Of a DNA stretch of 64,000 nt, positions 1 through 64,000 are shown piece after piece (position 1 is the first letter of the stretch; the number at the start of each line of letters is the position of its first letter). The notes beneath the pieces were generated by a model that saw nothing but the letters and a program-made list of their open reading frames with translations, had not been told where the DNA came from and made no database searches. A program made the translations under genes and the position numbers. The stretch lies in assembly GCF_034258515.1 (NCBI RefSeq), contig NZ_CP139438.1:992001-1056000 (forward strand). Reading direction: 5' to 3'. Origin of the DNA: Pseudarthrobacter oxydans. Its GTDB lineage: Bacteria > Actinomycetota > Actinomycetes > Actinomycetales > Micrococcaceae.

Positions 1-172
1 CCACCATGAAGGTGGTCACCGGGGCTGCGGCGTGGGTGACAGACCCGGCCGATTTCCGGGCCAGGTCCAGGAGCAGTTCGTGGTCCACTTTCAGGTCCAG
101 GATCTGCAGCGCCTGGGCCAGCCGGTTGCTCCATTGGTCCAGGATCTGCATTTCGTCCTCGTTGGCTGGCAT
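1..172 (-). CDS. DUF6457-type protein, cut by window edge
   Basis: The N-terminal 57 codons of a gene that runs off the left end. The protein opens MPANEDEMQILDQW and continues as an amphipathic helical segment (LDLKVDHELLLDLARKSAG) followed by VTHAAAPVTTF. This pattern matches the small DUF6457 domain of actinobacteria, which is often encoded near, or fused to, molybdopterin-guanine-dinucleotide and formate dehydrogenase genes; that link is family knowledge. The start is supported by AAGGAG five bases upstream. Function is unknown, and the missing C-terminus prevents a firmer call. Confidence 0.6.
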   Translation of the reverse strand, partial: MPANEDEMQILDQWSNRLAQALQILDLKVDHELLLDLARKSAGSVTHAAAPVTTFMV

Positions 173-494
173 GTCCGCTCCTTGGTTTTTCGGTCGCTTG
201 CGATCGTTGGGTCGTCCTCCGTGCCGAGACTACAAGGCTTCGCCGCGGAAGTCATTGGTTCCAGCCGGCGCAACCCCCAATTCATCAACGGGTAGACAGC
301 CGGGCTTACTACCTCTAGATATGACGGCCCACCCGTGCTTAGACTGGGCGCACCCCACCTCGAGGATGCCCTCCGGCAACTGTTTCATGAGCTGCCAGCA
401 GATGCTGGACGGTGCCTGTCCGGCGGGGTGCGCATCACCACTCATGAATCACGGCCGCCCCACCGGGCCATCCGTGGGATAACAGGAGAAAAAG
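173..494. other. intergenic region, no gene seen
   Basis: This 322-base gap separates two divergent genes, the cut DUF6457 gene and formaldehyde dehydrogenase. It must hold both promoters, but I could not pick a convincing -35/-10 pair. Short open frames here overlap one another, lack good ribosome sites and resemble no family I know. The only clear signal is AACAGGAG just before the start at 495. Confidence 0.5.
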
Positions 495-1712
495 ATGACA
501 GGGAACAAAGCCGTTGCCTACAAGGGGCCGGGAAAAGTCGAACTGATTGATATCGACTACCCAACGTTCGAACTCAAGGACGGGCCGGGCGTCAACCCGG
601 CAAACGTCGGGCGCGCCGTCAACCATGGCGTAATCCTCAAGACCGTGGCCACCAATATCTGTGGTTCGGACCAGCACATGGTGCGCGGCCGCACCACGGC
701 ACCGCCGGACCTGGTGCTGGGGCATGAGATCACAGGCGAAGTGGTGGAGGTGGGCCGTGACGTTGAATTCATCAAGGTCGGGGACCTCTGCTCTGTGCCG
801 TTCAACATTGCCTGCGGCCGGTGCCGGAACTGTAAGGAGCGCAAGACGGGCATTTGCCTGAACGTAAACCCGGACCGCCCGGGCAGCGCCTACGGATACG
901 TGGACATGGGCGGCTGGGTGGGCGGCCAGGCCAACTACGTGCTGGTGCCGTACGCCGACTGGAACCTGCTGAAGTTCCCGGACAAGGACCGGGCCATGGA
1001 GAAAATCCTTGACCTGGCCATGCTTTCGGATATCTTCCCCACGGGATTCCACGGCGCCGTGAGTGCCGGTGTGGGGGTTGGTTCCACGGTGTACATTGCG
1101 GGGGCCGGCCCCGTGGGCCTGGCAGCGGCCACCAGCGCGCACCTGCTGGGCGCCGCCGTCGTGATTGTTGGCGACCTGAACGAGGACAGGCTGGCGCGGG
1201 CGCGCAGCTTCGGCTGCGAAACGGTGGACCTCACCAAGGGAGGCCCGGCGGAGCAGATCGAGCAGATCCTTGGCGTGCCGGAAGTGGACTGCGGCGTGGA
1301 CGCGGTGGGCTTCGAGGCGAGGGGCCACGGACACGGCAAGGATGCCGAAGAAGCGCCGGCCACCGTGCTGAACTCGCTGATGGACATCACCGCTGCCGGC
1401 GGTGCGCTGGGCATCCCGGGGCTGTACGTGACGGGTGATCCGGGCGGCATCGACGAGGCAGCCAAGAAGGGTTCCCTCAGCCTGAGCCTGGGTACCGGGT
1501 GGGCCAAGTCGCTGAGCTTCACCACGGGCCAGTGCCCGGTGATGAAGTACAACCGGCAGCTGATGATGGCCATCCTGAACGACAAGGTGAACATCGCCAA
1601 GAACGTGAACGCCAAGGCGATCACGCTTGAGGAGGCGCCGCAGGGCTACGCGGAGTTCGACGCCGGTGCAGCAACCAAGTACGTCCTCAACCCGAACGGC
1701 TACCTGAGTTAA
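495..1712 (+). CDS. fdhA: glutathione-independent formaldehyde dehydrogenase
   Basis: A 405-residue zinc-dependent medium-chain dehydrogenase that oxidises formaldehyde to formate with NAD+ in the cytoplasm, using tightly bound cofactor and no glutathione. Visible features are the catalytic zinc ligands C56 and H77-E78, the structural zinc cluster C107/C110/C113/C121, and a Rossmann motif (AGAGPVG) near residue 200. The opening GNKAVAYKGPGKVE and the long SAYGYVDMGGWVGGQA loop are typical of Pseudomonas-type formaldehyde dehydrogenase rather than ordinary alcohol dehydrogenase. The ribosome site AGGAG lies seven bases before the ATG. The product, formate, could feed the formate dehydrogenase at 49059-53431, but the two are far apart. 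Confidence 0.9.
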   Translation: MTGNKAVAYKGPGKVELIDIDYPTFELKDGPGVNPANVGRAVNHGVILKTVATNICGSDQHMVRGRTTAPPDLVLGHEITGEVVEVGRDVEFIKVGDLCSVPFNIACGRCRNCKERKTGICLNVNPDRPGSAYGYVDMGGWVGGQANYVLVPYADWNLLKFPDKDRAMEKILDLAMLSDIFPTGFHGAVSAGVGVGSTVYIAGAGPVGLAAATSAHLLGAAVVIVGDLNEDRLARARSFGCETVDLTKGGPAEQIEQILGVPEVDCGVDAVGFEARGHGHGKDAEEAPATVLNSLMDITAAGGALGIPGLYVTGDPGGIDEAAKKGSLSLSLGTGWAKSLSFTTGQCPVMKYNRQLMMAILNDKVNIAKNVNAKAITLEEAPQGYAEFDAGAATKYVLNPNGYLS

Positions 1713-1815
1713 CCCGGACTGGCGGACGGTGGGTCCGGGCAAGGGAAGGGTGCGGGAACAAGTGTCCCTCGGCTGTGGTTAGCTGAAGGACACACCGCAC
1801 AGAAGGAGATTCCCC

Positions 1816-2166
1816 TTGAGCGACATCACCGTCCGCCACAACCCCGGCCGCGGGCGCTTCGAAATCCTCGACGCCGGCAACGTGATCGGCAAGGCCGCAT
1901 ACAAGGATTACGACGGCGGCGCCGCGCCGCAGCGGATTTTCTATCACACGGTGATCAACGAGGAGTACGGCGGCCAGGGACTGGCGGGCCAGCTCGCCAC
2001 CGCCGCGCTGGGTGCCACGGTCAGCGCCGGAATGGGCATCGTCCCGGTGTGCCCCTACATCAAGAAATTCCTCGCCAAGCATCCTGACTACGCGGATCAC
2101 ACAGTGCGTGTTGCTCCCGCGCACCTGGAGTTCCTGGACGCCGCATTGGCTGCCCGCACCCGCTGA
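1816..2166 (+). CDS. small GNAT-fold N-acetyltransferase (YidJ/Gcn5-like)
   Basis: A 116-residue protein of the short GNAT subfamily (about 90-110 residues) that acts on unknown acceptors. The acetyl-CoA loop is visible as EEYGGQGLAGQLA, preceded by the strand FYHTVINEEY, and followed by the hallmark PVCPYIKKFLAKHPDY close to the C-terminus. The start is TTG at 1816, chosen because AGAAGGAG sits at the right distance and no other in-frame start fits. It stands alone after fdhA with a gap of about 100 bases. The substrate cannot be told from sequence. Confidence 0.85.
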   Translation: MSDITVRHNPGRGRFEILDAGNVIGKAAYKDYDGGAAPQRIFYHTVINEEYGGQGLAGQLATAALGATVSAGMGIVPVCPYIKKFLAKHPDYADHTVRVAPAHLEFLDAALAARTR

Positions 2167-2338
2167 CGGACATCGCACCTGCGCGGACGCGGGTGCCATG
2201 TCCACAAAGGGGTGCGGGACATGGCGCGCCTGCGGCTTATCAGGCCGCTCCCAACCTTCAATGGTCTAATCAACATCGCATCGCGTGCGCTGGGGCCGCG
2301 TGATGCAGACCGGGTTGTTGAAGGAGACAGGAGCCCCT

Positions 2339-3262
2339 ATGTCGGTGGACCAGAAGAAGTTTTCGTCCGGGCCGGACTCCCGCCCGAGCCGCCGCGGGGC
2401 GGGAAGGCGAAGGCTTGCGGTGCTGTTTTGTGCCGTGGCGCTCGTGATTGCCGCCACCTTTGTCCTGGCCGTCCAGCGTTCGGTGCCGCTTGACGGGTTG
2501 GAGGGATCGGTCCCGGCGGCCGCGCCCGCGGAGCCTGTTGCCGCCGCCCCGGATTCCCTGCAGGACCGCATCGACTCACTCCTGACGGAAAAGGCCGGCT
2601 ACCGGATCGGGGTGGCCCTGGCGGACGTTTCCGGTGGTGCAGCCCTGACCTTCGGGGACCAGGAGGCCTTCAACGCGGCGAGCACGGCAAAGATCATCAC
2701 GGCAGCGGCCTACTACCGCTTGGTGGAAAAGGGCGAGGCGCGCCTCGACGACCCCCTGGGGGACTACGACGCGGCGTTCCAGCTTGAAGCGATGGTGAAC
2801 CAAAGCAACAACGATTCCTGGCTGCTCCTGATGAATGCCGTGGGCTACCCGGAGCTGATCGCCTACGCCGCCTCGATCGGGGTTACTTACGATCCCGAGG
2901 AAAACCTCCTGACTCCTGCCGCGATGGCCAGTGTCCTCAAACAGCTTTACGCCGGGGACCTGCTGAACGCAGAAAATACGGCGGAACTGCTCGGCTATAT
3001 GCAGGACACGAACAACGAGGACCTGATCCCCGCCGGCTCCCAGGCCGGAATCGAGGTGTTCCACAAGTACGGGGAGTTCGACCGGCACCTGCACGATGCC
3101 GCGGTCCTGGATTACCGCGGCTCATCCTTTGCGCTGGTGATCTACACCGAGAATGCGGAAGGAGGGGAAGCTGCCGGACAGGCCGACACCATCCGCGAAC
3201 TGACCGGACTGGTTGAAGAAGCTTTGTTCCCCCCGGTGCAGGCCGGGAACCAGGGCGGATAG
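2339..3262 (+). CDS. membrane-anchored class A beta-lactamase-like serine hydrolase
   Basis: A 307-residue protein with a basic N-terminus, one membrane segment at about residues 26-45, an Ala/Pro linker, and an extracytoplasmic class A beta-lactamase fold. The active-site serine and lysine are in S115-TA-K118, SNN at 156-158 takes the SDN position, and HKYG is the probable counterpart of KTG. The KTG triad is altered (Tyr for Thr) and I see no typical omega-loop ExxLN, so carboxypeptidase or esterase activity is as likely as drug hydrolysis. The start is the ATG at 2339, preceded by AAGGAGACAGGAG; the frame is open further upstream but without a better site. Confidence 0.75.
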   Translation: MSVDQKKFSSGPDSRPSRRGAGRRRLAVLFCAVALVIAATFVLAVQRSVPLDGLEGSVPAAAPAEPVAAAPDSLQDRIDSLLTEKAGYRIGVALADVSGGAALTFGDQEAFNAASTAKIITAAAYYRLVEKGEARLDDPLGDYDAAFQLEAMVNQSNNDSWLLLMNAVGYPELIAYAASIGVTYDPEENLLTPAAMASVLKQLYAGDLLNAENTAELLGYMQDTNNEDLIPAGSQAGIEVFHKYGEFDRHLHDAAVLDYRGSSFALVIYTENAEGGEAAGQADTIRELTGLVEEALFPPVQAGNQGG

Positions 3263-3307
3263 TCCATCAACTCGCGCCGCCGGCACCGTGTGCGCCAGAC
3301 TGTTTCC

Positions 3308-4678
3308 GTGAGCAACAAACCCCGGACTGCCCTGGCCGTCGCCGGCCTCAGCCTGGGCACGGCACTGAACCCCCTCAACTCCTCCATGATCGCCGTTGCC
3401 CTGGTGGTGCTCCGCGCGGACTTCGGGCTCGACGTCGCCGCCGTCACCTGGGTGGTCACGTCCTTCTACCTCGCGTCCGCGGCAGGCCAGCCCGTGATGG
3501 GCAGGCTGGCGGACCGGTTCGGCCCGCGGCGGATGTTCATGCTCGGCATGGCCTTGGTCGCGGTGACGTGTGCGCTGGCGCCGTTTGCCCCGAACTTCGC
3601 CCTGCTCTGCGTGGCCCGTGCGGTGATGGCGCTCGGTACGGCCACCGCGTACCCCAGCGCTGTGGTGATGGTGGGGGCCATTGCGCACCGGGCCAATGTG
3701 GAGCCGGCGCGTCCTCTTGGCCGGCTTCAGATGGTGAACACCTCGGCCGCTGCGGTGGGCCCCGTCGTTGGTGGACTGCTGGTCAGCCTCGTTGGCTGGG
3801 AAGCCCTGTTCCTGCTCAACGTCCCGCTGGCGCTGGCCGCACTGTTGATCGTCCGCCAGGCGGCACCCAGCGACAAGGCCCGGGAGCGCGGCAGCGTCGC
3901 GCAGCTGCTGCGCGACTCGGACATCCCCGGGATCCTGGGATTCGTGGCCGCGCTGCTGCTGGTGATGATGGCCGCACTGAACGTCTTTCCTGCCTACCGC
4001 TGGTGGATGCTGGCCGCCGGAACGCTCATCGCCGCACTGTTCGCCTGGCGCGAGCTGCGCTTCGACCGCCCCTTCCTTGACCTGAGGCTGCTGGGACGCA
4101 ACAAACCCCTGATGCTCATCTACCTGGCCTTCGCGGTGTTCAGCAGCGTGTACTACTTTGTCTTTTTCGGGCTTCCCCAGCTCCTCCAGGAAGCCGGCGG
4201 CTACGATCCCGGCGTCGTGGGCCTCCTGATGCTGCCGCTGGCGGGCCTGTCCGTCCTGGCCACGCCCTGGGCGGTCCGGGCGATGGGAAGGTTCGGCGTG
4301 CGGCGGGTGCTGATTGCCGGCGTCGTCATCCTCACCGTGGCGGCCGCGCTGATGTGGCTGCTGACCGGCACGCTGGTGATTCCGCTGGTGGTGGTGCTGA
4401 CTGCCCTGATGGGCGTCCCGTACGGAACGGTGGGCATCGCCACCAACCAGGGCATGTTCGTTTCCATCGGGCCGCAGGAGCGCGGCGTTGCGGCGGGCAT
4501 CTACCAGACCTGCCGGTATGTGGGCGCCATCACCGCCACCGTGATGATCGGCGTCTTCGCGGGCGGCGGCGTGGACCAGGAAAGCTGGGCCCGGATGGTC
4601 CTCGCGATGCTGGTCCTGTGCGCGGTGACGTTCGGCGTGAGCCTGCTGTGGCGGCGGCGCCCCGCACCCCGCACCTAG
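3308..4678 (+). CDS. MFS drug-type transporter (DHA2-like)
   Basis: A polytopic membrane protein of about 456 residues, almost entirely hydrophobic helices. The motif GRLADRFGPRRMFMLG after the second helix is the major facilitator signature loop, and NPLNSSMIAVAL at the start of helix 1 is usual for multidrug exporters of the DHA2 type. The length suits 14 helices. The GTG at 3308 is chosen; another GTG at 3290 is in frame and neither has a clear ribosome site. The gene lies 45 bases after the serine hydrolase and may be cotranscribed. The substrate is unknown. Confidence 0.8.
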   Translation: MSNKPRTALAVAGLSLGTALNPLNSSMIAVALVVLRADFGLDVAAVTWVVTSFYLASAAGQPVMGRLADRFGPRRMFMLGMALVAVTCALAPFAPNFALLCVARAVMALGTATAYPSAVVMVGAIAHRANVEPARPLGRLQMVNTSAAAVGPVVGGLLVSLVGWEALFLLNVPLALAALLIVRQAAPSDKARERGSVAQLLRDSDIPGILGFVAALLLVMMAALNVFPAYRWWMLAAGTLIAALFAWRELRFDRPFLDLRLLGRNKPLMLIYLAFAVFSSVYYFVFFGLPQLLQEAGGYDPGVVGLLMLPLAGLSVLATPWAVRAMGRFGVRRVLIAGVVILTVAAALMWLLTGTLVIPLVVVLTALMGVPYGTVGIATNQGMFVSIGPQERGVAAGIYQTCRYVGAITATVMIGVFAGGGVDQESWARMVLAMLVLCAVTFGVSLLWRRRPAPRT

Positions 4679-4692
4679 TTGGGGCGGCCGCC

Positions 4693-5445
4693 CTAGGTGT
4701 ACATCAGCGAGCCGGGCGTGGTCAGCTTCTCGCCGGTCTCCAGCCAGGTCTTCAGGCCGGAGAGGATCATCGGCCAGCCGCCGTAGAGCTGCTCGTTGGC
4801 GCCTTCGCGAAGGTCGCTGTGGGTGACGGTCAGGCGGCAGGAATCGCCCACCTGCTCGATGTCCCACGTGACCTTCGAGGTTCCCTCGGCCTTGACGTCC
4901 TCACCCCAGAGGGCACGCATGGTCTGGACCAGCCGGCGGGGCGGGTCCACCTCCAGGTTCTCGCCCTCACCCAGCGGAGCACCCGCCTTGACGTTGTTCA
5001 TCGTGAAGCTGCCGCCAGGGGTCCAGTCCGTTTCGATGGTGTTCCCGAACTGGTACTTGCTGCGGATCTCGCTGTTGGTGATGGCTTCCCAGAGCCGTTC
5101 CGGCGTGGTCTTGATGTAGATTTCGAAGATTTTTTCCATGGGACTTTCCAATCTGGATTTGAGGTCGCTGAGGCCAGCGGCCCATGGTTCTGCATATTTG
5201 CTCACCCAGCGGTCGTGGAGGAGCCGGATGGGCACCGGGTTCAGGAAATGCAGCTTTTCACGCCCCCGACGGCGGGCCACCACCAGTCCGGCTTCCTCCA
5301 GGATCCTGAGGTGCTTGGCGACCCCGAACCGGCTCATGTCGAAGCGTCTTTCGAGGGCGCCGAGGGTCTGCCCGTCCTCGCGGAACAGCTCGTCAAGGAG
5401 CTCCCGCCGGGTGGGGTCTGCGAGTGCCTTGAACACGGCATCCAT
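4693..5445 (-). CDS. ArsR-family HTH fused to SRPBCC/AHSA1 domain
   Basis: A two-domain protein of 250 residues. Residues 1 to about 95 form an ArsR-type winged helix (KALADPTRRELLDELF, then MSRFGVAKHLRILEEAGLV), lacking the cysteines of metal-sensing ArsR proteins. Residues of about 103-240 form an AHSA1/SRPBCC lipid- or ligand-binding cup (IYIKTTPERLWEAIT, WTPGGSF, VTHSDL). Such fusions are common in actinobacteria and usually act as autoregulators that sense a hydrophobic ligand. The ATG at 5445 is preferred over a GTG at 5475 because the promoter and a 12-2-12 palindrome overlap the longer version, and the -10 box ends 7 bases before this ATG, which implies a leaderless message. It ends 15 bases from the convergent MFS gene. 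Confidence 0.85.
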   Translation of the reverse strand: MDAVFKALADPTRRELLDELFREDGQTLGALERRFDMSRFGVAKHLRILEEAGLVVARRRGREKLHFLNPVPIRLLHDRWVSKYAEPWAAGLSDLKSRLESPMEKIFEIYIKTTPERLWEAITNSEIRSKYQFGNTIETDWTPGGSFTMNNVKAGAPLGEGENLEVDPPRRLVQTMRALWGEDVKAEGTSKVTWDIEQVGDSCRLTVTHSDLREGANEQLYGGWPMILSGLKTWLETGEKLTTPGSLMYT

Positions 5446-5452
5446 GGGGACA

Positions 5453-5482
5453 ATGATATGTGACCATTTGGTCACATATCAA
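5453..5482 (-). promoter_or_regulatory. self-overlapping promoter and 12-2-12 ArsR operator
   Basis: Positions 5455-5480 are a perfect inverted repeat with 12-base arms (GATATGTGACCA and its complement) around TT. This is the spacing classically described for SmtB/ArsR operators. On the minus strand a promoter runs through it: TTGATA (5482-5477), an 18-base spacer, TATCAT (5458-5453), then 7 bases to the ATG at 5445. Binding of the ArsR-type product would cover both promoter boxes, giving simple autorepression. Confidence 0.75.
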
Positions 5483-5491
5483 GGGCCTTTC

Positions 5492-6727
5492 CTAGTTCCG
5501 TGCGGCCAGGGTCTGGTCCCGGTCCTGGAAGACATCCTCGCCGGGGCCGGTGAAGGCACGCGAGCGCTGCACGGCCTCGATCGAGCCGGTGAACAGCTGT
5601 GATTCGTGCGGATCCGCGGCCGTCCGGGCGCCGTCCCGGCTGGACGTACCCAGCCCCCGCAATGGCTGCCGGCGGCGGGTGGAGGTGCCGCCGTCGGACG
5701 CTGCCTCGGTCCAGCGCTGCTGGGGGAGCGCTTCCGGATGGCCCTGCTGCAGGAAGGTGACCATGGCCTCGCGGATGAGGCAGCGCAGGTCGAAGAGCGC
5801 GGCGCTGTCCGCGGCGCTGACCAGGATGCGCACCCGGACGAACCCGCCGGTGGCGTCGGTGATCTGCAGGATGCCCACGCGCTCGTCCCACAGGTCCGTG
5901 CCGGCGAGGACGGACCGCAGCTCGGCGCGCATGTCCTCCACGGGGGCGCGCCAGTCGAGGTCGAACTCCACGGTGCCCATCACCTCGGACTGGCGCCGGG
6001 TCCAGTTCTCGAACGGCGTGGTGGTGAAGTAGGTGGACGGGAGGATCAGGCGGCGGTCGTCCCAGATGTGGACCACCACGTAGGTGAGGGTGATTTCCTC
6101 GATCCGGCCCCACTCCTTCTGCACCACCACAACGTCGTCCACGCGGATGGCGTCCGTGAAGGCCAGCTGCATGCCGGCGAAGACGTTCACCAGGGAAGTC
6201 TGCGCTGCGAGGCCGGCGACGATCGAGATGACCCCGGCGGAGGCCAGCAGCCCGGCGCCGAGGGCCTGGATGGCCGGGAACGTGAGCATCACCGAACCGG
6301 CGGCAAGCACCACCACCAGCGCAACACCGATCCGCCGGGCCAGGATCATCTGCGTCCGGAGCCGCCGCGCGCGCCGGTTGTCCGCAACGTCCACGCTGTA
6401 CCGGCCCAGGACCACCGCCTCGATGATCAGCAGTACGGCCACGGCCAGCCAGGCGAGGGAGCCGATGAGGGATATCAGCAGCAGGTGGTCGACGGCGCCG
6501 TGCCAGCTTTCGCCGGCTGCCGTGAGTCCCAGCGCGGTGCGGACGCCGATCAGGCACAGTGCCAGGCGCAGCGGCTGGCGGGCAACCCGGGACGTGGCCT
6601 GCAGTTCCGGACGCTTGCGGTTGAGGCGCAGGACGAGCTTGCGCAGCAGCCAGGACAGGACCAGGCCTGCGGCCACTGCCAGGGTGACGGCAATGAAGGG
6701 CATGGCGGGATTGAGTAGGTCTTGCAT
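5492..6727 (-). CDS. mechanosensitive channel of the MscS family
   Basis: A 411-residue inner-membrane protein with about four or five N-terminal helices before the conserved pore and beta region. The pore helix is visible in QALGAGLLASAGVISIVAGLAAQTSLVNVFAG, near residues 155-185, followed by the beta-domain signature DDVVVVQKEWGRIEEITL and PSTYFTTTPFENWTR. Such channels release solutes on hypo-osmotic shock. The C-terminal tail after residue about 350 is Arg/Gly-rich and not conserved. The ribosome site GAGG lies seven bases before the ATG. It follows the glycerophosphodiesterase gene on the same strand, with an 18-bp terminator hairpin between them. Confidence 0.88.
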   Translation of the reverse strand: MQDLLNPAMPFIAVTLAVAAGLVLSWLLRKLVLRLNRKRPELQATSRVARQPLRLALCLIGVRTALGLTAAGESWHGAVDHLLLISLIGSLAWLAVAVLLIIEAVVLGRYSVDVADNRRARRLRTQMILARRIGVALVVVLAAGSVMLTFPAIQALGAGLLASAGVISIVAGLAAQTSLVNVFAGMQLAFTDAIRVDDVVVVQKEWGRIEEITLTYVVVHIWDDRRLILPSTYFTTTPFENWTRRQSEVMGTVEFDLDWRAPVEDMRAELRSVLAGTDLWDERVGILQITDATGGFVRVRILVSAADSAALFDLRCLIREAMVTFLQQGHPEALPQQRWTEAASDGGTSTRRRQPLRGLGTSSRDGARTAADPHESQLFTGSIEAVQRSRAFTGPGEDVFQDRDQTLAARN

Positions 6728-6795
6728 CCTTTAACCTCTACCAACGTCGGGCCCGGGGCCGAAATCCGCCTCCGCCCCGGCGTGGTGCAAAGGCA

Positions 6796-6843
6796 CGACG
6801 GCGGCTGCCGGACTCCTGCGCGGATGTCCGGCAGCCGCCGTCG
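6796..6843 (-). terminator. strong hairpin after the glycerophosphodiesterase gene
   Basis: Perfect 18-base arms (6796-6813 and 6826-6843) around a 12-base loop. It lies 16 bases past the minus-strand stop at 6859. There is no long T run on either side, so it may be a rho-independent terminator of the U-poor kind common in high-GC bacteria. Confidence 0.65.
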
Positions 6844-6858
6844 GGCATTGTCCGGAAA

Positions 6859-7941
6859 TCAGCCCTGCAGCGAGTAGGCCTTGGGCAGCTTCAGGCCGCG
6901 CTCTTCCATGAGGGTGCGCAGGCGGGTGGGGTAGTCGGTAATGATGCCGTCCACACCCAGGTCCATCAGGCGTTGCATGTCCGCGGTGGTGTTCACGGTC
7001 CAGGGGATCACGGGCAGGCCCAGCCCGTGGGCTTCGGCGATCATCTCAGGGGTGACGGAGCGGAACGCGGGGGAAATGACGTCATACCCCTGGGCGGCTG
7101 CCGCCTTGGCAAGGGAGCCGTCGTAGTCGTCGATGTCGATGCCGCCCAGGTTGGGGCTGGCGCCGGGCTGGCCCACACCCATCCAGGCGTCTCCGCTGGA
7201 GAGCGCCACCAGCGTGAGCTCGGGCGCGATTTCCCGGGTGAGGTTGAGGGAAGACCAGTCAAAGGACTGCAGGGTGGTGCGGTCCGCCATGCCGGAGGCC
7301 TGGATTTCGGCCACCACGGCGCGGGTGAGGGATTCCATGCCGGCGCCGCCGATCTGGCTGCCCTCCACCTTGGTCTCCACGTTCAAGCGGACCTTCTCGG
7401 CGCCCGCGTCACGCACCAGCTGGTAGACGTCCTTGAGCTCGGCGATCCGGTTGCCCTCGATCACATCCTGCTCCGGGTAGCCGGCCAGCTGCGCGTAGCC
7501 GCAGTTCAGCGTCTTGACCTGGGCCAGGGACAGTTCGGCCACGCGGTCGCCCACGTAGGGGAATTCGGGGTCGCCGGCGGTGGCCGGCGCGGTGTCGATG
7601 CATTTGGTGGCCTGGATGGTGTCGTCGTGCCAGACGATCACGTTGCCGTCCTCGGTGAGGTGCGTGTCCAGCTCGAGGGTGGTCACGCCCAGCGCCAGGG
7701 AACTCGTGAACGCGGCCAGAGACTCCTCGGTCCATTCGCCGCGGCCGCCGCGGTGGGACTGCAGGTCGAAGGAGCCGTTGCGTTCGTTTACCTTCGGGGC
7801 CGTTGTTGCCTGCGCCCCTCCGGCAGCGTTCGACGACGGCGTGCCGGCGTCGGTGTCCGGGGCGGCGGCGGCGGGACCTGCCGAAGCGAACGCGGCGGCG
7901 ATGAGGGCGGCGGCTGCCGCGGACGTCAGGACTTTGCGCAT
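6859..7941 (-). CDS. secreted glycerophosphodiester phosphodiesterase
   Basis: A 360-residue exported enzyme that splits glycerophosphodiesters into glycerol 3-phosphate and an alcohol. A Sec signal peptide (MRKVLTSAAAAALIAAAFASAGPAAAA) is followed by the GDPD barrel. Catalytic elements are HRG in LQSHRGGRGEWTEES, the metal-binding ELDTHLTEDGNVIVWHD, the central LNVETK, and the C-terminal PVIPWTVNTTADMQRLMDLGVDGIITDYP. The ribosome site AGGAGG stands nine bases before the ATG. It is probably used to scavenge phosphate and glycerol from phospholipid headgroups or teichoic acids outside the membrane. Confidence 0.92.
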   Translation of the reverse strand: MRKVLTSAAAAALIAAAFASAGPAAAAPDTDAGTPSSNAAGGAQATTAPKVNERNGSFDLQSHRGGRGEWTEESLAAFTSSLALGVTTLELDTHLTEDGNVIVWHDDTIQATKCIDTAPATAGDPEFPYVGDRVAELSLAQVKTLNCGYAQLAGYPEQDVIEGNRIAELKDVYQLVRDAGAEKVRLNVETKVEGSQIGGAGMESLTRAVVAEIQASGMADRTTLQSFDWSSLNLTREIAPELTLVALSSGDAWMGVGQPGASPNLGGIDIDDYDGSLAKAAAAQGYDVISPAFRSVTPEMIAEAHGLGLPVIPWTVNTTADMQRLMDLGVDGIITDYPTRLRTLMEERGLKLPKAYSLQG

Positions 7942-8082
7942 GTGATGGTTCCTCCTGGATGACGGGGCCGGCGTTTCCGCCGGTGACCCGTCAACGCTAG
8001 GAGGGGCAGGTTGCGGTTCGGGTGCGGGGAATTGGAGGGGAGGTTAACGCGGGACGCCGGGCCGGCGCGCTGGGTCCACCCG

Positions 8083-8146
8083 CCATCGATTGCTCCGCAA
8101 ATGTCGTTATGAGCGGTGAAAACGGCCGGTACGGAGCAATCGATGG
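8083..8146. repeat. palindromic element A (15-bp arms, 34-nt loop)
   Basis: Arms 8083-8097 (CCATCGATTGCTCCG) and 8132-8146 are exact complements around a 34-base loop. The element starts 4 bases past the minus-strand stop at 8150, so it can serve as terminator for that MFS gene. Its layout, and parts of its loop read on the minus strand (GCCG, ACCG, CATAACG), resemble the element at 21321-21383, although the arms are unrelated. Confidence 0.6.
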
Positions 8147-8149
8147 GGG

Positions 8150-9439
8150 TTAGGGACGGGGGCGCGACGGCGGTGCACTGGTTTCCGCCACGGGAACCTC
8201 CTCCGAACGGACGGGGCGGGGCTCCAGCCACACCCGCTCCCGCGGTCCGGGCGGATACGCGTGCGTCTTCCCTGCAAGGGCGATGATCCACGCCGCCACC
8301 ACCGGCAGCGCCGCGGCGACGGGAACCAGCAGCGGTCCGCCCACCACCAGTGCCGCCGAGCCGTACAGGGCGCCCACCGTGATGCCCAGCTGGATGGTCA
8401 GCACAGTGAGGCCGTTCGCGGCTTCCTGGAACTCGCCTCCGGCCCGCAGGATGGCGGACTGGTTGTAGATGCCGATCGCGCCGAGTCCCGCACCCCAGAC
8501 CGTCATGAGGACCAGGGCGACGGGGAAGTTGCCCACCGCGAGAGGGAGGAAGAACATGGAAAGGGCGATCACCGCCGTCGTCATGAGCAGGGAACGCCGG
8601 GGCCGGGAATCCACGGTGAGGCCCGCGATCCAGATGCCCAGCAGCCCGGAGCCGCCCAGGACGGTGAGCGAGAGGCTGATGGCGTAGTCGGGGAAGCCTG
8701 CCTCGCGGATGTACGGCGCGATGTAGGTGAACAGCGCGAAATGGGCCAGGACCAGCAGCGGCCAGGCGATGGCCACCGACTTGACTCCGGGCTGGGCGAT
8801 GGCCTTGCGCAGTGAGGGACGGACGGCGTCGGAAATACGCTGGACCCGCGGCAGCAGGAAGAACGCCAGCACCGTCAGGACCAGCCCGAACCCTGCCAGC
8901 ACCAGGAACGCCGAGCGCCAGCCGAGGAACCCGCCCAGCGCCGTGCCCACGGGCGCGCCGATAGCCAGGCCCAGGCTGTTGCCGCTGAAGACAATGGCCA
9001 GGGCCTTGCCCACCTTGTCTGCCGGAACCACCCTGGTGACGAACGGGGCCATGGTGGTCCAGAGCAGGCCGTGCGCCAGGCCCCCCACCAGCCGGGCGAT
9101 CATGGCGGCGGTGAAGTCCGGCGCGAGTCCCACCATCGCATTGCTGAGCGCGAACGTCAGGACGAGCCCCACCAGCAGCGCATGGCGGGGAATCTTCCCC
9201 AGCAGCCGGGCAGCCGGGACCACCGTGACCACAATGACAGCGGCATAGGCCGCGGCCAGGTAGCCCGCAACCGGCTCGGACACGTTCAGGCCGCTGCTGA
9301 TCTGCGGCAGCAGCCCGGACGGCAGGAGCTCGGTGGTGATGGCGGTGAAGGCGATGGTGGCCAAAACCACCATCGCGGCGTACGGGAAACGGGCAGGTTC
9401 CGGCGCGGGAATGGCGGAGGACATGAGGGAAGGATCCAT
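8150..9439 (-). CDS. MFS exporter, arabinose/chloramphenicol-efflux type (DHA1)
   Basis: A 429-residue integral membrane protein with 12 predicted helices. The N-terminal half carries the DHA1 pattern TAITTELLPSGLLPQIS, then AAYAAVIVVTVVPAARLLGKIPRHALLVGL, and the antiporter motif SGNSLGLAIGAPVGTALGGFLGWRSAF in helix 5, which marks a proton-coupled exporter. This resembles sugar or drug efflux proteins of the AraJ/CmlR group. The tail after residue about 395 is charged. The start at 9439 has no clear ribosome site; ATG six codons later is an alternative. The substrate is unknown. Confidence 0.8.
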   Translation of the reverse strand: MDPSLMSSAIPAPEPARFPYAAMVVLATIAFTAITTELLPSGLLPQISSGLNVSEPVAGYLAAAYAAVIVVTVVPAARLLGKIPRHALLVGLVLTFALSNAMVGLAPDFTAAMIARLVGGLAHGLLWTTMAPFVTRVVPADKVGKALAIVFSGNSLGLAIGAPVGTALGGFLGWRSAFLVLAGFGLVLTVLAFFLLPRVQRISDAVRPSLRKAIAQPGVKSVAIAWPLLVLAHFALFTYIAPYIREAGFPDYAISLSLTVLGGSGLLGIWIAGLTVDSRPRRSLLMTTAVIALSMFFLPLAVGNFPVALVLMTVWGAGLGAIGIYNQSAILRAGGEFQEAANGLTVLTIQLGITVGALYGSAALVVGGPLLVPVAAALPVVAAWIIALAGKTHAYPPGPRERVWLEPRPVRSEEVPVAETSAPPSRPRP

Positions 9440-9638
9440 TCAAGGGGGAGGGTTGGAACGCGGCTCGCTGGCCGGGCAGTTCCTCCCTTAAATTTACAGG
9501 ATCGCGGCCCCTGCTCCATGCCGTTTCCGGCGCGTCGGAGCGTGTCCCCGGACGCAATCCGCTTTCCGCCGGAGCCGGCTACCGGGTGCCCAGGTCAGTG
9601 TCCGTGCGGGACCCCGGCCGGACGGACCTGCCGCCCTG

Positions 9639-9663
9639 GCAGGTGCAGGGGCCCTGCACCTGC
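9639..9663 (-). terminator. terminator hairpin of the sulfoquinovose operon
   Basis: Two perfect 12-base arms (GCAGGTGCAGGG and its complement) around a single G, folding as an 11-bp stem with a small loop. It begins 12 bases past the stop of the isomerase gene at 9675, the last gene of the minus-strand operon. Confidence 0.6.
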
Positions 9664-9674
9664 ATCCGCAGGAA

Positions 9675-10949
9675 TCAGCGGCCTGCAGGGTCCTTGTCCT
9701 GGCTGGTCCCGGTGATGCGTGCGTCCAGCAGGCCCGCCGCAACTGCCGGAGCCAGACCGGGTGCCAGCGGAAGGCGCGGGACCACCAGGCAGTGCCACAG
9801 GTGATAGATGTCCGCCTTGCCGGACCATACGGTGGAGGTGACATTGCCGTTCTCGTCGAGCTCCTGCTTCCAGGACCCGTGCTCGTAGTCGATGAACCAG
9901 TCGCGGGCGTGGTCCCAGATCCGCTCGTACCAGTCCGCATACTTCTTCTCGCCCGTGGCGATGTAGAGGGCGGCCGCGCCCCCGATGGCCTCTGCCGGCA
10001 CCCACCGGATGCGGGTGGTGACAACGGGCTTGCCCTCCCAGTCCACGGTGTAGACAAATCCCGGGTGGCCGTCCGGCTCCCACGCGTCACGGATGGCTGC
10101 GTCGAACAGGCCCCGGGCGTCTTCCAGGAGCCAGGCCGGAACGTCCAGGCCGCGGGCTTCGAGTCCGGCGCGGAGGTGGAGGAGCAGGCGCGCCCACTCA
10201 ACCCAGTGGCCCGGCGTTCCGCCGTAGGCGCGGAACTGGCTGGCCCGGTCATCGGTGTTGTACTCCGGCATGGGGTTCCACTCCGGGTCGAAGTGTTCGA
10301 ACACCCGGTAATTGTTGTTGCGCGCGAACTTGTGGATGAGTACCTCGGCGATGTGAAGGGCCCGCTCAAGCCAGCGGTTCTCCCCGGTCACGTCAGCGAC
10401 GATCAGGTAGGCCTCGACCGAATGCATGCTGGCGTTTCCGCCCCGGTATGCCTCGGTTTCGGTGAATTCCCGGTTCCACGAGTCGAAGCACATGTTGGCC
10501 TGGTGGTCCCAGAATTTCGTGTCGGCGATCCGGAGCGCCTCGTCGAGCAGTTCGCGCGCACCGGGCCGCCCTGCGGCGACGGCACTGGCAGCGGCGAGGA
10601 GCACGAACGAATGCTGGTAGCCGGACTTCGTATCGTTTACCGGTCCGTTTTCGTTGACCTCGGCGTACCAGCCGCCGAACTCATCATCGTGCAGTGCCCC
10701 GTTGAGTGCCGCGATCCCGTGGTCCACGAGTGTTGCGGCACCCGGCCGTCCCATGAGGGCGGCGACGGAAAAACTGTGGACCATCCGGGCGGTAATCCAG
10801 AGATGGGTCGGCTTGTCGGCGAACACCTTGCCGTAGTTGTCGAGCCAGCCGAATCCTGTCGGGACCTTTGAGGCCGCGGCGAAATTGATCAGCCGGTCGG
10901 TTTCCGCCTCGAGCCAGCGTGCGTGGGCGGCACTGTTCAGCCACGTCAT
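9675..10949 (-). CDS. AGE-family isomerase, probable sulfoquinovose isomerase
   Basis: A 424-residue cytoplasmic (alpha/alpha)6-barrel protein of the N-acylglucosamine 2-epimerase / mannose isomerase family, which also includes YihS. Recognisable parts are the opening [31 protein letters not shown], the barrel histidines in [12 protein letters not shown] and [11 protein letters not shown], and [16 protein letters not shown]. The sequence alone fits aldose-ketose isomerisation. The assignment to sulfoquinovose to sulfofructose comes from its place as last gene in an operon with an SFP-type aldolase, a sugar kinase, an aldehyde dehydrogenase and a TauE exporter. The start is the ATG at 10949 after GAGAGGAA; the frame is open much further upstream but only as a shadow of the TauE gene. 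A mannose isomerase is the main alternative. Confidence 0.8.
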
Positions 10950-10993
10950 GTTGTTTCCTCTCTCTGTTACGGGTGCAAGCGAAGTTGTTGGGG

Positions 10994-11737
10994 TTACCCG
11001 ACGGCGTCGAGGACGCCTCGGATGATGGTGGCGGCCGCCCCCAGGTAGGCCAGGATGATCAGGAGTATCTGCGCGGCGCGGGCGGGGACATACTTCGAAG
11101 CGATGTCGCCCAGCACCAGCCCACCCAGGCAGGCCACACCCACGGCCACCCACATGCCCCACGGAAGCGCGGGAAATGTGGCCGGCGCGGTCAGTGCCTT
11201 GGAGATCAGCGAGAACGTCCCAATGGTGAAGAAGTACGGCTGCATGGTGGCTGCGAAGGACTTGTGCTGCCACCGGGTGGCGATGGAGTACATGCTGACC
11301 GCCGGTCCACCCACGCCGGCGGCTGTGTTCATGAACCCGCTCAGGCCGCCGGCCGTGAAGAGGTAGCGCCGCCGTGCCGGAAGGGTGACGGACTTGAGGG
11401 CCAGCAGGACAGTCAGTCCGACGGCGAGGATCACCCCGATGCCGATCTCCAGCACCGCCGGTGGAACGAGGCGGATCAGGAAGGCCGCGGGGATGATCCC
11501 GAGCAGGGCCGAGGCCGTGAGCAGAACGTACCGTTTCCAGTCAATGTCCCGCACCACGCGGAAGATGATGGCCCCCGCGGTCACGGCACCGCACATGTTC
11601 ACGAGCACCACGCCTTCCACCGGGCCCAGGAGCAGGACCAGGAAGGGTGCAGCCACCAGGGCGAAGCCCATTCCGGTGATGCGCTGCATCCCGGCTCCCA
11701 TCACCACGGCGCCCAGCACCAGCCCGGTGGTCAGCAC
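10994..11737 (-). CDS. TauE/SafE exporter, probable sulfolactate exporter
   Basis: A 247-residue membrane protein with about eight helices, arranged as two repeats ([26 protein letters not shown] and [23 protein letters not shown]), the pattern of the TauE/SafE family that moves organosulfonates and sulfite. In known sulfoglycolytic clusters a member of this family exports the C3-sulfonate end product; here it directly follows the aldehyde dehydrogenase expected to make sulfolactate. Its GTG start abuts the upstream stop (TAG then GTG), with GGAGG inside the end of that gene, so translation is probably coupled. Confidence 0.82.
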
Positions 11738-13177
11738 CTAGGGCCTCCAGGCCACGTACTGGACCTCCTCGAATTCCTCCAGGCCCAGGCTTGATCCTTC
11801 CCGGCCCAGCCCTGACTGCTTGGCGCCGCCCATGGGCGCGAAGGCCACGGACGGGAGTGGATCGTTCACGCCCACGATGCCCGCCTCGAGCTGCTCCGGA
11901 ATGTCCCAGCCGCGCCTGGGGCTGCTGCTCCAAACGTAGGCGGCCAGGCCCATCTCCGTAGCGTTGGCTTTCCTGATGGCTTCCTCCTCCGAGGAGAAGG
12001 TTACGACGCCGGCTGCCGGGCCGAACACTTCCTCCGTCACCAGGGGCGCGTCGTCCGGGACATCCGCCAGCAGGGTGGGTGCCAGGAAGGAGCCCTGGCC
12101 GGGAACATCGGTGCGTTGGGTGACGCGTCGGGCGCCGCGCTCCAGGGCATCGTCGATCAAGGCCTGGACCGCGGTGACCCGGTCGGCGTCGATCATGGGA
12201 CCGAGGTCCGGAACCTGGCCGCCGCCGTCGGGAACGCCGTGGCCGATGCTCATCGCGTCAAAGCGCGCGGCCAGCCTGGCGGCGAACTCCTCGGCGATGC
12301 TCTCCTGGACCAGGAACCGGTTGGCGGCCACGCAGGACTGCCCGGTGTTGCGGAGCCGGCCCAGGACGGCACCCTCGACGGCGGCATCCAGGTCGGCGTC
12401 CTCGAACACGATGAAGGGCGCGTTGCCGCCCAGCTCCAGCAGCGGCCGGACCACCCGTTCCGATGCGGAGGCCATGATCTGCCGGCCCACGCCCGTGGAG
12501 CCGGTGAAGCTGACTGCCCTGACCGCGGGGTGGGACATCAGGGCAGCGGTGACCTCGCGGGAGGGGCCGTGGACCAGGTTGACCACGCCGGCGGGGAACC
12601 CGGCGTCGTGCAGGACTTCGAACAGCCCGGTGGCAGCCAGCGGGGCCTTCTCGGACACCCTGCCCACCACGGTGCAGCCGGCAGCCAGCATCGCGGCGAG
12701 CTTCCGGGCCTGGATGGAGACCGGGAAGTTCCAGGGCGTGAGGCTGAGGGCCACGCCGATGGGTTTGCGGAGGCTCAGGTGGCGGCGGCCCTGCAGTTCG
12801 GGCGGGCTGACGGTGCCGGTGGCGCGGCGCGCTTCCTCGGCGAACCAGCGGAAGTACTCCACGGAGAAGTCCACTTCGCCTTGCGCTTCAGGGAGCCGTT
12901 TGCCCGCTTCAAGCGCCAGGGTGTGGGCAAGTTCGTCGCGGCGTTCGGCCAGGAGGTCGGCGGCGTTGCGGAGCAGGTCCGCCCGGTTCCGGACGGTGGT
13001 GCGCGACCAGGAACTGAAGGCCTCCGCCGCGGCGTCGGCGGCCTTGGTGGCATCCTTGCCGGTGCCCCAGGCCACCTCGCCCACGGTGCTGCCGTTGCCG
13101 GGGTCAGTCACGTCCTTGGCGGTTCCGGCGGTGTGCCAGGTGCCGTTGACGAGGTGTTGGGCTGACTTGAGGTTCAC
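11738..13177 (-). CDS. aldehyde dehydrogenase, probable sulfolactaldehyde dehydrogenase
   Basis: A 479-residue NAD(P)-dependent aldehyde dehydrogenase closest in pattern to succinate-semialdehyde dehydrogenase (GabD). The catalytic cysteine is C282 in NTGQSC, the general base E248 in LELGG, and the oxyanion asparagine N150 in TPWNFP. The C-terminal signature PMGGAKQSGLGREG is intact. In this operon the likely reaction is sulfolactaldehyde to sulfolactate, as for the GabD-type enzymes of other sulfoglycolytic pathways. One oddity is the cofactor loop, usually KP(A/S)E: here it reads G172-R173-V174-S175-E176, so the adenosine-ribose lysine is replaced by arginine. The start is GTG at 13177 with AAAGG eight bases upstream. 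Confidence 0.82.
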   Translation of the reverse strand: MNLKSAQHLVNGTWHTAGTAKDVTDPGNGSTVGEVAWGTGKDATKAADAAAEAFSSWSRTTVRNRADLLRNAADLLAERRDELAHTLALEAGKRLPEAQGEVDFSVEYFRWFAEEARRATGTVSPPELQGRRHLSLRKPIGVALSLTPWNFPVSIQARKLAAMLAAGCTVVGRVSEKAPLAATGLFEVLHDAGFPAGVVNLVHGPSREVTAALMSHPAVRAVSFTGSTGVGRQIMASASERVVRPLLELGGNAPFIVFEDADLDAAVEGAVLGRLRNTGQSCVAANRFLVQESIAEEFAARLAARFDAMSIGHGVPDGGGQVPDLGPMIDADRVTAVQALIDDALERGARRVTQRTDVPGQGSFLAPTLLADVPDDAPLVTEEVFGPAAGVVTFSSEEEAIRKANATEMGLAAYVWSSSPRRGWDIPEQLEAGIVGVNDPLPSVAFAPMGGAKQSGLGREGSSLGLEEFEEVQYVAWRP

Positions 13178-13253
13178 GAATGATGCCTTTCATTGGGCTG
13201 GAAGGGGTCCAGTGCGGCGGGGCGGGCGCGGCTGGCCGCCGTCGTCGTGACGC

Positions 13254-14069
13254 TCATCCCTTGCTGGCGCCTGCGGTGATGCCGGCCACGAAGTAGCGCT
13301 GCAGGAAGACGTAGGCCACCACCACGGGAAGGGAGGCCATGATGACGCCGGCGAACAGCAGCGGGTAGTTGGTCTGGAACTCGCCCTGGAAGCTGAGCAG
13401 TGCCAGCGGCAGGGTGCGGTTGCCGGGGGACTGGATGAACAGCAGCGGGTACAGCAGTTCGTTCCAGTGGATCACGAACAGGAAGATGGCGGCCGCGGCG
13501 ATGGACGGGGCGGACAGCGGCAGGGCGATCGAAACGTAGGTCCGCCAGGGGCCCGTGCCGTCGATCGAGGAAGCCTCATAGAGTTCCTTGGGCAGGGTCC
13601 GCATGAACCCGCCCAGGATGAAGACGGCAATGGGCAGGGTGGACACCAGGTTCGCCACCACCAGGCCGGCCAGGCTGTCCAGGAGACCCAGCCGCCCGAA
13701 CAGCACGTACAGCGGCACCATGTTCGCCTGGGCGGGGATGGCCATGCCCAGGACAAGGAAGCCGAAGATGGCCCAGGACATGAAGCCGCGGAGCCGGGAG
13801 ACGGCGTAGCCGGCCAGGCTGGCAAGGAACAGGGTGAGCGGAACGGAGATGGCGGTGACAATCACGCTGTTCCAGAACGAGGACCCGAGATCCTGGCCGC
13901 CGATCACTTCCGCGTAGTTGGCGGGGGAGAGGGACTGCGGCAGGCTGAACGGCCCGGCGAACAGTTCCTGGGTGGACTTGAAGCTGCCGAACCCCACCAC
14001 GGTCAGCGGAACGATGATGATGACCGCGTAGATCGCGAGGATTCCGCGGCGGGTTATTGACGCGAGCAT
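13254..14069 (-). CDS. sugar ABC transporter permease (MalG-like)
   Basis: A 271-residue inner-membrane permease of the CUT1 sugar family with six helices. The EAA loop that docks the ATPase is visible as YEASSIDGTGPWRTYVSIALPLSAPSI, and LVLGMAIPAQANMVPLYVLFGRLGLLDS precedes it, as in MalG proteins. It follows its partner permease by four bases and GGGGAA serves as ribosome site. Together with the two upstream genes it would import sulfoquinovose or its glycosides. No ATP-binding subunit is encoded nearby. Confidence 0.88.
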   Translation of the reverse strand: MLASITRRGILAIYAVIIIVPLTVVGFGSFKSTQELFAGPFSLPQSLSPANYAEVIGGQDLGSSFWNSVIVTAISVPLTLFLASLAGYAVSRLRGFMSWAIFGFLVLGMAIPAQANMVPLYVLFGRLGLLDSLAGLVVANLVSTLPIAVFILGGFMRTLPKELYEASSIDGTGPWRTYVSIALPLSAPSIAAAAIFLFVIHWNELLYPLLFIQSPGNRTLPLALLSFQGEFQTNYPLLFAGVIMASLPVVVAYVFLQRYFVAGITAGASKG

Positions 14070-14073
14070 GCTG

Positions 14074-15036
14074 TCATTCCCCCTTCGGGGTGAGGCGGAG
14101 CAGGCGGCGCTGCAGCCAGGTGACCAGGGCGATCATCGCCATGAAGATGATCGACTGGGCAGCGGCGTAGCCGAACTCCGAGTTGGCAAAGGTGCTGTAG
14201 ATGCGCGTGGAGAGGATGTCCAGGGACTGCTTGGGCGGGTTGCCCGCGATGCCGAGGATCAGGTCGAAGGCCTTGAACGACTGCACCGTGGTGTAGGCCA
14301 CCACAATGGACGTTGCCGGTGCCACGAACGGCCAGGTGATGGACTTGAACTGCTGCCACTTGTTGGCACCGTCCATCTCGGCCGCCTCGTAAAGTTCCCG
14401 CGGAATGGCCTGCAGGCCGGCGATGTACACCACCATCATCTGCCCGGCGTGGAACCACACCTGCGTCACGGCCACCCAGTACAGGGCCTGGGCGTCGTTG
14501 CCGAGGTAGGAGCTCTGGAGTGATTCCAGGCCCACGCCGCCCAGGACCGAGTTGGCCAGGCCGAAGTTGGGGTCGTAGATGAACTTCCAGATGAAGGCCA
14601 CCGAGACCGAGGACAGGATGGTGGGGAAGAAGAACAGCGCGCGGAGCAGGACGCTTCCCCGGGAGTTCTTCGTCAGCAGCAGCGCCAGGATCAGCGAGAA
14701 CAGCGTCTGCGCGATCACCACCAGCAGCACGAACTTGAGGTTGTTCGTCAGCGCGTTGGTGAACAGCGAGTCCTTGGTGAAAGCCCGGATGAAGTTGTCC
14801 AGGCCCACGTAGTTGAACGCTGCCGAGAAGCCGTTCCAGTCCGTGATGGCGTACTGGAAGGCCTGCAGCGTTGGCATCACCAGGAAGAAGGCGATGACGG
14901 CCACCGCGGGAAGCGGGAACAGGTACAGTGCCGGATTCACCCGCGTGGGCGAGCGGCGGCGCTTCTTCGAGGCGTCAGTTTCGGTGTGTTTGTCCGGCGC
15001 CTTCCGTGTGGGCGCCGTCCCGGGATGGATGCTCAT
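14074..15036 (-). CDS. sugar ABC transporter permease (MalF-like)
   Basis: A 320-residue CUT1 permease with a charged N-terminal extension of about 35 residues, six helices, and the EAA loop YEAAEMDGANKWQQFKSITWPFVAP. The phrase ALFFFPTILSSVSVAFIWKFIYDPNFG is typical of MalF-type sugar permeases. Its ATG overlaps the stop of the binding-protein gene by four bases (ATGA), so the two are translationally coupled. Confidence 0.88.
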   Translation of the reverse strand: MSIHPGTAPTRKAPDKHTETDASKKRRRSPTRVNPALYLFPLPAVAVIAFFLVMPTLQAFQYAITDWNGFSAAFNYVGLDNFIRAFTKDSLFTNALTNNLKFVLLVVIAQTLFSLILALLLTKNSRGSVLLRALFFFPTILSSVSVAFIWKFIYDPNFGLANSVLGGVGLESLQSSYLGNDAQALYWVAVTQVWFHAGQMMVVYIAGLQAIPRELYEAAEMDGANKWQQFKSITWPFVAPATSIVVAYTTVQSFKAFDLILGIAGNPPKQSLDILSTRIYSTFANSEFGYAAAQSIIFMAMIALVTWLQRRLLRLTPKGE

Positions 15037-16319
15037 AGCCGTTCATCAACAATCTTCTGGGCGGCCTCCGCTGCCTGCTCCGGGCTGGTGCCGGAGATGA
15101 CGGCGGTGGCGCTGGCTTCCACGGCGTTGCGGACGTCGAGGTTCTGGAACTGGAAACGCGCCGCCAGCGCCGTCATCCTGTCCAGCCACGGGCTCAGCCG
15201 CTTAAGGTCCGGGTTGGTGTAGTCCACATTGTTCACGGACACGTGCTGGGCGGTCTTGTTGGCGTAGTAGCCGGCGTTCTCCGGCTCGGAGAGGAAATCG
15301 ATCCACGCGGCCGCCGCGGCCTGGTTCTTGCTCGCAGAGTTCACGCCCAGGATGAACGTGGCGTTGTAGACGCCCTCGTACTTGCTGTTGCCGTCCGAGG
15401 TGTTGGGGAACACCAGCTCGATGGGGAACTGGGCGCCCAGGCCGCGGACGGCGGCGATGTGGTAGGAGCCGGTGGCCAGCATGGCGGCCTTCCCCTGCGA
15501 GAACAGGTTCTGGGCCGGCTCCACGGCGGTGCCCGTGGCGTTGGGCTGCAGGTAGGGGACCAGGTCCTTGTACTGGTTGAGCATCTTGATGAACCAGTCG
15601 TCAGTGACCTTCAGCTTGCCCTGCTCGATCTGGGCGCACATGTCGTCCACGGGGGCGTTGTTGGCGATCATGTTGTTGAACAGCTGGCCGCCGTTTCCAA
15701 CATCGCCGCCCGGCCAGGAGATGGGAATGACGCCGGCCGCGGCCAGTTTGTCGCACATGGCCAGGAAGGAATCCCAGTCCTTCGGGGCAAGCTCGGCGCC
15801 GGCCTTGTCGAACAGGTCAACGTTGGCCATGGGCATGGGGAACACCACCTGGTAGGGCAGGCCCAGCTGGCTCTCCCCGGACTGGCCGGCGGAGAGCAGG
15901 CCTTCCTGGTAGTTGGAGACAGCCTTGCTGCCCTTCAGGTCCGTGTAGATGCCGGCGTCGGTGAAGTTCTTGAACTGGGCGCCGCGGAAGGTGGCAAAGG
16001 CGTCACCGATGGAGCCGCCGCGGAGTTTCTGCAGGGCCTGGGCGTTGTAGTCGTTGGACGTGGAAATGTCCTGGGCAACCTCTACGCCCTCGTGCATGGC
16101 AGCGAAGCGCTTGATCAGTTCGTCGAACACCGCCTTGTCCTCGCCGCGCCAGTGGGCGAAGGACACCTTGCCGGTGACGGCTCCGGTGGAGGGCGCGGCA
16201 GGGCCGGTGGCGCCGCCGGGTGCGGTGGAACCGCCGGGCCCGGCACATGCTGCCGCCGTGGCGCCGAAGCCCAGGGCTCCGAGAACAGCGATGGCCTGCC
16301 TGCGTGAAATCTGACTCAC
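15033..16319 (-). CDS. sugar ABC substrate-binding lipoprotein, probable SQ binder
   Basis: A 428-residue extracytoplasmic binding protein. The N-terminus combines a twin-arginine-like SRRQ stretch with a lipobox (AAAC), after which a Gly/Ser/Pro-rich linker leads into the family 1 binding fold (GKVSFAHWRGEDKAVFDELIKRFAAMHEGVEV). It should capture the sugar outside the membrane and deliver it to the two permeases that follow. The ligand is inferred as sulfoquinovose or a sulfoquinovosyl glycoside from operon context alone. The start is GTG at 16319 preceded by GAGGAGA. Confidence 0.85.
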   Translation of the reverse strand: MSQISRRQAIAVLGALGFGATAAACAGPGGSTAPGGATGPAAPSTGAVTGKVSFAHWRGEDKAVFDELIKRFAAMHEGVEVAQDISTSNDYNAQALQKLRGGSIGDAFATFRGAQFKNFTDAGIYTDLKGSKAVSNYQEGLLSAGQSGESQLGLPYQVVFPMPMANVDLFDKAGAELAPKDWDSFLAMCDKLAAAGVIPISWPGGDVGNGGQLFNNMIANNAPVDDMCAQIEQGKLKVTDDWFIKMLNQYKDLVPYLQPNATGTAVEPAQNLFSQGKAAMLATGSYHIAAVRGLGAQFPIELVFPNTSDGNSKYEGVYNATFILGVNSASKNQAAAAAWIDFLSEPENAGYYANKTAQHVSVNNVDYTNPDLKRLSPWLDRMTALAARFQFQNLDVRNAVEASATAVISGTSPEQAAEAAQKIVDERL

Positions 16320-16409
16320 AATAATCTCCTCGTTGAGTGTTTGCTGTGCCTTGTTTACTTGACTGCGGAAAGGGTTGCCACGGTCACGACGCTTTGGCTC
16401 CCCGGGGGC

Positions 16410-17294
16410 TTAGGCGTTGGCCCTTTGGGCGGTGACCACGTCGTCCACCACGGCGCAGAGGCGCTGCAGCCGCCGGACGGCGTCAGTGGACAGGGATTCG
16501 ACGACGTCGGGCGCGCCGATGCAGGACGCCCAGACAGCGCGTCCGGAGAGGAAGCCGCTGGCACCTTCCAGGCAGGCCCACCGGACCGCCTCCGGGAAGA
16601 CGTCCTCGGGGACACCGGAGGAGAGCACCACCCAGGGGCCGTCGATGGCATTGGTCAGCTCGGCGCAGGCGGCCCGGACCTCTGCTTCGGACGCCTGGCC
16701 GTGGAACGGGACTTCGGCCTTGTACAGGTCAGCGCCCAGGCTGCCAAGCTCCTTGGCGGCGGCGAGGATGCCGGCGTTCCAGTCAAAGTCTCCGCCGGCC
16801 AGCGGCTTGCGGGAGACGGGCTCGATAATGCTGATGAGGCCGGCGGACTGGCACCGTTCCACGAATTCGCGGACCATTTCCACCCGGCCTTCGGCGGGCT
16901 CGTCCGGGCGGTAGAGGACCAGGAGCTTGAGGGCCTTCACGCCCAGGGCCTTGTACTTGTGCGGGTCCACCAGGCGGTCAATGGTTACCTCGCCCACCAG
17001 TTCGCCGTGTGCGGATTCGAAGTGGTCCGCCGAGGCGATCAGCCCGCAGCCGGGGTCCACCACGTTGTCCTCGATGGCCTGGTCGAGGGCGAACTGCCGG
17101 TCGATCAGGACGCCAGAGGCGTAGGGGGTGAGGATTTTGGCGGCCTGGAGCTTGAAGTCCTGGAGGTCCTGGTCCGTGACGGGCTGGTCCGTGTGCTCGG
17201 CGAACATGTTGCGCATGGCTTCGCGCTGGTCCACGGCGAGCATCGCGAAGGCGCCTGACGGGCGCTGGAGGGGTGTGAGGTCTGTGGGGCTCAT
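16410..17294 (-). CDS. class I aldolase, LacD/YihT type; probable SFP aldolase
   Basis: A 294-residue aldolase of the tagatose-1,6-bisphosphate (LacD) family, the same family as YihT, which cleaves 6-deoxy-6-sulfofructose 1-phosphate to DHAP and sulfolactaldehyde. The Schiff-base lysine is K192 in GADLYKAEVPF, and MLAVDQREAMRNMF (residues 18-31), LKLLVLYRPDE (123-132) and SIIEPVSRKP (155-164) form the rest of the active site. Its place between a PfkB kinase and an ABC system with an AGE isomerase favours the sulfosugar substrate over tagatose bisphosphate. The ribosome site GAAAGAAG is adequate. Confidence 0.85.
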   Translation of the reverse strand: MSPTDLTPLQRPSGAFAMLAVDQREAMRNMFAEHTDQPVTDQDLQDFKLQAAKILTPYASGVLIDRQFALDQAIEDNVVDPGCGLIASADHFESAHGELVGEVTIDRLVDPHKYKALGVKALKLLVLYRPDEPAEGRVEMVREFVERCQSAGLISIIEPVSRKPLAGGDFDWNAGILAAAKELGSLGADLYKAEVPFHGQASEAEVRAACAELTNAIDGPWVVLSSGVPEDVFPEAVRWACLEGASGFLSGRAVWASCIGAPDVVESLSTDAVRRLQRLCAVVDDVVTAQRANA

Positions 17295-17322
17295 GGGCTG
17301 CTTCTTTCAGCTGGGCGGTGGG

Positions 17323-18237
17323 TTAGGCGGGCAGGTTGGTGGCGAGGACAGGAGTGATGGTCTGGTGGGGGATGGCGGAGCGGCCGTCCAGTCCCTGGCA
17401 GGACGCGGAGGCGGTGCGGCCGGCAAAGGCTGCGGCCTCCACCAGCGGCAGCCCGGCGGCGACGGCGGCCAGGAGGGCGCCGTGGTAGACGTCGCCGGCG
17501 CCCAGGGTGGAGACGATGTTGGCCGGGGTGGCGGGCACGTGGACCGGGTCGCCGTTGCCGTCCTTGACCCAGGCCCCCTCCGAGCCGGCGGTGGCCACGA
17601 CGGCGGAGGCGCCGTCGTCGACCGCTCTTTGAAGGAGCGCCGCGGCGGGAAGCTGCTCGCCGTACTCTGCGCGGAGCCGTTCGATGGTGGGGACGTACAG
17701 TGCGACGCCCTTGGGATTGAAGGACGGGATGGGGTTGCCGGCATCCACGCTGATCCTTAGGGTGCCAAGGTCCCCGCGTGTGGCGGAGGCGACGGCGTTC
17801 CAGCCCAGGTGGTCCACGTGGACCCAGGCTGCCGACTGCAGCAGTTCATGGAAGCGGCTGCCGGCCGGAAAGCTGACCGGCGGCACCGGACGGGTGACGA
17901 TGGCCCGGCTTTCGGAAGCCTTGCTGACCACGATCACGCTGGCCCCTGTTTTGACGTCCGGGTCGCGGATGACGGCGGAGGTGTCAACGCCTTCTGCCTG
18001 CAGGCCGGCGATGATGCGGTCGCCTTCCTCGTCGGTGCCGAGGACACCGGCGAAGGCTGTTGCAGCTCCGGCGCGGGCTGCTGCCACGGCTGCGGTGGCG
18101 GCCGGCCCGCCGCCCGCGGTCGCGAAATCCGCGGCGACGGTGCGGCTGTCCGCAGCAGGGTAGTCCTCCACCAAAGCGATGGAGTCAAGTGTGGCGCACC
18201 CTACGAAGAGCAGGGTTCCAGTTGACGGTTGGGGCAC
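17323..18237 (-). CDS. PfkB-family sugar kinase, probable sulfofructose kinase
   Basis: A 304-residue ribokinase-fold kinase that would phosphorylate sulfofructose at O1 with ATP. The first signature is FVGCATLDSIALVEDYPAAD, followed by AGGGPAATAAVAAARAG, and the catalytic base lies in STLGAGDVYHGAL. It is the first gene of the minus-strand operon. The start is GTG at 18237, chosen because ACGAGGTGG precedes it; a GTG at 18282 lies inside the promoter and is excluded. Transcription probably starts from TTGTTA-17-TATATT just upstream, which overlaps a DeoR-type operator. Confidence 0.83.
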   Translation of the reverse strand: MPQPSTGTLLFVGCATLDSIALVEDYPAADSRTVAADFATAGGGPAATAAVAAARAGAATAFAGVLGTDEEGDRIIAGLQAEGVDTSAVIRDPDVKTGASVIVVSKASESRAIVTRPVPPVSFPAGSRFHELLQSAAWVHVDHLGWNAVASATRGDLGTLRISVDAGNPIPSFNPKGVALYVPTIERLRAEYGEQLPAAALLQRAVDDGASAVVATAGSEGAWVKDGNGDPVHVPATPANIVSTLGAGDVYHGALLAAVAAGLPLVEAAAFAGRTASASCQGLDGRSAIPHQTITPVLATNLPA

Positions 18238-18273
18238 GTTCCACCTCGTTGTAGTTCCGGCTGGTACTGAAGA

Positions 18274-19522
<1,249 letters not shown>

Positions 19523-19530
19523 GTAAGTTG

Positions 19531-19548
19531 GTGTTGGAATTGCAACAC
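19531..19548 (+). promoter_or_regulatory. DeoR operator (site 2) upstream of the regulator
   Basis: The perfect inverted repeat GTGTTGGAATTGCAACAC has 6-base arms around 6 bases and lies 45 bases before the regulator start. Its inner 16 bases match site 1 at 18289-18304 in 14 positions, which argues that one protein binds both and that the regulator controls itself. Confidence 0.7.
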
Positions 19549-19592
19549 TCCGCCGAGCCTGGTGTCCGGCGCATGGTCAGAAAGAAGGGGTT

Positions 19593-20375
19593 ATGAGCAT
19601 TGCACGTGGGGATGCGCCGCTGACGCCCCGCCAGCGCACCATCCTGGACGAGCTGGGCCGGCGCGGGTTCATTTCCACCACCGATCTGGCCGAGACCTTC
19701 GCGGTCTCGGACATGACGGTGCGCCGGGACACGCGGGTATTGTCCAAACTGGGCCTGGTCCGGGTGGTGCACGGCGGCGTGAGCGCCATCCATGGGCAGG
19801 GCCAGAACGCGGACTTCGCTGCCCGGGTCCGTGAGGATGCCGAAGCCAAGCTTCGCGTGGCCCGCGCCTGCGTATCCATGATCGGGGAGCGGGACGCGAT
19901 CATCCTGGACGCCGGCACCACCACGTACCAGATTGCGCAGGAGCTGCCCGCCGCGTTCAAGGGGACAATCATTACCCACTCGGCCCCGGCCATCCAGCGG
20001 TGCCTGCAGCTGACCTCGGCACGGACCATCTGCCTCGGCGGGGAACTGCTGCTGGACAGCCAGGCGTTCAACGGCCCCATGACCGTCAGCGCTGCGGCCG
20101 GGCTGCGCGCCAGGACCGCGTTCATTGGCGTCAGCGGAATCCACGACGAGGCGTTTTACATTGAGCGTGACGTGGAACGCGCCACTAAGATCGCACTCAT
20201 GAACTCTGCGGAACAGGTGGTAGTGGTGGCAACACACCAGAAGATGCTGCGGTACGCGCTGGCCCGGCTGGCGGCCTTCGACGCCGCGGATGTCCTGGTG
20301 ACGGACGCGCCCCCGCCGCGGGAAATCGAATCGGCGCTGCGTGCGGCGAACGTCAAGCTCGTGGTGGCGGCATGA
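19593..20375 (+). CDS. DeoR/GlpR-family transcriptional regulator
   Basis: A 260-residue regulator with an N-terminal winged helix (RQRTILDELGRRGFISTTDLAETFAVSDMTVRRD, roughly residues 9-45) and a C-terminal sugar-phosphate-sensing domain typical of the family (ILDAGTTTYQIAQELP, then ICLGGELLLDSQAFNGP). DeoR members usually repress and are released by a phosphorylated pathway intermediate, here perhaps sulfofructose 1-phosphate; that is inference. The start has AAGAAGGGG upstream. Two matching palindromes flank the preceding gene, one of them in this gene's own promoter. Its last four bases overlap the start of the next gene (ATGA). Confidence 0.88.
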   Translation: MSIARGDAPLTPRQRTILDELGRRGFISTTDLAETFAVSDMTVRRDTRVLSKLGLVRVVHGGVSAIHGQGQNADFAARVREDAEAKLRVARACVSMIGERDAIILDAGTTTYQIAQELPAAFKGTIITHSAPAIQRCLQLTSARTICLGGELLLDSQAFNGPMTVSAAAGLRARTAFIGVSGIHDEAFYIERDVERATKIALMNSAEQVVVVATHQKMLRYALARLAAFDAADVLVTDAPPPREIESALRAANVKLVVAA

Positions 20376-21304
20376 CCGCGCCGCTGCGGATTGCCCTGCC
20401 CGACCAGAAACTGGTGGAGGCGCTGGAGCCGGCTTCCGGCGTCGAATTCTTCGTATGGGACTTTTCCGGCCCTGCCCCCGCCGGGCGTTTGGACATCGTG
20501 GTGCCGCCGTACATGCGCGGGCCGGAGGTGCTGGCTGCGCTGGAGTCCGTGGAGATCGGCCTGGTCCAGAGCCAGTCCATCGGGTACGACGGCGTGGCGG
20601 ACGTCCTGCCCGCCGGTTGCCTTTTCGCCAACGCGGCAGGCGTGCATGAAACGTCGACGGCGGAACTTGCCCTGGGCATGATGATTGCCAGCCAGCGCGG
20701 CATGGCCGACTTTGCACGGAACCAGGCCACCGGGACCTGGGACAACAGGCAGCGGCCCAGCCTGGCTGACCGCCGGGTGCTGCTGGTGGGCTACGGGGGA
20801 GTGGGCAAGGCCATCGAGGCCCGGCTCCTGCCCTTCGAAACGCAGGTGACCCGGATGGCGAGCCGTGAACGCGAGGACGCCGGCGGAAAGATCTTCGGGA
20901 TCGACTCACTGTATGAGCAGCTGCCCCTGCACGACATCGTGGTGGTCAGCGTGCCCCTCAGCGAGCAGACAAAGCAGCTGGTGGATGCAAAGTTCCTGGC
21001 AGCAATGCCTGACGGGGCGCTGCTGGTGAACGTGGCCCGCGGACCGGTGGCGGACACGGACGCGCTGCTGGCGGAGACGTCCTCGGGCCGTTTGCGTGCC
21101 GCGCTGGACGTGACGGACCCCGAGCCGCTGCCCGCTGACCATCCCCTCTGGACCTCTCCCGGCGTGCTGATTACCCCGCATGTCGGCGGGGCCAGCTCGG
21201 CGATGTTCCCGCGGATGGTCCGGCTGATCAAGCAGCAGATCGGGCTGATGCTGGAGGGCAAGGAGCCCGTCAACGTGGTGCTGGGCGGCCCGTCCCGGAG
21301 CTAG
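20372..21304 (+). CDS. D-2-hydroxyacid dehydrogenase family protein
   Basis: A 310-residue NAD(P)-dependent oxidoreductase of the D-isomer 2-hydroxyacid dehydrogenase family. The nucleotide motif LLVGYGGVGKAIEARL lies near residue 140. The catalytic arginine is in LVNVARGPVADTDAL, the acid in DVTDPEPLPADHPL and the histidine in VLITPHVGG. It overlaps the DeoR gene by four bases, so it is cotranscribed with the regulator. It is not a standard sulfoglycolytic step; possible roles are interconversion of sulfolactate with sulfopyruvate or detoxification of a keto by-product. Glyoxylate/hydroxypyruvate reductase activity is the generic alternative. Confidence 0.8.
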   Translation: MTAPLRIALPDQKLVEALEPASGVEFFVWDFSGPAPAGRLDIVVPPYMRGPEVLAALESVEIGLVQSQSIGYDGVADVLPAGCLFANAAGVHETSTAELALGMMIASQRGMADFARNQATGTWDNRQRPSLADRRVLLVGYGGVGKAIEARLLPFETQVTRMASREREDAGGKIFGIDSLYEQLPLHDIVVVSVPLSEQTKQLVDAKFLAAMPDGALLVNVARGPVADTDALLAETSSGRLRAALDVTDPEPLPADHPLWTSPGVLITPHVGGASSAMFPRMVRLIKQQIGLMLEGKEPVNVVLGGPSRS

Positions 21305-21320
21305 GTTCTGCGGTTTACTG

Positions 21321-21383
21321 CAACGCGGGGTCACTCCCAGCCGAATAATTGACCGTTATTAGGCCAAAAGTGACCCCGTGTTG
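21321..21383. repeat. palindromic element B (15-bp arms, 33-nt loop)
   Basis: Arms 21321-21335 (CAACGCGGGGTCACT) and 21369-21383 pair at 14 of 15 positions around a 33-base loop. It sits between convergent genes, where it can terminate both. The overall layout and part of the loop resemble element A at 8083-8146, although the arm sequences are unrelated. Confidence 0.6.
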
Positions 21384-21418
21384 CCTGTTGAGGGGCGGCC
21401 GCGGGCTTGTTGGTGGGG

Positions 21419-22282
21419 CTATCTCCGGAATTCGATGCGGACCGAGTTGTCGTCCGGCAGGACGATGACCGTTCCGTCCCGCGGCGCCCAGCCGTCGTGC
21501 AGGAAGAAGAAACGTCCGCCGCTCAGCACCAGCAGCCGGAGCCCGTCGTACCGGTAGAGCGGAGCTTCGCCGTTGCCCACCTTCACTTCGGTGACCGCGC
21601 CGGAGCCGATGCCCAGCGGCTTGGGCGAATACACCTCCGCCCGGGGCATGAACTGGACGCCTTGCTCGTAGTCCACGGCCAGCCGCCGGCCCAGCGCCTG
21701 CGCATAGTCGGCCGTGCCCCAGAAAAGCAGCAGCGTCACGATGCTCAGGATCAGCGTGGTTTCCACCGCCCGCTGCTCGGCGCTCAGGGCCGGCACCCGG
21801 CTGCTCCGGCCCAGGCGGCGGAGGTGGACGCACCAGGTGGCCACCAGTACGCCCAGGGCCATCAGATACGGCGAGAAGAGCGCCGTCCGGGTGCGATCAA
21901 CCACCGCCAGCACCAGGCTGACTCCGACCACAAGCCCACTGACCAGGGCGCCGATGCCTGCGGCCCGGAGGATGACGGCGCGTCCGCGGTCCTCCTCGAT
22001 CCGGCGGCGCAGCAAGCGGTCAAGCGCCAGCCAGGCAACGCTGGCGGCAAGGATGCAGACCAGCGGCAGGAAGAGCGCGTTGATGCTGATGAGCAGGTAG
22101 TCCTGCACTGTGTACCCGAAGAGGCTGACGTTGAGGCCCATGTACGCCGCCTGTGCATCGGCGCGTGCCCAGCCGAAGTAGAACAGCAGCGCCGTGGCAA
22201 CCGTAACCGGCGGGCCGATGGCGGAAATAACTCCGACGGCGCGGGACCATGAGGAACGCCCGTCTCCGTCGCCCTCCGTCAC
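21419..22282 (-). CDS. membrane protein of unknown function
   Basis: A 287-residue protein I do not recognise. It has about five hydrophobic segments: VISAIGPPVTVATALLFYFGW, LLISINALFLPLVCILAASVAWLAL, IGALVSGLVVGVSLVLAVV, SPYLMALGVLVATWCVHL and TLILSIVTLLLFWGTA. The C-terminal region of about 85 residues has few hydrophobic stretches, with RYDGLRLLVLSGGRFFFLHDGW and a final EFRR. The start is GTG at 22282, because it overlaps the upstream lipoprotein stop by four bases (GTGA); this coupling suggests that the two products work together at the membrane. Confidence 0.7.
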   Translation of the reverse strand: MTEGDGDGRSSWSRAVGVISAIGPPVTVATALLFYFGWARADAQAAYMGLNVSLFGYTVQDYLLISINALFLPLVCILAASVAWLALDRLLRRRIEEDRGRAVILRAAGIGALVSGLVVGVSLVLAVVDRTRTALFSPYLMALGVLVATWCVHLRRLGRSSRVPALSAEQRAVETTLILSIVTLLLFWGTADYAQALGRRLAVDYEQGVQFMPRAEVYSPKPLGIGSGAVTEVKVGNGEAPLYRYDGLRLLVLSGGRFFFLHDGWAPRDGTVIVLPDDNSVRIEFRR

Positions 22283-23415
22283 GGTGCGGCGCCCGGCGCC
22301 GGGCACGTACTCTGGTCCGCGGCGTACTCGAAGGAAGCGGATCCCTGGACCTGCCAGTCGGCGTCGGCAATACTCACTTCGGCGGTGGTGGGTTGCCCTT
22401 CAGCCAGTGGCGGTGCCAGGAAGTAGAACTCAAACGGGAAGTTGGTGTCCGTGAAGCTCTGGCGCTGGCTGACCAGTGCCGTGGTGGTGCCAACGTTGAC
22501 TGAACGGACGGTGCCGGCGGGGAGGCCGGTGACGCTTCCGTCCAGGATGAGCACGTCCCCTGCGCAGACCTGGAAGGGCTGGCTGTCGCCCGCATCATCC
22601 TGCACGGCTTTGAGTTTCGGAACGCAGGCGGTCCCGGGGCGGGGGGCAAGCTCAATGATGGCATCCGGCTTTTGTATCCGGACGGCAGCGATATTGCTGA
22701 GGATCTGCTGCGCGGCTTCAGACCAGCAGTCAGGCGGGGACGTCGACAGGGCAGGAACGCCCGCCTCCCAGGCAGCCTGGTCACCCTTCAGGCCGAAGCA
22801 AAGCGTCCGTGCTGCCTCTTCCACGGTATTGAAGGGTTCGGAGAAGCCGGGAACCGACTCACAATTCAAGTCCTTCAAGCGCACATACCAAATCGGATCC
22901 CCCCTGCCGACCGGGCCTATCGGCAGCCAGTCGAGCACCACGGTCTCGGGGGCTGGCGGCTGGGCAGCGGCGGGCGGACCGGGCGGCGGCGCGGGCGGCT
23001 GGTCGGGAGCCTGCGGAGCGGGTGCCGGTGGCTGGGCAGGGGCGGGTGGACCGGGTGGCTGCGCCGGACCGGGCCCCTGCGGCTGGCGTGGCACGGGCGG
23101 CGGCTGTTGAGCCGGTGCCGGGTCCTGGCCTTGCGGCAGGCTTTGCCCGCTGTCAGGACCGGAGCCTGAAGCATCAGAGCTTGAATTATCAGAGCCTGAA
23201 CCGCCGGATCCGTCCGGTCCCCGGCTGGCGCCGCCGCCGGCCGTTTCTTCAGCGGGCCGATCCGACGGCGATGCATCCTGCCTGCTTTCGCTGGACGAGG
23301 CGCTGCTGGCTGCCGGGCCACTCCTGTCCTCTGTCGACATGCAGGCGGACAGAAGCAGCGACAGGACCAGCGCCCAGACAAAGGCGATAGGGTGGCGGCG
23401 GCTGTAGGAGTGCAT
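22279..23415 (-). CDS. proline-rich lipoprotein of unknown function
   Basis: A 378-residue predicted lipoprotein. The signal ends in a lipobox at LLSAC25. Residues of about 30-95 are Ser/Gly-rich and about 98-155 are a Pro/Ala/Gln repeat-like linker that could span the cell wall. A globular C-terminal part of about 220 residues follows, with several cysteines (LNCESVP, RTLCFGL, PDCWSEA, TACVPKL, FQVCAGD, STCPAPG), probably disulfide-bonded. I do not recognise the domain. It is coupled to the membrane protein that follows. Confidence 0.7.
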   Translation of the reverse strand: MHSYSRRHPIAFVWALVLSLLLSACMSTEDRSGPAASSASSSESRQDASPSDRPAEETAGGGASRGPDGSGGSGSDNSSSDASGSGPDSGQSLPQGQDPAPAQQPPPVPRQPQGPGPAQPPGPPAPAQPPAPAPQAPDQPPAPPPGPPAAAQPPAPETVVLDWLPIGPVGRGDPIWYVRLKDLNCESVPGFSEPFNTVEEAARTLCFGLKGDQAAWEAGVPALSTSPPDCWSEAAQQILSNIAAVRIQKPDAIIELAPRPGTACVPKLKAVQDDAGDSQPFQVCAGDVLILDGSVTGLPAGTVRSVNVGTTTALVSQRQSFTDTNFPFEFYFLAPPLAEGQPTTAEVSIADADWQVQGSASFEYAADQSTCPAPGAAP

Positions 23416-23587
23416 CTCGCACCATCACTGTCTCTGTATGCCGAACTTCCAGCCTTGGGTTGAGTGCCGGGATCTCCGGCAGGGAGGGCCCAACCTCGCA
23501 GGGTAGTTGCGTACACCGGCATTAAACGCTCCAGGCGTTACTGTGCCGTTACTGCGTGGCCCGTGTGCGATTTCTATACAGCGTGTT

Positions 23588-24847
23588 CTATGCAGCGTGC
23601 TGGCGCTTCCTCCGGAACACCATCCGCAGGTGGTCGCGCACGCCCAGGCTGCTCCTCCGGCTGGCCACGATCACGCCGGAGGCCGCGGCCAGCAGCACGA
23701 TGACACCGCCGGCGGCCACGGACCAGCGCGCGCCGAACTCCGTGCCGATCCAGCCCATCAGGGGCGCGCCCACGGCGGTGCCGCCCTGCAGGACCGCCAG
23801 GTAGAGTGCCAGCACGCGCCCACGGAAGCGGGGCTCCACGGAGAGCTGGATGCTGGTGTTGCAGCTGTTCAGGAACGTGATGGACGCCAGCCCGATCGGG
23901 ACCAGGACGGCCGCATACAGCCAGAACGAGGGCGACACACTCCCCAGGAGGGTAAACGCGCCGAGCCCCAGCGCACCGCCCAGCAGGAACCGCAGCCGCG
24001 GCCCGGCCCGGCGTGCCGCAAGCAGCGCGCCGCCCAGCGTACCCACCGCCATGATGGAACCAAGAAGCCCGAATTCGCCCGGGCCGGCGCCGAACTCAGT
24101 AGTGGCCATCAGTGCGTTGATGATGGGAAAGTTCATTCCGAATGCCCCCAGGATGCCCACCAGGACCATGATCAGCACCAGGTCCGGCCGGTTGCGCACG
24201 TAGCGGACGCCTTCCGCCACCTGGTGCCTGCTCCGTGTTGCCGGGGCGGCGGGCACGAGTTCTGCGGTCCGGATCCGGAAGAGGGAAACAATGACGGCGG
24301 CGAAGCTGGCTGCGTTCAGGAGGAAGACCGGTCCCGTGCCCACCCAGGCAATGAGTACCCCGGCAATGGCAGGGCCGGTCAGCCGGGCTGTGTTGAAGGA
24401 CGCGGAGTTCAGTGCAACGGCGTTGGAAATGTTGTCCCGCCCCACGAGTTCTGACACGAAGGACTGGCGTGACGGCGCATCGATGGCGCTGGCTATTCCC
24501 AGGCACAGGGCGGCCAGATAGGCGTGCCACAGCTCCGCGGCGCCGGTCACCACCAGGAGCCCGAGCACCAGCCCGGTCAGGCCCATGGCCACCTGCGTCC
24601 ACAGCAGGATCACCCTCTTTCGGTAGCGGTCCGCCAGCACTCCGCCGTACGGGCCGAGCAGCAGCATGGGGAGGAACTGCAGGCCGGTGGTGATGCCGAC
24701 GGCGGCGCCGGAGTAGTCGGTGAGGACGGTCAGGACCAGCCAGTCCTGCGCCACCCGCTGCATCCAGGTCCCGATGTTGGACACCAGCGCGCCGCTCGCC
24801 CAGATCCGGTAGTTGCGGTTTTCCAGCGCACGGAACATCGCGCTCAT
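23588..24847 (-). CDS. MFS transporter, EntS-like efflux type
   Basis: A 419-residue, 12-helix exporter. ALENRNYRIWASGALVSNIGTWMQRVAQDWLVL at the N-terminus and GPYGGVLADRYRKRVILLWTQ (the signature loop) are typical of the enterobactin-exporter-like (TIGR00900) group. RFRGRVLALYLAVLQGGTAVGAPLMGWIG is also conserved in it. The start is the ATG at 24847, which overlaps the MarR stop by four bases (ATGA). The pair looks like a MarR-controlled efflux unit; the substrate is unknown. The sequence around the stop lies in a 14-base tandem repeat (23572-23599). Confidence 0.85.
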   Translation of the reverse strand: MSAMFRALENRNYRIWASGALVSNIGTWMQRVAQDWLVLTVLTDYSGAAVGITTGLQFLPMLLLGPYGGVLADRYRKRVILLWTQVAMGLTGLVLGLLVVTGAAELWHAYLAALCLGIASAIDAPSRQSFVSELVGRDNISNAVALNSASFNTARLTGPAIAGVLIAWVGTGPVFLLNAASFAAVIVSLFRIRTAELVPAAPATRSRHQVAEGVRYVRNRPDLVLIMVLVGILGAFGMNFPIINALMATTEFGAGPGEFGLLGSIMAVGTLGGALLAARRAGPRLRFLLGGALGLGAFTLLGSVSPSFWLYAAVLVPIGLASITFLNSCNTSIQLSVEPRFRGRVLALYLAVLQGGTAVGAPLMGWIGTEFGARWSVAAGGVIVLLAAASGVIVASRRSSLGVRDHLRMVFRRKRQHAA

Positions 24848-25299
24848 CTGCCGCTCATCTCCTGCATGATGCGTGCGGCCCGGCTCAGGACCAGCCGGTC
24901 TTCCTCGCTCAGCCCGGCCACGCGTTGCGCGAGCCACGCGGTCCGCTGGTTCCGGGCCTCTTCAAGGACGGCCCGGCCGGCGTCGGTGATGTCGATGTGG
25001 ACCTGGCGGCCGTCGTCGGGGTTTGCCGCCCTGGAGACGAAGCCCAGTTCGGCGAGGGCGTTGACGATCCGGGTCATGGACGGGGCCTGCACGTGCTCGC
25101 TGGTGGCCAGTTCGCGGAGGGTGCTGGGTCCGCTGCCGTTGAGTAATGCCAGCACCGTGTACTGGCCCGGCGTGATGACGTCGCCGGTTGCCTCGACGCG
25201 GAGCCGCCGCGAGGTGCGCATAACGGCGGTCCGGAGGTCAATGGCCAGGGTGTCCGGGCTGGTCTCCCCGGTAATGCTCTCGTTCTTGGCTGTGGTCAC
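24844..25299 (-). CDS. MarR-family repressor
   Basis: A 151-residue winged-helix regulator. Recognisable features are ITPGQYTVLALLNGSGPSTLRELATSEHVQAPSMTRIVNALAELGFVSR and the wing NPDDGRQVHIDITDAGR. It is translated ahead of, and overlaps, the EntS-like exporter gene, which it probably represses. The start is GTG at 25299, with AGGAGG twelve bases upstream; a TTG at 25332 lies inside the operator. Two 13-base palindromes lie directly upstream. Confidence 0.88.
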   Translation of the reverse strand: MTTAKNESITGETSPDTLAIDLRTAVMRTSRRLRVEATGDVITPGQYTVLALLNGSGPSTLRELATSEHVQAPSMTRIVNALAELGFVSRAANPDDGRQVHIDITDAGRAVLEEARNQRTAWLAQRVAGLSEEDRLVLSRAARIMQEMSGR

Positions 25300-25325
25300 G
25301 TCCGTGGTGCGCCTCCTAAAAATGC

Positions 25326-25351
25326 TTAGCAATGCTAATTAGTCCTGCTAA
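25326..25351. promoter_or_regulatory. two adjoining MarR operator palindromes
   Basis: TTAGCAATGCTAA (25326-25338) is a perfect palindrome around one base. TTAGTCCTGCTAA (25339-25351) has 4-base arms and follows directly, so the two are in 13-base register. They lie 27 bases upstream of the MarR start and about 86 bases before the divergent heme-binding gene, so they may control both. Confidence 0.65.
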
Positions 25352-25436
25352 TAAGTATGCTCCCATTTGGAAGAGGCGGCAAGCCGTCGCCGGGTATGGC
25401 GGCTTCCGCCAGGGCTGGCGTAGGCTCTGGTGGACC

Positions 25437-26030
25437 ATGACAGAACGGCAACCCTACGAGCTGGTCCGGCGCTATCCGCACTTCGAACTGCGCCGCTATC
25501 CCGGGTACGTCGTGGCCGAAACCAAGGTGGCCGCCACCTTTGACCGTGCCGGAAACATGGCCTTCCGGCGCTTGTTCAACTACATCAGCGGGAGCAATTC
25601 AACCCGCGGGAAGCTGGCCATGACCGCCCCGGTTATCCAGGAGCCCGGATCGCCGCAGAAGCTGGCTATGACCGCCCCGGTGCTTCAGTCCGGTTCCCTG
25701 GCAGGAAGGGGTGGACCTGCCGAGTATGTGGTGGCTTTTGTGCTTCCTGCCGGCGTGACAGCTGAAACCGCGCCCGTTCCCGCCGACCCCGCCGTGACGG
25801 TGCGGGCCGTGCCCGGTTCCCTTGCCGCAGTGCTGCGCTTCTCCGGCAGCGGGTCAGCCGCCGCGTTCGAACGGCGCAACAGCGGCCTGCAGGCGGCACT
25901 GACCCTTGCCGGCCTGACGCCGGTGGGGCCGCCGCGGTTTGCCCGCTTCGATCCGCCGTTCAAGCCGTGGTTCCTGCGGCGGAATGAGGTTGTACAGGAC
26001 GTTCAGGAGCCTGTGGACGCTGCGGGCTGA
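25437..26030 (+). CDS. SOUL-family heme-binding protein
   Basis: A 197-residue cytoplasmic protein of the SOUL/HBP heme-binding family. The family pattern is visible: YELVRRYPHFELRRYPGYVVAETKV near the start, then FRRLFNYISG and the duplicated KLAMTAPV motif (twice within 25 residues), and a C-terminal PPFKPWFLRRNEV. The role in bacteria is not well defined; heme handling or small hydrophobic ligand binding is likely. The start is the ATG at 25437. No strong ribosome site is visible. It is divergent from the MarR/MFS pair. Confidence 0.88.
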   Translation: MTERQPYELVRRYPHFELRRYPGYVVAETKVAATFDRAGNMAFRRLFNYISGSNSTRGKLAMTAPVIQEPGSPQKLAMTAPVLQSGSLAGRGGPAEYVVAFVLPAGVTAETAPVPADPAVTVRAVPGSLAAVLRFSGSGSAAAFERRNSGLQAALTLAGLTPVGPPRFARFDPPFKPWFLRRNEVVQDVQEPVDAAG

Positions 26031-26100
26031 CCTTCCCGGGCCGCCGCGTTCAGGAAGTTCGATGACGGCACAACAGGTCCACCGAGGCTTGCCCCCTGCC

Positions 26101-27576
26101 CTACTGGCCTGCCAAAGCTTCAAGCGTGGCCCGTGAACCGGCGTTGTGGAGGCTTGTCAGCGCCCGGGTATACGCGGCGAAGAATTCCTGGTTGCCGGCC
26201 AGGTCGCCGAAGACCTCCCGGTCCGAGATGAAGGCCAGCGGTTCCTCCCGCTGCCGGGCGGCTGAGGCCATCAGCTTGTCCCTGAGGCGGTCGACGACGT
26301 CAATCGGGTTGCCCTGCTCGTCGGCGCCTTCGGCATAGCGGGCCCAGCTGGCAACGATGGCGGCGGACCGGCGGATTTCCCCGCCCCGATCAAGGTTGAT
26401 GCGGATGACCGGCAGCAGCCATTTGGGGATCCGGTCCGAGCTTTCCGCACAGAGGCGGGCAAGGGTGTCCCGGACGTGTTCGTTGGTGAAGCGTTCGATG
26501 AGGGTGTGTTTGTAGTGGGCGAGGTCCACGCCGGGCACCGGCTCCAGGGTGGGGGTGGCCTCCTTGTCCATGTAGTCGAGCAGGAACTTTGCGAACAGCG
26601 GGTCCTGGGCAGCTTCGTGGGCGTAGCGGTAGCCGGCCAGGTGGCCGAAGTAGCACATGCCCTGGTGGCGGGCGTTGAGGAGGCGGAGTTTCATCAGTTC
26701 GTACGGTTCAACATCCGCCACGAGCTGGACCCCGGCGTCCTCAAACGGGGGACGTCCAAGGCTGAACGTGTCCTCGAGGACCCACTGCTCAAACGGCTCG
26801 CACACCACGGGCCACGCATCCTCGACGCCGAACTCCGCCGAAACGGCGGCGCGGTCAGCGTCGGCGGTGACGGGCGTGATCCGGTCCACCATGCTGTTGG
26901 GGAAGGGAACGTTCGCGGTGATCCAGGCGCCGAGGTCCGGGTCCTTGAGCACGGCGAAGGCAGTGAACATCTTCCGCGCCACGTCGCCGTTGCCCTGGAT
27001 GTTGTCGCAGGACATCACCGTGAAGGGGACCAGGCCGCGGGCACGACGGCGGGCCAGGGCTTCGGTGATGAGGCCGAAGGTCGTCCGGGGTGCTGCCCCC
27101 GGCTGGAGGTCGTGGACCACGTCGGGGTTGCCGGCGTCGAACTCGCCGGTGACGTGGTGGAAGTTGTACCCGCCCTCGGTGATTGTGAGTGAAACGATCC
27201 GGACGGCGCCGGACGCCATCTTCTCGATGACGGACTCGGGATCGTCAGGGGCGAACAGGTACTCGATGATCGAGCCGATGACCCGCCCTTCCCGGGTCCC
27301 GTCCGGGTTCTTGACCACCAGGGTGTAGAGGCAGTCCTGGCTGTCCATGACCTGTTTCATGCGGGCATCACCGGGCAGGACCCCCACGCCGCAGATGGCC
27401 CAGTCGAGGGCCTTGCCCTCGTTCATCAGCCGGTCCAGGTACATGGCCTGGTGGGCGCGGTGGAAGCCGCCCACGCCGAAGTGGACGATTCCCGCCGTCA
27501 GAGAGGCCCGGTCGTAGGCGGGGACGGCCAAGGATGCAGGCAGTCCGGCAAGGGCCCGGGTTTGTAGTGCAGTCAT
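26101..27576 (-). CDS. mannitol dehydrogenase family polyol dehydrogenase
   Basis: A 491-residue NAD-dependent long-chain polyol dehydrogenase (mannitol 2-dehydrogenase / fructuronate reductase family). The Rossmann motif is FGVGGFHRAHQAMYLDRL, and the catalytic lysine region appears as EPYELMKLRLLNARHQGM. It would oxidise mannitol, arabitol or a related polyol to the ketose. It is the last gene of a six-gene operon and starts 4 bases after the kinase stop, with GGAAGG as ribosome site. The exact polyol cannot be read from the sequence. Confidence 0.87.
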   Translation of the reverse strand: MTALQTRALAGLPASLAVPAYDRASLTAGIVHFGVGGFHRAHQAMYLDRLMNEGKALDWAICGVGVLPGDARMKQVMDSQDCLYTLVVKNPDGTREGRVIGSIIEYLFAPDDPESVIEKMASGAVRIVSLTITEGGYNFHHVTGEFDAGNPDVVHDLQPGAAPRTTFGLITEALARRRARGLVPFTVMSCDNIQGNGDVARKMFTAFAVLKDPDLGAWITANVPFPNSMVDRITPVTADADRAAVSAEFGVEDAWPVVCEPFEQWVLEDTFSLGRPPFEDAGVQLVADVEPYELMKLRLLNARHQGMCYFGHLAGYRYAHEAAQDPLFAKFLLDYMDKEATPTLEPVPGVDLAHYKHTLIERFTNEHVRDTLARLCAESSDRIPKWLLPVIRINLDRGGEIRRSAAIVASWARYAEGADEQGNPIDVVDRLRDKLMASAARQREEPLAFISDREVFGDLAGNQEFFAAYTRALTSLHNAGSRATLEALAGQ

Positions 27577-27580
27577 GGGG

Positions 27581-28555
27581 CTAGCCTTCCGCAGGGGCGG
27601 GCAGGCCGGGCGGTGTTCCGGCCGGCTTTCCGGACAGGGAACCCAGCTCGGCTGACGTGGGCGGGTTGGCCCCCGGCCGGGAACACGTGATGGCGGCGGC
27701 CCTGTTCGCGTAGGCCGCCAGGGCATCCAGGTCTTCGGGGGAGAGGCTCCGCAGGCGCGGCCTGTTGGCGGCACCGAGCGCGTCCCGTTGCGCCAGGCCG
27801 GCGATCAGGGCGGCCATGAAGGAGTCGCCCGCCCCCACGGTGTCCGCCACGGCGACCGTTTCGCCGGGCATCTCCACGCGCCCCTGCCGGGTCAGGACCA
27901 CCGGTCCGTCCGCGCCGCGCGTCAGCGCAACCAGTGCCGGTCCCAGCGCCAGCCACGCGGCAAGGGACTCGTCCAAGGTCCTGCCGGGGTAGAGCCAGCG
28001 CAGGTCCTCGTCGCTGGCTTTGACGATGTCACTGGCGGCCACAAAGTCCTCGGCTTCACGGCGTGCGGCTTCAACATTCCCGCTGATGGCCGGCCGGCAG
28101 TTGGGATCGAAACTCACCGTCGCGTGCGGGCGTGCCGCTTCGGCCAGGCCCCGGACGGCCTTGTTGCCGGGTGCCAGGACCGTGGCGATGGATCCGGTGT
28201 GGACATGCAGCGAACCCTGCACCGCGGCAAGCGCCGGGATGGAGGCCCCGTTGACGTCCCAGCTGATGTTGAACGTGTACTCGGCTGCGCCGGTAGCGTC
28301 CAGGGACGCCAGCGCGGACGACGTCGGCAGGGAACCTCCCACGATCGGTTCAACATTGTTGGTGCGCAGGTGGCCAGCGATCAGCTTCCCGTGGACGTCG
28401 TCGCCATAGTGCGTGACCAGCCTGGTCCCCAGGCCCAGCCGCGCGCACCCTACCGCGACGTTGAGCGGGCTCCCGCCCGGGTGCACCTGCTGCGCGGAGC
28501 CCCGGCCGGGGGCCTCAATGATGTCAACGAGCGACTCGCCGATGATGGTGATCAT
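27581..28555 (-). CDS. PfkB-family carbohydrate kinase, probable fructokinase
   Basis: A 324-residue ribokinase-fold kinase. ITIIGESLVDIIEAPG and HPGGSPLNVAVGCARLG form the substrate end, and TVGAGDSFMAALIAGL carries the catalytic aspartate. Between two polyol dehydrogenases, fructose is the likely substrate, yielding fructose 6-phosphate. The gene starts two bases after the dehydrogenase stop and ends four bases before the next start. The C-terminal tail of about 25 residues is Pro/Gly-rich and probably disordered. Xylulokinase activity is unlikely, since that enzyme belongs to another family. Confidence 0.85.
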   Translation of the reverse strand: MITIIGESLVDIIEAPGRGSAQQVHPGGSPLNVAVGCARLGLGTRLVTHYGDDVHGKLIAGHLRTNNVEPIVGGSLPTSSALASLDATGAAEYTFNISWDVNGASIPALAAVQGSLHVHTGSIATVLAPGNKAVRGLAEAARPHATVSFDPNCRPAISGNVEAARREAEDFVAASDIVKASDEDLRWLYPGRTLDESLAAWLALGPALVALTRGADGPVVLTRQGRVEMPGETVAVADTVGAGDSFMAALIAGLAQRDALGAANRPRLRSLSPEDLDALAAYANRAAAITCSRPGANPPTSAELGSLSGKPAGTPPGLPAPAEG

Positions 28556-28557
28556 GG

Positions 28558-29616
28558 TCAGCGGCCCGGGTAGACAACGGCTTTGAGCTGGCCGGGCTGC
28601 TTGCCCGCCTTGAGCGCGTTCTCGGAGTCCGCGAGTGGAAACCTGCCGGTGACCAGGATGTCCAGGTCCACCTTGCCGTCCGCGATCAGCTGGATGGCCA
28701 GCGGCCAGGTGTTGGTGTAGCGGAACACGCCGGAGAGCCAGATCTCGCGGTTCTGGATGTAGGAGACGGGGAGTTCGACGTCGTCCGCGCCCAGGCCGAC
28801 CAGGATGACTCTGCCTGCAGGGGCCACGGCCTTGATCCCGGCGCGGACCGCCTGCGGTGCGCCGGACGCGTCAATGAACGCGTCGACGTCGAGCCCTTCC
28901 ACGCTGTCCGTCTTTGCGTTGAGCGCGTGGGTGGCGCCGTGTTCGAGGGCGAAGGCGAGCCGGTCCTCGGCGATGTCGGAGATGTAGATCTCGGTGGCGC
29001 CGTACGCGCGGGCGGCCTGGGCGGCGATGATGCCGATGGGCCCGGCGCCGGCGATCAGGACCCGGCTGCCGGGCTTGATTTGTGCGCGTTCGCAGGCCCA
29101 GAGCCCTACGGAGAGCGGCTCGATGAGGGCGGCAGCCTCGTCGCTGACGCTGTCCGGGATGTCGTAGGCGAAGTCGGACTGGATGGTGACGTATTCGGCG
29201 AAGGCGCCGTCAACGGGCGGGGTGGCGTAGAACTCGATGTCCGGGCAGAGGTTGTAGCGGCCGGCCTTGCACTGCTTGCACGTGCGGCAGGGGCGCTGGG
29301 GCTCGACGGCGACGCGCTTGCCGATGCGGGCGGGGTCAACGGCGGATCCGACGGCGGAGATCCGGCCGGAGAGTTCGTGGCCGAGGATGAGCGGGTGGTC
29401 CACCACGTAGGGGCCGATCCGGCCGTGCTCGTAGTAGTGGACGTCGCTGCCGCAGACGCCGACGGCGGCGACCTGGACCAGGACCTGGTCGGCGTCGAGC
29501 TGCGGGAGGGGCAGGGTTTCCATGGCCATCTCGCCCTGGCGCTTGAGGATGGACGCGCGCATGGTGGCCGGCAGGCCGGAGCCGGTGGCCGGGGACTGGG
29601 TGGTTGTTGTGGTCAT
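28558..29616 (-). CDS. zinc-dependent sorbitol/xylitol-type dehydrogenase
   Basis: A 352-residue medium-chain dehydrogenase. The catalytic zinc site shows as GVCGSDVHYYEHG and GHE, and the structural zinc cysteines as PCRTCKQCKAGRYNLC. The nucleotide motif is VLIAGAGPIGIIAAQAARAYGATEIYISDIAEDRL. The YYEHGRIGPYVV segment is typical of sorbitol and xylitol dehydrogenases. It would convert sorbitol to fructose or xylitol to xylulose. The N-terminus has an unusual Thr-rich leader (MTTTTTQ), perhaps a start-site artefact, since an ATG at codon 19 (MRAS) matches the usual family start. Confidence 0.87.
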   Translation of the reverse strand: MTTTTTQSPATGSGLPATMRASILKRQGEMAMETLPLPQLDADQVLVQVAAVGVCGSDVHYYEHGRIGPYVVDHPLILGHELSGRISAVGSAVDPARIGKRVAVEPQRPCRTCKQCKAGRYNLCPDIEFYATPPVDGAFAEYVTIQSDFAYDIPDSVSDEAAALIEPLSVGLWACERAQIKPGSRVLIAGAGPIGIIAAQAARAYGATEIYISDIAEDRLAFALEHGATHALNAKTDSVEGLDVDAFIDASGAPQAVRAGIKAVAPAGRVILVGLGADDVELPVSYIQNREIWLSGVFRYTNTWPLAIQLIADGKVDLDILVTGRFPLADSENALKAGKQPGQLKAVVYPGR

Positions 29617-29665
29617 CGGAGTGATCCTTCTGAGTGTTGGGCGGGCTGGTTTATCTCACGGCCTG

Positions 29666-30616
29666 CTATTTCACGGCGCCGAGGGAGAGTCCCTGGACGA
29701 GCTTGTCCTGGGCGGCGAACCCCGCAAAAAGCACGGGCAGGGAGATGACGACGGCGGCCGCGCACACCTTGGCGAGGAAGAGGCCCTGGCTGGAGACGAA
29801 GCCGGTGAGGAAGACCGGGGCTGTTCCGGCCATGACGCCGGTGAGGACCCGGGCGAGGAGCAGTTCGTTCCAGCTGAAGATGAAGCAGATCAGGGCGGTG
29901 GCGGCGATCCCCGGCATCGCGACCGGGGCGACGACGGCGCGGAGGGTCAGGAGCAGGCCGGCTCCGTCGATCTGGGAGGCTTCGAGCATTTCCACCGGGA
30001 CTTCGGCGAGGAAGGACCGCATCATCCAGACAGCGATGGGCAGGTTCATGGAGGTGTACATCAGGACCAGGAACCAGATGTTGTCCAGCCCGCCGATGGT
30101 TTTGGCGAACAGGAACAGCGGCAGGACCGCGGCGACGATGGGCAGCATCTTGGTGGAAAGGAAGAAGAACATTACGTCCGTCCACTTCTTGATCGGCCTG
30201 ATCGAGAGGGCGTAGGCGGCCGGGATGGCCAGGACCAGCACCAGGACGGTGGACAGGACGGAAGCGGTGGCCGAGTTGATCAGCGGCGGCCAGGGGCTGA
30301 CTCCGGAGCTGGCGCCGAAGAATTCCGCGTAGGCATCGAGGGTCAGGGGTGCGCCGATGGACGGCGGGTTGGTGGCGGCATCCGTTTCGGAGTGGAAGGA
30401 GGTCAGGATCATCCAGAGGACCGGGGCCACGAACAGCAGGGCCAGCAGCCAGGCGGCGATGCCGGCGGCGGTGTTGTTGCGCGTGGGATCCATCCGGGAC
30501 TTGCCCCGGCCGGATCTTCCGAATCCGCGGCGGCCGGCCCCGGTGTTCGGGGCGGTGGGCGGTGTTGAACGGGCGAGGCCCGGCTGGCGGGGTTCGGCAG
30601 GAGTGAGGGTGCTCAT
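29666..30616 (-). CDS. polyol ABC transporter permease (MalG/SmoG-like)
   Basis: A 316-residue CUT1 permease. After a basic, low-complexity N-terminus of about 45 residues come six helices and the ATPase-docking loop EASQIDGAGLLLTLRAVVAPVAMPGI. The phrase TKMLPIVAAVLPLFLFAKTIGGLDNIW is typical of permeases in sorbitol/mannitol systems. Its ATG overlaps the partner permease stop by four bases. Confidence 0.87.
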   Translation of the reverse strand: MSTLTPAEPRQPGLARSTPPTAPNTGAGRRGFGRSGRGKSRMDPTRNNTAAGIAAWLLALLFVAPVLWMILTSFHSETDAATNPPSIGAPLTLDAYAEFFGASSGVSPWPPLINSATASVLSTVLVLVLAIPAAYALSIRPIKKWTDVMFFFLSTKMLPIVAAVLPLFLFAKTIGGLDNIWFLVLMYTSMNLPIAVWMMRSFLAEVPVEMLEASQIDGAGLLLTLRAVVAPVAMPGIAATALICFIFSWNELLLARVLTGVMAGTAPVFLTGFVSSQGLFLAKVCAAAVVISLPVLFAGFAAQDKLVQGLSLGAVK

Positions 30617-31584
30617 CGTGCTGCCTCCTTCTTGAAGAGTGAAAAGACGGTGCGGAGGGCGAAGGTGGCCACGATGATGGTGCCGATGACCACCACGACG
30701 CCTGTTGCTGAGGCCAGACCGTATTCATTGGCGAAGTAGAAGGTCTGGTAGATGGAGTACGGCAGGTTGGCCGTGCCCAGGCCGCCCGAGGTGAGCGTGA
30801 AGACGGCGTCGAAGTTCTGCACGATGTAGATGGCGCCGAGCAGGCCGCCCAGCTCCAGGTACTGGCGCAGGTGCGGCAGGGTCAGGTGGCGGAAGATTTC
30901 CCAGGGGCTGGCCCCGTCCATCTGCGCCGCTTCCACGGTGTCCATGGGCCGGGACTGCAGCCCGGCGAGCAGGATGAGCATCATAAACGGCGTCCACTGC
31001 CACACCAGCGAGAGGATGACGGCGGTCAGGGGTGCCTGCGAGAGGAGGTCCGGCTGCGGCGGGGTGCTGCTGCCGAAGAGCGACCAGATCCAGGTCAGGA
31101 TGCCGTTGATCAGGCCGTATGTCGGGTTCAGCAGGGCGTGCTTCCATACGAGGGCAGCAGCTACGGGAACCACCAGGAACGGTGCGATCAGCAGGGTGCG
31201 GGCAAGCCCGCGGCCAATGAACTTCTTGTCCAGGAGCAGGGCCAGGACCAGACCGATGACCAGGCTGGCCAGGACCACCGAGACGGTGAGGACGATGGTG
31301 GTGAAGATGGCCTGGCGCAGGTCCGCGTTGGTGAGGACCTCCACGTAGTTGCTGAAACCCGCGAATCCCGTCTGGTCCGGGCGGAGGCTGTTCCAGTTCA
31401 GGAAGGAAATGATCAGGGTGGCAGCAAAGGGAAGCTGCGTGACGATAATGAGGAAGACCAGGGCCGGCAGCAGTGGCGCGCGCCGTGCCCACGCCGTGGC
31501 GCGTTCACGGGCCCTGGCGTCTTTGGAAGGTTTGGGGGCGCTGTGCCCTGAACGGGCGACGCGCGCTGTTGCGGAAGTCATCAT
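30613..31584 (-). CDS. polyol ABC transporter permease (MalF/SmoF-like)
   Basis: A 323-residue CUT1 permease with a charged N-terminus, helices from LLPALVFLIIVTQLPFAATLIISFLNWNSLRP onward, and the docking loop VEAAQMDGASPWEIFRHLTLPHLRQY. It follows the binding-protein gene after 60 bases that contain an 18-bp hairpin, and it overlaps its partner permease by four bases. Confidence 0.87.
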   Translation of the reverse strand: MMTSATARVARSGHSAPKPSKDARARERATAWARRAPLLPALVFLIIVTQLPFAATLIISFLNWNSLRPDQTGFAGFSNYVEVLTNADLRQAIFTTIVLTVSVVLASLVIGLVLALLLDKKFIGRGLARTLLIAPFLVVPVAAALVWKHALLNPTYGLINGILTWIWSLFGSSTPPQPDLLSQAPLTAVILSLVWQWTPFMMLILLAGLQSRPMDTVEAAQMDGASPWEIFRHLTLPHLRQYLELGGLLGAIYIVQNFDAVFTLTSGGLGTANLPYSIYQTFYFANEYGLASATGVVVVIGTIIVATFALRTVFSLFKKEAAR

Positions 31585-31593
31585 GTTCTCCTG

Positions 31594-31632
31594 CGGTTCT
31601 GTGGCCCGCCCGCAGGGCGGGCCACAGAACCG
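31594..31632 (-). other. intercistronic 18-bp hairpin between binding protein and permease
   Basis: Perfect 18-base arms (31594-31611 and 31615-31632) around a 3-base loop. It lies 12 bases past the binding-protein stop, without a T run. In maltose-type operons such hairpins stabilise the upstream message or cause partial termination, so that more binding protein than permease is made. That role here is inference. Confidence 0.65.
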
Positions 31633-31644
31633 ATTGGTGGGTGG

Positions 31645-32994
31645 TTACTTCTTGTACTTGTCGCCGATTTTCTGGGCGGCTTCCTGGCCCTTGGCCAGTG
31701 CGTCCTCCACGGTGCCCTGTCCGGCTATCGCCGAGCTGACGCCCTGGGAGACTGTGGTGCCAAGGTCGGCGAACTCGGGGATGCCGACGAACTGGATGCC
31801 AACCACCGGACGTTCCTGCACACCCGGGTTCTTCGGGTCGGCGTTCTCAATGGCGGAGCGTTCGGCCTTGAAGAACGGTGCGGCCTTCTGGAACTCGGCG
31901 TTCTCGTAGGTGGAGATGCGCTTGCCGGACGGAACCTTGGCCCATCCCAGCTTCGAGGCGACCAGTTCTTCATATTTCTTCGAGCTGGCCCAGGCGATGA
32001 ACTTGCCTGCGGCGTCCTGCTTCTTGGACGCAGCCTGCACACCCCAGGACCAGGTCCACAGCCAGCCCGAGGAGTCGGTCTTCTTGACCGGGGCCTGGGC
32101 GTAGCCGATCTTGCCCTTCACCGGCGAACCCTCCGCTTCGAGGGCGCCCGCTGCAGAGGTGGCGTCGTACCACATGGCCACCTTGGACTGGCTCATGTTG
32201 TTCAGGCACTCGGTGAACCCGGCCTGGGCCGCGCCGGCTTCACCGTGCTTCTTGACCAGGTCCACGTAGAACTTGGTGGCCTCGGTGAATTCCGGAGCAT
32301 TGACTTTGGCGTTCCAGTCCTTGTCGAACCAGGTGCCGCCGAAGGTGTTCACCACGGTGGTCAGCGGCGCGAAAACCTGGCCCCAGCCGGGCTGGCCGCG
32401 GAGGCAGATGCCCTTCATTCCCGGCGCGGCGCCGTCGGCCTGGGCGGCGAGCTCGGCCACCTGGTCCCAGGTGGGCTTCTCCGGCATCGTCAGGCCCTTG
32501 GCCTCAAGGATGTCCTTGCGGTACATCAGGAAGGACGACTCACCGTAGAAGGGTTCGCCGTAGAGCTTGCCGTCCTTGCCCGTCAGGGACGCCGTGTAGG
32601 CGGGAAGAATGTCGTCCTGGTTGAATTCGGCGTCCTTGGCCACACTGTCCAGCGGGGCCAGCCACTTGTTGGCGGAGTAGAACGGGATCTCATAGTTGGA
32701 CAGGGACGCCACATCGTACTGGCCGGCCTGGCTGGAGAACTCCTGGCTGATCTTGGCCCGGACGTCGTTCTCCGGCAGGATCGTGTAGTTGACCTTGATC
32801 CCGGTGTCCTTGGTGAAGTTGTCTGCAGTGAGCTTCTGCAGGTCCTCCATCTGGGGATTGTTCACCATCAGGACATTGATGCTGTTCTGGTCACCGGCAG
32901 CAGTGCCGCCGCCGGCACCGGAGCAGGCCGATGCGGAGAGTGCGATGCACAAGGCACCGGCAGCCAGTGTGGCAGTGCGCATTTTTGGGCGCAT
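31645..32994 (-). CDS. polyol ABC substrate-binding lipoprotein (SmoE-like)
   Basis: A 449-residue extracytoplasmic binding protein with a signal peptide ending in a lipobox (SASAC). The mature fold opens with NSINVLMVNNPQMEDLQKLTADNFTKDTGIKV, and YDVASLSNYEIPFYSANKWLAPLD and GKLYGEPFYGESSFLMYRKDI are typical of sorbitol/mannitol binding proteins. It is the first gene of the polyol operon, with AAAGGAG six bases before the ATG. The divergent AraC regulator lies 270 bases away. The ligand is inferred from the two dehydrogenases and kinase in the operon. Confidence 0.87.
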   Translation of the reverse strand: MRPKMRTATLAAGALCIALSASACSGAGGGTAAGDQNSINVLMVNNPQMEDLQKLTADNFTKDTGIKVNYTILPENDVRAKISQEFSSQAGQYDVASLSNYEIPFYSANKWLAPLDSVAKDAEFNQDDILPAYTASLTGKDGKLYGEPFYGESSFLMYRKDILEAKGLTMPEKPTWDQVAELAAQADGAAPGMKGICLRGQPGWGQVFAPLTTVVNTFGGTWFDKDWNAKVNAPEFTEATKFYVDLVKKHGEAGAAQAGFTECLNNMSQSKVAMWYDATSAAGALEAEGSPVKGKIGYAQAPVKKTDSSGWLWTWSWGVQAASKKQDAAGKFIAWASSKKYEELVASKLGWAKVPSGKRISTYENAEFQKAAPFFKAERSAIENADPKNPGVQERPVVGIQFVGIPEFADLGTTVSQGVSSAIAGQGTVEDALAKGQEAAQKIGDKYKK

Positions 32995-33264
32995 TGAGGA
33001 CTCCTTTGTTCTTCAGGGGGTGCGCAGTCACCACATCCGACTGCTGCGTCGGGATGCCTGACCGTGGCGCGGCGTGAGATCGGGAAGCCGATGTGCCGCT
33101 GATGTTCCTCAAGATTAGGCCGGTGGCGTGGGGCACAACTAGCGCCGTGGTTGCCGATTTCTGATACTAATTTTCCGCAGCAGGTCCCCGCATTAGGCGC
33201 TACTCTGGGGAAAGGTCCCTGGATCTTGTCCAGAATTCATAACCACTTGGGTGCGGAGAAACAC

Positions 33265-34188
33265 ATGACTGCCACGGACACAGCCGACGGAGCTGCGGCC
33301 CGGCTGGCCGAGAGGCTGCTCGGAATGCGGGCCAACCGGGAGATCATCCCGCCCGATCCCAACCACTCCGTCCGGTGGGTGGAACACAGCTACCCCAGCC
33401 CGGTGGCGCGGTGGAACTACCACCCCGAGTACGAGATCCACCTCATCCGCAAGGGCACCGGAAAGTTCATCGTGGGCGACCATATCGGCACGTTCGAAGC
33501 CGGCCACGTGTCCCTTGTCGGATCGGGGCTGCCGCACGACTGGGTCAGCGACCTTGAACCCGGCGAGGTGCTGGAGAACCGGGATGCCGTGATCCAGTTC
33601 GACGGCAAATGGGTTGAGCAGACGGCTTCGCTGGTCCCGGAGATGGCTGAGGTGAAGCCACTGCTGGAGCAGTCCCGGCGGGGGATCGAATTCCTGGGGC
33701 CCTCGGCGGAGAACGCGGCAGCCGCCATAGAAGCGATGGGTGCCAGCACGGGGCTGGTGCGGTTGCGCCACCTGCTGGACCTCTTTGTGGTGCTGGCGCG
33801 GGCTCCGCAGGAAGAACGGCGATACCTCGCGGACGAATGGTTCCGGCCGCAGCTGGATGGCCAGGCCGCCGCCGTGGTGGACATCGTGCTCGAGTACGTC
33901 TTCACCAACCATGCCGGCAGCGTGAAGATGTCCGAGGCCGCCGGGCTGGTGGGCATGTCCGAGCCCACCTTCTCCAAATACTTCAAGCGCGCTACCGGCC
34001 AAAACTTCAGTGACCTGGTGCGCAAGCTCCGGCTTGCACATGCCCGCCGGCTGCTGGAGCACAGCGACAAGGCCATCTCGGAGATCTGCTACGAAGTGGG
34101 GTTCTCCAACCTTTCCAACTTCAACCGCCACTTCCTGAACGACGCAGGGGAGACGCCGAGGAACTACCGCCAGCGCGTTCAGGGCTGA
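33265..34188 (+). CDS. AraC-family regulator of the polyol operon
   Basis: A 307-residue protein with an N-terminal cupin-like sensing domain (YHPEYEIHLIRKGTGKFIVGDHIGTFEAGHVSLVGSGLPHDWVS) and a C-terminal double helix-turn-helix (VKMSEAAGLVGMSEPTFSKYFKRATGQNFSDLVRKLRLAHARRLLEHSDKAISEICYEVGFSNLSNFNRHF). It is divergent from the polyol operon and probably its activator. The start is the ATG at 33265 after GCGGAGAA; the frame is open upstream without a good ribosome site. I did not find a convincing repeated AraC half-site in the intergenic region. Confidence 0.87.
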   Translation: MTATDTADGAAARLAERLLGMRANREIIPPDPNHSVRWVEHSYPSPVARWNYHPEYEIHLIRKGTGKFIVGDHIGTFEAGHVSLVGSGLPHDWVSDLEPGEVLENRDAVIQFDGKWVEQTASLVPEMAEVKPLLEQSRRGIEFLGPSAENAAAAIEAMGASTGLVRLRHLLDLFVVLARAPQEERRYLADEWFRPQLDGQAAAVVDIVLEYVFTNHAGSVKMSEAAGLVGMSEPTFSKYFKRATGQNFSDLVRKLRLAHARRLLEHSDKAISEICYEVGFSNLSNFNRHFLNDAGETPRNYRQRVQG

Positions 34189-34221
34189 GGATCTCCTGGC
34201 AGCCGGCAGCTGGGCCTGGAA

Positions 34222-34617
34222 CTACTGGCTACCCTTGATTTTCCGCCAGCCGCCCGCGCGGTTGGTTACGATGATTGCCCGGAACATCTCCAGCAGGGCA
34301 TCCTCGTTGATTGGATCGTCCGCGTAGTAGGAAATCATCCGGCCCGTCTTGTTGCCGTGGCCGCCCGTGATGATGTTGTGCGGGTCCGGGGTGAGCCCGC
34401 CGTCGTACAGGAAAACATTGACGTGGTCTTTGGTGGCGAGGAGGGCGCAAATGTTGCCCTGCAGCACGAAGTACGGCTGGACCGTGCGCTTGATAGTCTC
34501 CTCGACGCCAGGGTCGGCAGCATGGACGAGGTCCCGCACCTTCAGGCAGACGGCCTGCTGCCAGGGCGGGAGTGCGCCGATGTACTGGTCAACACGTGGA
34601 TCCTTCCGGTAGGTCAT
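34222..34617 (-). CDS. DUF1801-domain protein
   Basis: A 131-residue protein of the DUF1801/YdhG-like fold. The pattern DPRVDQYIGALPPWQQAVCLKVRDLVHAADPGVEETIKRTVQPYFVLQGNICALLATKDHVNVFLYDG is characteristic. It is predicted to be cytoplasmic and its biochemical role is unknown. The start is the ATG at 34617 after CAGGAG; a longer frame to 34728 would run over the divergent GerW-like gene's promoter and start, so it is rejected. Confidence 0.82.
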   Translation of the reverse strand: MTYRKDPRVDQYIGALPPWQQAVCLKVRDLVHAADPGVEETIKRTVQPYFVLQGNICALLATKDHVNVFLYDGGLTPDPHNIITGGHGNKTGRMISYYADDPINEDALLEMFRAIIVTNRAGGWRKIKGSQ

Positions 34618-34672
34618 CCTTGAACTCCTGACAGGACTGTTACTGGCTGGGCAGCGCTCGTAGGGTGGGGCC

Positions 34673-34999
34673 ATGGCTGATACATTTTCGTCCCTGATTG
34701 AAGCATTCAAGAACGTTGGCGTCTCCAAGGCCTATGGTGCGCCCGTCCAGCTGGGCGGGGAAGAGGTCATTCCCGTGGCGCTGGTGTCCTTCGGGTTCGG
34801 CGGCGGCGGGGAGGCCGGGCAGGACGGCGCCTCCGGTGGCGGGGGTGGCGGGATGGTGCTGCCGCTCGGCGTCTACCGGAACGTCGGCGGGCAGGTGGCG
34901 TTCCGGCCGAACACCGTGGTTGCCCTGATGTGCCTCGTCCCGGTCATCAGCGCTGTGGGCGCAGCCGTCCGGAAGGCGATCCTCGCCGCAAAGAAGTAG
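34673..34999 (+). CDS. GerW/YtfJ-like sporulation family protein
   Basis: A 108-residue protein of the GerW (YtfJ, PF09579-type) family. AFKNVGVSKAYGAPVQLGGEEVIPVALVSFGFGGGGEAG is the family core, followed by a Gly-rich stretch and PLGVYRNVGGQVAFRPNT. The hydrophobic C-terminus (VVALMCLVPVISAVGAAVRKAILAAKK) could attach to the membrane. Despite the family name it is common in non-sporulating actinobacteria, where its role is unknown. Confidence 0.85.
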   Translation: MADTFSSLIEAFKNVGVSKAYGAPVQLGGEEVIPVALVSFGFGGGGEAGQDGASGGGGGGMVLPLGVYRNVGGQVAFRPNTVVALMCLVPVISAVGAAVRKAILAAKK

Positions 35000-35171
35000 C
35001 GGGGACGCCCGGCGCCACGGGGCTGCGCAACAAGGCCCGGGTTCACTGCGCACGGACTGCTCCTGCGCACCGACGCCGGGCCTCACTGCGCCAGTCCGCG
35101 GCGCAGGGAGCTGCCATGGAGCTGGAACTGCCGTCCGCCGTCGTACATCCCTGCGGGGCTAGGATGGCCGC

Positions 35172-35516
35172 ATGGGTGACGTAGACGATTCCCTTGCCGC
35201 GTTGGACGAGCCGGCGCGCGGCTGCCTGCAGCGTGTCATTGCGGCGGCGCGGCGCGTGGTCCCGGAGGCCGACGAAGGCCGCAGCTACGGGATGCCGGCA
35301 CTGAAGGTGGACGGCAAACCGCTGATCGGCGTGGTGGCAGCAGCCAGGCACCTGTCCATCTTTCCGTTCTCGCCCGAGGTGGTGGACGCCGTCGCGCCCA
35401 GGCTGGCGGGCTTCTCGCTGTCCAAGGGTACTGTCCGGTTCACGCCGGACCATCCCGTCCCCGAGGAAGTGGTGGAGGAGATGGTCCGGCTGCGGCTGGC
35501 GGAGATCCGGAAGTAG
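35172..35516 (+). CDS. DUF1801/iron-chaperone-like small protein
   Basis: A 114-residue YdhG-like protein: VDDSLAALDEPARGCLQRVIAAARRVVPEADEGRSYGMPALKVDGKPLIGVVAAARHLSIFPFS, then LSKGTVRFTPDHPVPEEVVEEMVRLRLAEI. Members are often labelled iron chaperones by resemblance to frataxin-like folds, but no function is proven. The start is the ATG at 35172. It ends three bases from the convergent metallophosphoesterase gene. It shares its fold with the product of 34222-34617 but little sequence. Confidence 0.82.
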   Translation: MGDVDDSLAALDEPARGCLQRVIAAARRVVPEADEGRSYGMPALKVDGKPLIGVVAAARHLSIFPFSPEVVDAVAPRLAGFSLSKGTVRFTPDHPVPEEVVEEMVRLRLAEIRK

Positions 35517-35519
35517 CGC

Positions 35520-36704
35520 CTAGAGCTGCGCCGGGTCCAGGGGCAGGGGAGTGATCGGCTGGTCGTTCGCGGTCAGGTCGATGCCCAGGTCCTTGGCGAA
35601 CACCAGGCGGGTCTCCTTGTAGATCCCCGCGTGGTTCTCATCCAGCTCGAAGACGCGCGCGCCGCGGAGCCGGTTCCGGTCGGCGCCCGGCAGCCCGTAG
35701 GCGCCGAATCCCGTCCCGGGTGCGTAGCCGAGTTCCACGCCGTAGTAGTTGCCCACGTAGGTGTTGACGTGGTCGTGGCCCACGAAGTAGCCGCGGACGT
35801 CCCCGCGTTCCAGGAAGGCGTTGAACAGCCCGGAGTTGAAGGGGCCGGGGCACTCGTCCTCGTTCCGCTCGCCCACGATGCCGTGCTTCTTCACCGCCCG
35901 CTGGTGGTCCGCGTCCGTCCGGGAATCGATGCTGGCGAACCACATGCTGCGGTGTTCGTGCAGGGCGATGTGGCCCCACATCAGGGAGGGGATCTTCCTG
36001 CCGTACTTCTGCTCGGTGGCCATGGAGAGGTTGCGGTACCAGGCCACCTGGTCCATGCGGACCCAGTCCCAGTCCGGATAGCCCTCGAAGTCCTGGCCGT
36101 TGATGGTGTCCGGGGCGTAGCGGCCGGTGTCGATGAGCCAGAGGCCGAAGGCTGGGTCCTTGGATTTCGAGGACTGCACCAGCAGCAGCGAGTTGGACGT
36201 GCCGGTGAGGCCATCGGTGGAGTCGCCGTTGACGTTGAATGCGTAGCTCTGCAGGAACTGCAGCATCCTGGCTTCGGTCATGCCGGTCCTCGCCACCGAG
36301 TCCTCGTCGTGGTTGCCGAACGTGACGGCCCACGGGATCTGCCGGCGTTCCATCGGCTGGACCACGTGGTTCAGGGCCTGCTTGACCTCGAGTTCGGTGT
36401 CGCAGCCGCCGTTGATCACGTCCCCGTTGATCACCACGAAGTCAGGCTTTTCGGCATCCAGCGTGCGGTCCATGAGCTCGATGGTGCGGCGGTCCGTCTG
36501 CTCGTCGTCCTGGGTGTCGTTGAACTGGATCACCTTGAACCGGCCGTCCGGGCGGAACGCGAGGGCGGGCTTGGGGGCCTTCGTTCCCGGTGCGGCGTTG
36601 GCTCCGGTTCCGGCCGCCGCGGTCATGCCGAGTGCGCCCAGGGTTCCGGCTGCCGCGAGGGCCGCCCGCCTGCTGAAGTTGGGCTGGTTGAGTTTGATGG
36701 TCAT
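35520..36704 (-). CDS. secreted metallophosphoesterase, Dcr2-like
   Basis: A 394-residue Tat-exported protein (FSRRAALAAAGTLGALGMTAAAG at residues 9-31) of the calcineurin-like phosphoesterase family. Metal-site motifs appear in order: FNDTQDDEQTD (in place of the usual DxH), INGDVINGG, TFGNHDED, MWGHIALHE and GHDHVN. The DTQ form and general order resemble Dcr2-type purple-acid-phosphatase relatives. It probably hydrolyses phosphate esters outside the cell. The start is the ATG at 36704 after GAGAGGC. Confidence 0.87.
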   Translation of the reverse strand: MTIKLNQPNFSRRAALAAAGTLGALGMTAAAGTGANAAPGTKAPKPALAFRPDGRFKVIQFNDTQDDEQTDRRTIELMDRTLDAEKPDFVVINGDVINGGCDTELEVKQALNHVVQPMERRQIPWAVTFGNHDEDSVARTGMTEARMLQFLQSYAFNVNGDSTDGLTGTSNSLLLVQSSKSKDPAFGLWLIDTGRYAPDTINGQDFEGYPDWDWVRMDQVAWYRNLSMATEQKYGRKIPSLMWGHIALHEHRSMWFASIDSRTDADHQRAVKKHGIVGERNEDECPGPFNSGLFNAFLERGDVRGYFVGHDHVNTYVGNYYGVELGYAPGTGFGAYGLPGADRNRLRGARVFELDENHAGIYKETRLVFAKDLGIDLTANDQPITPLPLDPAQL

Positions 36705-36845
36705 CGCTGCCTCTCTGCATTGTTGCGGCCGGGTTCCGGCCGCCGTCACCTGCGAGGGTAGGAAGCCCGGGCATCGGGGTGCCTAACGCATGGTGAACGG
36801 CACGTGCGAAGCTAGCGTCTAGGGGACACATACCGGGAGGGACCT

Positions 36846-37358
36846 GTGAAAACCAACGAACTGCTGCTGGACGCCTTCGGCCGGATCCGCGAGAACGTGG
36901 AGGCCACCCTTGACGGGCTCGACGGCGGGACGCTTGCCTGGCGGCCGGCCGGCACCGGCAACTCGATTGCCTGGCTGATCTGGCACCTCAGCCGCGTGGA
37001 GGACGCGCAGGTGGCGGACGTCGCCGGCCGCGAACAGGCCTGGACTGCCCAGGACTTCGTGGGCCGCTTCAACCTTCCGCTGGACCCCCGCGACACCGGC
37101 TACGGCCATTCCACGGAGCAGGTGGATTCGGTGCAGGCTGAGCCGGAACTGCTGCTGGAGTACTACGACGCCGTCCACCGGCGGACCGTGGAGTTCCTGC
37201 AGGACCTCGGGGACCGGGACCTTGACCGCGTCGTGGATACCCGGTGGGACCCGCCCGTCACGCTTGGCGTGCGGTTGGTGAGCACCCTGGCGGACTGCCT
37301 CCAGCACGTGGGGCAGGCCGCATACGCCAAGGGCCTGAATCAGGTGCGGGGGCAGTAG
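36846..37358 (+). CDS. DinB-family protein (DUF664, mycothiol-transferase-like)
   Basis: A 170-residue four-helix-bundle protein of the DinB/YfiT superfamily, DUF664 type. The metal-binding histidines are probably in WLIWHLSRVEDAQ and in DCLQHVGQAAYAKGL near the C-terminus. In actinobacteria many of these proteins are mycothiol-dependent transferases. The start is GTG at 36846 with GGGAGG upstream. It stands alone; the 219 bases that follow hold no gene I can support. Confidence 0.85.
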   Translation: MKTNELLLDAFGRIRENVEATLDGLDGGTLAWRPAGTGNSIAWLIWHLSRVEDAQVADVAGREQAWTAQDFVGRFNLPLDPRDTGYGHSTEQVDSVQAEPELLLEYYDAVHRRTVEFLQDLGDRDLDRVVDTRWDPPVTLGVRLVSTLADCLQHVGQAAYAKGLNQVRGQ

Positions 37359-37577
37359 CAATCCCCTATTTCCGTAGGCACATTTCGGTTCCATAATGGC
37401 CACATAGGCTTCGGGGACCCTCGCGCCAATGACGGCTGGCGGGGCACGCAGAGTCCCAGGTGGCCGCCCCGGAAACAGGCGCGACGGGCGGCCCTGCGTT
37501 CCCGGACTTGGTGGTTCGGGTCCGCGCCCGGGGGAGAGCAACCGCCGCCAATACAAGAATGCACAAAGGAAATCACC

Positions 37578-37955
37578 ATGCTCAAAGATTCGGCAATCAT
37601 GGCTGTCCTTCCCGCAAAGGACATTAACAGGGCCAAGGATTTCTATCGGGACAAGCTGGGGCTGGAGCCTTCCGAGACAGTGGAGGACAACCTGGTGTAC
37701 CGCTGCGGCAAGGGAACAAGCTTCCTTGTGTACCAGACGGAAAATGCGGGCACGGCCAAGAACACCCAGATGGGGTGGGAGACTGACAACCTCGAGCGCG
37801 ACATGGAGGAGTTGCGGGGCCGCGGCGTTGTCTTTGAAGACTATGACTTCCCCGGACTGAAGACAGAGAACGGCGTTGCCACTGACTCATTTGGGAAGGG
37901 CGCGTGGTTCCTCGACAGCGAGGGGAACATCCTCAATATCGCCCAGCGCGCATAG
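37578..37955 (+). CDS. VOC-family (glyoxalase/bleomycin-resistance) protein
   Basis: A 125-residue single VOC module pair: AVLPAKDINRAKDFYRDKLGLEPSETVEDNLVYRCGKGTSFLVYQTENAGT, then VVFEDYDFPGLKTENGVATDSFGKGAWFLDSEGNILNIAQR, the usual betaalphabetabetabeta repeat. The C-terminal FLDSEGNILNI carries the expected metal or substrate glutamate region in modified form. The substrate is unknown. The start is the ATG at 37578 after AAAGGAAA. Confidence 0.85.
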   Translation: MLKDSAIMAVLPAKDINRAKDFYRDKLGLEPSETVEDNLVYRCGKGTSFLVYQTENAGTAKNTQMGWETDNLERDMEELRGRGVVFEDYDFPGLKTENGVATDSFGKGAWFLDSEGNILNIAQRA

Positions 37956-38105
37956 CAGCAGCCACAAGCCCGCGTGAGCACGGTGCCCGCGCGGGCTGAG
38001 CCCTGCCTGTGCACCACCAGGTTGGCCGCACGACGCAGCGATTGTTACGCCCCGAATCCTCCGTGCCGCAACAACCATCAAGCCTTGATCAAAGTTAACG
38101 CAGGT

Positions 38106-38154
38106 TCTCCCCAGTTTCGGCGTCCTCTGCGGTTCGGGGAAATAGGTTCTTTCC
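38106..38154 (+). promoter_or_regulatory. upstream region shared with the second HNH paralog
   Basis: Blocks CCCCAGTT (38109-38116), CGGTTC (38130-38135) and ATAGGTTCTTTCC (38142-38154) recur in the same order upstream of the paralog at 59613 (CCCCAGTT, CGGTTC, ATAGGCTCTTCC). The last block may hold a -10 element. The distance from the first to the last block is 25 bases here and 35 in the other copy. Confidence 0.45.
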
Positions 38155-38175
38155 ATAACCAGTTTTGGCTAAGCA

Positions 38176-38202
38176 AAAGGCCCGGCTTATTGCCGGGCCT
38201 TT
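38176..38202 (+). terminator. terminator-like hairpin just before an HNH gene
   Basis: Eleven-base perfect arms (AAAGGCCCGGC and its complement) around TTATT, with the right arm ending in TTT and followed by ATTTAA: a classical intrinsic terminator. It lies 16 bases before the start of the HNH gene and downstream of the shared promoter blocks, so it may attenuate that gene or block read-through from upstream. Confidence 0.65.
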
Positions 38203-38218
38203 ATTTAATGGGGAAACA

Positions 38219-39346
38219 TTGCCGCCACGCGCCTTCACCTTCACCGTCGCTGGGATCAGCGCCCTGCTGGTCCTTCCGGTCCTCGTCGGCTGCGCGGGCC
38301 CTGCCGGCCTGAAGGCCGCCTCGCCGGAAACCACAACTTCGCCAGCCGCCGCTGCGGCGGGCGCAACCGCCAAAGCAACGCCGTCGTCGTCGTCCGTCCA
38401 GGAAACGGGCGCACCGCTTGATCCCGAAACCACGGACCTGATGCCGCAGGCCGCGGCCGTGGCGGCTCCAAGGACGCAGCCCGCGTTCGCCACCAGGGCG
38501 ATGGACCTGTTGGCCACCCTTCCCATCAAGGGCCGGGCGCCCAGAACGGGGTATGACCGGGCGCTGTTCGGGCAGGCGTGGCTGGACGTTGACCGCAACG
38601 GCTGCGACACCCGCAATGACATGCTCAAGCGGGACCTCACGGGCCTCACCTACACCAACATCGTGCCCTGCAAGGTGCAGTCGGGGACGCTGGTGGACCC
38701 GTACACGGGCGCCACCATCAGTTTCCTGCGGGGGAGCGGGACCAGCAGCAAGGTGCAGATCGACCATGTTGTTGCGCTCAGCGATGCGTGGCAGAAGGGC
38801 GCCCAGCAGCTCACCACTGAACAGCGGACGGCGTTCGCCAATGATCCGCTGAACCTCCAGTCCACGGACGGCCCCACCAACATGAAAAAGGGCGACGGCG
38901 ACGCGGCCACCTGGCTGCCGCCGAACAAGGGCTTCCGCTGCGAATACGTCTCCCGGCAGATTTCAGTGAAGGCTACCTATAGCCTGTGGGTCACCAAGGC
39001 CGAGCACGACGCGATGGCCAGGATCCTGGCCGACTGCCCGGGCCAGTTGGCGCCCACAAACCAGGAGGCACCTGCCACTCCGGCGCCCGCACCTGCTGTG
39101 GCGCCGGCTCCGGTAGTGGCGCCGCCGGCCCCTATTGCTCCGGCCCCGGTTGCTCCGGCCCCCGCTGCGCCGGCACCTGCTCCGGCCCCGCCTGTGGTGC
39201 CCGCCCCTGCCGCTCCGGCGCCCGCGGCCGCCTACTACGCCAACTGTGCCGCGGCCAGGGCTGCCGGTGCAGCACCGCTCTTCGCCGGGCAGGCGGGCTA
39301 CCGGGCCGGCCTGGACCGTGATTCCGACGGCGTAGCCTGCGAGTAG
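38219..39346 (+). CDS. secreted HNH (DUF1524-type) lipoprotein with excalibur domain
   Basis: A 375-residue exported protein. The signal ends in a lipobox (LVLPVLVGC). The central domain (about residues 90-265) is a DUF1524/GmrSD C-terminal-like HNH nuclease fold: LFGQAWLDVDRNGCDTRNDMLKRDL, then IDHVVALSDAWQKGAQQL and FANDPLNLQSTDGPTNMKKGDGDAATWLPPNKGFRCEYVSRQ, with metal-ligand candidates in DHVV and the Asn/Asp-rich stretch. A Pro/Ala linker leads to a C-terminal excalibur calcium-binding motif (YYANCAAARAAGAAPLF...GLDRDSDGVACE). It is probably an extracellular nuclease. The start is TTG at 38219 after GGGGAA; the paralog at 59613 lacks the lipobox and the long linker. Confidence 0.85.
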   Translation: MPPRAFTFTVAGISALLVLPVLVGCAGPAGLKAASPETTTSPAAAAAGATAKATPSSSSVQETGAPLDPETTDLMPQAAAVAAPRTQPAFATRAMDLLATLPIKGRAPRTGYDRALFGQAWLDVDRNGCDTRNDMLKRDLTGLTYTNIVPCKVQSGTLVDPYTGATISFLRGSGTSSKVQIDHVVALSDAWQKGAQQLTTEQRTAFANDPLNLQSTDGPTNMKKGDGDAATWLPPNKGFRCEYVSRQISVKATYSLWVTKAEHDAMARILADCPGQLAPTNQEAPATPAPAPAVAPAPVVAPPAPIAPAPVAPAPAAPAPAPAPPVVPAPAAPAPAAAYYANCAAARAAGAAPLFAGQAGYRAGLDRDSDGVACE

Positions 39347-39376
39347 CCGCTACCGCGCAAGTTCAGTTTGCTGAAT

Positions 39377-39412
39377 GCCGTGGATACCTTCGTTCTTGGA
39401 GGTATCCACGGC
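39377..39412 (+). terminator. terminator after the HNH gene
   Basis: Perfect 13-base arms (39377-39389 and 39400-39412) around a 10-base loop, followed by TTTCGTCT. It begins 30 bases past the stop at 39346. Confidence 0.7.
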
Positions 39413-39527
39413 TTTCGTCTGCCATCGTGTCAGTTGACAGCGCTTTCATGGCCATGACCGTAGGCGACTCGCACCAGCCTTTCCGGTCTTGTAGTTGATG
39501 AACCTGAAAGAAAGCTGAAAATTCCCT

Positions 39528-39557
39528 AGACATTGGAATAATTCCAGGTTTAGGCTG
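39528..39557 (+). promoter_or_regulatory. promoter with palindrome in the spacer
   Basis: TAGACA (39528-39533), an 18-base spacer and TAGGCT (39552-39557) lie 45 bases before the start at 39602. The spacer contains the perfect palindrome TGGAATAATTCCA (39535-39547), a good place for a repressor. The protein that would bind is unknown. Confidence 0.5.
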
Positions 39558-39601
39558 AGCGCCATTGGGGGCCAAAGAAAAAATTCAGCTGGAGGCAAGG
39601 C

Positions 39602-41536
39602 ATGCCACAACGCAGTAGATTGGTTGTTTTTGCAGCACTAAGTACCCTGGCGCTATCAACGTTCGGTCTCTCGGGCGCCACGGCCCACCCGGACGGCCAG
39701 CACGGCATGGACGAAGGGCACCTCGTCGGGACCGGTGAGTTCGGGAAGATTGACCTGGTGGATGTGGTCCGCCTGACCAACACCCCTGACCTGATCGCAG
39801 ATGTGAGTGTCTCGCCCGACGGAAACACCGCCTTCCTCGCCAACTGGGGCGAGCCTGACTGTGCGGGGCCGGAAACGGGCGGACAGACCAGCCCGGATGC
39901 CGGCGTCTACATCGTGGACATCACGGGCGTAGACCAGGGCACGGCCGGAGCGGCACCGAAACAGGTGGGGTTCATCCCATCCCACCAGGACACCCGCCCC
40001 GGCGAAGGCCTGCAGGTCGTCGAAATCAGCACCCCAAGCTTCACCGGTCAAGTCCTTGTGGTGAACAACGAGGCCTGCGGAAAGAACGCCAAAGGCGGCG
40101 TTTCGCTCTTTGATGTGACAGACCCGCTCAACCCGAAGAAGCTGTCCGAGAACTTCGGTGACCGCGCGCCGGGCAGCCGTGATTCCAATGAGATCCACAG
40201 CGCCTTTGCGTGGGATGCAGGGGACAAGGCCTATGTGGTGATGACCGACAATGAGGAGTTCACGGACGTGGACATCCTTGACATCACCAACCCGCACCGT
40301 CCGCGCCTGGTCGCGGAATACGACCTGAATGCCTTTGACGTGAATCAGCCCGACCTGGGGCTGACCCATTCTTTCCTTCATGACATGGTGGTCAAGGAAA
40401 TCAACGGTCATTTCATCATGCTGCTTTCCTATTGGGACGGCGGCTACGTTCTCCTGAATGTCGATGATCCCGCCAACGCGGTATTCCTTGGGGACTCGGA
40501 ATTCGCGGCAGTTGACCCCGAGCTCCTTGAATCCCTGGGGGTGTCCCTCACCCCTGAGGGCAACGCGCACCAGGCGGAGTTCACGGCGGACAACCGGTTC
40601 ATCATCAGTACGGATGAGGACTTCGCCCCCTACCGCACGGACGATTTCAAGATCACCAGCGGAGCCAACCAGGGCACTTACCCCTCGGTGATTGTTTCCG
40701 GGGGCCAGGCACCTGCCGTCCTGCCGGACCTGACCCTGAATGGTCCTGTGGTGTATGGCGGCTACGCCTGCCCCGGCTCAGCGCCCGTTCCCACCCCGGA
40801 GAGCATCCCGGGATACCTGGAATCGCTGGCACCCGGGGAGGAAACCACCCTGGTGCTCCAACGAGGTCCGGTCGGTGACCCCAGTGCCCCGGAGGGAGCG
40901 TGCTTCCCGGGGGAGAAGGCCCATCAAGCAGCCCTTGCGGGCTGGGACGCCGTGCTTTTCGTCAACCACCACACGGGTGAGGCTGCCACAACTGAGCCGT
41001 TCTGCGGGTCAGGCGCCTTCGTGGACGAGATCGTTGCCGTCTGCACCACCCACGCGGCATTCCACCGGCTCTTCGAGCTGGCACCGCTGGATGCGCCGTG
41101 GACCTACCCCGAAGCCCTTCCCATCGGCACCGTCGGGGCGGACATTGAAGTGGGGTCCGTCTTTGACGGCTGGGGCTATGTCCACCTCCTGGACGCAACC
41201 ACCCTGCAGGAGCTGGACACGTTCGCCATCCCCGAAGCCCACGATCCCGCTTACGCGCTCAATTACGGGGACCTCAGTGTTCACGAGGTAGCCGTGGACC
41301 CGCAGGATCCGTCCCTGGCCTACCTCTCGTACTACTCCGGCGGCCTCCGGGCCATCCAGATCCAGTGCAGCGACCCTGCCGACAACACCACCTGCGAACT
41401 GGTGGAAGTCGGCGGCTACCTGGATGAGGCAGGAAACGACTTCTGGGGAGTGGAAACGTTTGTTGGTGAGGACGGCATGACCTACGTCCTGGGCAGCGAC
41501 CGGGACAGCGGCCTCTGGATCTTCACGGATCCGTAA
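39602..41536 (+). CDS. secreted LVIVD-repeat protein with inserted PA domain
   Basis: A 644-residue exported protein: Sec signal (VVFAALSTLALSTFGLSGATAHP), then beta-propeller repeats of the LVIVD type (GVYIVDITGVDQ, GVSLFDVTDPLNPKKL, VDILDITNPHRPRLVAEYDL, GYVLLNVDDPANAVFLG). At about residues 370-500 a protease-associated (PA) domain is inserted (GPVVYGGYACPGSAPVP, ALAGWDAVLFVNHHTGE), and the propeller resumes to close with GLWIFTDP. Such proteins bind surfaces or proteins outside the cell; no catalytic residues are evident. The ribosome site GGAGG is present. A strong terminator follows. Confidence 0.83.
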   Translation: MPQRSRLVVFAALSTLALSTFGLSGATAHPDGQHGMDEGHLVGTGEFGKIDLVDVVRLTNTPDLIADVSVSPDGNTAFLANWGEPDCAGPETGGQTSPDAGVYIVDITGVDQGTAGAAPKQVGFIPSHQDTRPGEGLQVVEISTPSFTGQVLVVNNEACGKNAKGGVSLFDVTDPLNPKKLSENFGDRAPGSRDSNEIHSAFAWDAGDKAYVVMTDNEEFTDVDILDITNPHRPRLVAEYDLNAFDVNQPDLGLTHSFLHDMVVKEINGHFIMLLSYWDGGYVLLNVDDPANAVFLGDSEFAAVDPELLESLGVSLTPEGNAHQAEFTADNRFIISTDEDFAPYRTDDFKITSGANQGTYPSVIVSGGQAPAVLPDLTLNGPVVYGGYACPGSAPVPTPESIPGYLESLAPGEETTLVLQRGPVGDPSAPEGACFPGEKAHQAALAGWDAVLFVNHHTGEAATTEPFCGSGAFVDEIVAVCTTHAAFHRLFELAPLDAPWTYPEALPIGTVGADIEVGSVFDGWGYVHLLDATTLQELDTFAIPEAHDPAYALNYGDLSVHEVAVDPQDPSLAYLSYYSGGLRAIQIQCSDPADNTTCELVEVGGYLDEAGNDFWGVETFVGEDGMTYVLGSDRDSGLWIFTDP

Positions 41537-41550
41537 ACCCGGAACAAAAC

Positions 41551-41586
41551 ACGGAGGGGGGCGGCTGGGCGCCCCCCTCCGTCTTT
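41551..41586 (+). terminator. strong terminator between convergent genes
   Basis: Perfect 12-base arms (41551-41562 and 41571-41582) around an 8-base loop, followed by CTTTT. It ends the LVIVD gene and lies 15 bases from the convergent stop at 41603. Confidence 0.85.
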
Positions 41587-41602
41587 TAAGCTCCGTCCTC
41601 CT

Positions 41603-42037
41603 TCACTGCGAGCTGAGCTCGCGCATCAGTCCGAGCTGTCCCAGGAACTCCAGCTGGTCGAAGTAGAAGTGGTGGGAGGTGATTTCCCCGTCCTTGACCG
41701 TTGTGACGTCGCAGCTCCTGATCCGGAGCGTCTTGCCCGTGGCCGGCAGGGTTTCGCCGGACGGCATGCGCAGCGGCCCGGTGTTGGTTCCCACGACGAC
41801 GCCCTCATTGATCGCCACGTCCCCGGCCTCGTACTTGGCCGTGTGCTCGTACCGGACGTCCTCCATGGCCTCCCAGTAGGCGAAGAGGTGGCTGGTGATG
41901 GCATCACGTCCGCGGAGTTCCCCCTTGTCCGGGGTGTAGGCCACGGCGTCGGCGGCGTAACAGCGCGCCAGCGCCTCTTTGTCTTTTGATCCCATGGCCG
42001 CGGTGAGGCGGTCAGTGACTTCGCGTGCCTGTCCCAT
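41603..42037 (-). CDS. SnoaL/NTF2-like protein
   Basis: A 144-residue cone-fold protein of the nuclear-transport-factor-2/SnoaL-like superfamily: VTDRLTAAMGSKDKEALARCYAADAVAYTPDKGELRGRDAITSHLFAYWEAM, then VDVRY-type strands and ITSHHFYFDQLEFLGQLGL. It may be an ester cyclase, hydrolase or a binding protein; residues alone do not decide. The start is the ATG at 42037 with GGGAGG seven bases upstream. Confidence 0.8.
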   Translation of the reverse strand: MGQAREVTDRLTAAMGSKDKEALARCYAADAVAYTPDKGELRGRDAITSHLFAYWEAMEDVRYEHTAKYEAGDVAINEGVVVGTNTGPLRMPSGETLPATGKTLRIRSCDVTTVKDGEITSHHFYFDQLEFLGQLGLMRELSSQ

Positions 42038-42102
42038 GTGTGGACCTCCCAATCAATGTAACTATTTGTTGGCGCCCGAAGGCTGTTGCCGATCGAACGG
42101 CT

Positions 42103-42501
42103 TCAGAACGGCAGCGCAACCAGGGCTATCAGCGCCGGCACGGTGGCGCCGAGGGTTCCCGGGATGCTGTCGCCCTTCTTCGGATAGTGGCCCATCATGT
42201 CCGCCAGGAACATGGCCGGAGCGGTCAGCACCATGTTCAGGCAGCAGTAGACCACCAGGGTGTAGCCCACCACCGTGTAGCCCATGTTCACAGCCACCAC
42301 CCCGGCCAGGACTCCCAGGCCGATCACCAGGTTGCGGAACCCGGTGGGGATGGCCCACATCATCACGGCCGGAACGTTCCGCGGCGGGGTGCTCAGGAAC
42401 TTTTGTGCCCCCGGCCGGTGCATCAGGAAGCTCTCCAGCGGGAACACCGCGATGTAGATCAGCGCGGCCAGCACCGCGAACAGCTGGGATACGGCGTTCA
42501 T
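42103..42501 (-). CDS. DUF1304 membrane protein
   Basis: A 132-residue four-helix membrane protein of DUF1304. The pattern AVLAALIYIAVFPLESFLMHRPGAQKFL, then GFRNLVIGLGVLAGVVAVNMGYTVVGYTLVVYCCLNMVLTAPAMFLADMMGHYP and a last helix from IPGTLGATVPALIALVAL is typical. Function is unknown. The start at 42501 has no visible ribosome site. It is divergent from the LuxR regulator. Confidence 0.78.
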   Translation of the reverse strand: MNAVSQLFAVLAALIYIAVFPLESFLMHRPGAQKFLSTPPRNVPAVMMWAIPTGFRNLVIGLGVLAGVVAVNMGYTVVGYTLVVYCCLNMVLTAPAMFLADMMGHYPKKGDSIPGTLGATVPALIALVALPF

Positions 42502-42621
42502 GAGGAAAAAGTACGACGCCGGCACCACCGGCCGCGATCCCCTCGCCGAGGGTTCAGGGGAGCTTGGGGAACCCCCACTTTGGGGGATTGCGCCGCCACC
42601 TGGCGGGCGGATACTTGACCT

Positions 42622-43671
42622 ATGTGGGAGGAGCGCGCCGAGCGTGCCAGGCGGGAGATCGCCGCCCTGGCCGCCGGCGGGATGAGCCTGGCCGACCTTT
42701 ATGAATCGGCGCTCGCCGTCGTGCAGCGGGCGGTGCCGTTCGAGCAGGGTTGCTGGGCCGGCGTGGACCCCGATTCCCTCGTGATGACCTCTGTTACCAA
42801 CTGGAAGCCGTGGCCGGTTGGGGTGCGGGAGTACGAGGAGTACTCGGCCCGCTTCGCCGAAAGCGAATACACCGGCACCGAACCGAACAACTTCGCCGAG
42901 CTGCTGCGCCGCCCGCGGCCCATCGCCCGGATGTCCGATGCGCCGCACCGCGAAGTGGTCCGGAGTGTCCGGATCAACGACCTGCTCAAGCCCCAGGGCC
43001 TGGAGCACGAACTGCGGGCCGCCTTCCGTGTGGACGAGGCGTGCTGGGGAGTCGGCAGCATTTTTCGGGACGGCGGACATGATTTCACTGACCGCGAAGT
43101 CGAATTCTTCGGGGCCGTGACCGCCACGCTGGCGGCGGCTACCCGGATCGCCGTGCGAGCGGCGCACCCGCCGGGGCCGGCCGCCGTCGGGCCCGTGATT
43201 GTCCTGGCCGGGCTGCACGGCGAGCTGCGCGCGGCCACGTCCGCCGCCGCAGCCTGGCTGGCCGAGGTGGAGGACGCGGCGCCGGGCCGCTTCACGATGA
43301 CGCTGCACTCAGTGGTGGCCCAGGCCCACGCCTCGAGGTCCGGGACGGCCCGGGCCAGGATGCGGGACGCCGGGAACAGCTGGGTGGTGCTGCAGGCCAG
43401 CCGCCTGATCACCGGGGACGACCCCCAGCAGATGGTGGTCACCGTGGAACCAGCCACCACGCACGACGTCGCCACCCTGCTGCTCGCGGCGTACGGCGTC
43501 ACGGCGCGGGAACGGGAGGTCTGCTTGGAGGTGCTGTCCGGAAGTCCGACGGCGGACATCGCCCGGCACCTGTTCATCTCCCCGCACACGGTGCATGACC
43601 ACCTGAAGTCGCTCTACGGGAAAGTGGGCGTGGGCAGTCGCGGCGAACTGGTGGCCAGGCTGGCGGCGTGA
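42622..43671 (+). CDS. LuxR-family regulator
   Basis: A 349-residue protein with an N-terminal region of about 280 residues that resembles a GAF-like sensor (LADLYESALAVVQRAVPFEQGCWAGVDPDSLVMTSVTNW) and a C-terminal LuxR helix-turn-helix (LTAREREVCLEVLSGSPTADIARHLFISPHTVHDHLKSLYGKVGV, here opening VTAREREV). The signal is unknown. GATACT (42610-42615) ends 6 bases before the ATG, which suggests a leaderless message. The divergent DUF1304 gene is the nearest candidate target. Confidence 0.83.
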   Translation: MWEERAERARREIAALAAGGMSLADLYESALAVVQRAVPFEQGCWAGVDPDSLVMTSVTNWKPWPVGVREYEEYSARFAESEYTGTEPNNFAELLRRPRPIARMSDAPHREVVRSVRINDLLKPQGLEHELRAAFRVDEACWGVGSIFRDGGHDFTDREVEFFGAVTATLAAATRIAVRAAHPPGPAAVGPVIVLAGLHGELRAATSAAAAWLAEVEDAAPGRFTMTLHSVVAQAHASRSGTARARMRDAGNSWVVLQASRLITGDDPQQMVVTVEPATTHDVATLLLAAYGVTAREREVCLEVLSGSPTADIARHLFISPHTVHDHLKSLYGKVGVGSRGELVARLAA

Positions 43672-43707
43672 GGCCGTGCTGAGGAGAGATGCCTGCGCGG
43701 CGAGACT

Positions 43708-44439
43708 CTACTGCCGGGCCGTGTCCGGAAGATGCCGGGCGGGGTCGAACCGGTCGAAGGACGACGCGCCGATCAGGAAAATGCCGCGCTGGGGGATCAG
43801 GAAATCGCCCAGGCGGGTCTGGACGCGCAGGGGTTGCGGGGCGCCGAGGTCTTCGCCGGCAAGTGCGGCAGTGCTCCGGGAGACAAACCACATCCGGCGG
43901 GGTTTGGCGCGGAAGCCCTGGCGGTTGGGAACGGAGCCGGTCAGGCCGAGCCGCCCCGCCCCCAGCAACGGGCCTGAGGCGGCGCCCATGACCTTCAGGA
44001 CTGATGTGTTCTCCAGAGCCTGGCCCGGCAGTGCGGTCAGTGCCGCCGTCATTGCGCGCGTAACGGGACTGGATTCCAGTTCCACGTCCCACGCCAGGCC
44101 CACGTCTCCGGCGATGCGCACGCTGAAGGCGGCGTCGGCGGTCCAGGCAACCTCGATGGGGCACTGGACCGCCGATTCCAGTGCAGCACCGAAGTAGCGG
44201 GCGCAGGAAACCTGGGGCGGGGCGTCAGCGTAGATGGTCCAGGAACCGGACGGCCGGCGCAGCCAGACTGATCGGTAGCCGGGCCCAACACTGGTGACGG
44301 GGAATCGGCGCATGGCCAGGACGTGGCCGGAACTGAACGGCAGCCCCATCACGCCGTAGCCGGAGAACCGTTCGTCCTCCCCGGGTCCAAGTTCGGCTTG
44401 GTGTTCAACGTCGGAGGCCTGCTCCCGGATGCTTTTCAT
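43708..44439 (-). CDS. hypothetical protein
   Basis: A 243-residue protein I do not recognise. It has no signal or membrane segment. Visible features are a regular alternation of beta-rich stretches (RSVWLRRPSGSWTIYADAPP, CPIEVAWTADAAFSVRIAG, LAWDVELESSPVTRAM) and a closing VQTRLGDFLIPQRGIFLIGASSFDRFDPARHLPDT, with no obvious catalytic motif. The start has GAGGCAAAGG upstream. It is convergent with the LuxR gene (36-base gap) and divergent from the ABC exporter. Confidence 0.6.
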   Translation of the reverse strand: MKSIREQASDVEHQAELGPGEDERFSGYGVMGLPFSSGHVLAMRRFPVTSVGPGYRSVWLRRPSGSWTIYADAPPQVSCARYFGAALESAVQCPIEVAWTADAAFSVRIAGDVGLAWDVELESSPVTRAMTAALTALPGQALENTSVLKVMGAASGPLLGAGRLGLTGSVPNRQGFRAKPRRMWFVSRSTAALAGEDLGAPQPLRVQTRLGDFLIPQRGIFLIGASSFDRFDPARHLPDTARQ

Positions 44440-44639
44440 AGCCTTTGCCTCCGCCTCGAGTGGTGGCGCCAGTCTACGCCCGCAAGCGGGATCGCGGGCG
44501 GTCTTCTCCGGGGGGCGGGACGCTTGTATGCTGAGGAACGGAGAGCCGGGAAGCCTGGTCGGCCCGTAGGCAAACGCCTTCGGAACGCCCCGGCGCCGCC
44601 TTGGGCGTTCGCGTGACGGACCCGAGGAGCAGACGGCTC

Positions 44640-45581
44640 ATGGATACAGCACAACCTGTCATCGAAGCCCGCGGTCTTGCGAAGCACTTTGGCAGGACCA
44701 AGGCACTGGACGGCCTCAACCTGAGCGTGGCAGCGGGGGAGGTCCACGGGTTCCTCGGCCCCAACGGGGCTGGCAAATCCACCACGCTGAGGATACTGCT
44801 GGGGCTCATCCGTCCCACAGCAGGCTCGGTTCGCGTATTCGGGCTCGATCCCTGGGCCGATCCGGAGGCGGTGCACCGGGACGTCGCCTATGTTCCGGGC
44901 GATGTGAGCCTGTGGCCGAACCTTTCGGGCGGGGAAGTCATCGACCTGCTCACCGGACTGCGCGGCGGCGCGGACGAGAATCTGCGCCGCGAGCTCGTTG
45001 AGGAGTTTGAGTTCGACCCCCGGAAGAAGGCCCGGACCTATTCGAGGGGCAACCGGCAGAAGGTCGCCCTGATTGCAGCGTTTGCCCGCCCGGCGCGGTT
45101 GTACTTGCTGGACGAGCCGAGCGCCGGCCTGGACCCGGTGATGGATGCCGTGTTTCGCCGCCAGATCGAACGGGTGACAGGGGACGGCGCCACGGTGCTG
45201 CTGTCCAGCCACATCCTCAGCGAGGTGGAGCAGCTGTGTGACCGGTTGACCATCATCCGGTCCGGCGTGGCCGTGGAAACGGGCACCCTGGGCGAACTCA
45301 GGCACCTGCAGCGTACGCATTTCCGCGTAACGGGACTGTCCGACGGTGTCCGGCTGGCTGCCGTGCCCGGAGCTCACGGGCTGAGCATCAGTGACGGCGC
45401 AGCGGAGTTCGACGCCGATCCCTCGGATCTGGGCGCCGTGCTGGCGGCCATTGCGGAACCGGGGGTCACCGGCCTCTCCGTGGCGCCGCCGTCCCTGGAA
45501 TCCCTGTTCCTGCGGCACTACAGCGACGGCGACAGCGGGGGAAACAGCGCCGGCAAGGGCCGCAGCAGCGAGGTGCGGTAA
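44640..45581 (+). CDS. ABC exporter ATP-binding protein
   Basis: A 313-residue ABC ATPase, with Walker A in GPNGAGKST, Walker B in LYLLDEPSAGLDP and the switch histidine in LLSSHILSEVEQL. The signature reads YSRGNRQKV instead of LSGGQ, a form seen in antibiotic- and polyketide-exporter ABC proteins. A C-terminal region of about 90 residues follows the ATPase core. The start is the ATG at 44640 after GAGGAG. Its stop overlaps the permease ATG (TAATG), so the two form a coupled exporter. Confidence 0.88.
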   Translation: MDTAQPVIEARGLAKHFGRTKALDGLNLSVAAGEVHGFLGPNGAGKSTTLRILLGLIRPTAGSVRVFGLDPWADPEAVHRDVAYVPGDVSLWPNLSGGEVIDLLTGLRGGADENLRRELVEEFEFDPRKKARTYSRGNRQKVALIAAFARPARLYLLDEPSAGLDPVMDAVFRRQIERVTGDGATVLLSSHILSEVEQLCDRLTIIRSGVAVETGTLGELRHLQRTHFRVTGLSDGVRLAAVPGAHGLSISDGAAEFDADPSDLGAVLAAIAEPGVTGLSVAPPSLESLFLRHYSDGDSGGNSAGKGRSSEVR

Positions 45582-47200
45582 TGAACGGCGTGCTGCGGCT
45601 GGTCCTGTTCCAGGCCAGGCGGGACAGGGTGGCGTTACCGGTCTGGATCCTGGGCATTACGCTGCTCGGCGTTGCCACCTCGGCTGCCGTGGCAACGCAG
45701 TTCGGTGCTGAGTCATCGCAGGCGGCCATCCTTACTGTGGCGGCATCCAATCCCGCGTTCCTGTTCCTCCGCGGCCTGCCTGACGGGACCGGCACCGGTC
45801 CGGTGGTTTTCTTCACGGCCTACGCCTTCACCGCGGTCCTGGCCAGCCTGATGAGCACGTTCCTGGTGGTGCGCCATACGCGTTCGGACGAGGAGCTCGG
45901 ACGGGCTGAACTCTTGGGGTCCGTCCCCGCCCCGCGGGCAGCGTCCCTGATGGCAACGCTTCTGCTGGGCGCCGTTGCGAACCTGGTGCTGGCTGTGTTC
46001 GTCGCCGCCGGATTCATCGCAGCCGGACTGCCTGGCGGCGGCGCCGCGGGGGCCGGGGCCGCCGTCGGAACAGTCGGTGCCTGCTTTGTGGGCCTCGCCG
46101 CCGTGGCCGCCCAAGTGCTGCCCTCGGGCAGGAGCGCGAACGGTGCCGCCGCGGCCCTCGTGGGTGCGGCGTACCTGCTCCGCGGCCTGGGCGACGCACT
46201 GGGGACGCCGGCTGCGGACCTGCTCCACGTGTCAAGTGCCTGGCCGTCGCTGCTGTCGCCCATCGGCTGGGGCCAGCGCTCGCGGCCGTTCACGAGCCCG
46301 GATCCGTCCATGCTGCTGGTGCCGCTCGCTGCCGCCGTGGCCCTGGGAACTGTCGCCTTGGTGATCCGGCGACGGCGGGACGTGGGCGCCAGCCTGCTGA
46401 TCCAGCGCAACGGCAGGGAGCGTGCCGGTGTGGGAGGCACATCATTTGTCGGCCTGGCCTGGCGCCTGCAGCGTTCTACGCTGGCCGGCTGGTGCGCCGG
46501 TGCGGCGGCCCTGGGTGCCGTTGCAGGGGCCCTTGGCCCCCTGGTATCCGAGACCGTGTCCGGCATGGCTCCCATCAAGGAACTCATTGACCGGCTTGTC
46601 CCGGGCGGCCGGGCCGGGCTTATCGACGTGTTCGTGACCGCCATGCTGGGCATCGCCGGAGTGTTCGCAGCGGCTGCAGGCATCCAGGCCGTGCTCAGGA
46701 TGCGGGCTGAGGAGTCCGAGGGCAGGGCTGAACTGCTGCTGGCCACGCCGGCCTCCCGGACCCGCTGGCTCGGCGCGAACATGCTGATCGCTGCGGCCTC
46801 CGCAACCGGCGTCACCGGCACGGCAGGCGCCGCTGCCGCCGTCGGCCTTGGCATGTCAGGTGCCGCCGGCGGTCCGGCGTGGTCGCTGGTTCCTGCGGCC
46901 CTGGCTTACGTTCCCGCGGCTCTGGTGTTCCTGGCAACCGCCGCGGCGGCCGTCGCGTTGGCGCCCCGGCTCAGCATCCTCCTGGGGTGGGGGTGGCTGG
47001 CAGCGGGGCTTGTCCTGGGAGAGTTCGGGGAGCTGTTCGGCCTGCCGCTGTGGCTGCAGGATGCCAGCCCGTTCCGGCACTCCTCTGCCATGCCGGTGGA
47101 GCCCTTCAACCAGGCCGGGGCGCTGGGCCTGGTTGCCGTTGCCGCGCTTGGGACTGGACTGGCGGCCTTCTCCCTCCGCCGCAGGGACCTTACGGCATGA
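45581..47200 (+). CDS. ABC-2 type exporter permease
   Basis: A 539-residue permease with about 12 helices in two halves, of the polyketide/antibiotic exporter type (LVLFQARRDRVALPVWILGITLLGVAT; the second half from LQRSTLAGWCAGAAALGAVAG). The repeated pattern RHTRSDEELGRAELLGSVPAPRAASLMATLLLGAV and LRMRAEESEGRAELLLATPASRTRWLGANMLIAA marks an internal duplication. It is coupled to the ATPase gene. The substrate is unknown. Confidence 0.85.
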   Translation: MNGVLRLVLFQARRDRVALPVWILGITLLGVATSAAVATQFGAESSQAAILTVAASNPAFLFLRGLPDGTGTGPVVFFTAYAFTAVLASLMSTFLVVRHTRSDEELGRAELLGSVPAPRAASLMATLLLGAVANLVLAVFVAAGFIAAGLPGGGAAGAGAAVGTVGACFVGLAAVAAQVLPSGRSANGAAAALVGAAYLLRGLGDALGTPAADLLHVSSAWPSLLSPIGWGQRSRPFTSPDPSMLLVPLAAAVALGTVALVIRRRRDVGASLLIQRNGRERAGVGGTSFVGLAWRLQRSTLAGWCAGAAALGAVAGALGPLVSETVSGMAPIKELIDRLVPGGRAGLIDVFVTAMLGIAGVFAAAAGIQAVLRMRAEESEGRAELLLATPASRTRWLGANMLIAAASATGVTGTAGAAAAVGLGMSGAAGGPAWSLVPAALAYVPAALVFLATAAAAVALAPRLSILLGWGWLAAGLVLGEFGELFGLPLWLQDASPFRHSSAMPVEPFNQAGALGLVAVAALGTGLAAFSLRRRDLTA

Positions 47201-47214
47201 GGCCGGGCCTTATG

Positions 47215-47255
47215 CCACCGGGACCACGCAAAGGAACGCCTGGAGGTCCCGGTGG
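47215..47255 (+). other. stem-loop after the ABC exporter genes
   Basis: Arms CCACCGGGACC (47215-47225) and its complement (47245-47255) are perfect over 11 bases around a 19-base loop, 14 bases past the exporter stop. No T run follows, so a terminator function is only plausible. Confidence 0.4.
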
Positions 47256-47388
47256 TGGCCGGCTGGCGGCGTGAGGCGGTGCTGCCAATGAAATTACAGT
47301 GGATGCGCCGTCCCCAGGCGCGTAGAATTTAGCCGGCTCCGGTGGTTCCGGCCCGGTTCCTACCGTGCCTTTTGAGATGGATTTCATC

Positions 47389-47574
47389 ATGCTTACGAAA
47401 CTGCTCTGCAAGCTGAACCTGGGACATCACTGGTTACTTGAAGAGGAACCCAAGGGGACCTTCCGCCGGCGGTGCACGCGATGCGGAAAGTACGATCACC
47501 GGACCCAAACGTGGACCGGGCACCTGGACTCCGGGGACCGACCGCCCCAGCACGACAGCCGGAAATACTACTGA
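47389..47574 (+). CDS. small CxxC protein (zinc-ribbon-like)
   Basis: A 61-residue protein, MLTKLLCKLNLGHHW at the start, then CTRCGKYDHRT with one CxxC pair; with C7 and the two histidines at 12-13 it could bind zinc. Similar short proteins are common in Micrococcaceae and have no known role. The ATG at 47389 is chosen because it gives the usual family start; ATG 47377 and GTG 47365 are in frame. A likely promoter is TGGATG-17-TAGAAT (47300-47328). Confidence 0.6.
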   Translation: MLTKLLCKLNLGHHWLLEEEPKGTFRRRCTRCGKYDHRTQTWTGHLDSGDRPPQHDSRKYY

Positions 47575-47619
47575 CAATGCTTCCGCGCACCGTCCGTGGC
47601 GGCGCCGGTCTACGCCCGG

Positions 47620-48906
47620 CTACCCGCCGGCGGGAGTGACGCGGATGCGGGAGATGCGGAGCCGGTCCATCGCCGTCACGGTCAGCACGTGGCCGGCCAC
47701 CTCCACTTTGTCGCCGACGCGGGGGAGGCGGCCCAGCCGGTCAATGACGAACCCGGCCACCGTCTCGTAGTGCCCTTCCGGCAGTTCGATGCCGGCGGCC
47801 GATTCGAACTCCTGCAGGATCAGCCCGCCGTCCACGTCCACCGCCCCGTTGGTCCTGGTGACGCGGTCCTCGGGTTCGGCCCCGGTGTCGTACTCGTCGT
47901 AGATCTCGCCCACGAGTTCCTCCACCAGGTCCTCCAGGGTGACGATGCCGTCCGTGCCGCCGTATTCGTCCACCACCAGCGCAATGTGCTGGCCCAGCCT
48001 GCGCATCCGCGACAGTGAGGGCAGAACCTTGTTGGTGCCGGGCAGCGGGAGGATCTCCCGCGCGATGTCACGCACCAGCCCGTCGTCGTACTTCCCGTCC
48101 CGGGGCATGAGGTCACGGACGTGGATGAAGCCCAGGACGTCGTCGGGCGTTCGGTCAATGACCGGATACCGTGAGAACGGGCCGTCCCGGACCATGCTGC
48201 GCACGGCCGCGATGGTGAGGTTGCCGTCGATGAAGGTCACGTCGGTGCGCGGCCGCATCACTTCCTGCAGCGAGCGGTCCCCGGCCCCGAAGACGTCGCT
48301 GAGGATGCTCCGGCTGTGTTCCTCCAGTTCCTCGCTCTCGGCCACCATGTCCCAGAGTTCTTCGGAGCTGACGCTCTCCTGCCTGGCGTGCGGGTCGCCG
48401 CCGAAGAGCCGCACCACGGCGTCCGTGGAGACGGACAGGAGCCAGACGGCGGGGCGCATGATCTCGGAGAGGACCCCCAGCGGCGGGGCAAGGACCTTGG
48501 TGAAGCCGACAGCGCTTTGCATCGCCAGGCGCTTGGGCACCAGTTCGCCGAGCACCAGGGACAGGTAGGCCACCAGCAGCGTCATGCCGATGAACGCAGC
48601 GGGTTCGGCCGCGGCGCCGAACCCGATTCCCTCGAGGAGGGGCTCGACGTCGGGCGCGATGGTGGACGCGCCGTAGGCGGCCGAGAAGAAGCCGGACAGG
48701 GTCACGCCGATCTGCACGGTGGAGAGGAAACGATTGGGGTTGCCGGCCAGGGCAGCGATCCGGGCCCCGCGCTTCCCCGTTTTTTCCATCCGGCGCACCT
48801 GGCTCTCGCGGAGGGACACCAGCGCCATTTCCGTCCCCGCGAACACCCCGCCCAGCAGCACGAAGAAGAGGACCAACAGGAAATTGAGCAGCGTATCCGC
48901 GTCCAT
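47620..48906 (-). CDS. CNNM/CorC-family transporter-like protein with CBS pair
   Basis: A 428-residue membrane protein of the hemolysin-C/CorC-CNNM type, linked to Mg2+ or Co2+ handling. Residues 1 to about 190 are the CNNM transmembrane domain (GVFAGTEMALVSLRESQVRRMEKTGKRGA, STVQIGVTLSGFFSAAYGAS, LVLGELVPKRLAMQ). Two CBS modules follow (MRPRTDVTFIDGN...RYPVIDRTPDDVLGFIHVRDL and ALVVDEYGGTDGIVTLEDLVEELVGEIYDEYD), then the CorC_HlyC domain to the end. The start has no ribosome site; GATAGT eight bases upstream suggests a leaderless message. Confidence 0.88.
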   Translation of the reverse strand: MDADTLLNFLLVLFFVLLGGVFAGTEMALVSLRESQVRRMEKTGKRGARIAALAGNPNRFLSTVQIGVTLSGFFSAAYGASTIAPDVEPLLEGIGFGAAAEPAAFIGMTLLVAYLSLVLGELVPKRLAMQSAVGFTKVLAPPLGVLSEIMRPAVWLLSVSTDAVVRLFGGDPHARQESVSSEELWDMVAESEELEEHSRSILSDVFGAGDRSLQEVMRPRTDVTFIDGNLTIAAVRSMVRDGPFSRYPVIDRTPDDVLGFIHVRDLMPRDGKYDDGLVRDIAREILPLPGTNKVLPSLSRMRRLGQHIALVVDEYGGTDGIVTLEDLVEELVGEIYDEYDTGAEPEDRVTRTNGAVDVDGGLILQEFESAAGIELPEGHYETVAGFVIDRLGRLPRVGDKVEVAGHVLTVTAMDRLRISRIRVTPAGG

Positions 48907-49058
48907 GCTCAGACACTATCGAATGGTGCCGTGCGGGTTACGCTTCCGGCCGTAGCGGCGCAGGGCGTCCTGCCAGCCGGAACCATGGGGAAAGTCCCGC
49001 CAGCTGGACTCCTCCCCGAGGGACTTTCGGCCCTTTCCCCGCCCGGGCCGGAGCGGCC

Positions 49059-50771
49059 ATGGTTGGAGACATGCAGGAGCCCAGCCCCGCGCCCCCGGGC
49101 GCAGCAATGGATGGCCGGAGGGACCGGAACAATGACGATCCGTTCCGCCGGTACGCCACCCGTTTCGGCCGGCCAGTGAATGAAGTCCCGGACGCCCTCC
49201 GGAACTCCGGCAGCACCCCCAGGGACATAGCCCGGACGCTCAACCTGCCTGCGGCAGCGGTCGAGGGGCCGGCATCCTTCTTCGCCGATTTCGCAGCTCC
49301 CCGCGGGTCCCGGCATGTGCGGGTCTGCACTGCGGCGGCCTGTTTCGCTGCCACCGGCGGCACGCACGTTTCCGAGGTGGAAGAGGCGCTCGGGGTGCAG
49401 AGCGGCACCTGCAGCGGGGATGGATCCGTCTCGCTTCAGGCAGTGCGCTGCCTGGGCTACTGCTTCTCCGGTCCCGCAGCCCTGGATGGCGTGGTCCCGC
49501 ATTCGGGGCCCGGGCTGGCAGCGCAGTTGCGTGGATCGGTGCCGCCGGAGGCCCCACCCATTCCGGTGGCCAGCGATGCCCGGGTCCCTGTGGTGACCGC
49601 GGGACTGCTCGGAGCATCGCCGCCCTGGTCCGTCTGGCCGGGCGTCGCCGCCGCAGCAGCACCCGGCGATGTCCTGGCTGAGGTCGACGTCGCGCAGCTT
49701 CGGGGCCGGGGCGGAGCCGGATTCCGCGCCGCCGCGAAATGGCGGGCAGCGCTTGAGCACCCTGCGCCGCGAGTGGTGGTGGCCAACGGGGACGAGGGCG
49801 ATCCGGGTTCCTACGCCGACCGCCTCCTGATGGAACAGGATCCGCACCGGGTGCTTGAGGGCCTCGCCTTGGCGTGCTTCGCCGTCGGCGCCGCCACGGG
49901 AATCGTGTTTGTCCGTTCCGAGTACCCGCACGCTGCCGCCCGGCTGCGGGAGGCAGTGGCTGAAGCGCGCAGCGCAGGACTTCTCGGCCCGGATGCGGCG
50001 GGCAGCGGGTCCAGCCTGGAGTTCCACGTGGCTGAAGGCGCCGGGTCCTACGTCTCGGGGGAGGAGACGGCGCTGCTCAACGGGCTCGAAGGCCTGCGCG
50101 GGACCGTACGTCCGCGGCCGCCGTTTCCCACCGCGCGCGGACTCGGCGGCCGTCCCACTGTGGTCAACAACGTTGAAACCTTGAGTGCGGTCCCGTGGAT
50201 CGTGCAGCACGGCGGAGCCGCCTACGCTGCGCTGGGGACTGCGGATGAGTCCGGCACCGTGCTCGCTTGCCTGTCCGAGCGTTTCCTCCGGCCCGGCGCA
50301 TATGAGGTGGAGATCGGCACGCCGGTGCGGCGGATCGTGGAGGTTCTCGGGGGCGGGCTCCGCGATGGCCGGATACTGCGCGCCCTGCAGATAGGGGGCC
50401 CGCTGGGAGGCTTCCTTGGCCCAGGGGATCTCGACCTGCCGCTGAGTAACGCGGCCCTGGCCACGCGCGGGGCCGCGCTGGGCCACGCGGGAATCGTCGC
50501 CTTCGATGACAGGGTCACCGGCGGGCAGGTGCTGGAGAACCTGTGGCAGTTCGCCGCGGAGGAGAGTTGCGGGCAGTGCTCGCCCTGCCGGGTGGGGGCC
50601 TGGCGCGGCCGTGCCCTCGCGGCGCTGCCGGATGGTCCTGCAGTAGAACATGAGCGCCGCGAAGTGCTGGGCACCATGGCGGCGGGCAGCCTGTGCGCCT
50701 TCGGCCGCCGCGTGCCGGCCGCGGTACGGAGCCTCGCCCGCGTCTACGGACTTGCCGGGTGGCCGGAGTGA
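49059..50771 (+). CDS. formate dehydrogenase beta subunit (NuoE-NuoF fusion)
   Basis: A 570-residue electron-transfer subunit. The N-terminal part (to about residue 160) is a NuoE-like thioredoxin-fold [2Fe-2S] domain with C90/C95 (CTAAAC) and a second pair in CLGYC. The larger part is NuoF-like: FMN/NADH site in RGRGGAGFRAAAKW and NGDEGDPGSYADR, SYVSGEETALLNGLEG, and a C-terminal [4Fe-4S] ligand set in SCGQCSPCRVGAWRG plus a later cysteine (SLCAFG). It would pass electrons from formate to NAD+. The start at 49059 has GGAG five bases upstream. It overlaps the alpha subunit gene by four bases. Confidence 0.9.
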   Translation: MVGDMQEPSPAPPGAAMDGRRDRNNDDPFRRYATRFGRPVNEVPDALRNSGSTPRDIARTLNLPAAAVEGPASFFADFAAPRGSRHVRVCTAAACFAATGGTHVSEVEEALGVQSGTCSGDGSVSLQAVRCLGYCFSGPAALDGVVPHSGPGLAAQLRGSVPPEAPPIPVASDARVPVVTAGLLGASPPWSVWPGVAAAAAPGDVLAEVDVAQLRGRGGAGFRAAAKWRAALEHPAPRVVVANGDEGDPGSYADRLLMEQDPHRVLEGLALACFAVGAATGIVFVRSEYPHAAARLREAVAEARSAGLLGPDAAGSGSSLEFHVAEGAGSYVSGEETALLNGLEGLRGTVRPRPPFPTARGLGGRPTVVNNVETLSAVPWIVQHGGAAYAALGTADESGTVLACLSERFLRPGAYEVEIGTPVRRIVEVLGGGLRDGRILRALQIGGPLGGFLGPGDLDLPLSNAALATRGAALGHAGIVAFDDRVTGGQVLENLWQFAAEESCGQCSPCRVGAWRGRALAALPDGPAVEHERREVLGTMAAGSLCAFGRRVPAAVRSLARVYGLAGWPE

Positions 50772-53431
50772 AACTGTTCATTGATGGCACGGCCGTCGAG
50801 GTGCCGTCCGGAGCCACCCTGCTTGAGGCGGTGCGTGCGGCGGGCCTGGCCCTCCCCGCTTTGTGCCACGACGACCGGCTCAGCACGGTGGCGTCCTGCC
50901 GGACGTGCCTGGTGGACGTCAACGGCAGGGGTCTGGCCGCCGCCTGCAGCACCCCGGCCGAGGACGGCCTGCGCATTGACGTCGAGGCCTCCCGCGAAGT
51001 CCGGCGTGCTGCGCTGCAGGCTATCGTCGCCGGGTTGCCTCCCCGGGCGCTGGACATTCCAGCCGACCGCAGCGAACTGGTCCGCCAATGCGCCGAGTAC
51101 GGGGTGGCTGCTCCGTCCGGAGTTGTCCTGCCGCCGGAGCGGGGCGTCGACCATTCGCACCCCTACGTCAAGCTTGACCGTGATCTCTGCATTGCCTGCG
51201 GCCGGTGCGTCCGTGCCTGTGCAGAAATCCAGGGTACGTTCGCGCTGACGCTCGTTGGCCGCGGGGCCGGAACCGTGGTGGCGCCGGGTACAGGCGGTCC
51301 CTGGGCGGAATCCGACTGCGTCTCCTGCGGGGCGTGCGTGGACACCTGCCCCACCGGAGCCCTGTCCGAACCGGGGCTGCTCAATCTGTTGCCGCTTGAG
51401 CGGCAGACCCTGACCACCTGCGGTTACTGCGGCGTGGGCTGCAGCCTGGAAGTCTCGACGCGCGGCAACACCATCATGACCGTCAAGCCCGCCGGGGACG
51501 GCTCGGTCAATCGCGGCCACGCCTGCGTCAAAGGGCGGTTTGCCCACGGCTTCCTCGGTTCCGCAGACCGGCTCACCACCCCGCTGATCCGCCGTAACGG
51601 AACGCTGACCCCGGCAACCTGGACAGAGGCAGTCGGGTTCGTGGCGGCACGCCTCGGCAGCATCCGGGACGGACAACCAGACGGGTTTGCCCTGATTTCC
51701 TCTGCCCGGGCCACCAACGAGGAGAACTACCTGGCCCAGAAATTCGCCCGGACCGTCATGGGGACCAACAACGTGGACAACTGTTCCCGGCTCTGCCATG
51801 CCCCTTCCGCGGCCGGCCTGGCCGCCACGTTCGGGCTGGGCGGCGGGACGAACCCGTTCGACGATTTGGAGCGGTGCGATGCGGTCCTCCTGGTGGGGGC
51901 GAACCCGACGGCGGCCCACCCGGTGGTGGGATCCCGCATCTTCCAGCGCGTCATGGACGGCGCCCGCCTGGTAGTGGTGGATCCGCGGCGTACCTCGCTG
52001 GCCCGGTACGCCGACGTCCACCTCAGGCCCAGGCCGGGGACCAATGTGGCCGTGTTCAACGGCCTCGCGCACGTCCTGGTCAGGGAGGGCCTGGTGGACA
52101 CCGCCTTCCTGGACCTGCATACCACCGGCTACGAGGAACTGTTTGGGCTGTTGGAAGACTACCCGCCGGAGCGGGTGGCCGCGATTTCCGGTGTCCCGGC
52201 GGACGACCTCGTGCAGGCGGCCCTTTTGTACGGGCAGGCGCTGGCGCCGGCCATCTTTTACGGCCTGGGCGTGACGGAACACCTCCACGGCACGGACGGT
52301 GTCCGGACGCTGTCCAACCTTGCCCTCCTGCGGGGCGCCGTGGGCCCGGGTGCAGGAGGAGGGGTGAACCCGCTGCGCGGCCAGAACAACGTTCAGGGTG
52401 CTTCCGACATGGGCGCCCTGCCGGACCTGCTGCCGGGTTACCAGAAGGTCCTGGACCCTGCGGCCAGGGCCCGGTGCGCCGGGACCTGGCGGGTCGATGT
52501 GCCGCCCCTGCCAGGGCTTAGGATCCCGCAGATGTTCGATGCTGCCCGGGCAGGGTCGCTGCAGGCGTTGTGGGTCATAGGCGAGGACGTTCTCACCACG
52601 GACCCTGACAGCACGGCCGTGCGGGCGGCCCTGGAGGCGTGCCCGCTGGTGATCTGCAACGACCTGTTCCTCTCCGCGACGACCGCCGCAGCCGACGTCG
52701 TCTTCCCCGTGGCCGCCTGGCTGGAAAAGGACGGCACATTCGTCAACTTCGACAGGCGTTTCCAGCGGGTAAGGCAGGCAGTGGAGCCCCCGGCCGGCGT
52801 CCGCACCGACTTTGCGGTGCTGCATGCGGTTGCAGGCAGGATGGGCGCGGACCTTGGCTGCGCCACACCGGCTGAAGCCATGGCCGAATGCGCTGCCGTG
52901 GCGCCGCTGTTTGGCGGTATCTCGCACCCCCGCCTGGACCGCGAAGGGCCTCTGCACTGGCCGTGCGGGTCCGCCGACTCGGCGGGAACCCCCCGGTTGT
53001 ACCAGGAGAGGTTTGCCACCCCGGACGGGCTGGCCCACCTGGCAGCGAGGAACTACCTGCCCCCGGGCGAACAATGCGACGCCGAGTTTCCGTTCCTGCT
53101 GATCACCGGGCGCAGGGGGGAGCACTATAACTCCGGAAGTATGACCCGGCGGACCGGCAACCTGCGCCTGAGCGCAGACGAGACGGTGGACATCGAGCCC
53201 GGGGATGCCGCCGCCCTGGGACTGAACGACGGCGATCCGGTCCGGCTGGGCAGCAGGCACGGGTCGGCGGTCCTTCAGGCCAGGATCACCGACGAGGTGG
53301 AACCGGGCCAGGTGTTCGCCGGCTTCCATTTTCCCGGCGCATCGGTCAATAGCCTCACCTCCAGGGTGGAGGACGAGGTGACCGGATGTCCCGAATACAA
53401 GCTGACGGCAGTCCGCCTGTCCAGGTCCTGA
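50768..53431 (+). CDS. NAD-linked formate dehydrogenase alpha subunit
   Basis: An 887-residue molybdenum enzyme that oxidises formate to CO2. The N-terminus carries a [2Fe-2S] ferredoxin (ALCHDD...SCRTCLV...AACSTP), then two [4Fe-4S] clusters (CIACGRCVRAC and CVSCGACVDTCP) and the Mo-domain cluster (CGYCGVGCSLEV...GHACVKG). The catalytic residue is C343 in NCSRLCHAPS, followed by H344, so this is a cysteine, not selenocysteine, enzyme. GVNPLRGQNNVQGASDMGALPDLLPGYQ is the active-site loop and the molydopterin-binding C-terminal domain closes the protein. The start is GTG at 50768 inside the end of the beta gene. I see no fdhD or chaperone gene beside it. Confidence 0.92.
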   Translation: MKLFIDGTAVEVPSGATLLEAVRAAGLALPALCHDDRLSTVASCRTCLVDVNGRGLAAACSTPAEDGLRIDVEASREVRRAALQAIVAGLPPRALDIPADRSELVRQCAEYGVAAPSGVVLPPERGVDHSHPYVKLDRDLCIACGRCVRACAEIQGTFALTLVGRGAGTVVAPGTGGPWAESDCVSCGACVDTCPTGALSEPGLLNLLPLERQTLTTCGYCGVGCSLEVSTRGNTIMTVKPAGDGSVNRGHACVKGRFAHGFLGSADRLTTPLIRRNGTLTPATWTEAVGFVAARLGSIRDGQPDGFALISSARATNEENYLAQKFARTVMGTNNVDNCSRLCHAPSAAGLAATFGLGGGTNPFDDLERCDAVLLVGANPTAAHPVVGSRIFQRVMDGARLVVVDPRRTSLARYADVHLRPRPGTNVAVFNGLAHVLVREGLVDTAFLDLHTTGYEELFGLLEDYPPERVAAISGVPADDLVQAALLYGQALAPAIFYGLGVTEHLHGTDGVRTLSNLALLRGAVGPGAGGGVNPLRGQNNVQGASDMGALPDLLPGYQKVLDPAARARCAGTWRVDVPPLPGLRIPQMFDAARAGSLQALWVIGEDVLTTDPDSTAVRAALEACPLVICNDLFLSATTAAADVVFPVAAWLEKDGTFVNFDRRFQRVRQAVEPPAGVRTDFAVLHAVAGRMGADLGCATPAEAMAECAAVAPLFGGISHPRLDREGPLHWPCGSADSAGTPRLYQERFATPDGLAHLAARNYLPPGEQCDAEFPFLLITGRRGEHYNSGSMTRRTGNLRLSADETVDIEPGDAAALGLNDGDPVRLGSRHGSAVLQARITDEVEPGQVFAGFHFPGASVNSLTSRVEDEVTGCPEYKLTAVRLSRS

Positions 53432-53462
53432 TGACAGTGCGGACTGCCCGGCCGAACGCAGG

Positions 53463-53894
53463 CTAGGACGCGCGGTTCTTCGCGAGGAACCTGCGCAGGA
53501 CGGTGGCCGTCAGCCAGGTGACCAGGCTGCAGGCCGCGGCGCCCCAAAGGATGTCCGTTACGGCGACGATTGCGGTGAAGTCCTTGAGCACGGCAAACGC
53601 CGTCAGTGCCCAGGTGGCGTAGGTGAAGAAGCCGAACAGCGCCGCGCCCGTGACCCGCTGCCGCATCGTTGCGTGCGCGTCGTTGGGGCGGACGCCGTAG
53701 TGCACCATCCCTGCGACAAAAATGAGGTAAAAGGCCACGGCTCCGGCAGCGTTGGGCCTGGGGGCAATCAGGTGGCCGATCTGGCTTTGGTAGAGGTTGC
53801 TCGCCACGAAGCTGATCCAGACGAGGTCCAGCACAGCGAAGATCACGGCGGTGACCGCGTAGGACAGCAGCCATCTCTTGGTCCGGGTGTTCAT
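53463..53894 (-). CDS. DUF2177 membrane protein
   Basis: A 143-residue protein with four helices, of the DUF2177 family: WLLSYAVTAVIFAVLDLVWISFVASNLYQSQIGHLIAPRPNAAGAVAFYLIFVAGMVHYGVRP, then GAALFGFFTYATWALTAFAVLKDFTAIVAVTDILWGAAACSLVTWL. Function is unknown. Its ATG overlaps the stop of the acyl-CoA ligase by four bases (ATGA), so it is the last gene of a three-gene coupled operon. Confidence 0.83.
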   Translation of the reverse strand: MNTRTKRWLLSYAVTAVIFAVLDLVWISFVASNLYQSQIGHLIAPRPNAAGAVAFYLIFVAGMVHYGVRPNDAHATMRQRVTGAALFGFFTYATWALTAFAVLKDFTAIVAVTDILWGAAACSLVTWLTATVLRRFLAKNRAS

Positions 53895-55759
53895 GCTTGG
53901 CTCCTTGACTCGGCGTAGAGGTTCTCCACGATGTGGCGGGCGCGTTCGGTGAACGCGGTGCGTTTGAGTTTCATGGTGGACGTGACCATTCCGTTGGCCT
54001 CGCTGAGGTCGGCCAGGAGCAGCACGAACTTGCGCACCTGCTCGGAGCGGGCCAGCTTTGCGTTGGCGGCACTGACCGCCTTGCCGATGGTGCTGAGGAG
54101 GCGCGCGTCCTCTATCTGGACGGCGCCTCCGTCGTCCGGGATCCGCAGCCCGGCGAGATCGTTGATGCCCTCGCGCTCGGCCCACGCCGTGACCGACTCG
54201 GGGTCCAGCAGCACCAGGCCGCCCAGGTACGGTTTGCCCTCGCCCACCATGACGGCGTGGGCCACCAGCGGATCGCCCTCCACGTAGCCTTCCCAGATGG
54301 CGGGGGTGATGGTCTTCCCGCCGGCGGTGACAATCACGTCCTTGATCCTGCCCTTGAGGGTCAGCCGTCCCAGCTCATCGAGTTCGCCGAGGTCTCCTGT
54401 GTGGAAGTACCCCTCCGTGAACACGCCCTGGTTGTCCGCCGGCCTGCGGTAGCCGGCGAACACGCCCACGCCGCGGGCCAGTACCTCGCCGCGGTCCGAG
54501 ATGCGCACGGTGGTTCCCGGCATCGGGACGCCCACCGTGCCGGCGCCGATGGCGTCCGGCATATTCCCGGTCAGCGGCGCGGTGGTCTCCGTGAGGCCGT
54601 AGCCCTCGATGACGGGCAGGCCAAGGCCACGGAAGAACAGGGACAGCTCGGCGTCCAGTGCGGCGGCGCCGGACAGCAGGTAGTCCAAACGGCCACCCAT
54701 CAAAGCGCGGAGCCGGGCGTAGAACGCGCGGTCGAACACTGCGTGCCGCGCACGCAGGCCGAACGGGGCGCGCAAGGACGGGTCGGCGTCGTGCGCTTCA
54801 GCGAACCGGCCCCACTCCACAGCGGTCTGCTGCGCCGCAGCCCATACCAGCCCAAGGCGTTTCCGGGCCGCTGCGCCGGCAGCGGACGCCAGGATTTTCT
54901 GCAGCACCCGGGGGACCACCACCAGGAAGGTGGGCTTCAGGACCCCGAGGGCGGGCACCACGTCCTTGGGATCGGACAGGTGGGCGATGCGCATGCCGTT
55001 GGCCAGGCAGATCAGCTGCAGGCCGCGGGCCAGCACGTGGGCCATGGGCAGGAAGATGACGGTGTTGCCGCCTTCGCGGACCACGCCCGTATAGGCGGCG
55101 CCCACGTTGAGCACCTGGCCCACGAAATTGCCGTGGGTGATCAGGGCGCCCTTGGGCGCGGCGGTGGTGCCGGAGGTGTAGACGATGGTGGCCACGGCGT
55201 TCAGGTCCGGCAGCAGGCGCCGCTCCTCAACGGTGCTGTCCGGGATGGCGGCGCCGCGCAGTTTCAGCTCGGCAAGGTCCGCGCCGGGACGTGCGTCCAT
55301 GGTCCAGACGCCCAGGTTTGTCCGCCCGGCCTGTTCAAAGCCCTGTTCCAACAGGAGGGCGTGCCCGGCGGTGCCGGCGACGGCCAGGCGCACGGCGGCG
55401 TCGTCGAGGACCGCGGCCACCTGGGGCAGGGCGGAGGTTTCATAGACGGGGACCACGACGGCGGCGGCGAACCACGCTGCCATGTCCGCCACTGCCCATT
55501 CATACCGGGTGGGCGACATGATGGCGAGGGACTCGCCGGGCTGCAGGCCGGCGGCGATGAGGCCCTTGGCCAGGGCGCGCACCTCCTCGACGAACTGCCG
55601 CGTGGTCACCTGGCGCCACGGATCCGTGATGGCGCCCTCCGGGGCCCGCACCTCGAAGGCAACATGGTCCGGGGACGTCCTGAACCGCTGCATCAGCAGT
55701 TCCGTGGCGTTCCGGTGGCTGGACGGTTCAACCAGCAGCGGGGTGGAGAACTCTCTCAA
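53891..55759 (-). CDS. AMP-dependent long-chain acyl-CoA synthetase
   Basis: A 622-residue adenylate-forming enzyme that activates fatty acids to acyl-CoA. The P-loop region IVYTSGTTAAPKGALITH, the motif GYGLTETTAP, the hinge-side YFHTGDLGELDELGRLTLKGRIKDVIVTAGGKTITP and the C-terminal lysine region (TMKLKRTAFTERA) are all present. The initial codon is TTG, which overlaps the MarR stop by four bases (TTGA) after AAAGGA. It is probably repressed by that MarR protein and released by an acyl-CoA or aromatic acyl ligand. Chain-length preference cannot be read from sequence. Confidence 0.88.
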   Translation of the reverse strand: MREFSTPLLVEPSSHRNATELLMQRFRTSPDHVAFEVRAPEGAITDPWRQVTTRQFVEEVRALAKGLIAAGLQPGESLAIMSPTRYEWAVADMAAWFAAAVVVPVYETSALPQVAAVLDDAAVRLAVAGTAGHALLLEQGFEQAGRTNLGVWTMDARPGADLAELKLRGAAIPDSTVEERRLLPDLNAVATIVYTSGTTAAPKGALITHGNFVGQVLNVGAAYTGVVREGGNTVIFLPMAHVLARGLQLICLANGMRIAHLSDPKDVVPALGVLKPTFLVVVPRVLQKILASAAGAAARKRLGLVWAAAQQTAVEWGRFAEAHDADPSLRAPFGLRARHAVFDRAFYARLRALMGGRLDYLLSGAAALDAELSLFFRGLGLPVIEGYGLTETTAPLTGNMPDAIGAGTVGVPMPGTTVRISDRGEVLARGVGVFAGYRRPADNQGVFTEGYFHTGDLGELDELGRLTLKGRIKDVIVTAGGKTITPAIWEGYVEGDPLVAHAVMVGEGKPYLGGLVLLDPESVTAWAEREGINDLAGLRIPDDGGAVQIEDARLLSTIGKAVSAANAKLARSEQVRKFVLLLADLSEANGMVTSTMKLKRTAFTERARHIVENLYAESRSQA

Positions 55760-56217
55760 GCGGTGTCCTTTGTCGAAAGGGTATTCAGGTGGTTCTGCAT
55801 GAGGTGCCGGGCGGTGTGGAGGAACCCGGCCACGGCGTCCTGCTGGGCGGCAGGCAGGGATTCGAGGTGCCGGTTGGTGGCATCCATGAGGGGCCGCATC
55901 AGGTTCATGATGTCCCGGGAGGCGGCGGCGGTGGCACTGACGTGGACATGGCGGCGGTCCCCTTCGCCGCGGAGGCGTTCCGCGTAGCCGCGGCTTTGCA
56001 GCCGGCTGACGATCGCGGTGGTGGTGGCGGCCGTGGCGCCCAGCTTCAGAGCGAGGTTTCCCACCGTCATGGGTCCGGACTGGGACAGTGTGGAGAGGGC
56101 GCGGTAGTCGGTGAGGTTGAGCCCCAACCTGTCCGCCACTTCGCGTTCAGTCTCGTTGGCCAGCGCCAGAACAGCGTGGAGGGCGACGGCGGCCGGATGG
56201 TACGACGGTGTGCTCAT
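55756..56217 (-). CDS. MarR-family repressor of the acyl-CoA synthetase operon
   Basis: A 153-residue winged-helix protein: LALANETEREVADRLGLNLTDYRALSTLSQSGPMTVGNLALKLGATAATTTAIVSRLQSRGYAERLRGEGDRRHVHVSATAAASRDIMN. Ligand-binding residues are not evident. The start is the ATG at 56217 after GGGAGG. It is the first gene of the operon with the synthetase and the DUF2177 gene, and probably senses an acyl or aromatic ligand. Confidence 0.88.
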   Translation of the reverse strand: MSTPSYHPAAVALHAVLALANETEREVADRLGLNLTDYRALSTLSQSGPMTVGNLALKLGATAATTTAIVSRLQSRGYAERLRGEGDRRHVHVSATAAASRDIMNLMRPLMDATNRHLESLPAAQQDAVAGFLHTARHLMQNHLNTLSTKDTA

Positions 56218-56240
56218 GGTTCCTCCCATCTTCGCTAGTC

Positions 56241-56270
56241 TATATAGTAATTAGATAACCTTGTAATCAA
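56241..56270 (-). promoter_or_regulatory. promoter of the MarR/acyl-CoA synthetase operon
   Basis: TTGATT (56270-56265), an 18-base spacer and TATATA (56246-56241) on the minus strand lie 24 bases before the MarR ATG, in a markedly AT-rich pocket. A weak direct repeat, GTAATTAG (56247-56254) and GTAATCAA (56263-56270), lies within it and might be a regulator site. Confidence 0.5.
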
Positions 56271-56340
56271 ATCAGTTTGAAGAAGCGGAGTGCGCCGGGA
56301 CCGCGTGGCTGCCGTCCCGGCTTGGGAAAGGAATGCCCTG

Positions 56341-57207
56341 ATGAAGGATTCGGACCGTAAGGCGCTCATCATTTTTGTGGTCGCGGTGCTGGTGGGGGCG
56401 CTTGTCGCCTTCGCTGGCAGCCAGGGTGGTGCCACCGTGGGCGGGTTCCCCCTCTTTGCGCTGGGGGTGGCGGCGGCGTTCCTTATCCAGTGGCTGGCCT
56501 TTATCCCGGCGTTCAAGGCGCAGACCGAGAAGTACTACGACCTCACCGGCGCCCTGACCTACATCTCCATCACCCTGCTCCTGGTTGTGCTGACCCCGGG
56601 TGTGGACGCGCGGGGGCTGCTGCTGGCGGCCATGGTGGTGGCGTGGGCCGTAAGGCTGGGGAGCTTCCTGTTCCGCCGCGTCAGCAAGCACGGCAAGGAT
56701 GACCGGTTCGATGAGATCAAGCCATCGTTCATCCGGTTCCTGAACACCTGGACAGTGCAGGGGCTGTGGGTGGTCCTCACCGCGGCTGCTGCCTGGATTG
56801 CCATTACATCCGTTGCCCGGGTGGCGCTCGACGGGTGGGCGCTGGCGGGCTTCCTGGTGTGGGCTGGTGGCTTCGGCATCGAGGCTGTGGCGGACAACCA
56901 GAAGGGCCGGTTCAAGGCTGATCCGGCCAATAAGGGCCGCTTCATCTCCACCGGACTGTGGTCCAAGTCCCGGCACCCCAACTACTTCGGCGAGATTGTG
57001 CTCTGGACCGGCGTGCTCCTGATCGCCGTTCCGGTACTGCAGGGCTGGCAATGGCTGGCCCTGCTGTCTCCGCTCTTCGTGGCGCTGCTCCTGATCAAGG
57101 GCAGCGGCATCCCGCTGCTGGAGAAGAAGGCCGACCGGAAATGGGGCGGCGAGCCCGAGTACGAGGCCTACAAGAAAAACACCCCGGTCCTCATCCCGAA
57201 GCTGTAG
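56341..57207 (+). CDS. DUF1295 / steroid 5-alpha-reductase-like membrane protein
   Basis: A 288-residue integral membrane protein with about seven helices. The C-terminal segment GRFISTGLWSKSRHPNYFGEIVLWTGVLLI is the hallmark of the DUF1295/isoprenylcysteine methyltransferase-related family, and EKKADRKWGGEPEYEAYKKNTPVLIPKL closes it. The substrate in bacteria is unknown; a lipid reductase or methyltransferase role is possible. The start is the ATG at 56341, after AAAGGA. It is divergent from the MarR operon. Confidence 0.83.
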   Translation: MKDSDRKALIIFVVAVLVGALVAFAGSQGGATVGGFPLFALGVAAAFLIQWLAFIPAFKAQTEKYYDLTGALTYISITLLLVVLTPGVDARGLLLAAMVVAWAVRLGSFLFRRVSKHGKDDRFDEIKPSFIRFLNTWTVQGLWVVLTAAAAWIAITSVARVALDGWALAGFLVWAGGFGIEAVADNQKGRFKADPANKGRFISTGLWSKSRHPNYFGEIVLWTGVLLIAVPVLQGWQWLALLSPLFVALLLIKGSGIPLLEKKADRKWGGEPEYEAYKKNTPVLIPKL

Positions 57208-57292
57208 GGCAAGTTGGCGGACGAGCTTCCTCAGGCGGAGCTCGGGACGCTGGCCTCTGGCACTGCCTCTCCGTGGTGGGTACGGTGTCCGC

Positions 57293-57628
57293 ATGCAGAA
57301 GATATCGATTGATGCCCTGGCCCGCCAGCAGCTCGAAGCAGCGGTGGCGGCTCCCAGCGGGCGGGCGGCGGACACGGCGTTCGGCGGACATGAGAAAAAG
57401 CTGCGCCAGACGGTCATGGCCTTCCGTGCCGGCACGCAGCTGAGCGAGCACCAGAATCCCGGCGAGGCCACGGTCTACGTGATCAGGGGATCGGTCTGGC
57501 TGAAGTCCGGTGGTGAAGCCTGGCAGGGCAAGGCCGGGGATCTCCTGATTGTCCCGAATGGGCTGCACAGCCTTGAGGCCGAGGAGGACTCGGCGGTGCT
57601 GTTCACGGTGGTCAAAACGGACCGGTAG
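57293..57628 (+). CDS. cupin-domain protein
   Basis: A 111-residue single-domain cupin: LRQTVMAFRAGTQLSEHQNPGEATVYVIRGSVWLKSGGEAWQGKAGDLLIVPNGLHSLEAEEDSAVLFTVVK. Metal ligands fit the pattern with H in SEHQNPGEA, E in GEATVYVI and H in NGLHSLE. It may act as a small enzyme or binding protein; the substrate is unknown. It stands alone with no evident operon. Confidence 0.85.
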   Translation: MQKISIDALARQQLEAAVAAPSGRAADTAFGGHEKKLRQTVMAFRAGTQLSEHQNPGEATVYVIRGSVWLKSGGEAWQGKAGDLLIVPNGLHSLEAEEDSAVLFTVVKTDR

Positions 57629-57888
57629 GGGCGGGGCGGCGGCTTCGGTGAAGCTGCTGCCGCCCGGAACCCGCCTCCCGCTGTCCCGGCGCAACCGGCG
57701 GGCACAAAGCCGGCCGCCGCTCACCGCGGATTTGCCGCCGCTCGGCGCAAGAATCATACGTTTGCTGACGATTTGCCTCATGATTGCCGGAGGCCACAGC
57801 GCTATAAGAGGGACTTTCGCCTCTGGAGGGGTATGCGCTGCGGCAGCGAACAGACATCGACGTCGTCGAACAAGCAAAGGGAATATCT

Positions 57889-59283
57889 ATGGGCTGGCTG
57901 GACCGAGAACGAACTGTTGCCCCGCCGGGATTCAACCGCTGGCTGGTGCCCCCCGCCGCGCTCGCGGTCCACCTCTGCATCGGGCAGGCCTACGCCACGA
58001 GCGTGTACAAGACCGCCCTGGTCAAGCACTTCGGCGCCAGCCTGACCGAGATCGGCGTGATCTTCTCCATCGCCATCGTGATGCTGGGCCTCTCGGCCGC
58101 GATCATGGGCACGTGGGTGGACAAGAACGGCCCGCGCAAGGCGATGTTCACCTCGGCCATGTTCTGGGCCGGCGGCTTCCTGATCGGCTCGCTCGGCATC
58201 TTCACCCACCAGCTGTGGCTCGTGTACCTCGGTTACGGCTTCATCGGCGGCATCGGCCTGGGCATCGGCTACATCTCGCCCGTGTCCACCCTGATCAAGT
58301 GGTTCCCGGACCGGCCCGGCCTCGCCACCGGCATGGCCATCATGGGCTTCGGCGGCGGCGCGCTGATCGCCAGTCCCGTCTCCACGGCGCTGCTCAAGAT
58401 GTACGATCCCAACTCCGGCGCCAAGGACTGGGTGGCCAGCGGCGATGCCGTGGGCAAGCTGTTCCTGACCCTCGCCGTCGTCTACCTTGCGTACATGCTC
58501 TTCGGCGCTTTCACCATCAAGGTCCCCGCCGACGGATGGAAGCCGGCAGGGTTCGACCCCGCCAAGGTCAAGGCCGCCAAGCTGGTCACCACGGAGAACG
58601 TCTCGGCGAAGAATGCCGTGAAGACGCGCCAGTTCTGGCTGCTGTGGATCGCGCTGTTCTGCAACGTCACCGCGGGCATCGGCATCCTGGAGCAGGCCGC
58701 GCCCATGATCCAGGACTTCTTCCGCCAGTCCGACGGCGTGTCCCTGGTGAGTGCCGCCGTCGCCGCCGGCTTTGTGGGGCTCCTGTCCATCGGCAACATG
58801 GCGGGGCGTTTCGCCTGGTCCGCCACCTCCGACGTCACCGGCCGCAAGCGCATCTATATGGTGTACCTCGGCGTCGGCGCCGTCCTGTACACGGTGCTGG
58901 CGCTGGCCGGGTCCAGCACCACGTTCCTCTACGTGGCGCTCGCCTTCGTCATCATTTCGTTCTACGGCGGCGGCTTCGCCACCGTTCCGGCCTACCTGCG
59001 GGACCTCTTCGGGACGTTCCAGGTGGGGGCCATCCACGGCCGGCTGCTGACCGCCTGGTCCGCCGCCGGAGTGGCCGGGCCGCTGATCGTCAACGCGTTC
59101 CTGGATGCCCAGGGCAAGCCCGGCCAGTTGGACGCCGCGTCCTACCAGCCGGCGCTGCTGACCATGGTGGCGCTGCTGGTGGTCGGCTTCCTGGCCAACC
59201 TGATGGTCAAGCCGGTGGACGCACGATTCCACGAACCCCGCCCCGACCGCGGACGGGCACACGAACCTGCCATGGAGGCCTGA
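57889..59283 (+). CDS. OFA-family (oxalate/formate-type) MFS transporter
   Basis: A 464-residue 12-helix transporter of the OFA family. The N-terminal FNRWLVPPAALAVHLCIGQAYATSVYKTALVKHFGASLTEIGVIFSIAIVMLGLSAAIMGTWVDKNGPRKAMF is diagnostic, and the central ENVSAKNAVKTRQFWLLWIALFCNVTAGIGILEQAAPMIQDFF is the family's second-half signature. Members exchange small carboxylates such as oxalate, formate, lactate or pyruvate. The ribosome site AAAGGGAA is a little upstream of the ATG. The small subunit gene follows one base after the stop. Confidence 0.88.
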   Translation: MGWLDRERTVAPPGFNRWLVPPAALAVHLCIGQAYATSVYKTALVKHFGASLTEIGVIFSIAIVMLGLSAAIMGTWVDKNGPRKAMFTSAMFWAGGFLIGSLGIFTHQLWLVYLGYGFIGGIGLGIGYISPVSTLIKWFPDRPGLATGMAIMGFGGGALIASPVSTALLKMYDPNSGAKDWVASGDAVGKLFLTLAVVYLAYMLFGAFTIKVPADGWKPAGFDPAKVKAAKLVTTENVSAKNAVKTRQFWLLWIALFCNVTAGIGILEQAAPMIQDFFRQSDGVSLVSAAVAAGFVGLLSIGNMAGRFAWSATSDVTGRKRIYMVYLGVGAVLYTVLALAGSSTTFLYVALAFVIISFYGGGFATVPAYLRDLFGTFQVGAIHGRLLTAWSAAGVAGPLIVNAFLDAQGKPGQLDAASYQPALLTMVALLVVGFLANLMVKPVDARFHEPRPDRGRAHEPAMEA

Positions 59284-59284
59284 G

Positions 59285-59428
59285 ATGAGCACTGCACACA
59301 CCCCCGGCGCGCAGGCGCCCGCCAAAGTATCGGTCGGCAAACTCGCCATCGCCTGGGCACTGGTGGGCGTCCCGCTGGCCTACGGGATCTACCAGACCCT
59401 GACCCGGGTGGCTGCGCTGTTCGGGTGA
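59285..59428 (+). CDS. MFS transporter small subunit
   Basis: A 47-residue single-helix protein: about 18 polar residues, then a membrane segment (KLAIAWALVGVPLAYGIYQTL, the last residues TRVAALFG). It begins one base after the OFA transporter stop; its ribosome site would be GGAGG in the end of that gene. This matches a known but little-studied family of tiny subunits found directly behind OFA-type transporters. It presumably supports the assembly or activity of the larger protein. Confidence 0.75.
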   Translation: MSTAHTPGAQAPAKVSVGKLAIAWALVGVPLAYGIYQTLTRVAALFG

Positions 59429-59490
59429 GGAATGACGCCAGCCCCGCGCCGGCCGCGGCGCAGGGTTGGCGCAGGAGTCCTTAAGAATTT

Positions 59491-59546
59491 CCCCAGTTCC
59501 ACCAAAACGCACCTTTCCGGTTCACAGCGGGCCATAGGCTCTTCCT
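59491..59546 (+). promoter_or_regulatory. shared upstream blocks of the second HNH gene
   Basis: CCCCAGTT (59491-59498), CGGTTC (59518-59523) and ATAGGCTCTTCC (59534-59545) repeat the blocks seen upstream of the paralog at 38219, in the same order with 10 extra bases between the first and last. Confidence 0.45.
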
Positions 59547-59612
59547 CGGCGCAAAACACGGCCATGATGCCTGTGCGCCGGAACCTGTCGTGCACACAAC
59601 CTGGGGAACCGC

Positions 59613-60491
59613 ATGTCCATCACCACGTCCTTGCCTGAAACCATGCCTGCGTCCGGCACCCGCGCGGCGGCCGCCGTCGTACTTGCCGCCGTCCTTGCCC
59701 TGCTCACCGGGGGTGCCCCGGCAGCTGCCGACACCCTGGACAGCACCGCAACGCAGGCGGCCGGGCCGTCGGCCGCCGTTGAGGCAGCGGACCTGCTGGC
59801 CACCCTCCCCGTGAAGGGCCGCGCGCCCAAGACCGGATACGAGCGGGCACTGTTTGGCCCGACGTGGGCGGACGTGGACCAGAACGGCTGCGATACCCGG
59901 AACGACATCCTGCGGCGGGACCTGACCGAGGTCACCTACACCACCAGCGTCCCCTGCACGGTCAAGACCGGCATCCTGGCGGACCCGTACACGGGCACAA
60001 CCATCAGCTTCGTCCGCGGCACCACCACCAGCAGTGCCGTGCAGATCGACCACGTGGTGGCGCTCAGCGACGCCTGGCAGAAGGGCGCGCAGCAGCTGAC
60101 CACGGAGCAGCGGACGGCGTTCGCCAACGATCCGCTGAACCTGCAGGCAACGGACGGCCCCACCAACCAGCAAAAGGGCGACGGCGACGCCGCCACCTGG
60201 CTGCCCGCGAACAAGGGCTTCCGGTGCGAGTACGTCGCCCGGCAGGTCTCGGTCAAGGCACGGTACAGCCTGTGGGTGACGCAGGCCGAGCACGACGCGA
60301 TCGCGGGCATCCTTGCCGGGTGCCCCGGGCAGGTGGCGCCCGCCGCCGTCGAACCCGCCGCTCCTGCCGCGGTCTATTACGCCAACTGCGCCGAGGTGGT
60401 GGCTGCCGGAGCGGCCCCTCTGTACGCCGGTTCGCCAGGCTACAGGTCCGGGCTCGACGGGGATTCCGACGGGGTGGCCTGCGAGGGGTAG
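59613..60491 (+). CDS. secreted HNH (DUF1524-type) protein with excalibur domain
   Basis: A 292-residue paralog of the product of 38219-39346. A Sec signal (AAAAVVLAAVLALLTGGAPAAA) without a lipobox leads directly to the HNH domain: LFGPTWADVDQNGCDTRNDILRRDL, IDHVVALSDAWQKGAQQL, FANDPLNLQATDGPTN, with nearly every motif residue kept. Only a short linker precedes the C-terminal excalibur motif (GLDGDSDGVACEG). It is probably a soluble secreted nuclease, in contrast to the membrane-anchored paralog. The start is the ATG at 59613 after GGGGAA. Confidence 0.85.
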   Translation: MSITTSLPETMPASGTRAAAAVVLAAVLALLTGGAPAAADTLDSTATQAAGPSAAVEAADLLATLPVKGRAPKTGYERALFGPTWADVDQNGCDTRNDILRRDLTEVTYTTSVPCTVKTGILADPYTGTTISFVRGTTTSSAVQIDHVVALSDAWQKGAQQLTTEQRTAFANDPLNLQATDGPTNQQKGDGDAATWLPANKGFRCEYVARQVSVKARYSLWVTQAEHDAIAGILAGCPGQVAPAAVEPAAPAAVYYANCAEVVAAGAAPLYAGSPGYRSGLDGDSDGVACEG

Positions 60492-60632
60492 CTGTTGCCC
60501 GGGCCAGTCCGGGGGCTGTCCGGCAGGGCCCCGCGGACGACGGCGGCACGGTCAACTTCAGGACGGGGGTATCCACGGATAGGCTGGAGCTGACCGCACC
60601 AAGGCAACAAAGGGCACCGGAGGATGGGCACG

Positions 60633-61523
60633 ATGGCTGACGACCGGGCACCGGCCTTTGACCGGGTCGTCCTCATTTTCAATCCGACGAGGGCCGGGAT
60701 GGCCGCGCGGATCGATTCACTGCAGGAGGAGCTTGCCACGAACCTTCCGGGCCTGCAGGTGGTCCTGCTGCCCACGGAGTTCGCGGGGCACGCCCGGGAC
60801 CTGGCACGGTCAGCGGCCGGAAGCGGAGAACCGCTCATCGTCTCGGTCAGCGGCGACGGCGGTTATAACGAGGTGGTCAACGGGGTGATGGACGTGCCCG
60901 CCAGCAAGGCGGTGTGCACTGTGCTCCCGGCAGGCAACGCCAACGATCACCACAGGAGCATGCAGGTCCGGCCGCTCACCGAGGCCATCCGTGAGGGCAG
61001 CGTCCGCCGCATCGACCTGTTGCGCGTGACCTTCCGGGGGATGCACCGGGAGCAGGTCCGGTACGCGCACTCCTATGTGGGGTTCGGGCTCACGCCGCTG
61101 ATGGCCATCGGGATCGAAAAGGGTGGAAAAGGGAAAGTCCTGGAACTCATCTCCGTTGCCCGGACGCTTTCGGGCCTGAGACCGTTTGAGCTGGTGCGGG
61201 CCGACGGCGCCACCGCGAAGTTCGACAGCCTGATCCTGGCCAACGTCTCGCGCATGGCCAAATATGGAACGGTCAGCGAGTCGCACTCTCCGGACGATGG
61301 CCGGTTCGAGGTGGTGACGCTGCCCCATGCCGGGCTTATGAGGATGGCGCTCATGACCCTTCGGGCCGTCACGCTGGGGCTTGGGCACCAGCCCAGCGTC
61401 AGCAGTTACGCCTTCACGACGCGGGACGCCGTACCCTGCCAGATTGACGGCGAAGTGGTCTATGTCCAGGCGGGGACCCATGTCCTGGTGGAAAGCGCCA
61501 AGGGCGCCCTATCCACCATCTGA
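60633..61523 (+). CDS. diacylglycerol kinase-family protein
   Basis: A 296-residue protein of the diacylglycerol/sphingosine kinase catalytic family. LIFNPTRAGMAARIDSLQEEL is the nucleotide-site start, VSVSGDGGYNEVVNGVM the GGDGT-like loop (here GDGGYNE), and TVLPAGNANDHHRSM the third motif. The GDG-G-NE form matches lipid kinases that act on diacylglycerol or related lipids. The start is the ATG at 60633, nine bases after GGAGG; an ATG at 60624 is too close to it. Confidence 0.83.
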   Translation: MADDRAPAFDRVVLIFNPTRAGMAARIDSLQEELATNLPGLQVVLLPTEFAGHARDLARSAAGSGEPLIVSVSGDGGYNEVVNGVMDVPASKAVCTVLPAGNANDHHRSMQVRPLTEAIREGSVRRIDLLRVTFRGMHREQVRYAHSYVGFGLTPLMAIGIEKGGKGKVLELISVARTLSGLRPFELVRADGATAKFDSLILANVSRMAKYGTVSESHSPDDGRFEVVTLPHAGLMRMALMTLRAVTLGLGHQPSVSSYAFTTRDAVPCQIDGEVVYVQAGTHVLVESAKGALSTI

Positions 61524-61541
61524 CGGATCAGGGCGGTTGCC

Positions 61542-62009
61542 CTAAGCGTGTGCTGGACCGCCGAAGGACGGACGCCGGCCGGACCGGTAGGCAGAGTCGA
61601 TGACGGGGCCGAGCTCGTCGAGCACGGTCTTGTTTCCCGGCAGAACCACGTGGGCCAGGAATTCGGATTCAAGGGTGGCAATGCCTGCCGCCGCCGCCGC
61701 GAGTTTGGCGTCGATGGCCAGTGCCAGGGCATGCCAGGACTTGCGGTTGGCGCGTTCGAGGACCTTTGCGTTCGCCTCGTGAAGCGGGCCGTCGGCGATG
61801 TCCCCGCGGATAACCAGGGGGCCTTCGGACTGCAACAGCGGCAGGACAATCCGGAATTGCCGCCCGCCGCCCTTGAAGGCAATGGCACTATGGTTCCCAC
61901 GTTGGGTGAAAAGAACGTCCGTTGCCCCGTAGTCTCCGAGCGCCCGCCTGATGTGTTTCCGGGAAGCCTCGCTGGTGAAGGAATCGCCCCGGGTGTAAGG
62001 ACCTGTCAT
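61542..62009 (-). CDS. hypothetical protein, phage-like pattern
   Basis: A 155-residue protein: SEASRKHIRRALGDYGATDVLFTQRGNHSAIAFKGGGRQFRIVLPLL, followed by a helical region rich in Ala and charged residues (ANAKVLERANRKSWHALALAIDAKLAAAAAGIATLESEFLAHVVLPGNKTVLDEL). The first half, with YGA then an AIAFKxxGRQFRI strand pair, resembles small proteins often found in actinophages and prophages; that is a loose recollection. No other phage genes are near. Function is unknown. Confidence 0.5.
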   Translation of the reverse strand: MTGPYTRGDSFTSEASRKHIRRALGDYGATDVLFTQRGNHSAIAFKGGGRQFRIVLPLLQSEGPLVIRGDIADGPLHEANAKVLERANRKSWHALALAIDAKLAAAAAGIATLESEFLAHVVLPGNKTVLDELGPVIDSAYRSGRRPSFGGPAHA

Positions 62010-62115
62010 TCTTCAACTATGCGCCTCCCAGCCACTCTTTACTGCATGGCCGGTACCTGCGCGGAGTGAATCTGCGCCAGACTGGAAGCTGCACCCACCA
62101 CGAAAGCGGATTCCC

Positions 62116-62382
62116 TTGATTACTCTCCAGCAGGACGCAGACGGCTTCATCCGGATGAACCGGCACTACCCCAACAGCGTCCGCATCAGGATCGCCTTCA
62201 CCGACGGCAGCACCGGTGAGTTCTCAGGGCAGACCCTCAACAATGCCTACGACGCAGCCCTCGCGGAATTCCGCGCGAAGAACGGCCTCGACGCGCGGGG
62301 GTTCTCCAGGACGTCCGCCAGCCGGCAGAACTCCGGCAACAAAGTCGATTTTGTTCCCGTGCATCCCGGCATGGGGGAGTAA
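62116..62382 (+). CDS. hypothetical protein
   Basis: An 88-residue soluble protein, MITLQQDADGFIRMNRHYPNSVRIRIAFTDGSTGEF and then a helix (NNAYDAALAEFRAKNGLD) and a polar tail. Start is TTG at 62116 with AAGCGGA upstream. I do not recognise a family. It ends five bases before the convergent PEP-synthase-like gene. Confidence 0.5.
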   Translation: MITLQQDADGFIRMNRHYPNSVRIRIAFTDGSTGEFSGQTLNNAYDAALAEFRAKNGLDARGFSRTSASRQNSGNKVDFVPVHPGMGE

Positions 62383-62386
62383 CCGC

Positions 62387-64000
62387 TCAGCTTCGGGGAA
62401 CCCCCGGACCGGCATGGTCCTCGATCGTGACCGTCCCCGCGTCCCCGTCCACGCTGACCCGCGGGCCGCCGGCAAGCCGCTGCGTGGCAACCCCGGTGCC
62501 GAGCACGGCCGGGATGCCGTACTCGCGGGCCACGATGGAGCTGTGGCTGAGCGGGCCGCCGACGTCCGTCACCACACCTGAGGCCATCGCGAACAGCGGC
62601 GTCCACGCGGGTGTGGTGATGCGGGCCACCAGCACCTCGCCGGGCTGCATGAGGGCGAAATCCTGCGGACCCCTCAGCACGCGGGCCGGCGCGGTGACCC
62701 GGCCGGAGCTCGCCCCGGCACCCTTGATCACATCACCGGGCTGGTGCTGGGAGCCTGCCGGCATCATGGAACCGAAGGCTTTGTCCATCCACCGGCGCTC
62801 CGGCAGCATCTGCGGCGCGGCAGCCTTCACCTGGCCCCGCCACAGCATCCTGCGCTCCTCCACGGCAGCGGCGCGCACGGGCCGCCCGGCCCCGGCGATT
62901 GCAGCGCCCCCGCGGGCTTCCGGTTCGGCGAGGCCGAACTCGACGGCGCTCCGCAGTTCCTGGAACCGCAGCCAGAACACGTCGTCCGGCGCGGCGATGA
63001 CGCCCGATTCCACCAGCCGCCGGCCCAGTTCCAGCAGCATCCGCCGCAGCAGCGGCCAGGCGAGTCCGACGTCGGCCAGCGCGTCCTCACGGATGGGCGC
63101 GGTCTCCTGCGCCCACCCCAGCAGCCGGCGGAACACGGCCCGGCGGCGCGGTCCCAGCCTGCCTTCCATCTGCTTGGTCAGTTCCTCCCGGCGCTCGGTC
63201 AGCAGCTGCTGCCGCTCGTGCGGGTCGGTGCCTTGCCCGCGCAGGTAGAACTTCACGGTCTCCAGCTGGGCGGAGGGATCGTCGGCCGGCACCGGGGTGG
63301 CGAAATCCAGGTTGTAGACGGCGTGGCCAAACCGGTCCAGGTGCTCCCTGAACGTGAACCGCCATTCCTGCCACAGGACGTCGTCCACACCCTCGGGCGC
63401 GGAGCCGGTGCGCTGGCACTCGGCGAGCACCGCCGTCGGCCGTTCCAGCAGGGCCGCCGCCAGTCCGGGATCGCTGCGGGCCCAGCCGGCCAGGTCGTAC
63501 AGGGACTTTTCCGCCCGGATGGGCTCGCTGTCGAAGCCCAGGAGGAAGGTCTGGGCCGGCGGATCGCCGTCGCGCCGGAGGACCTTGTCGTAGAAGGCCC
63601 GGAAGGAGATTTCGCTCATGGTGGCGAGCGGAATGATGGACTGCACGGCCGTGTAGTACACGGTTCCGGCGTCCAGGAGGGCCTGCGCCCCCGCCAGCAG
63701 TTCCTCCCCGGGGAGGTCGGCCGGCGGCGTCACGGACCAGTCCTTGATCACCCGTTCGTAGCGCGGATGCGAGTATTCGCGCCAGCCCGCAATGCCCATG
63801 TGCCCTTTGCCGCGGGCCAGCGCGCCCAGTGCCGTGAACAGCCTGCCCGTCAGGCGCCACATGCCGGAGGTGCGGTAGTAGTAATAGGCGTAGCCGTTGA
63901 TGGTGGGCAGGTGAATGTCGCCCTCGCGGAGGACGTCCTTGCCGGTCGCTTCCGCCATGAGGGCCCGCAGCGAGCGCGATACCGAGCCGTCAATCAGGTC
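62387..64000 (-). CDS. PEP-synthase-like / rifampicin phosphotransferase-like enzyme, N-terminus cut
   Basis: The C-terminal 537 residues of a PEP-utilising enzyme that continues past the right edge. The frame is open to base 64000. The phosphohistidine swivelling domain is intact near the C-terminus: GAGASSGRVTAPARVLRGPQDFALMQPGEVLVARITTPAWTPLFAMASGVVTDVGGPLSHSSIVAREYGIPAVLGTGVAT, with the catalytic His in GGPLSHSSIVARE. The region before it (WRFTFREHLDRFGHAVYNLDF and similar) resembles the central part of rifampicin phosphotransferases and PEP synthase-like proteins. Without the N-terminal ATP-grasp domain the substrate cannot be told. Confidence 0.82.
   Translation of the reverse strand, partial: DLIDGSVSRSLRALMAEATGKDVLREGDIHLPTINGYAYYYYRTSGMWRLTGRLFTALGALARGKGHMGIAGWREYSHPRYERVIKDWSVTPPADLPGEELLAGAQALLDAGTVYYTAVQSIIPLATMSEISFRAFYDKVLRRDGDPPAQTFLLGFDSEPIRAEKSLYDLAGWARSDPGLAAALLERPTAVLAECQRTGSAPEGVDDVLWQEWRFTFREHLDRFGHAVYNLDFATPVPADDPSAQLETVKFYLRGQGTDPHERQQLLTERREELTKQMEGRLGPRRRAVFRRLLGWAQETAPIREDALADVGLAWPLLRRMLLELGRRLVESGVIAAPDDVFWLRFQELRSAVEFGLAEPEARGGAAIAGAGRPVRAAAVEERRMLWRGQVKAAAPQMLPERRWMDKAFGSMMPAGSQHQPGDVIKGAGASSGRVTAPARVLRGPQDFALMQPGEVLVARITTPAWTPLFAMASGVVTDVGGPLSHSSIVAREYGIPAVLGTGVATQRLAGGPRVSVDGDAGTVTIEDHAGPGVPRS

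What the first reader, a model, noticed from the sequence alone, without database searches (positions are those of the whole stretch)
9675..21304. Probable sulfoquinovose (sulfo-EMP2) catabolic regulon with divergent arms
Every expected step has a candidate. Seen in the sequence: a sugar ABC importer, a Gfo/Idh/MocA protein, an AGE isomerase, a PfkB kinase, an aldolase with the LacD/YihT Schiff-base lysine (K192), a GabD-like dehydrogenase and a TauE/SafE exporter, all in two divergent units. Established: sulfoglycolytic EMP clusters of Arthrobacter-type actinobacteria carry this gene set and export sulfolactate. Inferred: this organism grows on sulfoquinovose or its glycosides. The gene order and the extra hydroxyacid dehydrogenase may differ from described clusters.
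Basis: partly seen in the sequence, partly recalled or inferred. Interest (0 to 1): 0.85.

Follow-up and report, generated by a model that had tools for sequence, protein, structure and literature searches.

The report
Sulfoquinovose-degrading gene cassette in soil actinobacterium
A bacterium of the Arthrobacter group carries a known type of gene set for eating sulfoquinovose, the sulfur-bearing sugar of plant membranes; the work here corrects its label, proposes its on/off switch sites, and shows that one neighbouring gene probably does not belong to it and that several relatives have lost the set.

Summary
The genes are real. The minus unit encodes a YihV-like kinase, YihT-like aldolase, ABC binding protein and two permeases, GabD-like dehydrogenase, TauE permease and YihS-type isomerase; the plus unit a Gfo/Idh/MocA protein, a DeoR regulator and a hydroxyacid dehydrogenase. 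The Gfo/Idh/MocA protein matches crystallised NAD+-dependent sulfoquinovosidases SqgA (GH188) over its length and keeps their ligand residues; isomerase and aldolase match YihS and YihT strongly. "Sulfo-EMP2" is the wrong label (SqvD/SqiK/SqiA). This is the sulfolactate-forming sulfo-EMP variant already published for Arthrobacter and Pseudarthrobacter. Added here: a palindrome TGTTG-N6-CAACA between kinase and sqgA (50 of 50 loci) and before deoR (48 of 50), a probable DeoR operator. The hydroxyacid dehydrogenase looks like a resident neighbour: 44 of 82 genomes with it lack sqgA, 13 of 51 sqgA carriers lack it. The tail of deoR remains at 8 of 13 cassette-free sites tested and one genome holds a half-deleted cassette, so the set was lost there. 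A second phosphohexomutase, in 18 of 198 genus genomes, all sqgA carriers, has the palindrome upstream in 16 of 18; the window's strain lacks it. No growth, enzyme or binding test was available for this strain.

The parts
9675..10949 (-). AGE-superfamily isomerase, YihS type: sulfoquinovose to sulfofructose
   Evidence: phmmer to YihS-type entries 2rgk, 2afa, 2zbl and 7ag4, 589-599 bits over nearly the whole length; ATG start with upstream GAGAGGAAAC in the sequence printed; NCBIfam D-mannose isomerase 524 bits, below its 600 cut-off
10994..11737 (-). TauE/SafE (TSUP) permease, probable sulfolactate exporter
   Evidence: Pfam PF01925 E 5e-19; no NCBIfam hit; abuts the dehydrogenase gene; a TauE permease is described in strain AK04
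11738..13177 (-). GabD-like aldehyde dehydrogenase, probable sulfolactaldehyde dehydrogenase
   Evidence: PF00171; closest solved chain is a succinate-semialdehyde dehydrogenase (3jz4), 409 bits; Asn150, Arg158, Glu248, Arg276 and Cys282 keep the spacing of RlGabD Asn163, Arg171, Glu261, Arg289 and Cys295
13254..14069 (-). ABC sugar permease (GlcU/MalG-like)
   Evidence: PF00528; NCBIfam hits all below cut-off
14074..15036 (-). ABC sugar permease (UgpA/MalF-like)
   Evidence: PF00528; overlaps the binding-protein gene by 4 nt
15033..16319 (-). ABC solute-binding protein, probable sulfoquinovose or SQ-glycerol binder
   Evidence: PF01547; only weak matches to solved sugar-binding proteins, best 47 bits
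16410..17294 (-). class I aldolase, YihT type: sulfofructose-1-phosphate to DHAP plus sulfolactaldehyde
   Evidence: 285 bits to YihT entries 7ag1/1to3/7ag7 against 58 bits to the best tagatose-bisphosphate aldolase; Lys192
17323..18237 (-). PfkB-family kinase, YihV-like, probable sulfofructose kinase
   Evidence: best PDB match is YihV 7ag6, 106 bits, next 76; GTG 18237 follows GAGGTGG; the longer ORF to 18282 overlaps a promoter-like -10, a scan result at chance level
18289..18304 (.). proposed operator O1, TGTTGGAATAACAACA, between the divergent kinase and sqgA genes
   Evidence: at most 2 mismatches to the consensus in 50 of 50 related loci, shuffles mean about 6, lowest 3; the only exact match in the genome
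18380..19522 (+). SqgA, NAD+-dependent sulfoquinovosidase (GH188) by sequence
   Evidence: 760 bits to 8qc3 and 8qc2 over about 379 residues; Lys107, Tyr136, Arg166, Leu170, Lys172, Glu189, His193 and His321 all present
19532..19547 (.). proposed operator O2, TGTTGGAATTGCAACA, in front of deoR
   Evidence: at most 3 mismatches in 48 of 50 related loci; exact palindrome arms in the own genome
19593..20375 (+). DeoR-family regulator of the cassette
   Evidence: PF08220 plus PF00455; no NCBIfam model over cut-off; found in 49 of 50 fetched carriers, not in L197
20372..21304 (+). D-2-hydroxyacid dehydrogenase: resident flanking gene overlapping the deoR stop; probably not a pathway gene
   Evidence: PF02826; 44 of 82 genomes with a full-length copy lack sqgA and 13 of 51 sqgA carriers lack it at 75% identity or more; flanked by the same resident genes on both sides in 13 of 20 cassette-free loci

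Best explanation
A sulfo-EMP sulfoquinovose cassette of the published Arthrobacter AK04/Pseudarthrobacter type. Sulfoquinovose or its glycerol glycoside enters by the ABC importer; SqgA, with bound NAD+, frees sulfoquinovose from glycosides; the YihS-type isomerase makes sulfofructose; the PfkB kinase makes sulfofructose-1-phosphate; the YihT-type aldolase splits it into DHAP, which is kept, and sulfolactaldehyde; the GabD-like enzyme oxidises this to sulfolactate, which TauE probably exports. A DeoR-family repressor probably binds two palindromes (TGTTG-N6-CAACA) and so holds both arms off until a sulfosugar is present. The hydroxyacid dehydrogenase behind deoR is a resident gene. Shown by sequence: gene identities, SqgA ligand residues, conserved palindromes, presence/absence pattern. 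Inferred: substrate, transport directions, repression, inducer.
For: SqgA matches the crystallised SQases 8qc3 and 8qc2 with about 760 bits, and eight of the nine residues named in PMC10755693 fall on the same letters. YihS-type isomerase 589-599 bits, YihT-type aldolase 285 bits against 58 for tagatose aldolases, YihV the best hit of the kinase. SqgA at 81% or more in 51 of 198 genus genomes; of the 50 others fetched, 34 have the same ten-gene order and 9 a rearranged one. Strain AK04, reported with the same kinds of genes, TauE included, grows on SQ and excretes sulfolactate (PMC8873060). No GH31 domain and no PF04295 (SuyB-like, recalled) domain found in the genome, as expected if SqgA replaces YihQ and sulfolactate is excreted. 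Palindrome O1 in 50 of 50 and O2 in 48 of 50 loci.
Against: No growth, enzyme or binding data for this strain. The kinase is only distantly YihV-like (106 bits); the YihV sulfonate residues Asn109 and Arg138, recalled from memory and not read here, align with Thr and Gly. The dehydrogenase's two arginines align with arginines in the succinate-semialdehyde dehydrogenase 3jz4, so they do not separate the substrates. The binding protein has no close solved relative. No ABC ATPase in the cassette. The palindrome consensus was drawn from the same loci that were then counted; by itself it is no commoner in the genome than its reversed control (6 against 7, up to 2 mismatches: 9 and 9 against 18 and 25).
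Confidence: 0.92

Rival explanations
1. True sulfo-EMP2 cluster: SqvD isomerase, SqiK PfkA-type kinase, SqiA class II aldolase.
For: Same intermediates and end product; PMC10599462 passages mention several sulfo-EMP2 members in Actinobacteria.
Against: Cluster enzymes are of the AGE, PfkB and DeoC/LacD families; no fucose-isomerase C-terminal domain (SqvD type) found in the genome.
Confidence: 0.01
2. The hydroxyacid dehydrogenase is a pathway enzyme, oxidising (S)-sulfolactate to sulfopyruvate like SlcC, so that sulfolactate is used further.
For: It sits directly behind deoR, with overlapping stop and start, in 35 of 50 fetched carriers; SlcC is, from recall, of this superfamily; a D-3-phosphoglycerate dehydrogenase gene lies in the Tyr-variant GH188 clusters of PMC11465081. 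Presence of the two genes is associated across the genus (odds ratio 6.8).
Against: 44 of 82 genomes with it lack sqgA, and 13 of 51 sqgA carriers lack it at 75% identity or more, though 4 of those 13 have a 66-68% copy; it stays where the cassette is gone; no PF04295 domain in the genome and no enzyme over the Xsc cut-off (where none of the 14 control genomes passed it either).
Confidence: 0.07
3. The enzymes serve another sugar (mannose, tagatose or inositol derivatives) and the sulfosugar reading is a coincidence of families.
For: AGE, PfkB, LacD and Gfo/Idh/MocA families are broad; NCBIfam D-mannose isomerase gives 524 bits to the isomerase.
Against: Isomerase, aldolase, kinase and glycosidase each have a sulfosugar enzyme as best or near-best solved match; SqgA sulfonate site complete; same gene kinds as in the published SQ-grown strains.
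Confidence: 0.03

Closest known systems
Modified sulfo-EMP cluster of Arthrobacter sp. AK04 and syntenic Arthrobacter/Pseudarthrobacter clusters (PMC8873060)
   Same: YihS, YihV and YihT homologues, GabD-type SLA dehydrogenase, ABC importer, IolG-like protein, TauE; no GH31 SQase
   Different: No clear difference in gene set from the text read; exact order and identities against AK04 were not compared because its sequence was not retrieved
SqgA, GH188 NAD+-dependent sulfoquinovosidase (PMC10755693; PDB 8qc2, 8qc3)
   Same: Full-length match and the named ligand residues (8 of 9 by number), with the canonical Leu170 rather than the Tyr variant of PMC11465081
   Different: Scattered sequence differences only
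E. coli yih sulfo-EMP cluster
   Same: Isomerase, kinase and class I aldolase families; DeoR-family regulator
   Different: Sulfolactaldehyde is oxidised, not reduced; SqgA replaces YihQ; ABC importer and TauE; no YihR counterpart among the cassette genes
Sulfo-EMP2 of Bacillus urumqiensis (SqvD/SqiK/SqiA)
   Same: Same intermediates
   Different: Enzymes of other families at three steps

Membership tests
Sulfo-EMP (actinobacterial, sulfolactate-forming) | YihS-type (AGE) sulfoquinovose isomerase | tested here: met
   589-599 bits to YihS-type entries; activity not testable
Sulfo-EMP (actinobacterial, sulfolactate-forming) | PfkB-family sulfofructose kinase (YihV) | tested here: inconclusive
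   Family met and YihV is the best solved match (106 bits), but recalled sulfonate residues do not align
Sulfo-EMP (actinobacterial, sulfolactate-forming) | Class I sulfofructose-1-phosphate aldolase (YihT) | tested here: met
   285 bits, Lys192
Sulfo-EMP (actinobacterial, sulfolactate-forming) | Sulfolactaldehyde dehydrogenase in place of the reductase | tested here: inconclusive
   GabD-like gene in the operon with the Arg/Arg, Cys, Glu and Asn spacing of RlGabD; the arginines also occur in a succinate-semialdehyde dehydrogenase, so substrate is not settled
Sulfo-EMP (actinobacterial, sulfolactate-forming) | Growth on sulfoquinovose with sulfolactate release | not testable with these tools
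   needs culture work
Sulfo-EMP2 | SqvD (FucI-type) isomerase | tested here: not met
   no PF02952 match in the genome; the same search matched 3 of 14 control genomes
Sulfo-EMP2 | SqiK PfkA-type kinase and SqiA class II aldolase in the cluster | tested here: not met
   cluster kinase is PF00294, aldolase PF01791
GH188 SQase (SqgA) | Arg166, Leu170 amide, Lys172 sulfonate site and Lys107, Tyr136, Glu189, His193, His321 | tested here: met
   8 of 9 residues tested match; the paper's Glu163 falls on Val with a Glu next to it, and the aligned crystal sequence reads the same
GH188 SQase (SqgA) | NAD+-dependent hydrolysis of sulfoquinovosides | not testable with these tools
   needs enzyme assay

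The most novel reading that the evidence does not exclude
In this genus sulfoglycolysis has its own DeoR-run regulon defined by TGTTG-N6-CAACA, and in about a third of carriers (18 of 51; not in the window's strain) the regulon includes a dedicated second phosphohexomutase. It would be needed because growth on the three carbons of DHAP forces hexose-phosphate synthesis while sulfosugars, which resemble hexose 6-phosphates, would interfere with or be substrates of the housekeeping mutase; the paralogue's changes near two ligand loops would be the adaptation.
Probability: 0.3. Interest if true: 0.6.

Novelty: new member of a known kind. Interest (0 to 1): 0.38.

Why it matters
[quoted passage not shown] The cassette itself is known, so the gain is in detail: the correct pathway name, a testable operator, removal of a probable passenger gene from the pathway, evidence that the ability is repeatedly lost within one genus with a tell-tale scar, and a candidate accessory enzyme in related cassettes that the texts searched here do not mention.

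Tried and rejected
Insertion of the cassette into a resident promoter region was my first reading of the synteny. It was dropped as the sole story, because the deoR 3' end lies at several cassette-free sites while DeoR proteins of the nine rearranged cassettes, in genomes without the dehydrogenase, end in much the same native way, which points to loss; an idea that DeoR had taken its last codons from a resident leader peptide was dropped for the same reason. Not every cassette-free site carries a recognisable scar: the deoR tail beat all 20 shuffles in 8 of 13 tested loci and failed in 5 (L200, L201, L205, L208, L216); the operator/deoR-start block beat the shuffles in only 1 of 13 (L214). The 13 are 13 of the 20 cassette-free loci fetched; L206 and the six loci with other surroundings were not tested. 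Some other DeoR tails differ (L012, L170, L194). Gain by transfer is therefore not excluded for some lineages.

Plasmid search: 48 records match, none over 80% of the cluster; the ten listed cover 1-3%. Repeat search: only short partial repeats. Terminator and promoter scans were at chance level (6 against 5.9 and 1 against 0.8). YihV and YihT sulfonate-binding residues could not be checked in print because the source paper is not held; a further search (listing only) showed no paper holding the residue names asked for. Protein homologue search, structure prediction and fold search were not used.
Full report
WHAT IS THERE. The window is bases 992001-1056000 of a 4.44-Mb single-contig genome. 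ORF and domain scans give ten cassette genes plus one neighbour. Reading away from a divergent region at about 18240-18380, the minus unit is kinase, aldolase, binding protein, two permeases, GabD-like dehydrogenase, TauE and AGE isomerase, with gaps of -4 to 90 nt (its isomerase end was set at 10943, while the sequence it prints puts the ATG at 10949). The plus unit is a Gfo/Idh/MocA gene, a DeoR gene and a D-2-hydroxyacid dehydrogenase whose start overlaps the deoR stop. The kinase ORF of 17323-18282 probably starts at GTG 18237, which follows GAGGTGG; the longer reading overlaps a promoter-like -10 from a scan that was at chance level.

WHAT THE ENZYMES ARE. The Gfo/Idh/MocA protein matches the two crystallised sulfoquinovosidases 8qc3 and 8qc2 with about 760 bits over about 379 residues; the next solved relative has 370 and the rest have 80 or less. 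Of nine residues named in PMC10755693 (parts 1 and 2 of 4 read), eight are identical here: Lys107, Tyr136, Arg166, Leu170, Lys172, Glu189, His193 and His321. The ninth, printed as Glu163, falls on Val with Glu one residue on, and the crystal sequence reads the same at that place, so it looks like a numbering matter. It has Leu170, not the Tyr variant of PMC11465081 (part 1 of 2 read). The isomerase matches YihS-type entries with 589-599 bits, the aldolase YihT with 285 bits against 58 for the best tagatose aldolase, and the kinase YihV with 106 bits against 76 for the next match. The dehydrogenase is nearest to the succinate-semialdehyde dehydrogenase 3jz4 and keeps, by spacing, the residues proposed for RlGabD in PMC10599462 (passages seen); 3jz4 shares the arginines, so they are compatible but not decisive. 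As that paper says of Arthrobacter, it lacks the second cysteine.

NAME. PMC9594981 and PMC12890257 (passages seen) define sulfo-EMP2 by SqvD, SqiK and SqiA. The cluster enzymes are of other families, and no fucose-isomerase C-terminal domain was found in the genome. This is sulfo-EMP with sulfolactaldehyde dehydrogenase, as described for Arthrobacter AK01 and AK04 in PMC8873060 (parts 1-3 of 4 read), where AK04 has TauE and some Pseudarthrobacter clusters are said to be identical to that of AK04. In the window's genome no GH31 domain and no PF04295 domain (its link to SuyB is recalled) was found, and nothing passed the Xsc cut-off (no control genome passed it either). This fits SqgA as the SQase and sulfolactate as end product.

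DISTRIBUTION. SqgA at 81% identity or more is in 51 of 198 genus genomes; the next hits are at about 30%. The other 50 were fetched. In 34 of 50 the ten genes stand in the same order as here, in 9 the isomerase lies to the right of deoR, and in 7 the isomerase was not counted: two of these stretches are under 8 kb, one (L196) holds a decayed cassette (below) and four lack it within the stretch. So there are at least two architectures.

THE HYDROXYACID DEHYDROGENASE. A full-length copy at 75% identity or more is in 82 of 198 genomes (3 more are partial), of which 38 carry SqgA and 44 do not; 13 of 51 SqgA carriers lack it, 4 of them having a 66-68% copy (association odds ratio 6.8, P 5e-8, not corrected for kinship). 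In 35 of 50 fetched carriers it follows deoR, with overlapping stop and start in all 35. Of the 44 cassette-free genomes 20 were fetched: in 13 of 20 the gene lies between a left-hand neighbour known from the window (MFS or MscS gene) and the right-hand MFS gene, in 1 only the right neighbour was seen, and in 6 the surroundings differ. In 9 the left MFS gene and the dehydrogenase are neighbours 213-282 bp apart. So it reads as a resident gene. That does not exclude co-transcription with deoR today.

LOSS. Thirteen of the 20 cassette-free sites were compared with filled ones. Directly in front of the dehydrogenase, the last bases of deoR were found above all 20 shuffles in 8 of 13: L215 27 of 28 bases, L203 19 of 19, L202 18 of 18, L204 17 of 18, and shorter or gapped matches in L199, L207, L211 and L214; 5 of 13 showed none. 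DeoR proteins of the nine rearranged cassettes, whose genomes lack the dehydrogenase, end V[KR]LIVA plus one residue in 9 of 9, so such a tail is native to deoR and the sites are best read as deletion scars. Locus L196 shows a deletion caught midway: isomerase codons from about 233 on abut sqgA from codon 35, with the genes that should lie between them gone, while deoR and the dehydrogenase remain (an assembly error is not excluded). A tree of the dehydrogenase (36 filled, 20 empty) needs 12 changes of state, at least 8 on well-supported branches; it does not by itself tell gain from loss.

OPERATOR. The region between kinase and sqgA is strongly conserved. TGTTGGAAWARCAACA fits with at most 2 mismatches in 50 of 50 loci there (O1: 49 fetched carriers plus the named locus L012; L196 has no kinase) and with at most 3 in 48 of 50 before deoR (O2: 49 fetched carriers plus L012; L197 has no deoR); the two exceptions are L191 and L194. 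Shuffles of the same stretches averaged about 6 to 7, lowest 3. In most O2 copies the arms stay and the middle varies, giving TGTTG-N6-CAACA; in ten O1 copies (nine of them from the rearranged cassettes) the left arm is changed. No match to the looser pattern TGTTNGAANANCAACA was found in the 20 cassette-free loci. In the window's genome exact arms occur at O1, O2 and four copies of one other sequence; the total of 6 places is not above the reversed control of 7, so the case rests on position and conservation. PMC10991401 (passages seen) reports actinobacterial CsqR homologues beside yihV and yihT genes; words beginning operator, palindrom or consensus do not occur in it. Searches for such an operator in print (listings, which show 20 of 167 and 10 of 531 papers, and in-paper finds) showed none; supplements were not available.

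A SECOND PHOSPHOHEXOMUTASE. Near some cassettes lies a PGM/PMM gene (Pfam on one of them). Genus-wide, the 73-100% band of hits to it holds 18 genomes, all of them SqgA carriers with the gene inside the fetched cassette stretch (chance about 2e-12 ignoring kinship); most genomes have another copy at about 69-71%, taken here as housekeeping. The palindrome, at most one mismatch, lies within 160 nt upstream in 16 of 18 of these and in 0 of 22 housekeeping copies tested. Twenty-four positions separate the two groups (one is the first residue), among them F341Y and W347Y by the GEHSAH loop and P432A in the RxSNTE loop (the loop roles are recalled). The best match in the window's genome is the housekeeping type, 70%. 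The string 'mutase' does not occur in the main texts of PMC8873060 and PMC10755693. One search listed 20 of 514 papers; a few hold both words in other settings (for example the glycolysis review PMC12965863), none has a title linking the two, and none was read for this.

VERDICT. A sound finding with a wrong sub-label, of a published kind. The regulon details, the passenger gene, the losses and the second mutase are additions of moderate interest.

Noticed in passing
L192:1606-2997 (-), L184, L186-L190, L195 and others: A second PGM/PMM phosphohexomutase paralogue in 18 of 198 genus genomes, all SqgA carriers, with the cassette palindrome upstream in 16 of 18.
   Followed up: partly
L199-L218, upstream of the hydroxyacid dehydrogenase: Several cassette-free sites keep the last bases of deoR in a short ORF coupled to the dehydrogenase, most clearly L215.
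   Followed up: partly
L196, about 6000-7600: Apparent half-deleted cassette: the 3' part of the isomerase gene abuts sqgA from codon 35, the genes between are missing.
   Followed up: partly
L160 and L194, about 7090-8575: About 1.5 kb of extra DNA between the aldolase and binding-protein genes compared with the window.
   Followed up: no
window 11738-13177: The dehydrogenase has Arg-Val-Ser-Glu where 3jz4 has Lys-Pro-Ala-Ser; from recall, Glu at this place favours NAD+ over NADP+.
   Followed up: no
window 13254-16319: The importer has no ATPase gene in the cassette; a shared ATPase (MsiK type, recalled) is probably used.
   Followed up: no
G000:C1:825660, 1703802, 4207550, 4217879: Four copies of TGTTGTAACCACAACA elsewhere in the genome, perhaps parts of an unrelated repeat.
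   Followed up: no
window 22279-23415 (-): Lipoprotein-like ORF with a long proline-rich linker and no Pfam hit.
   Followed up: no
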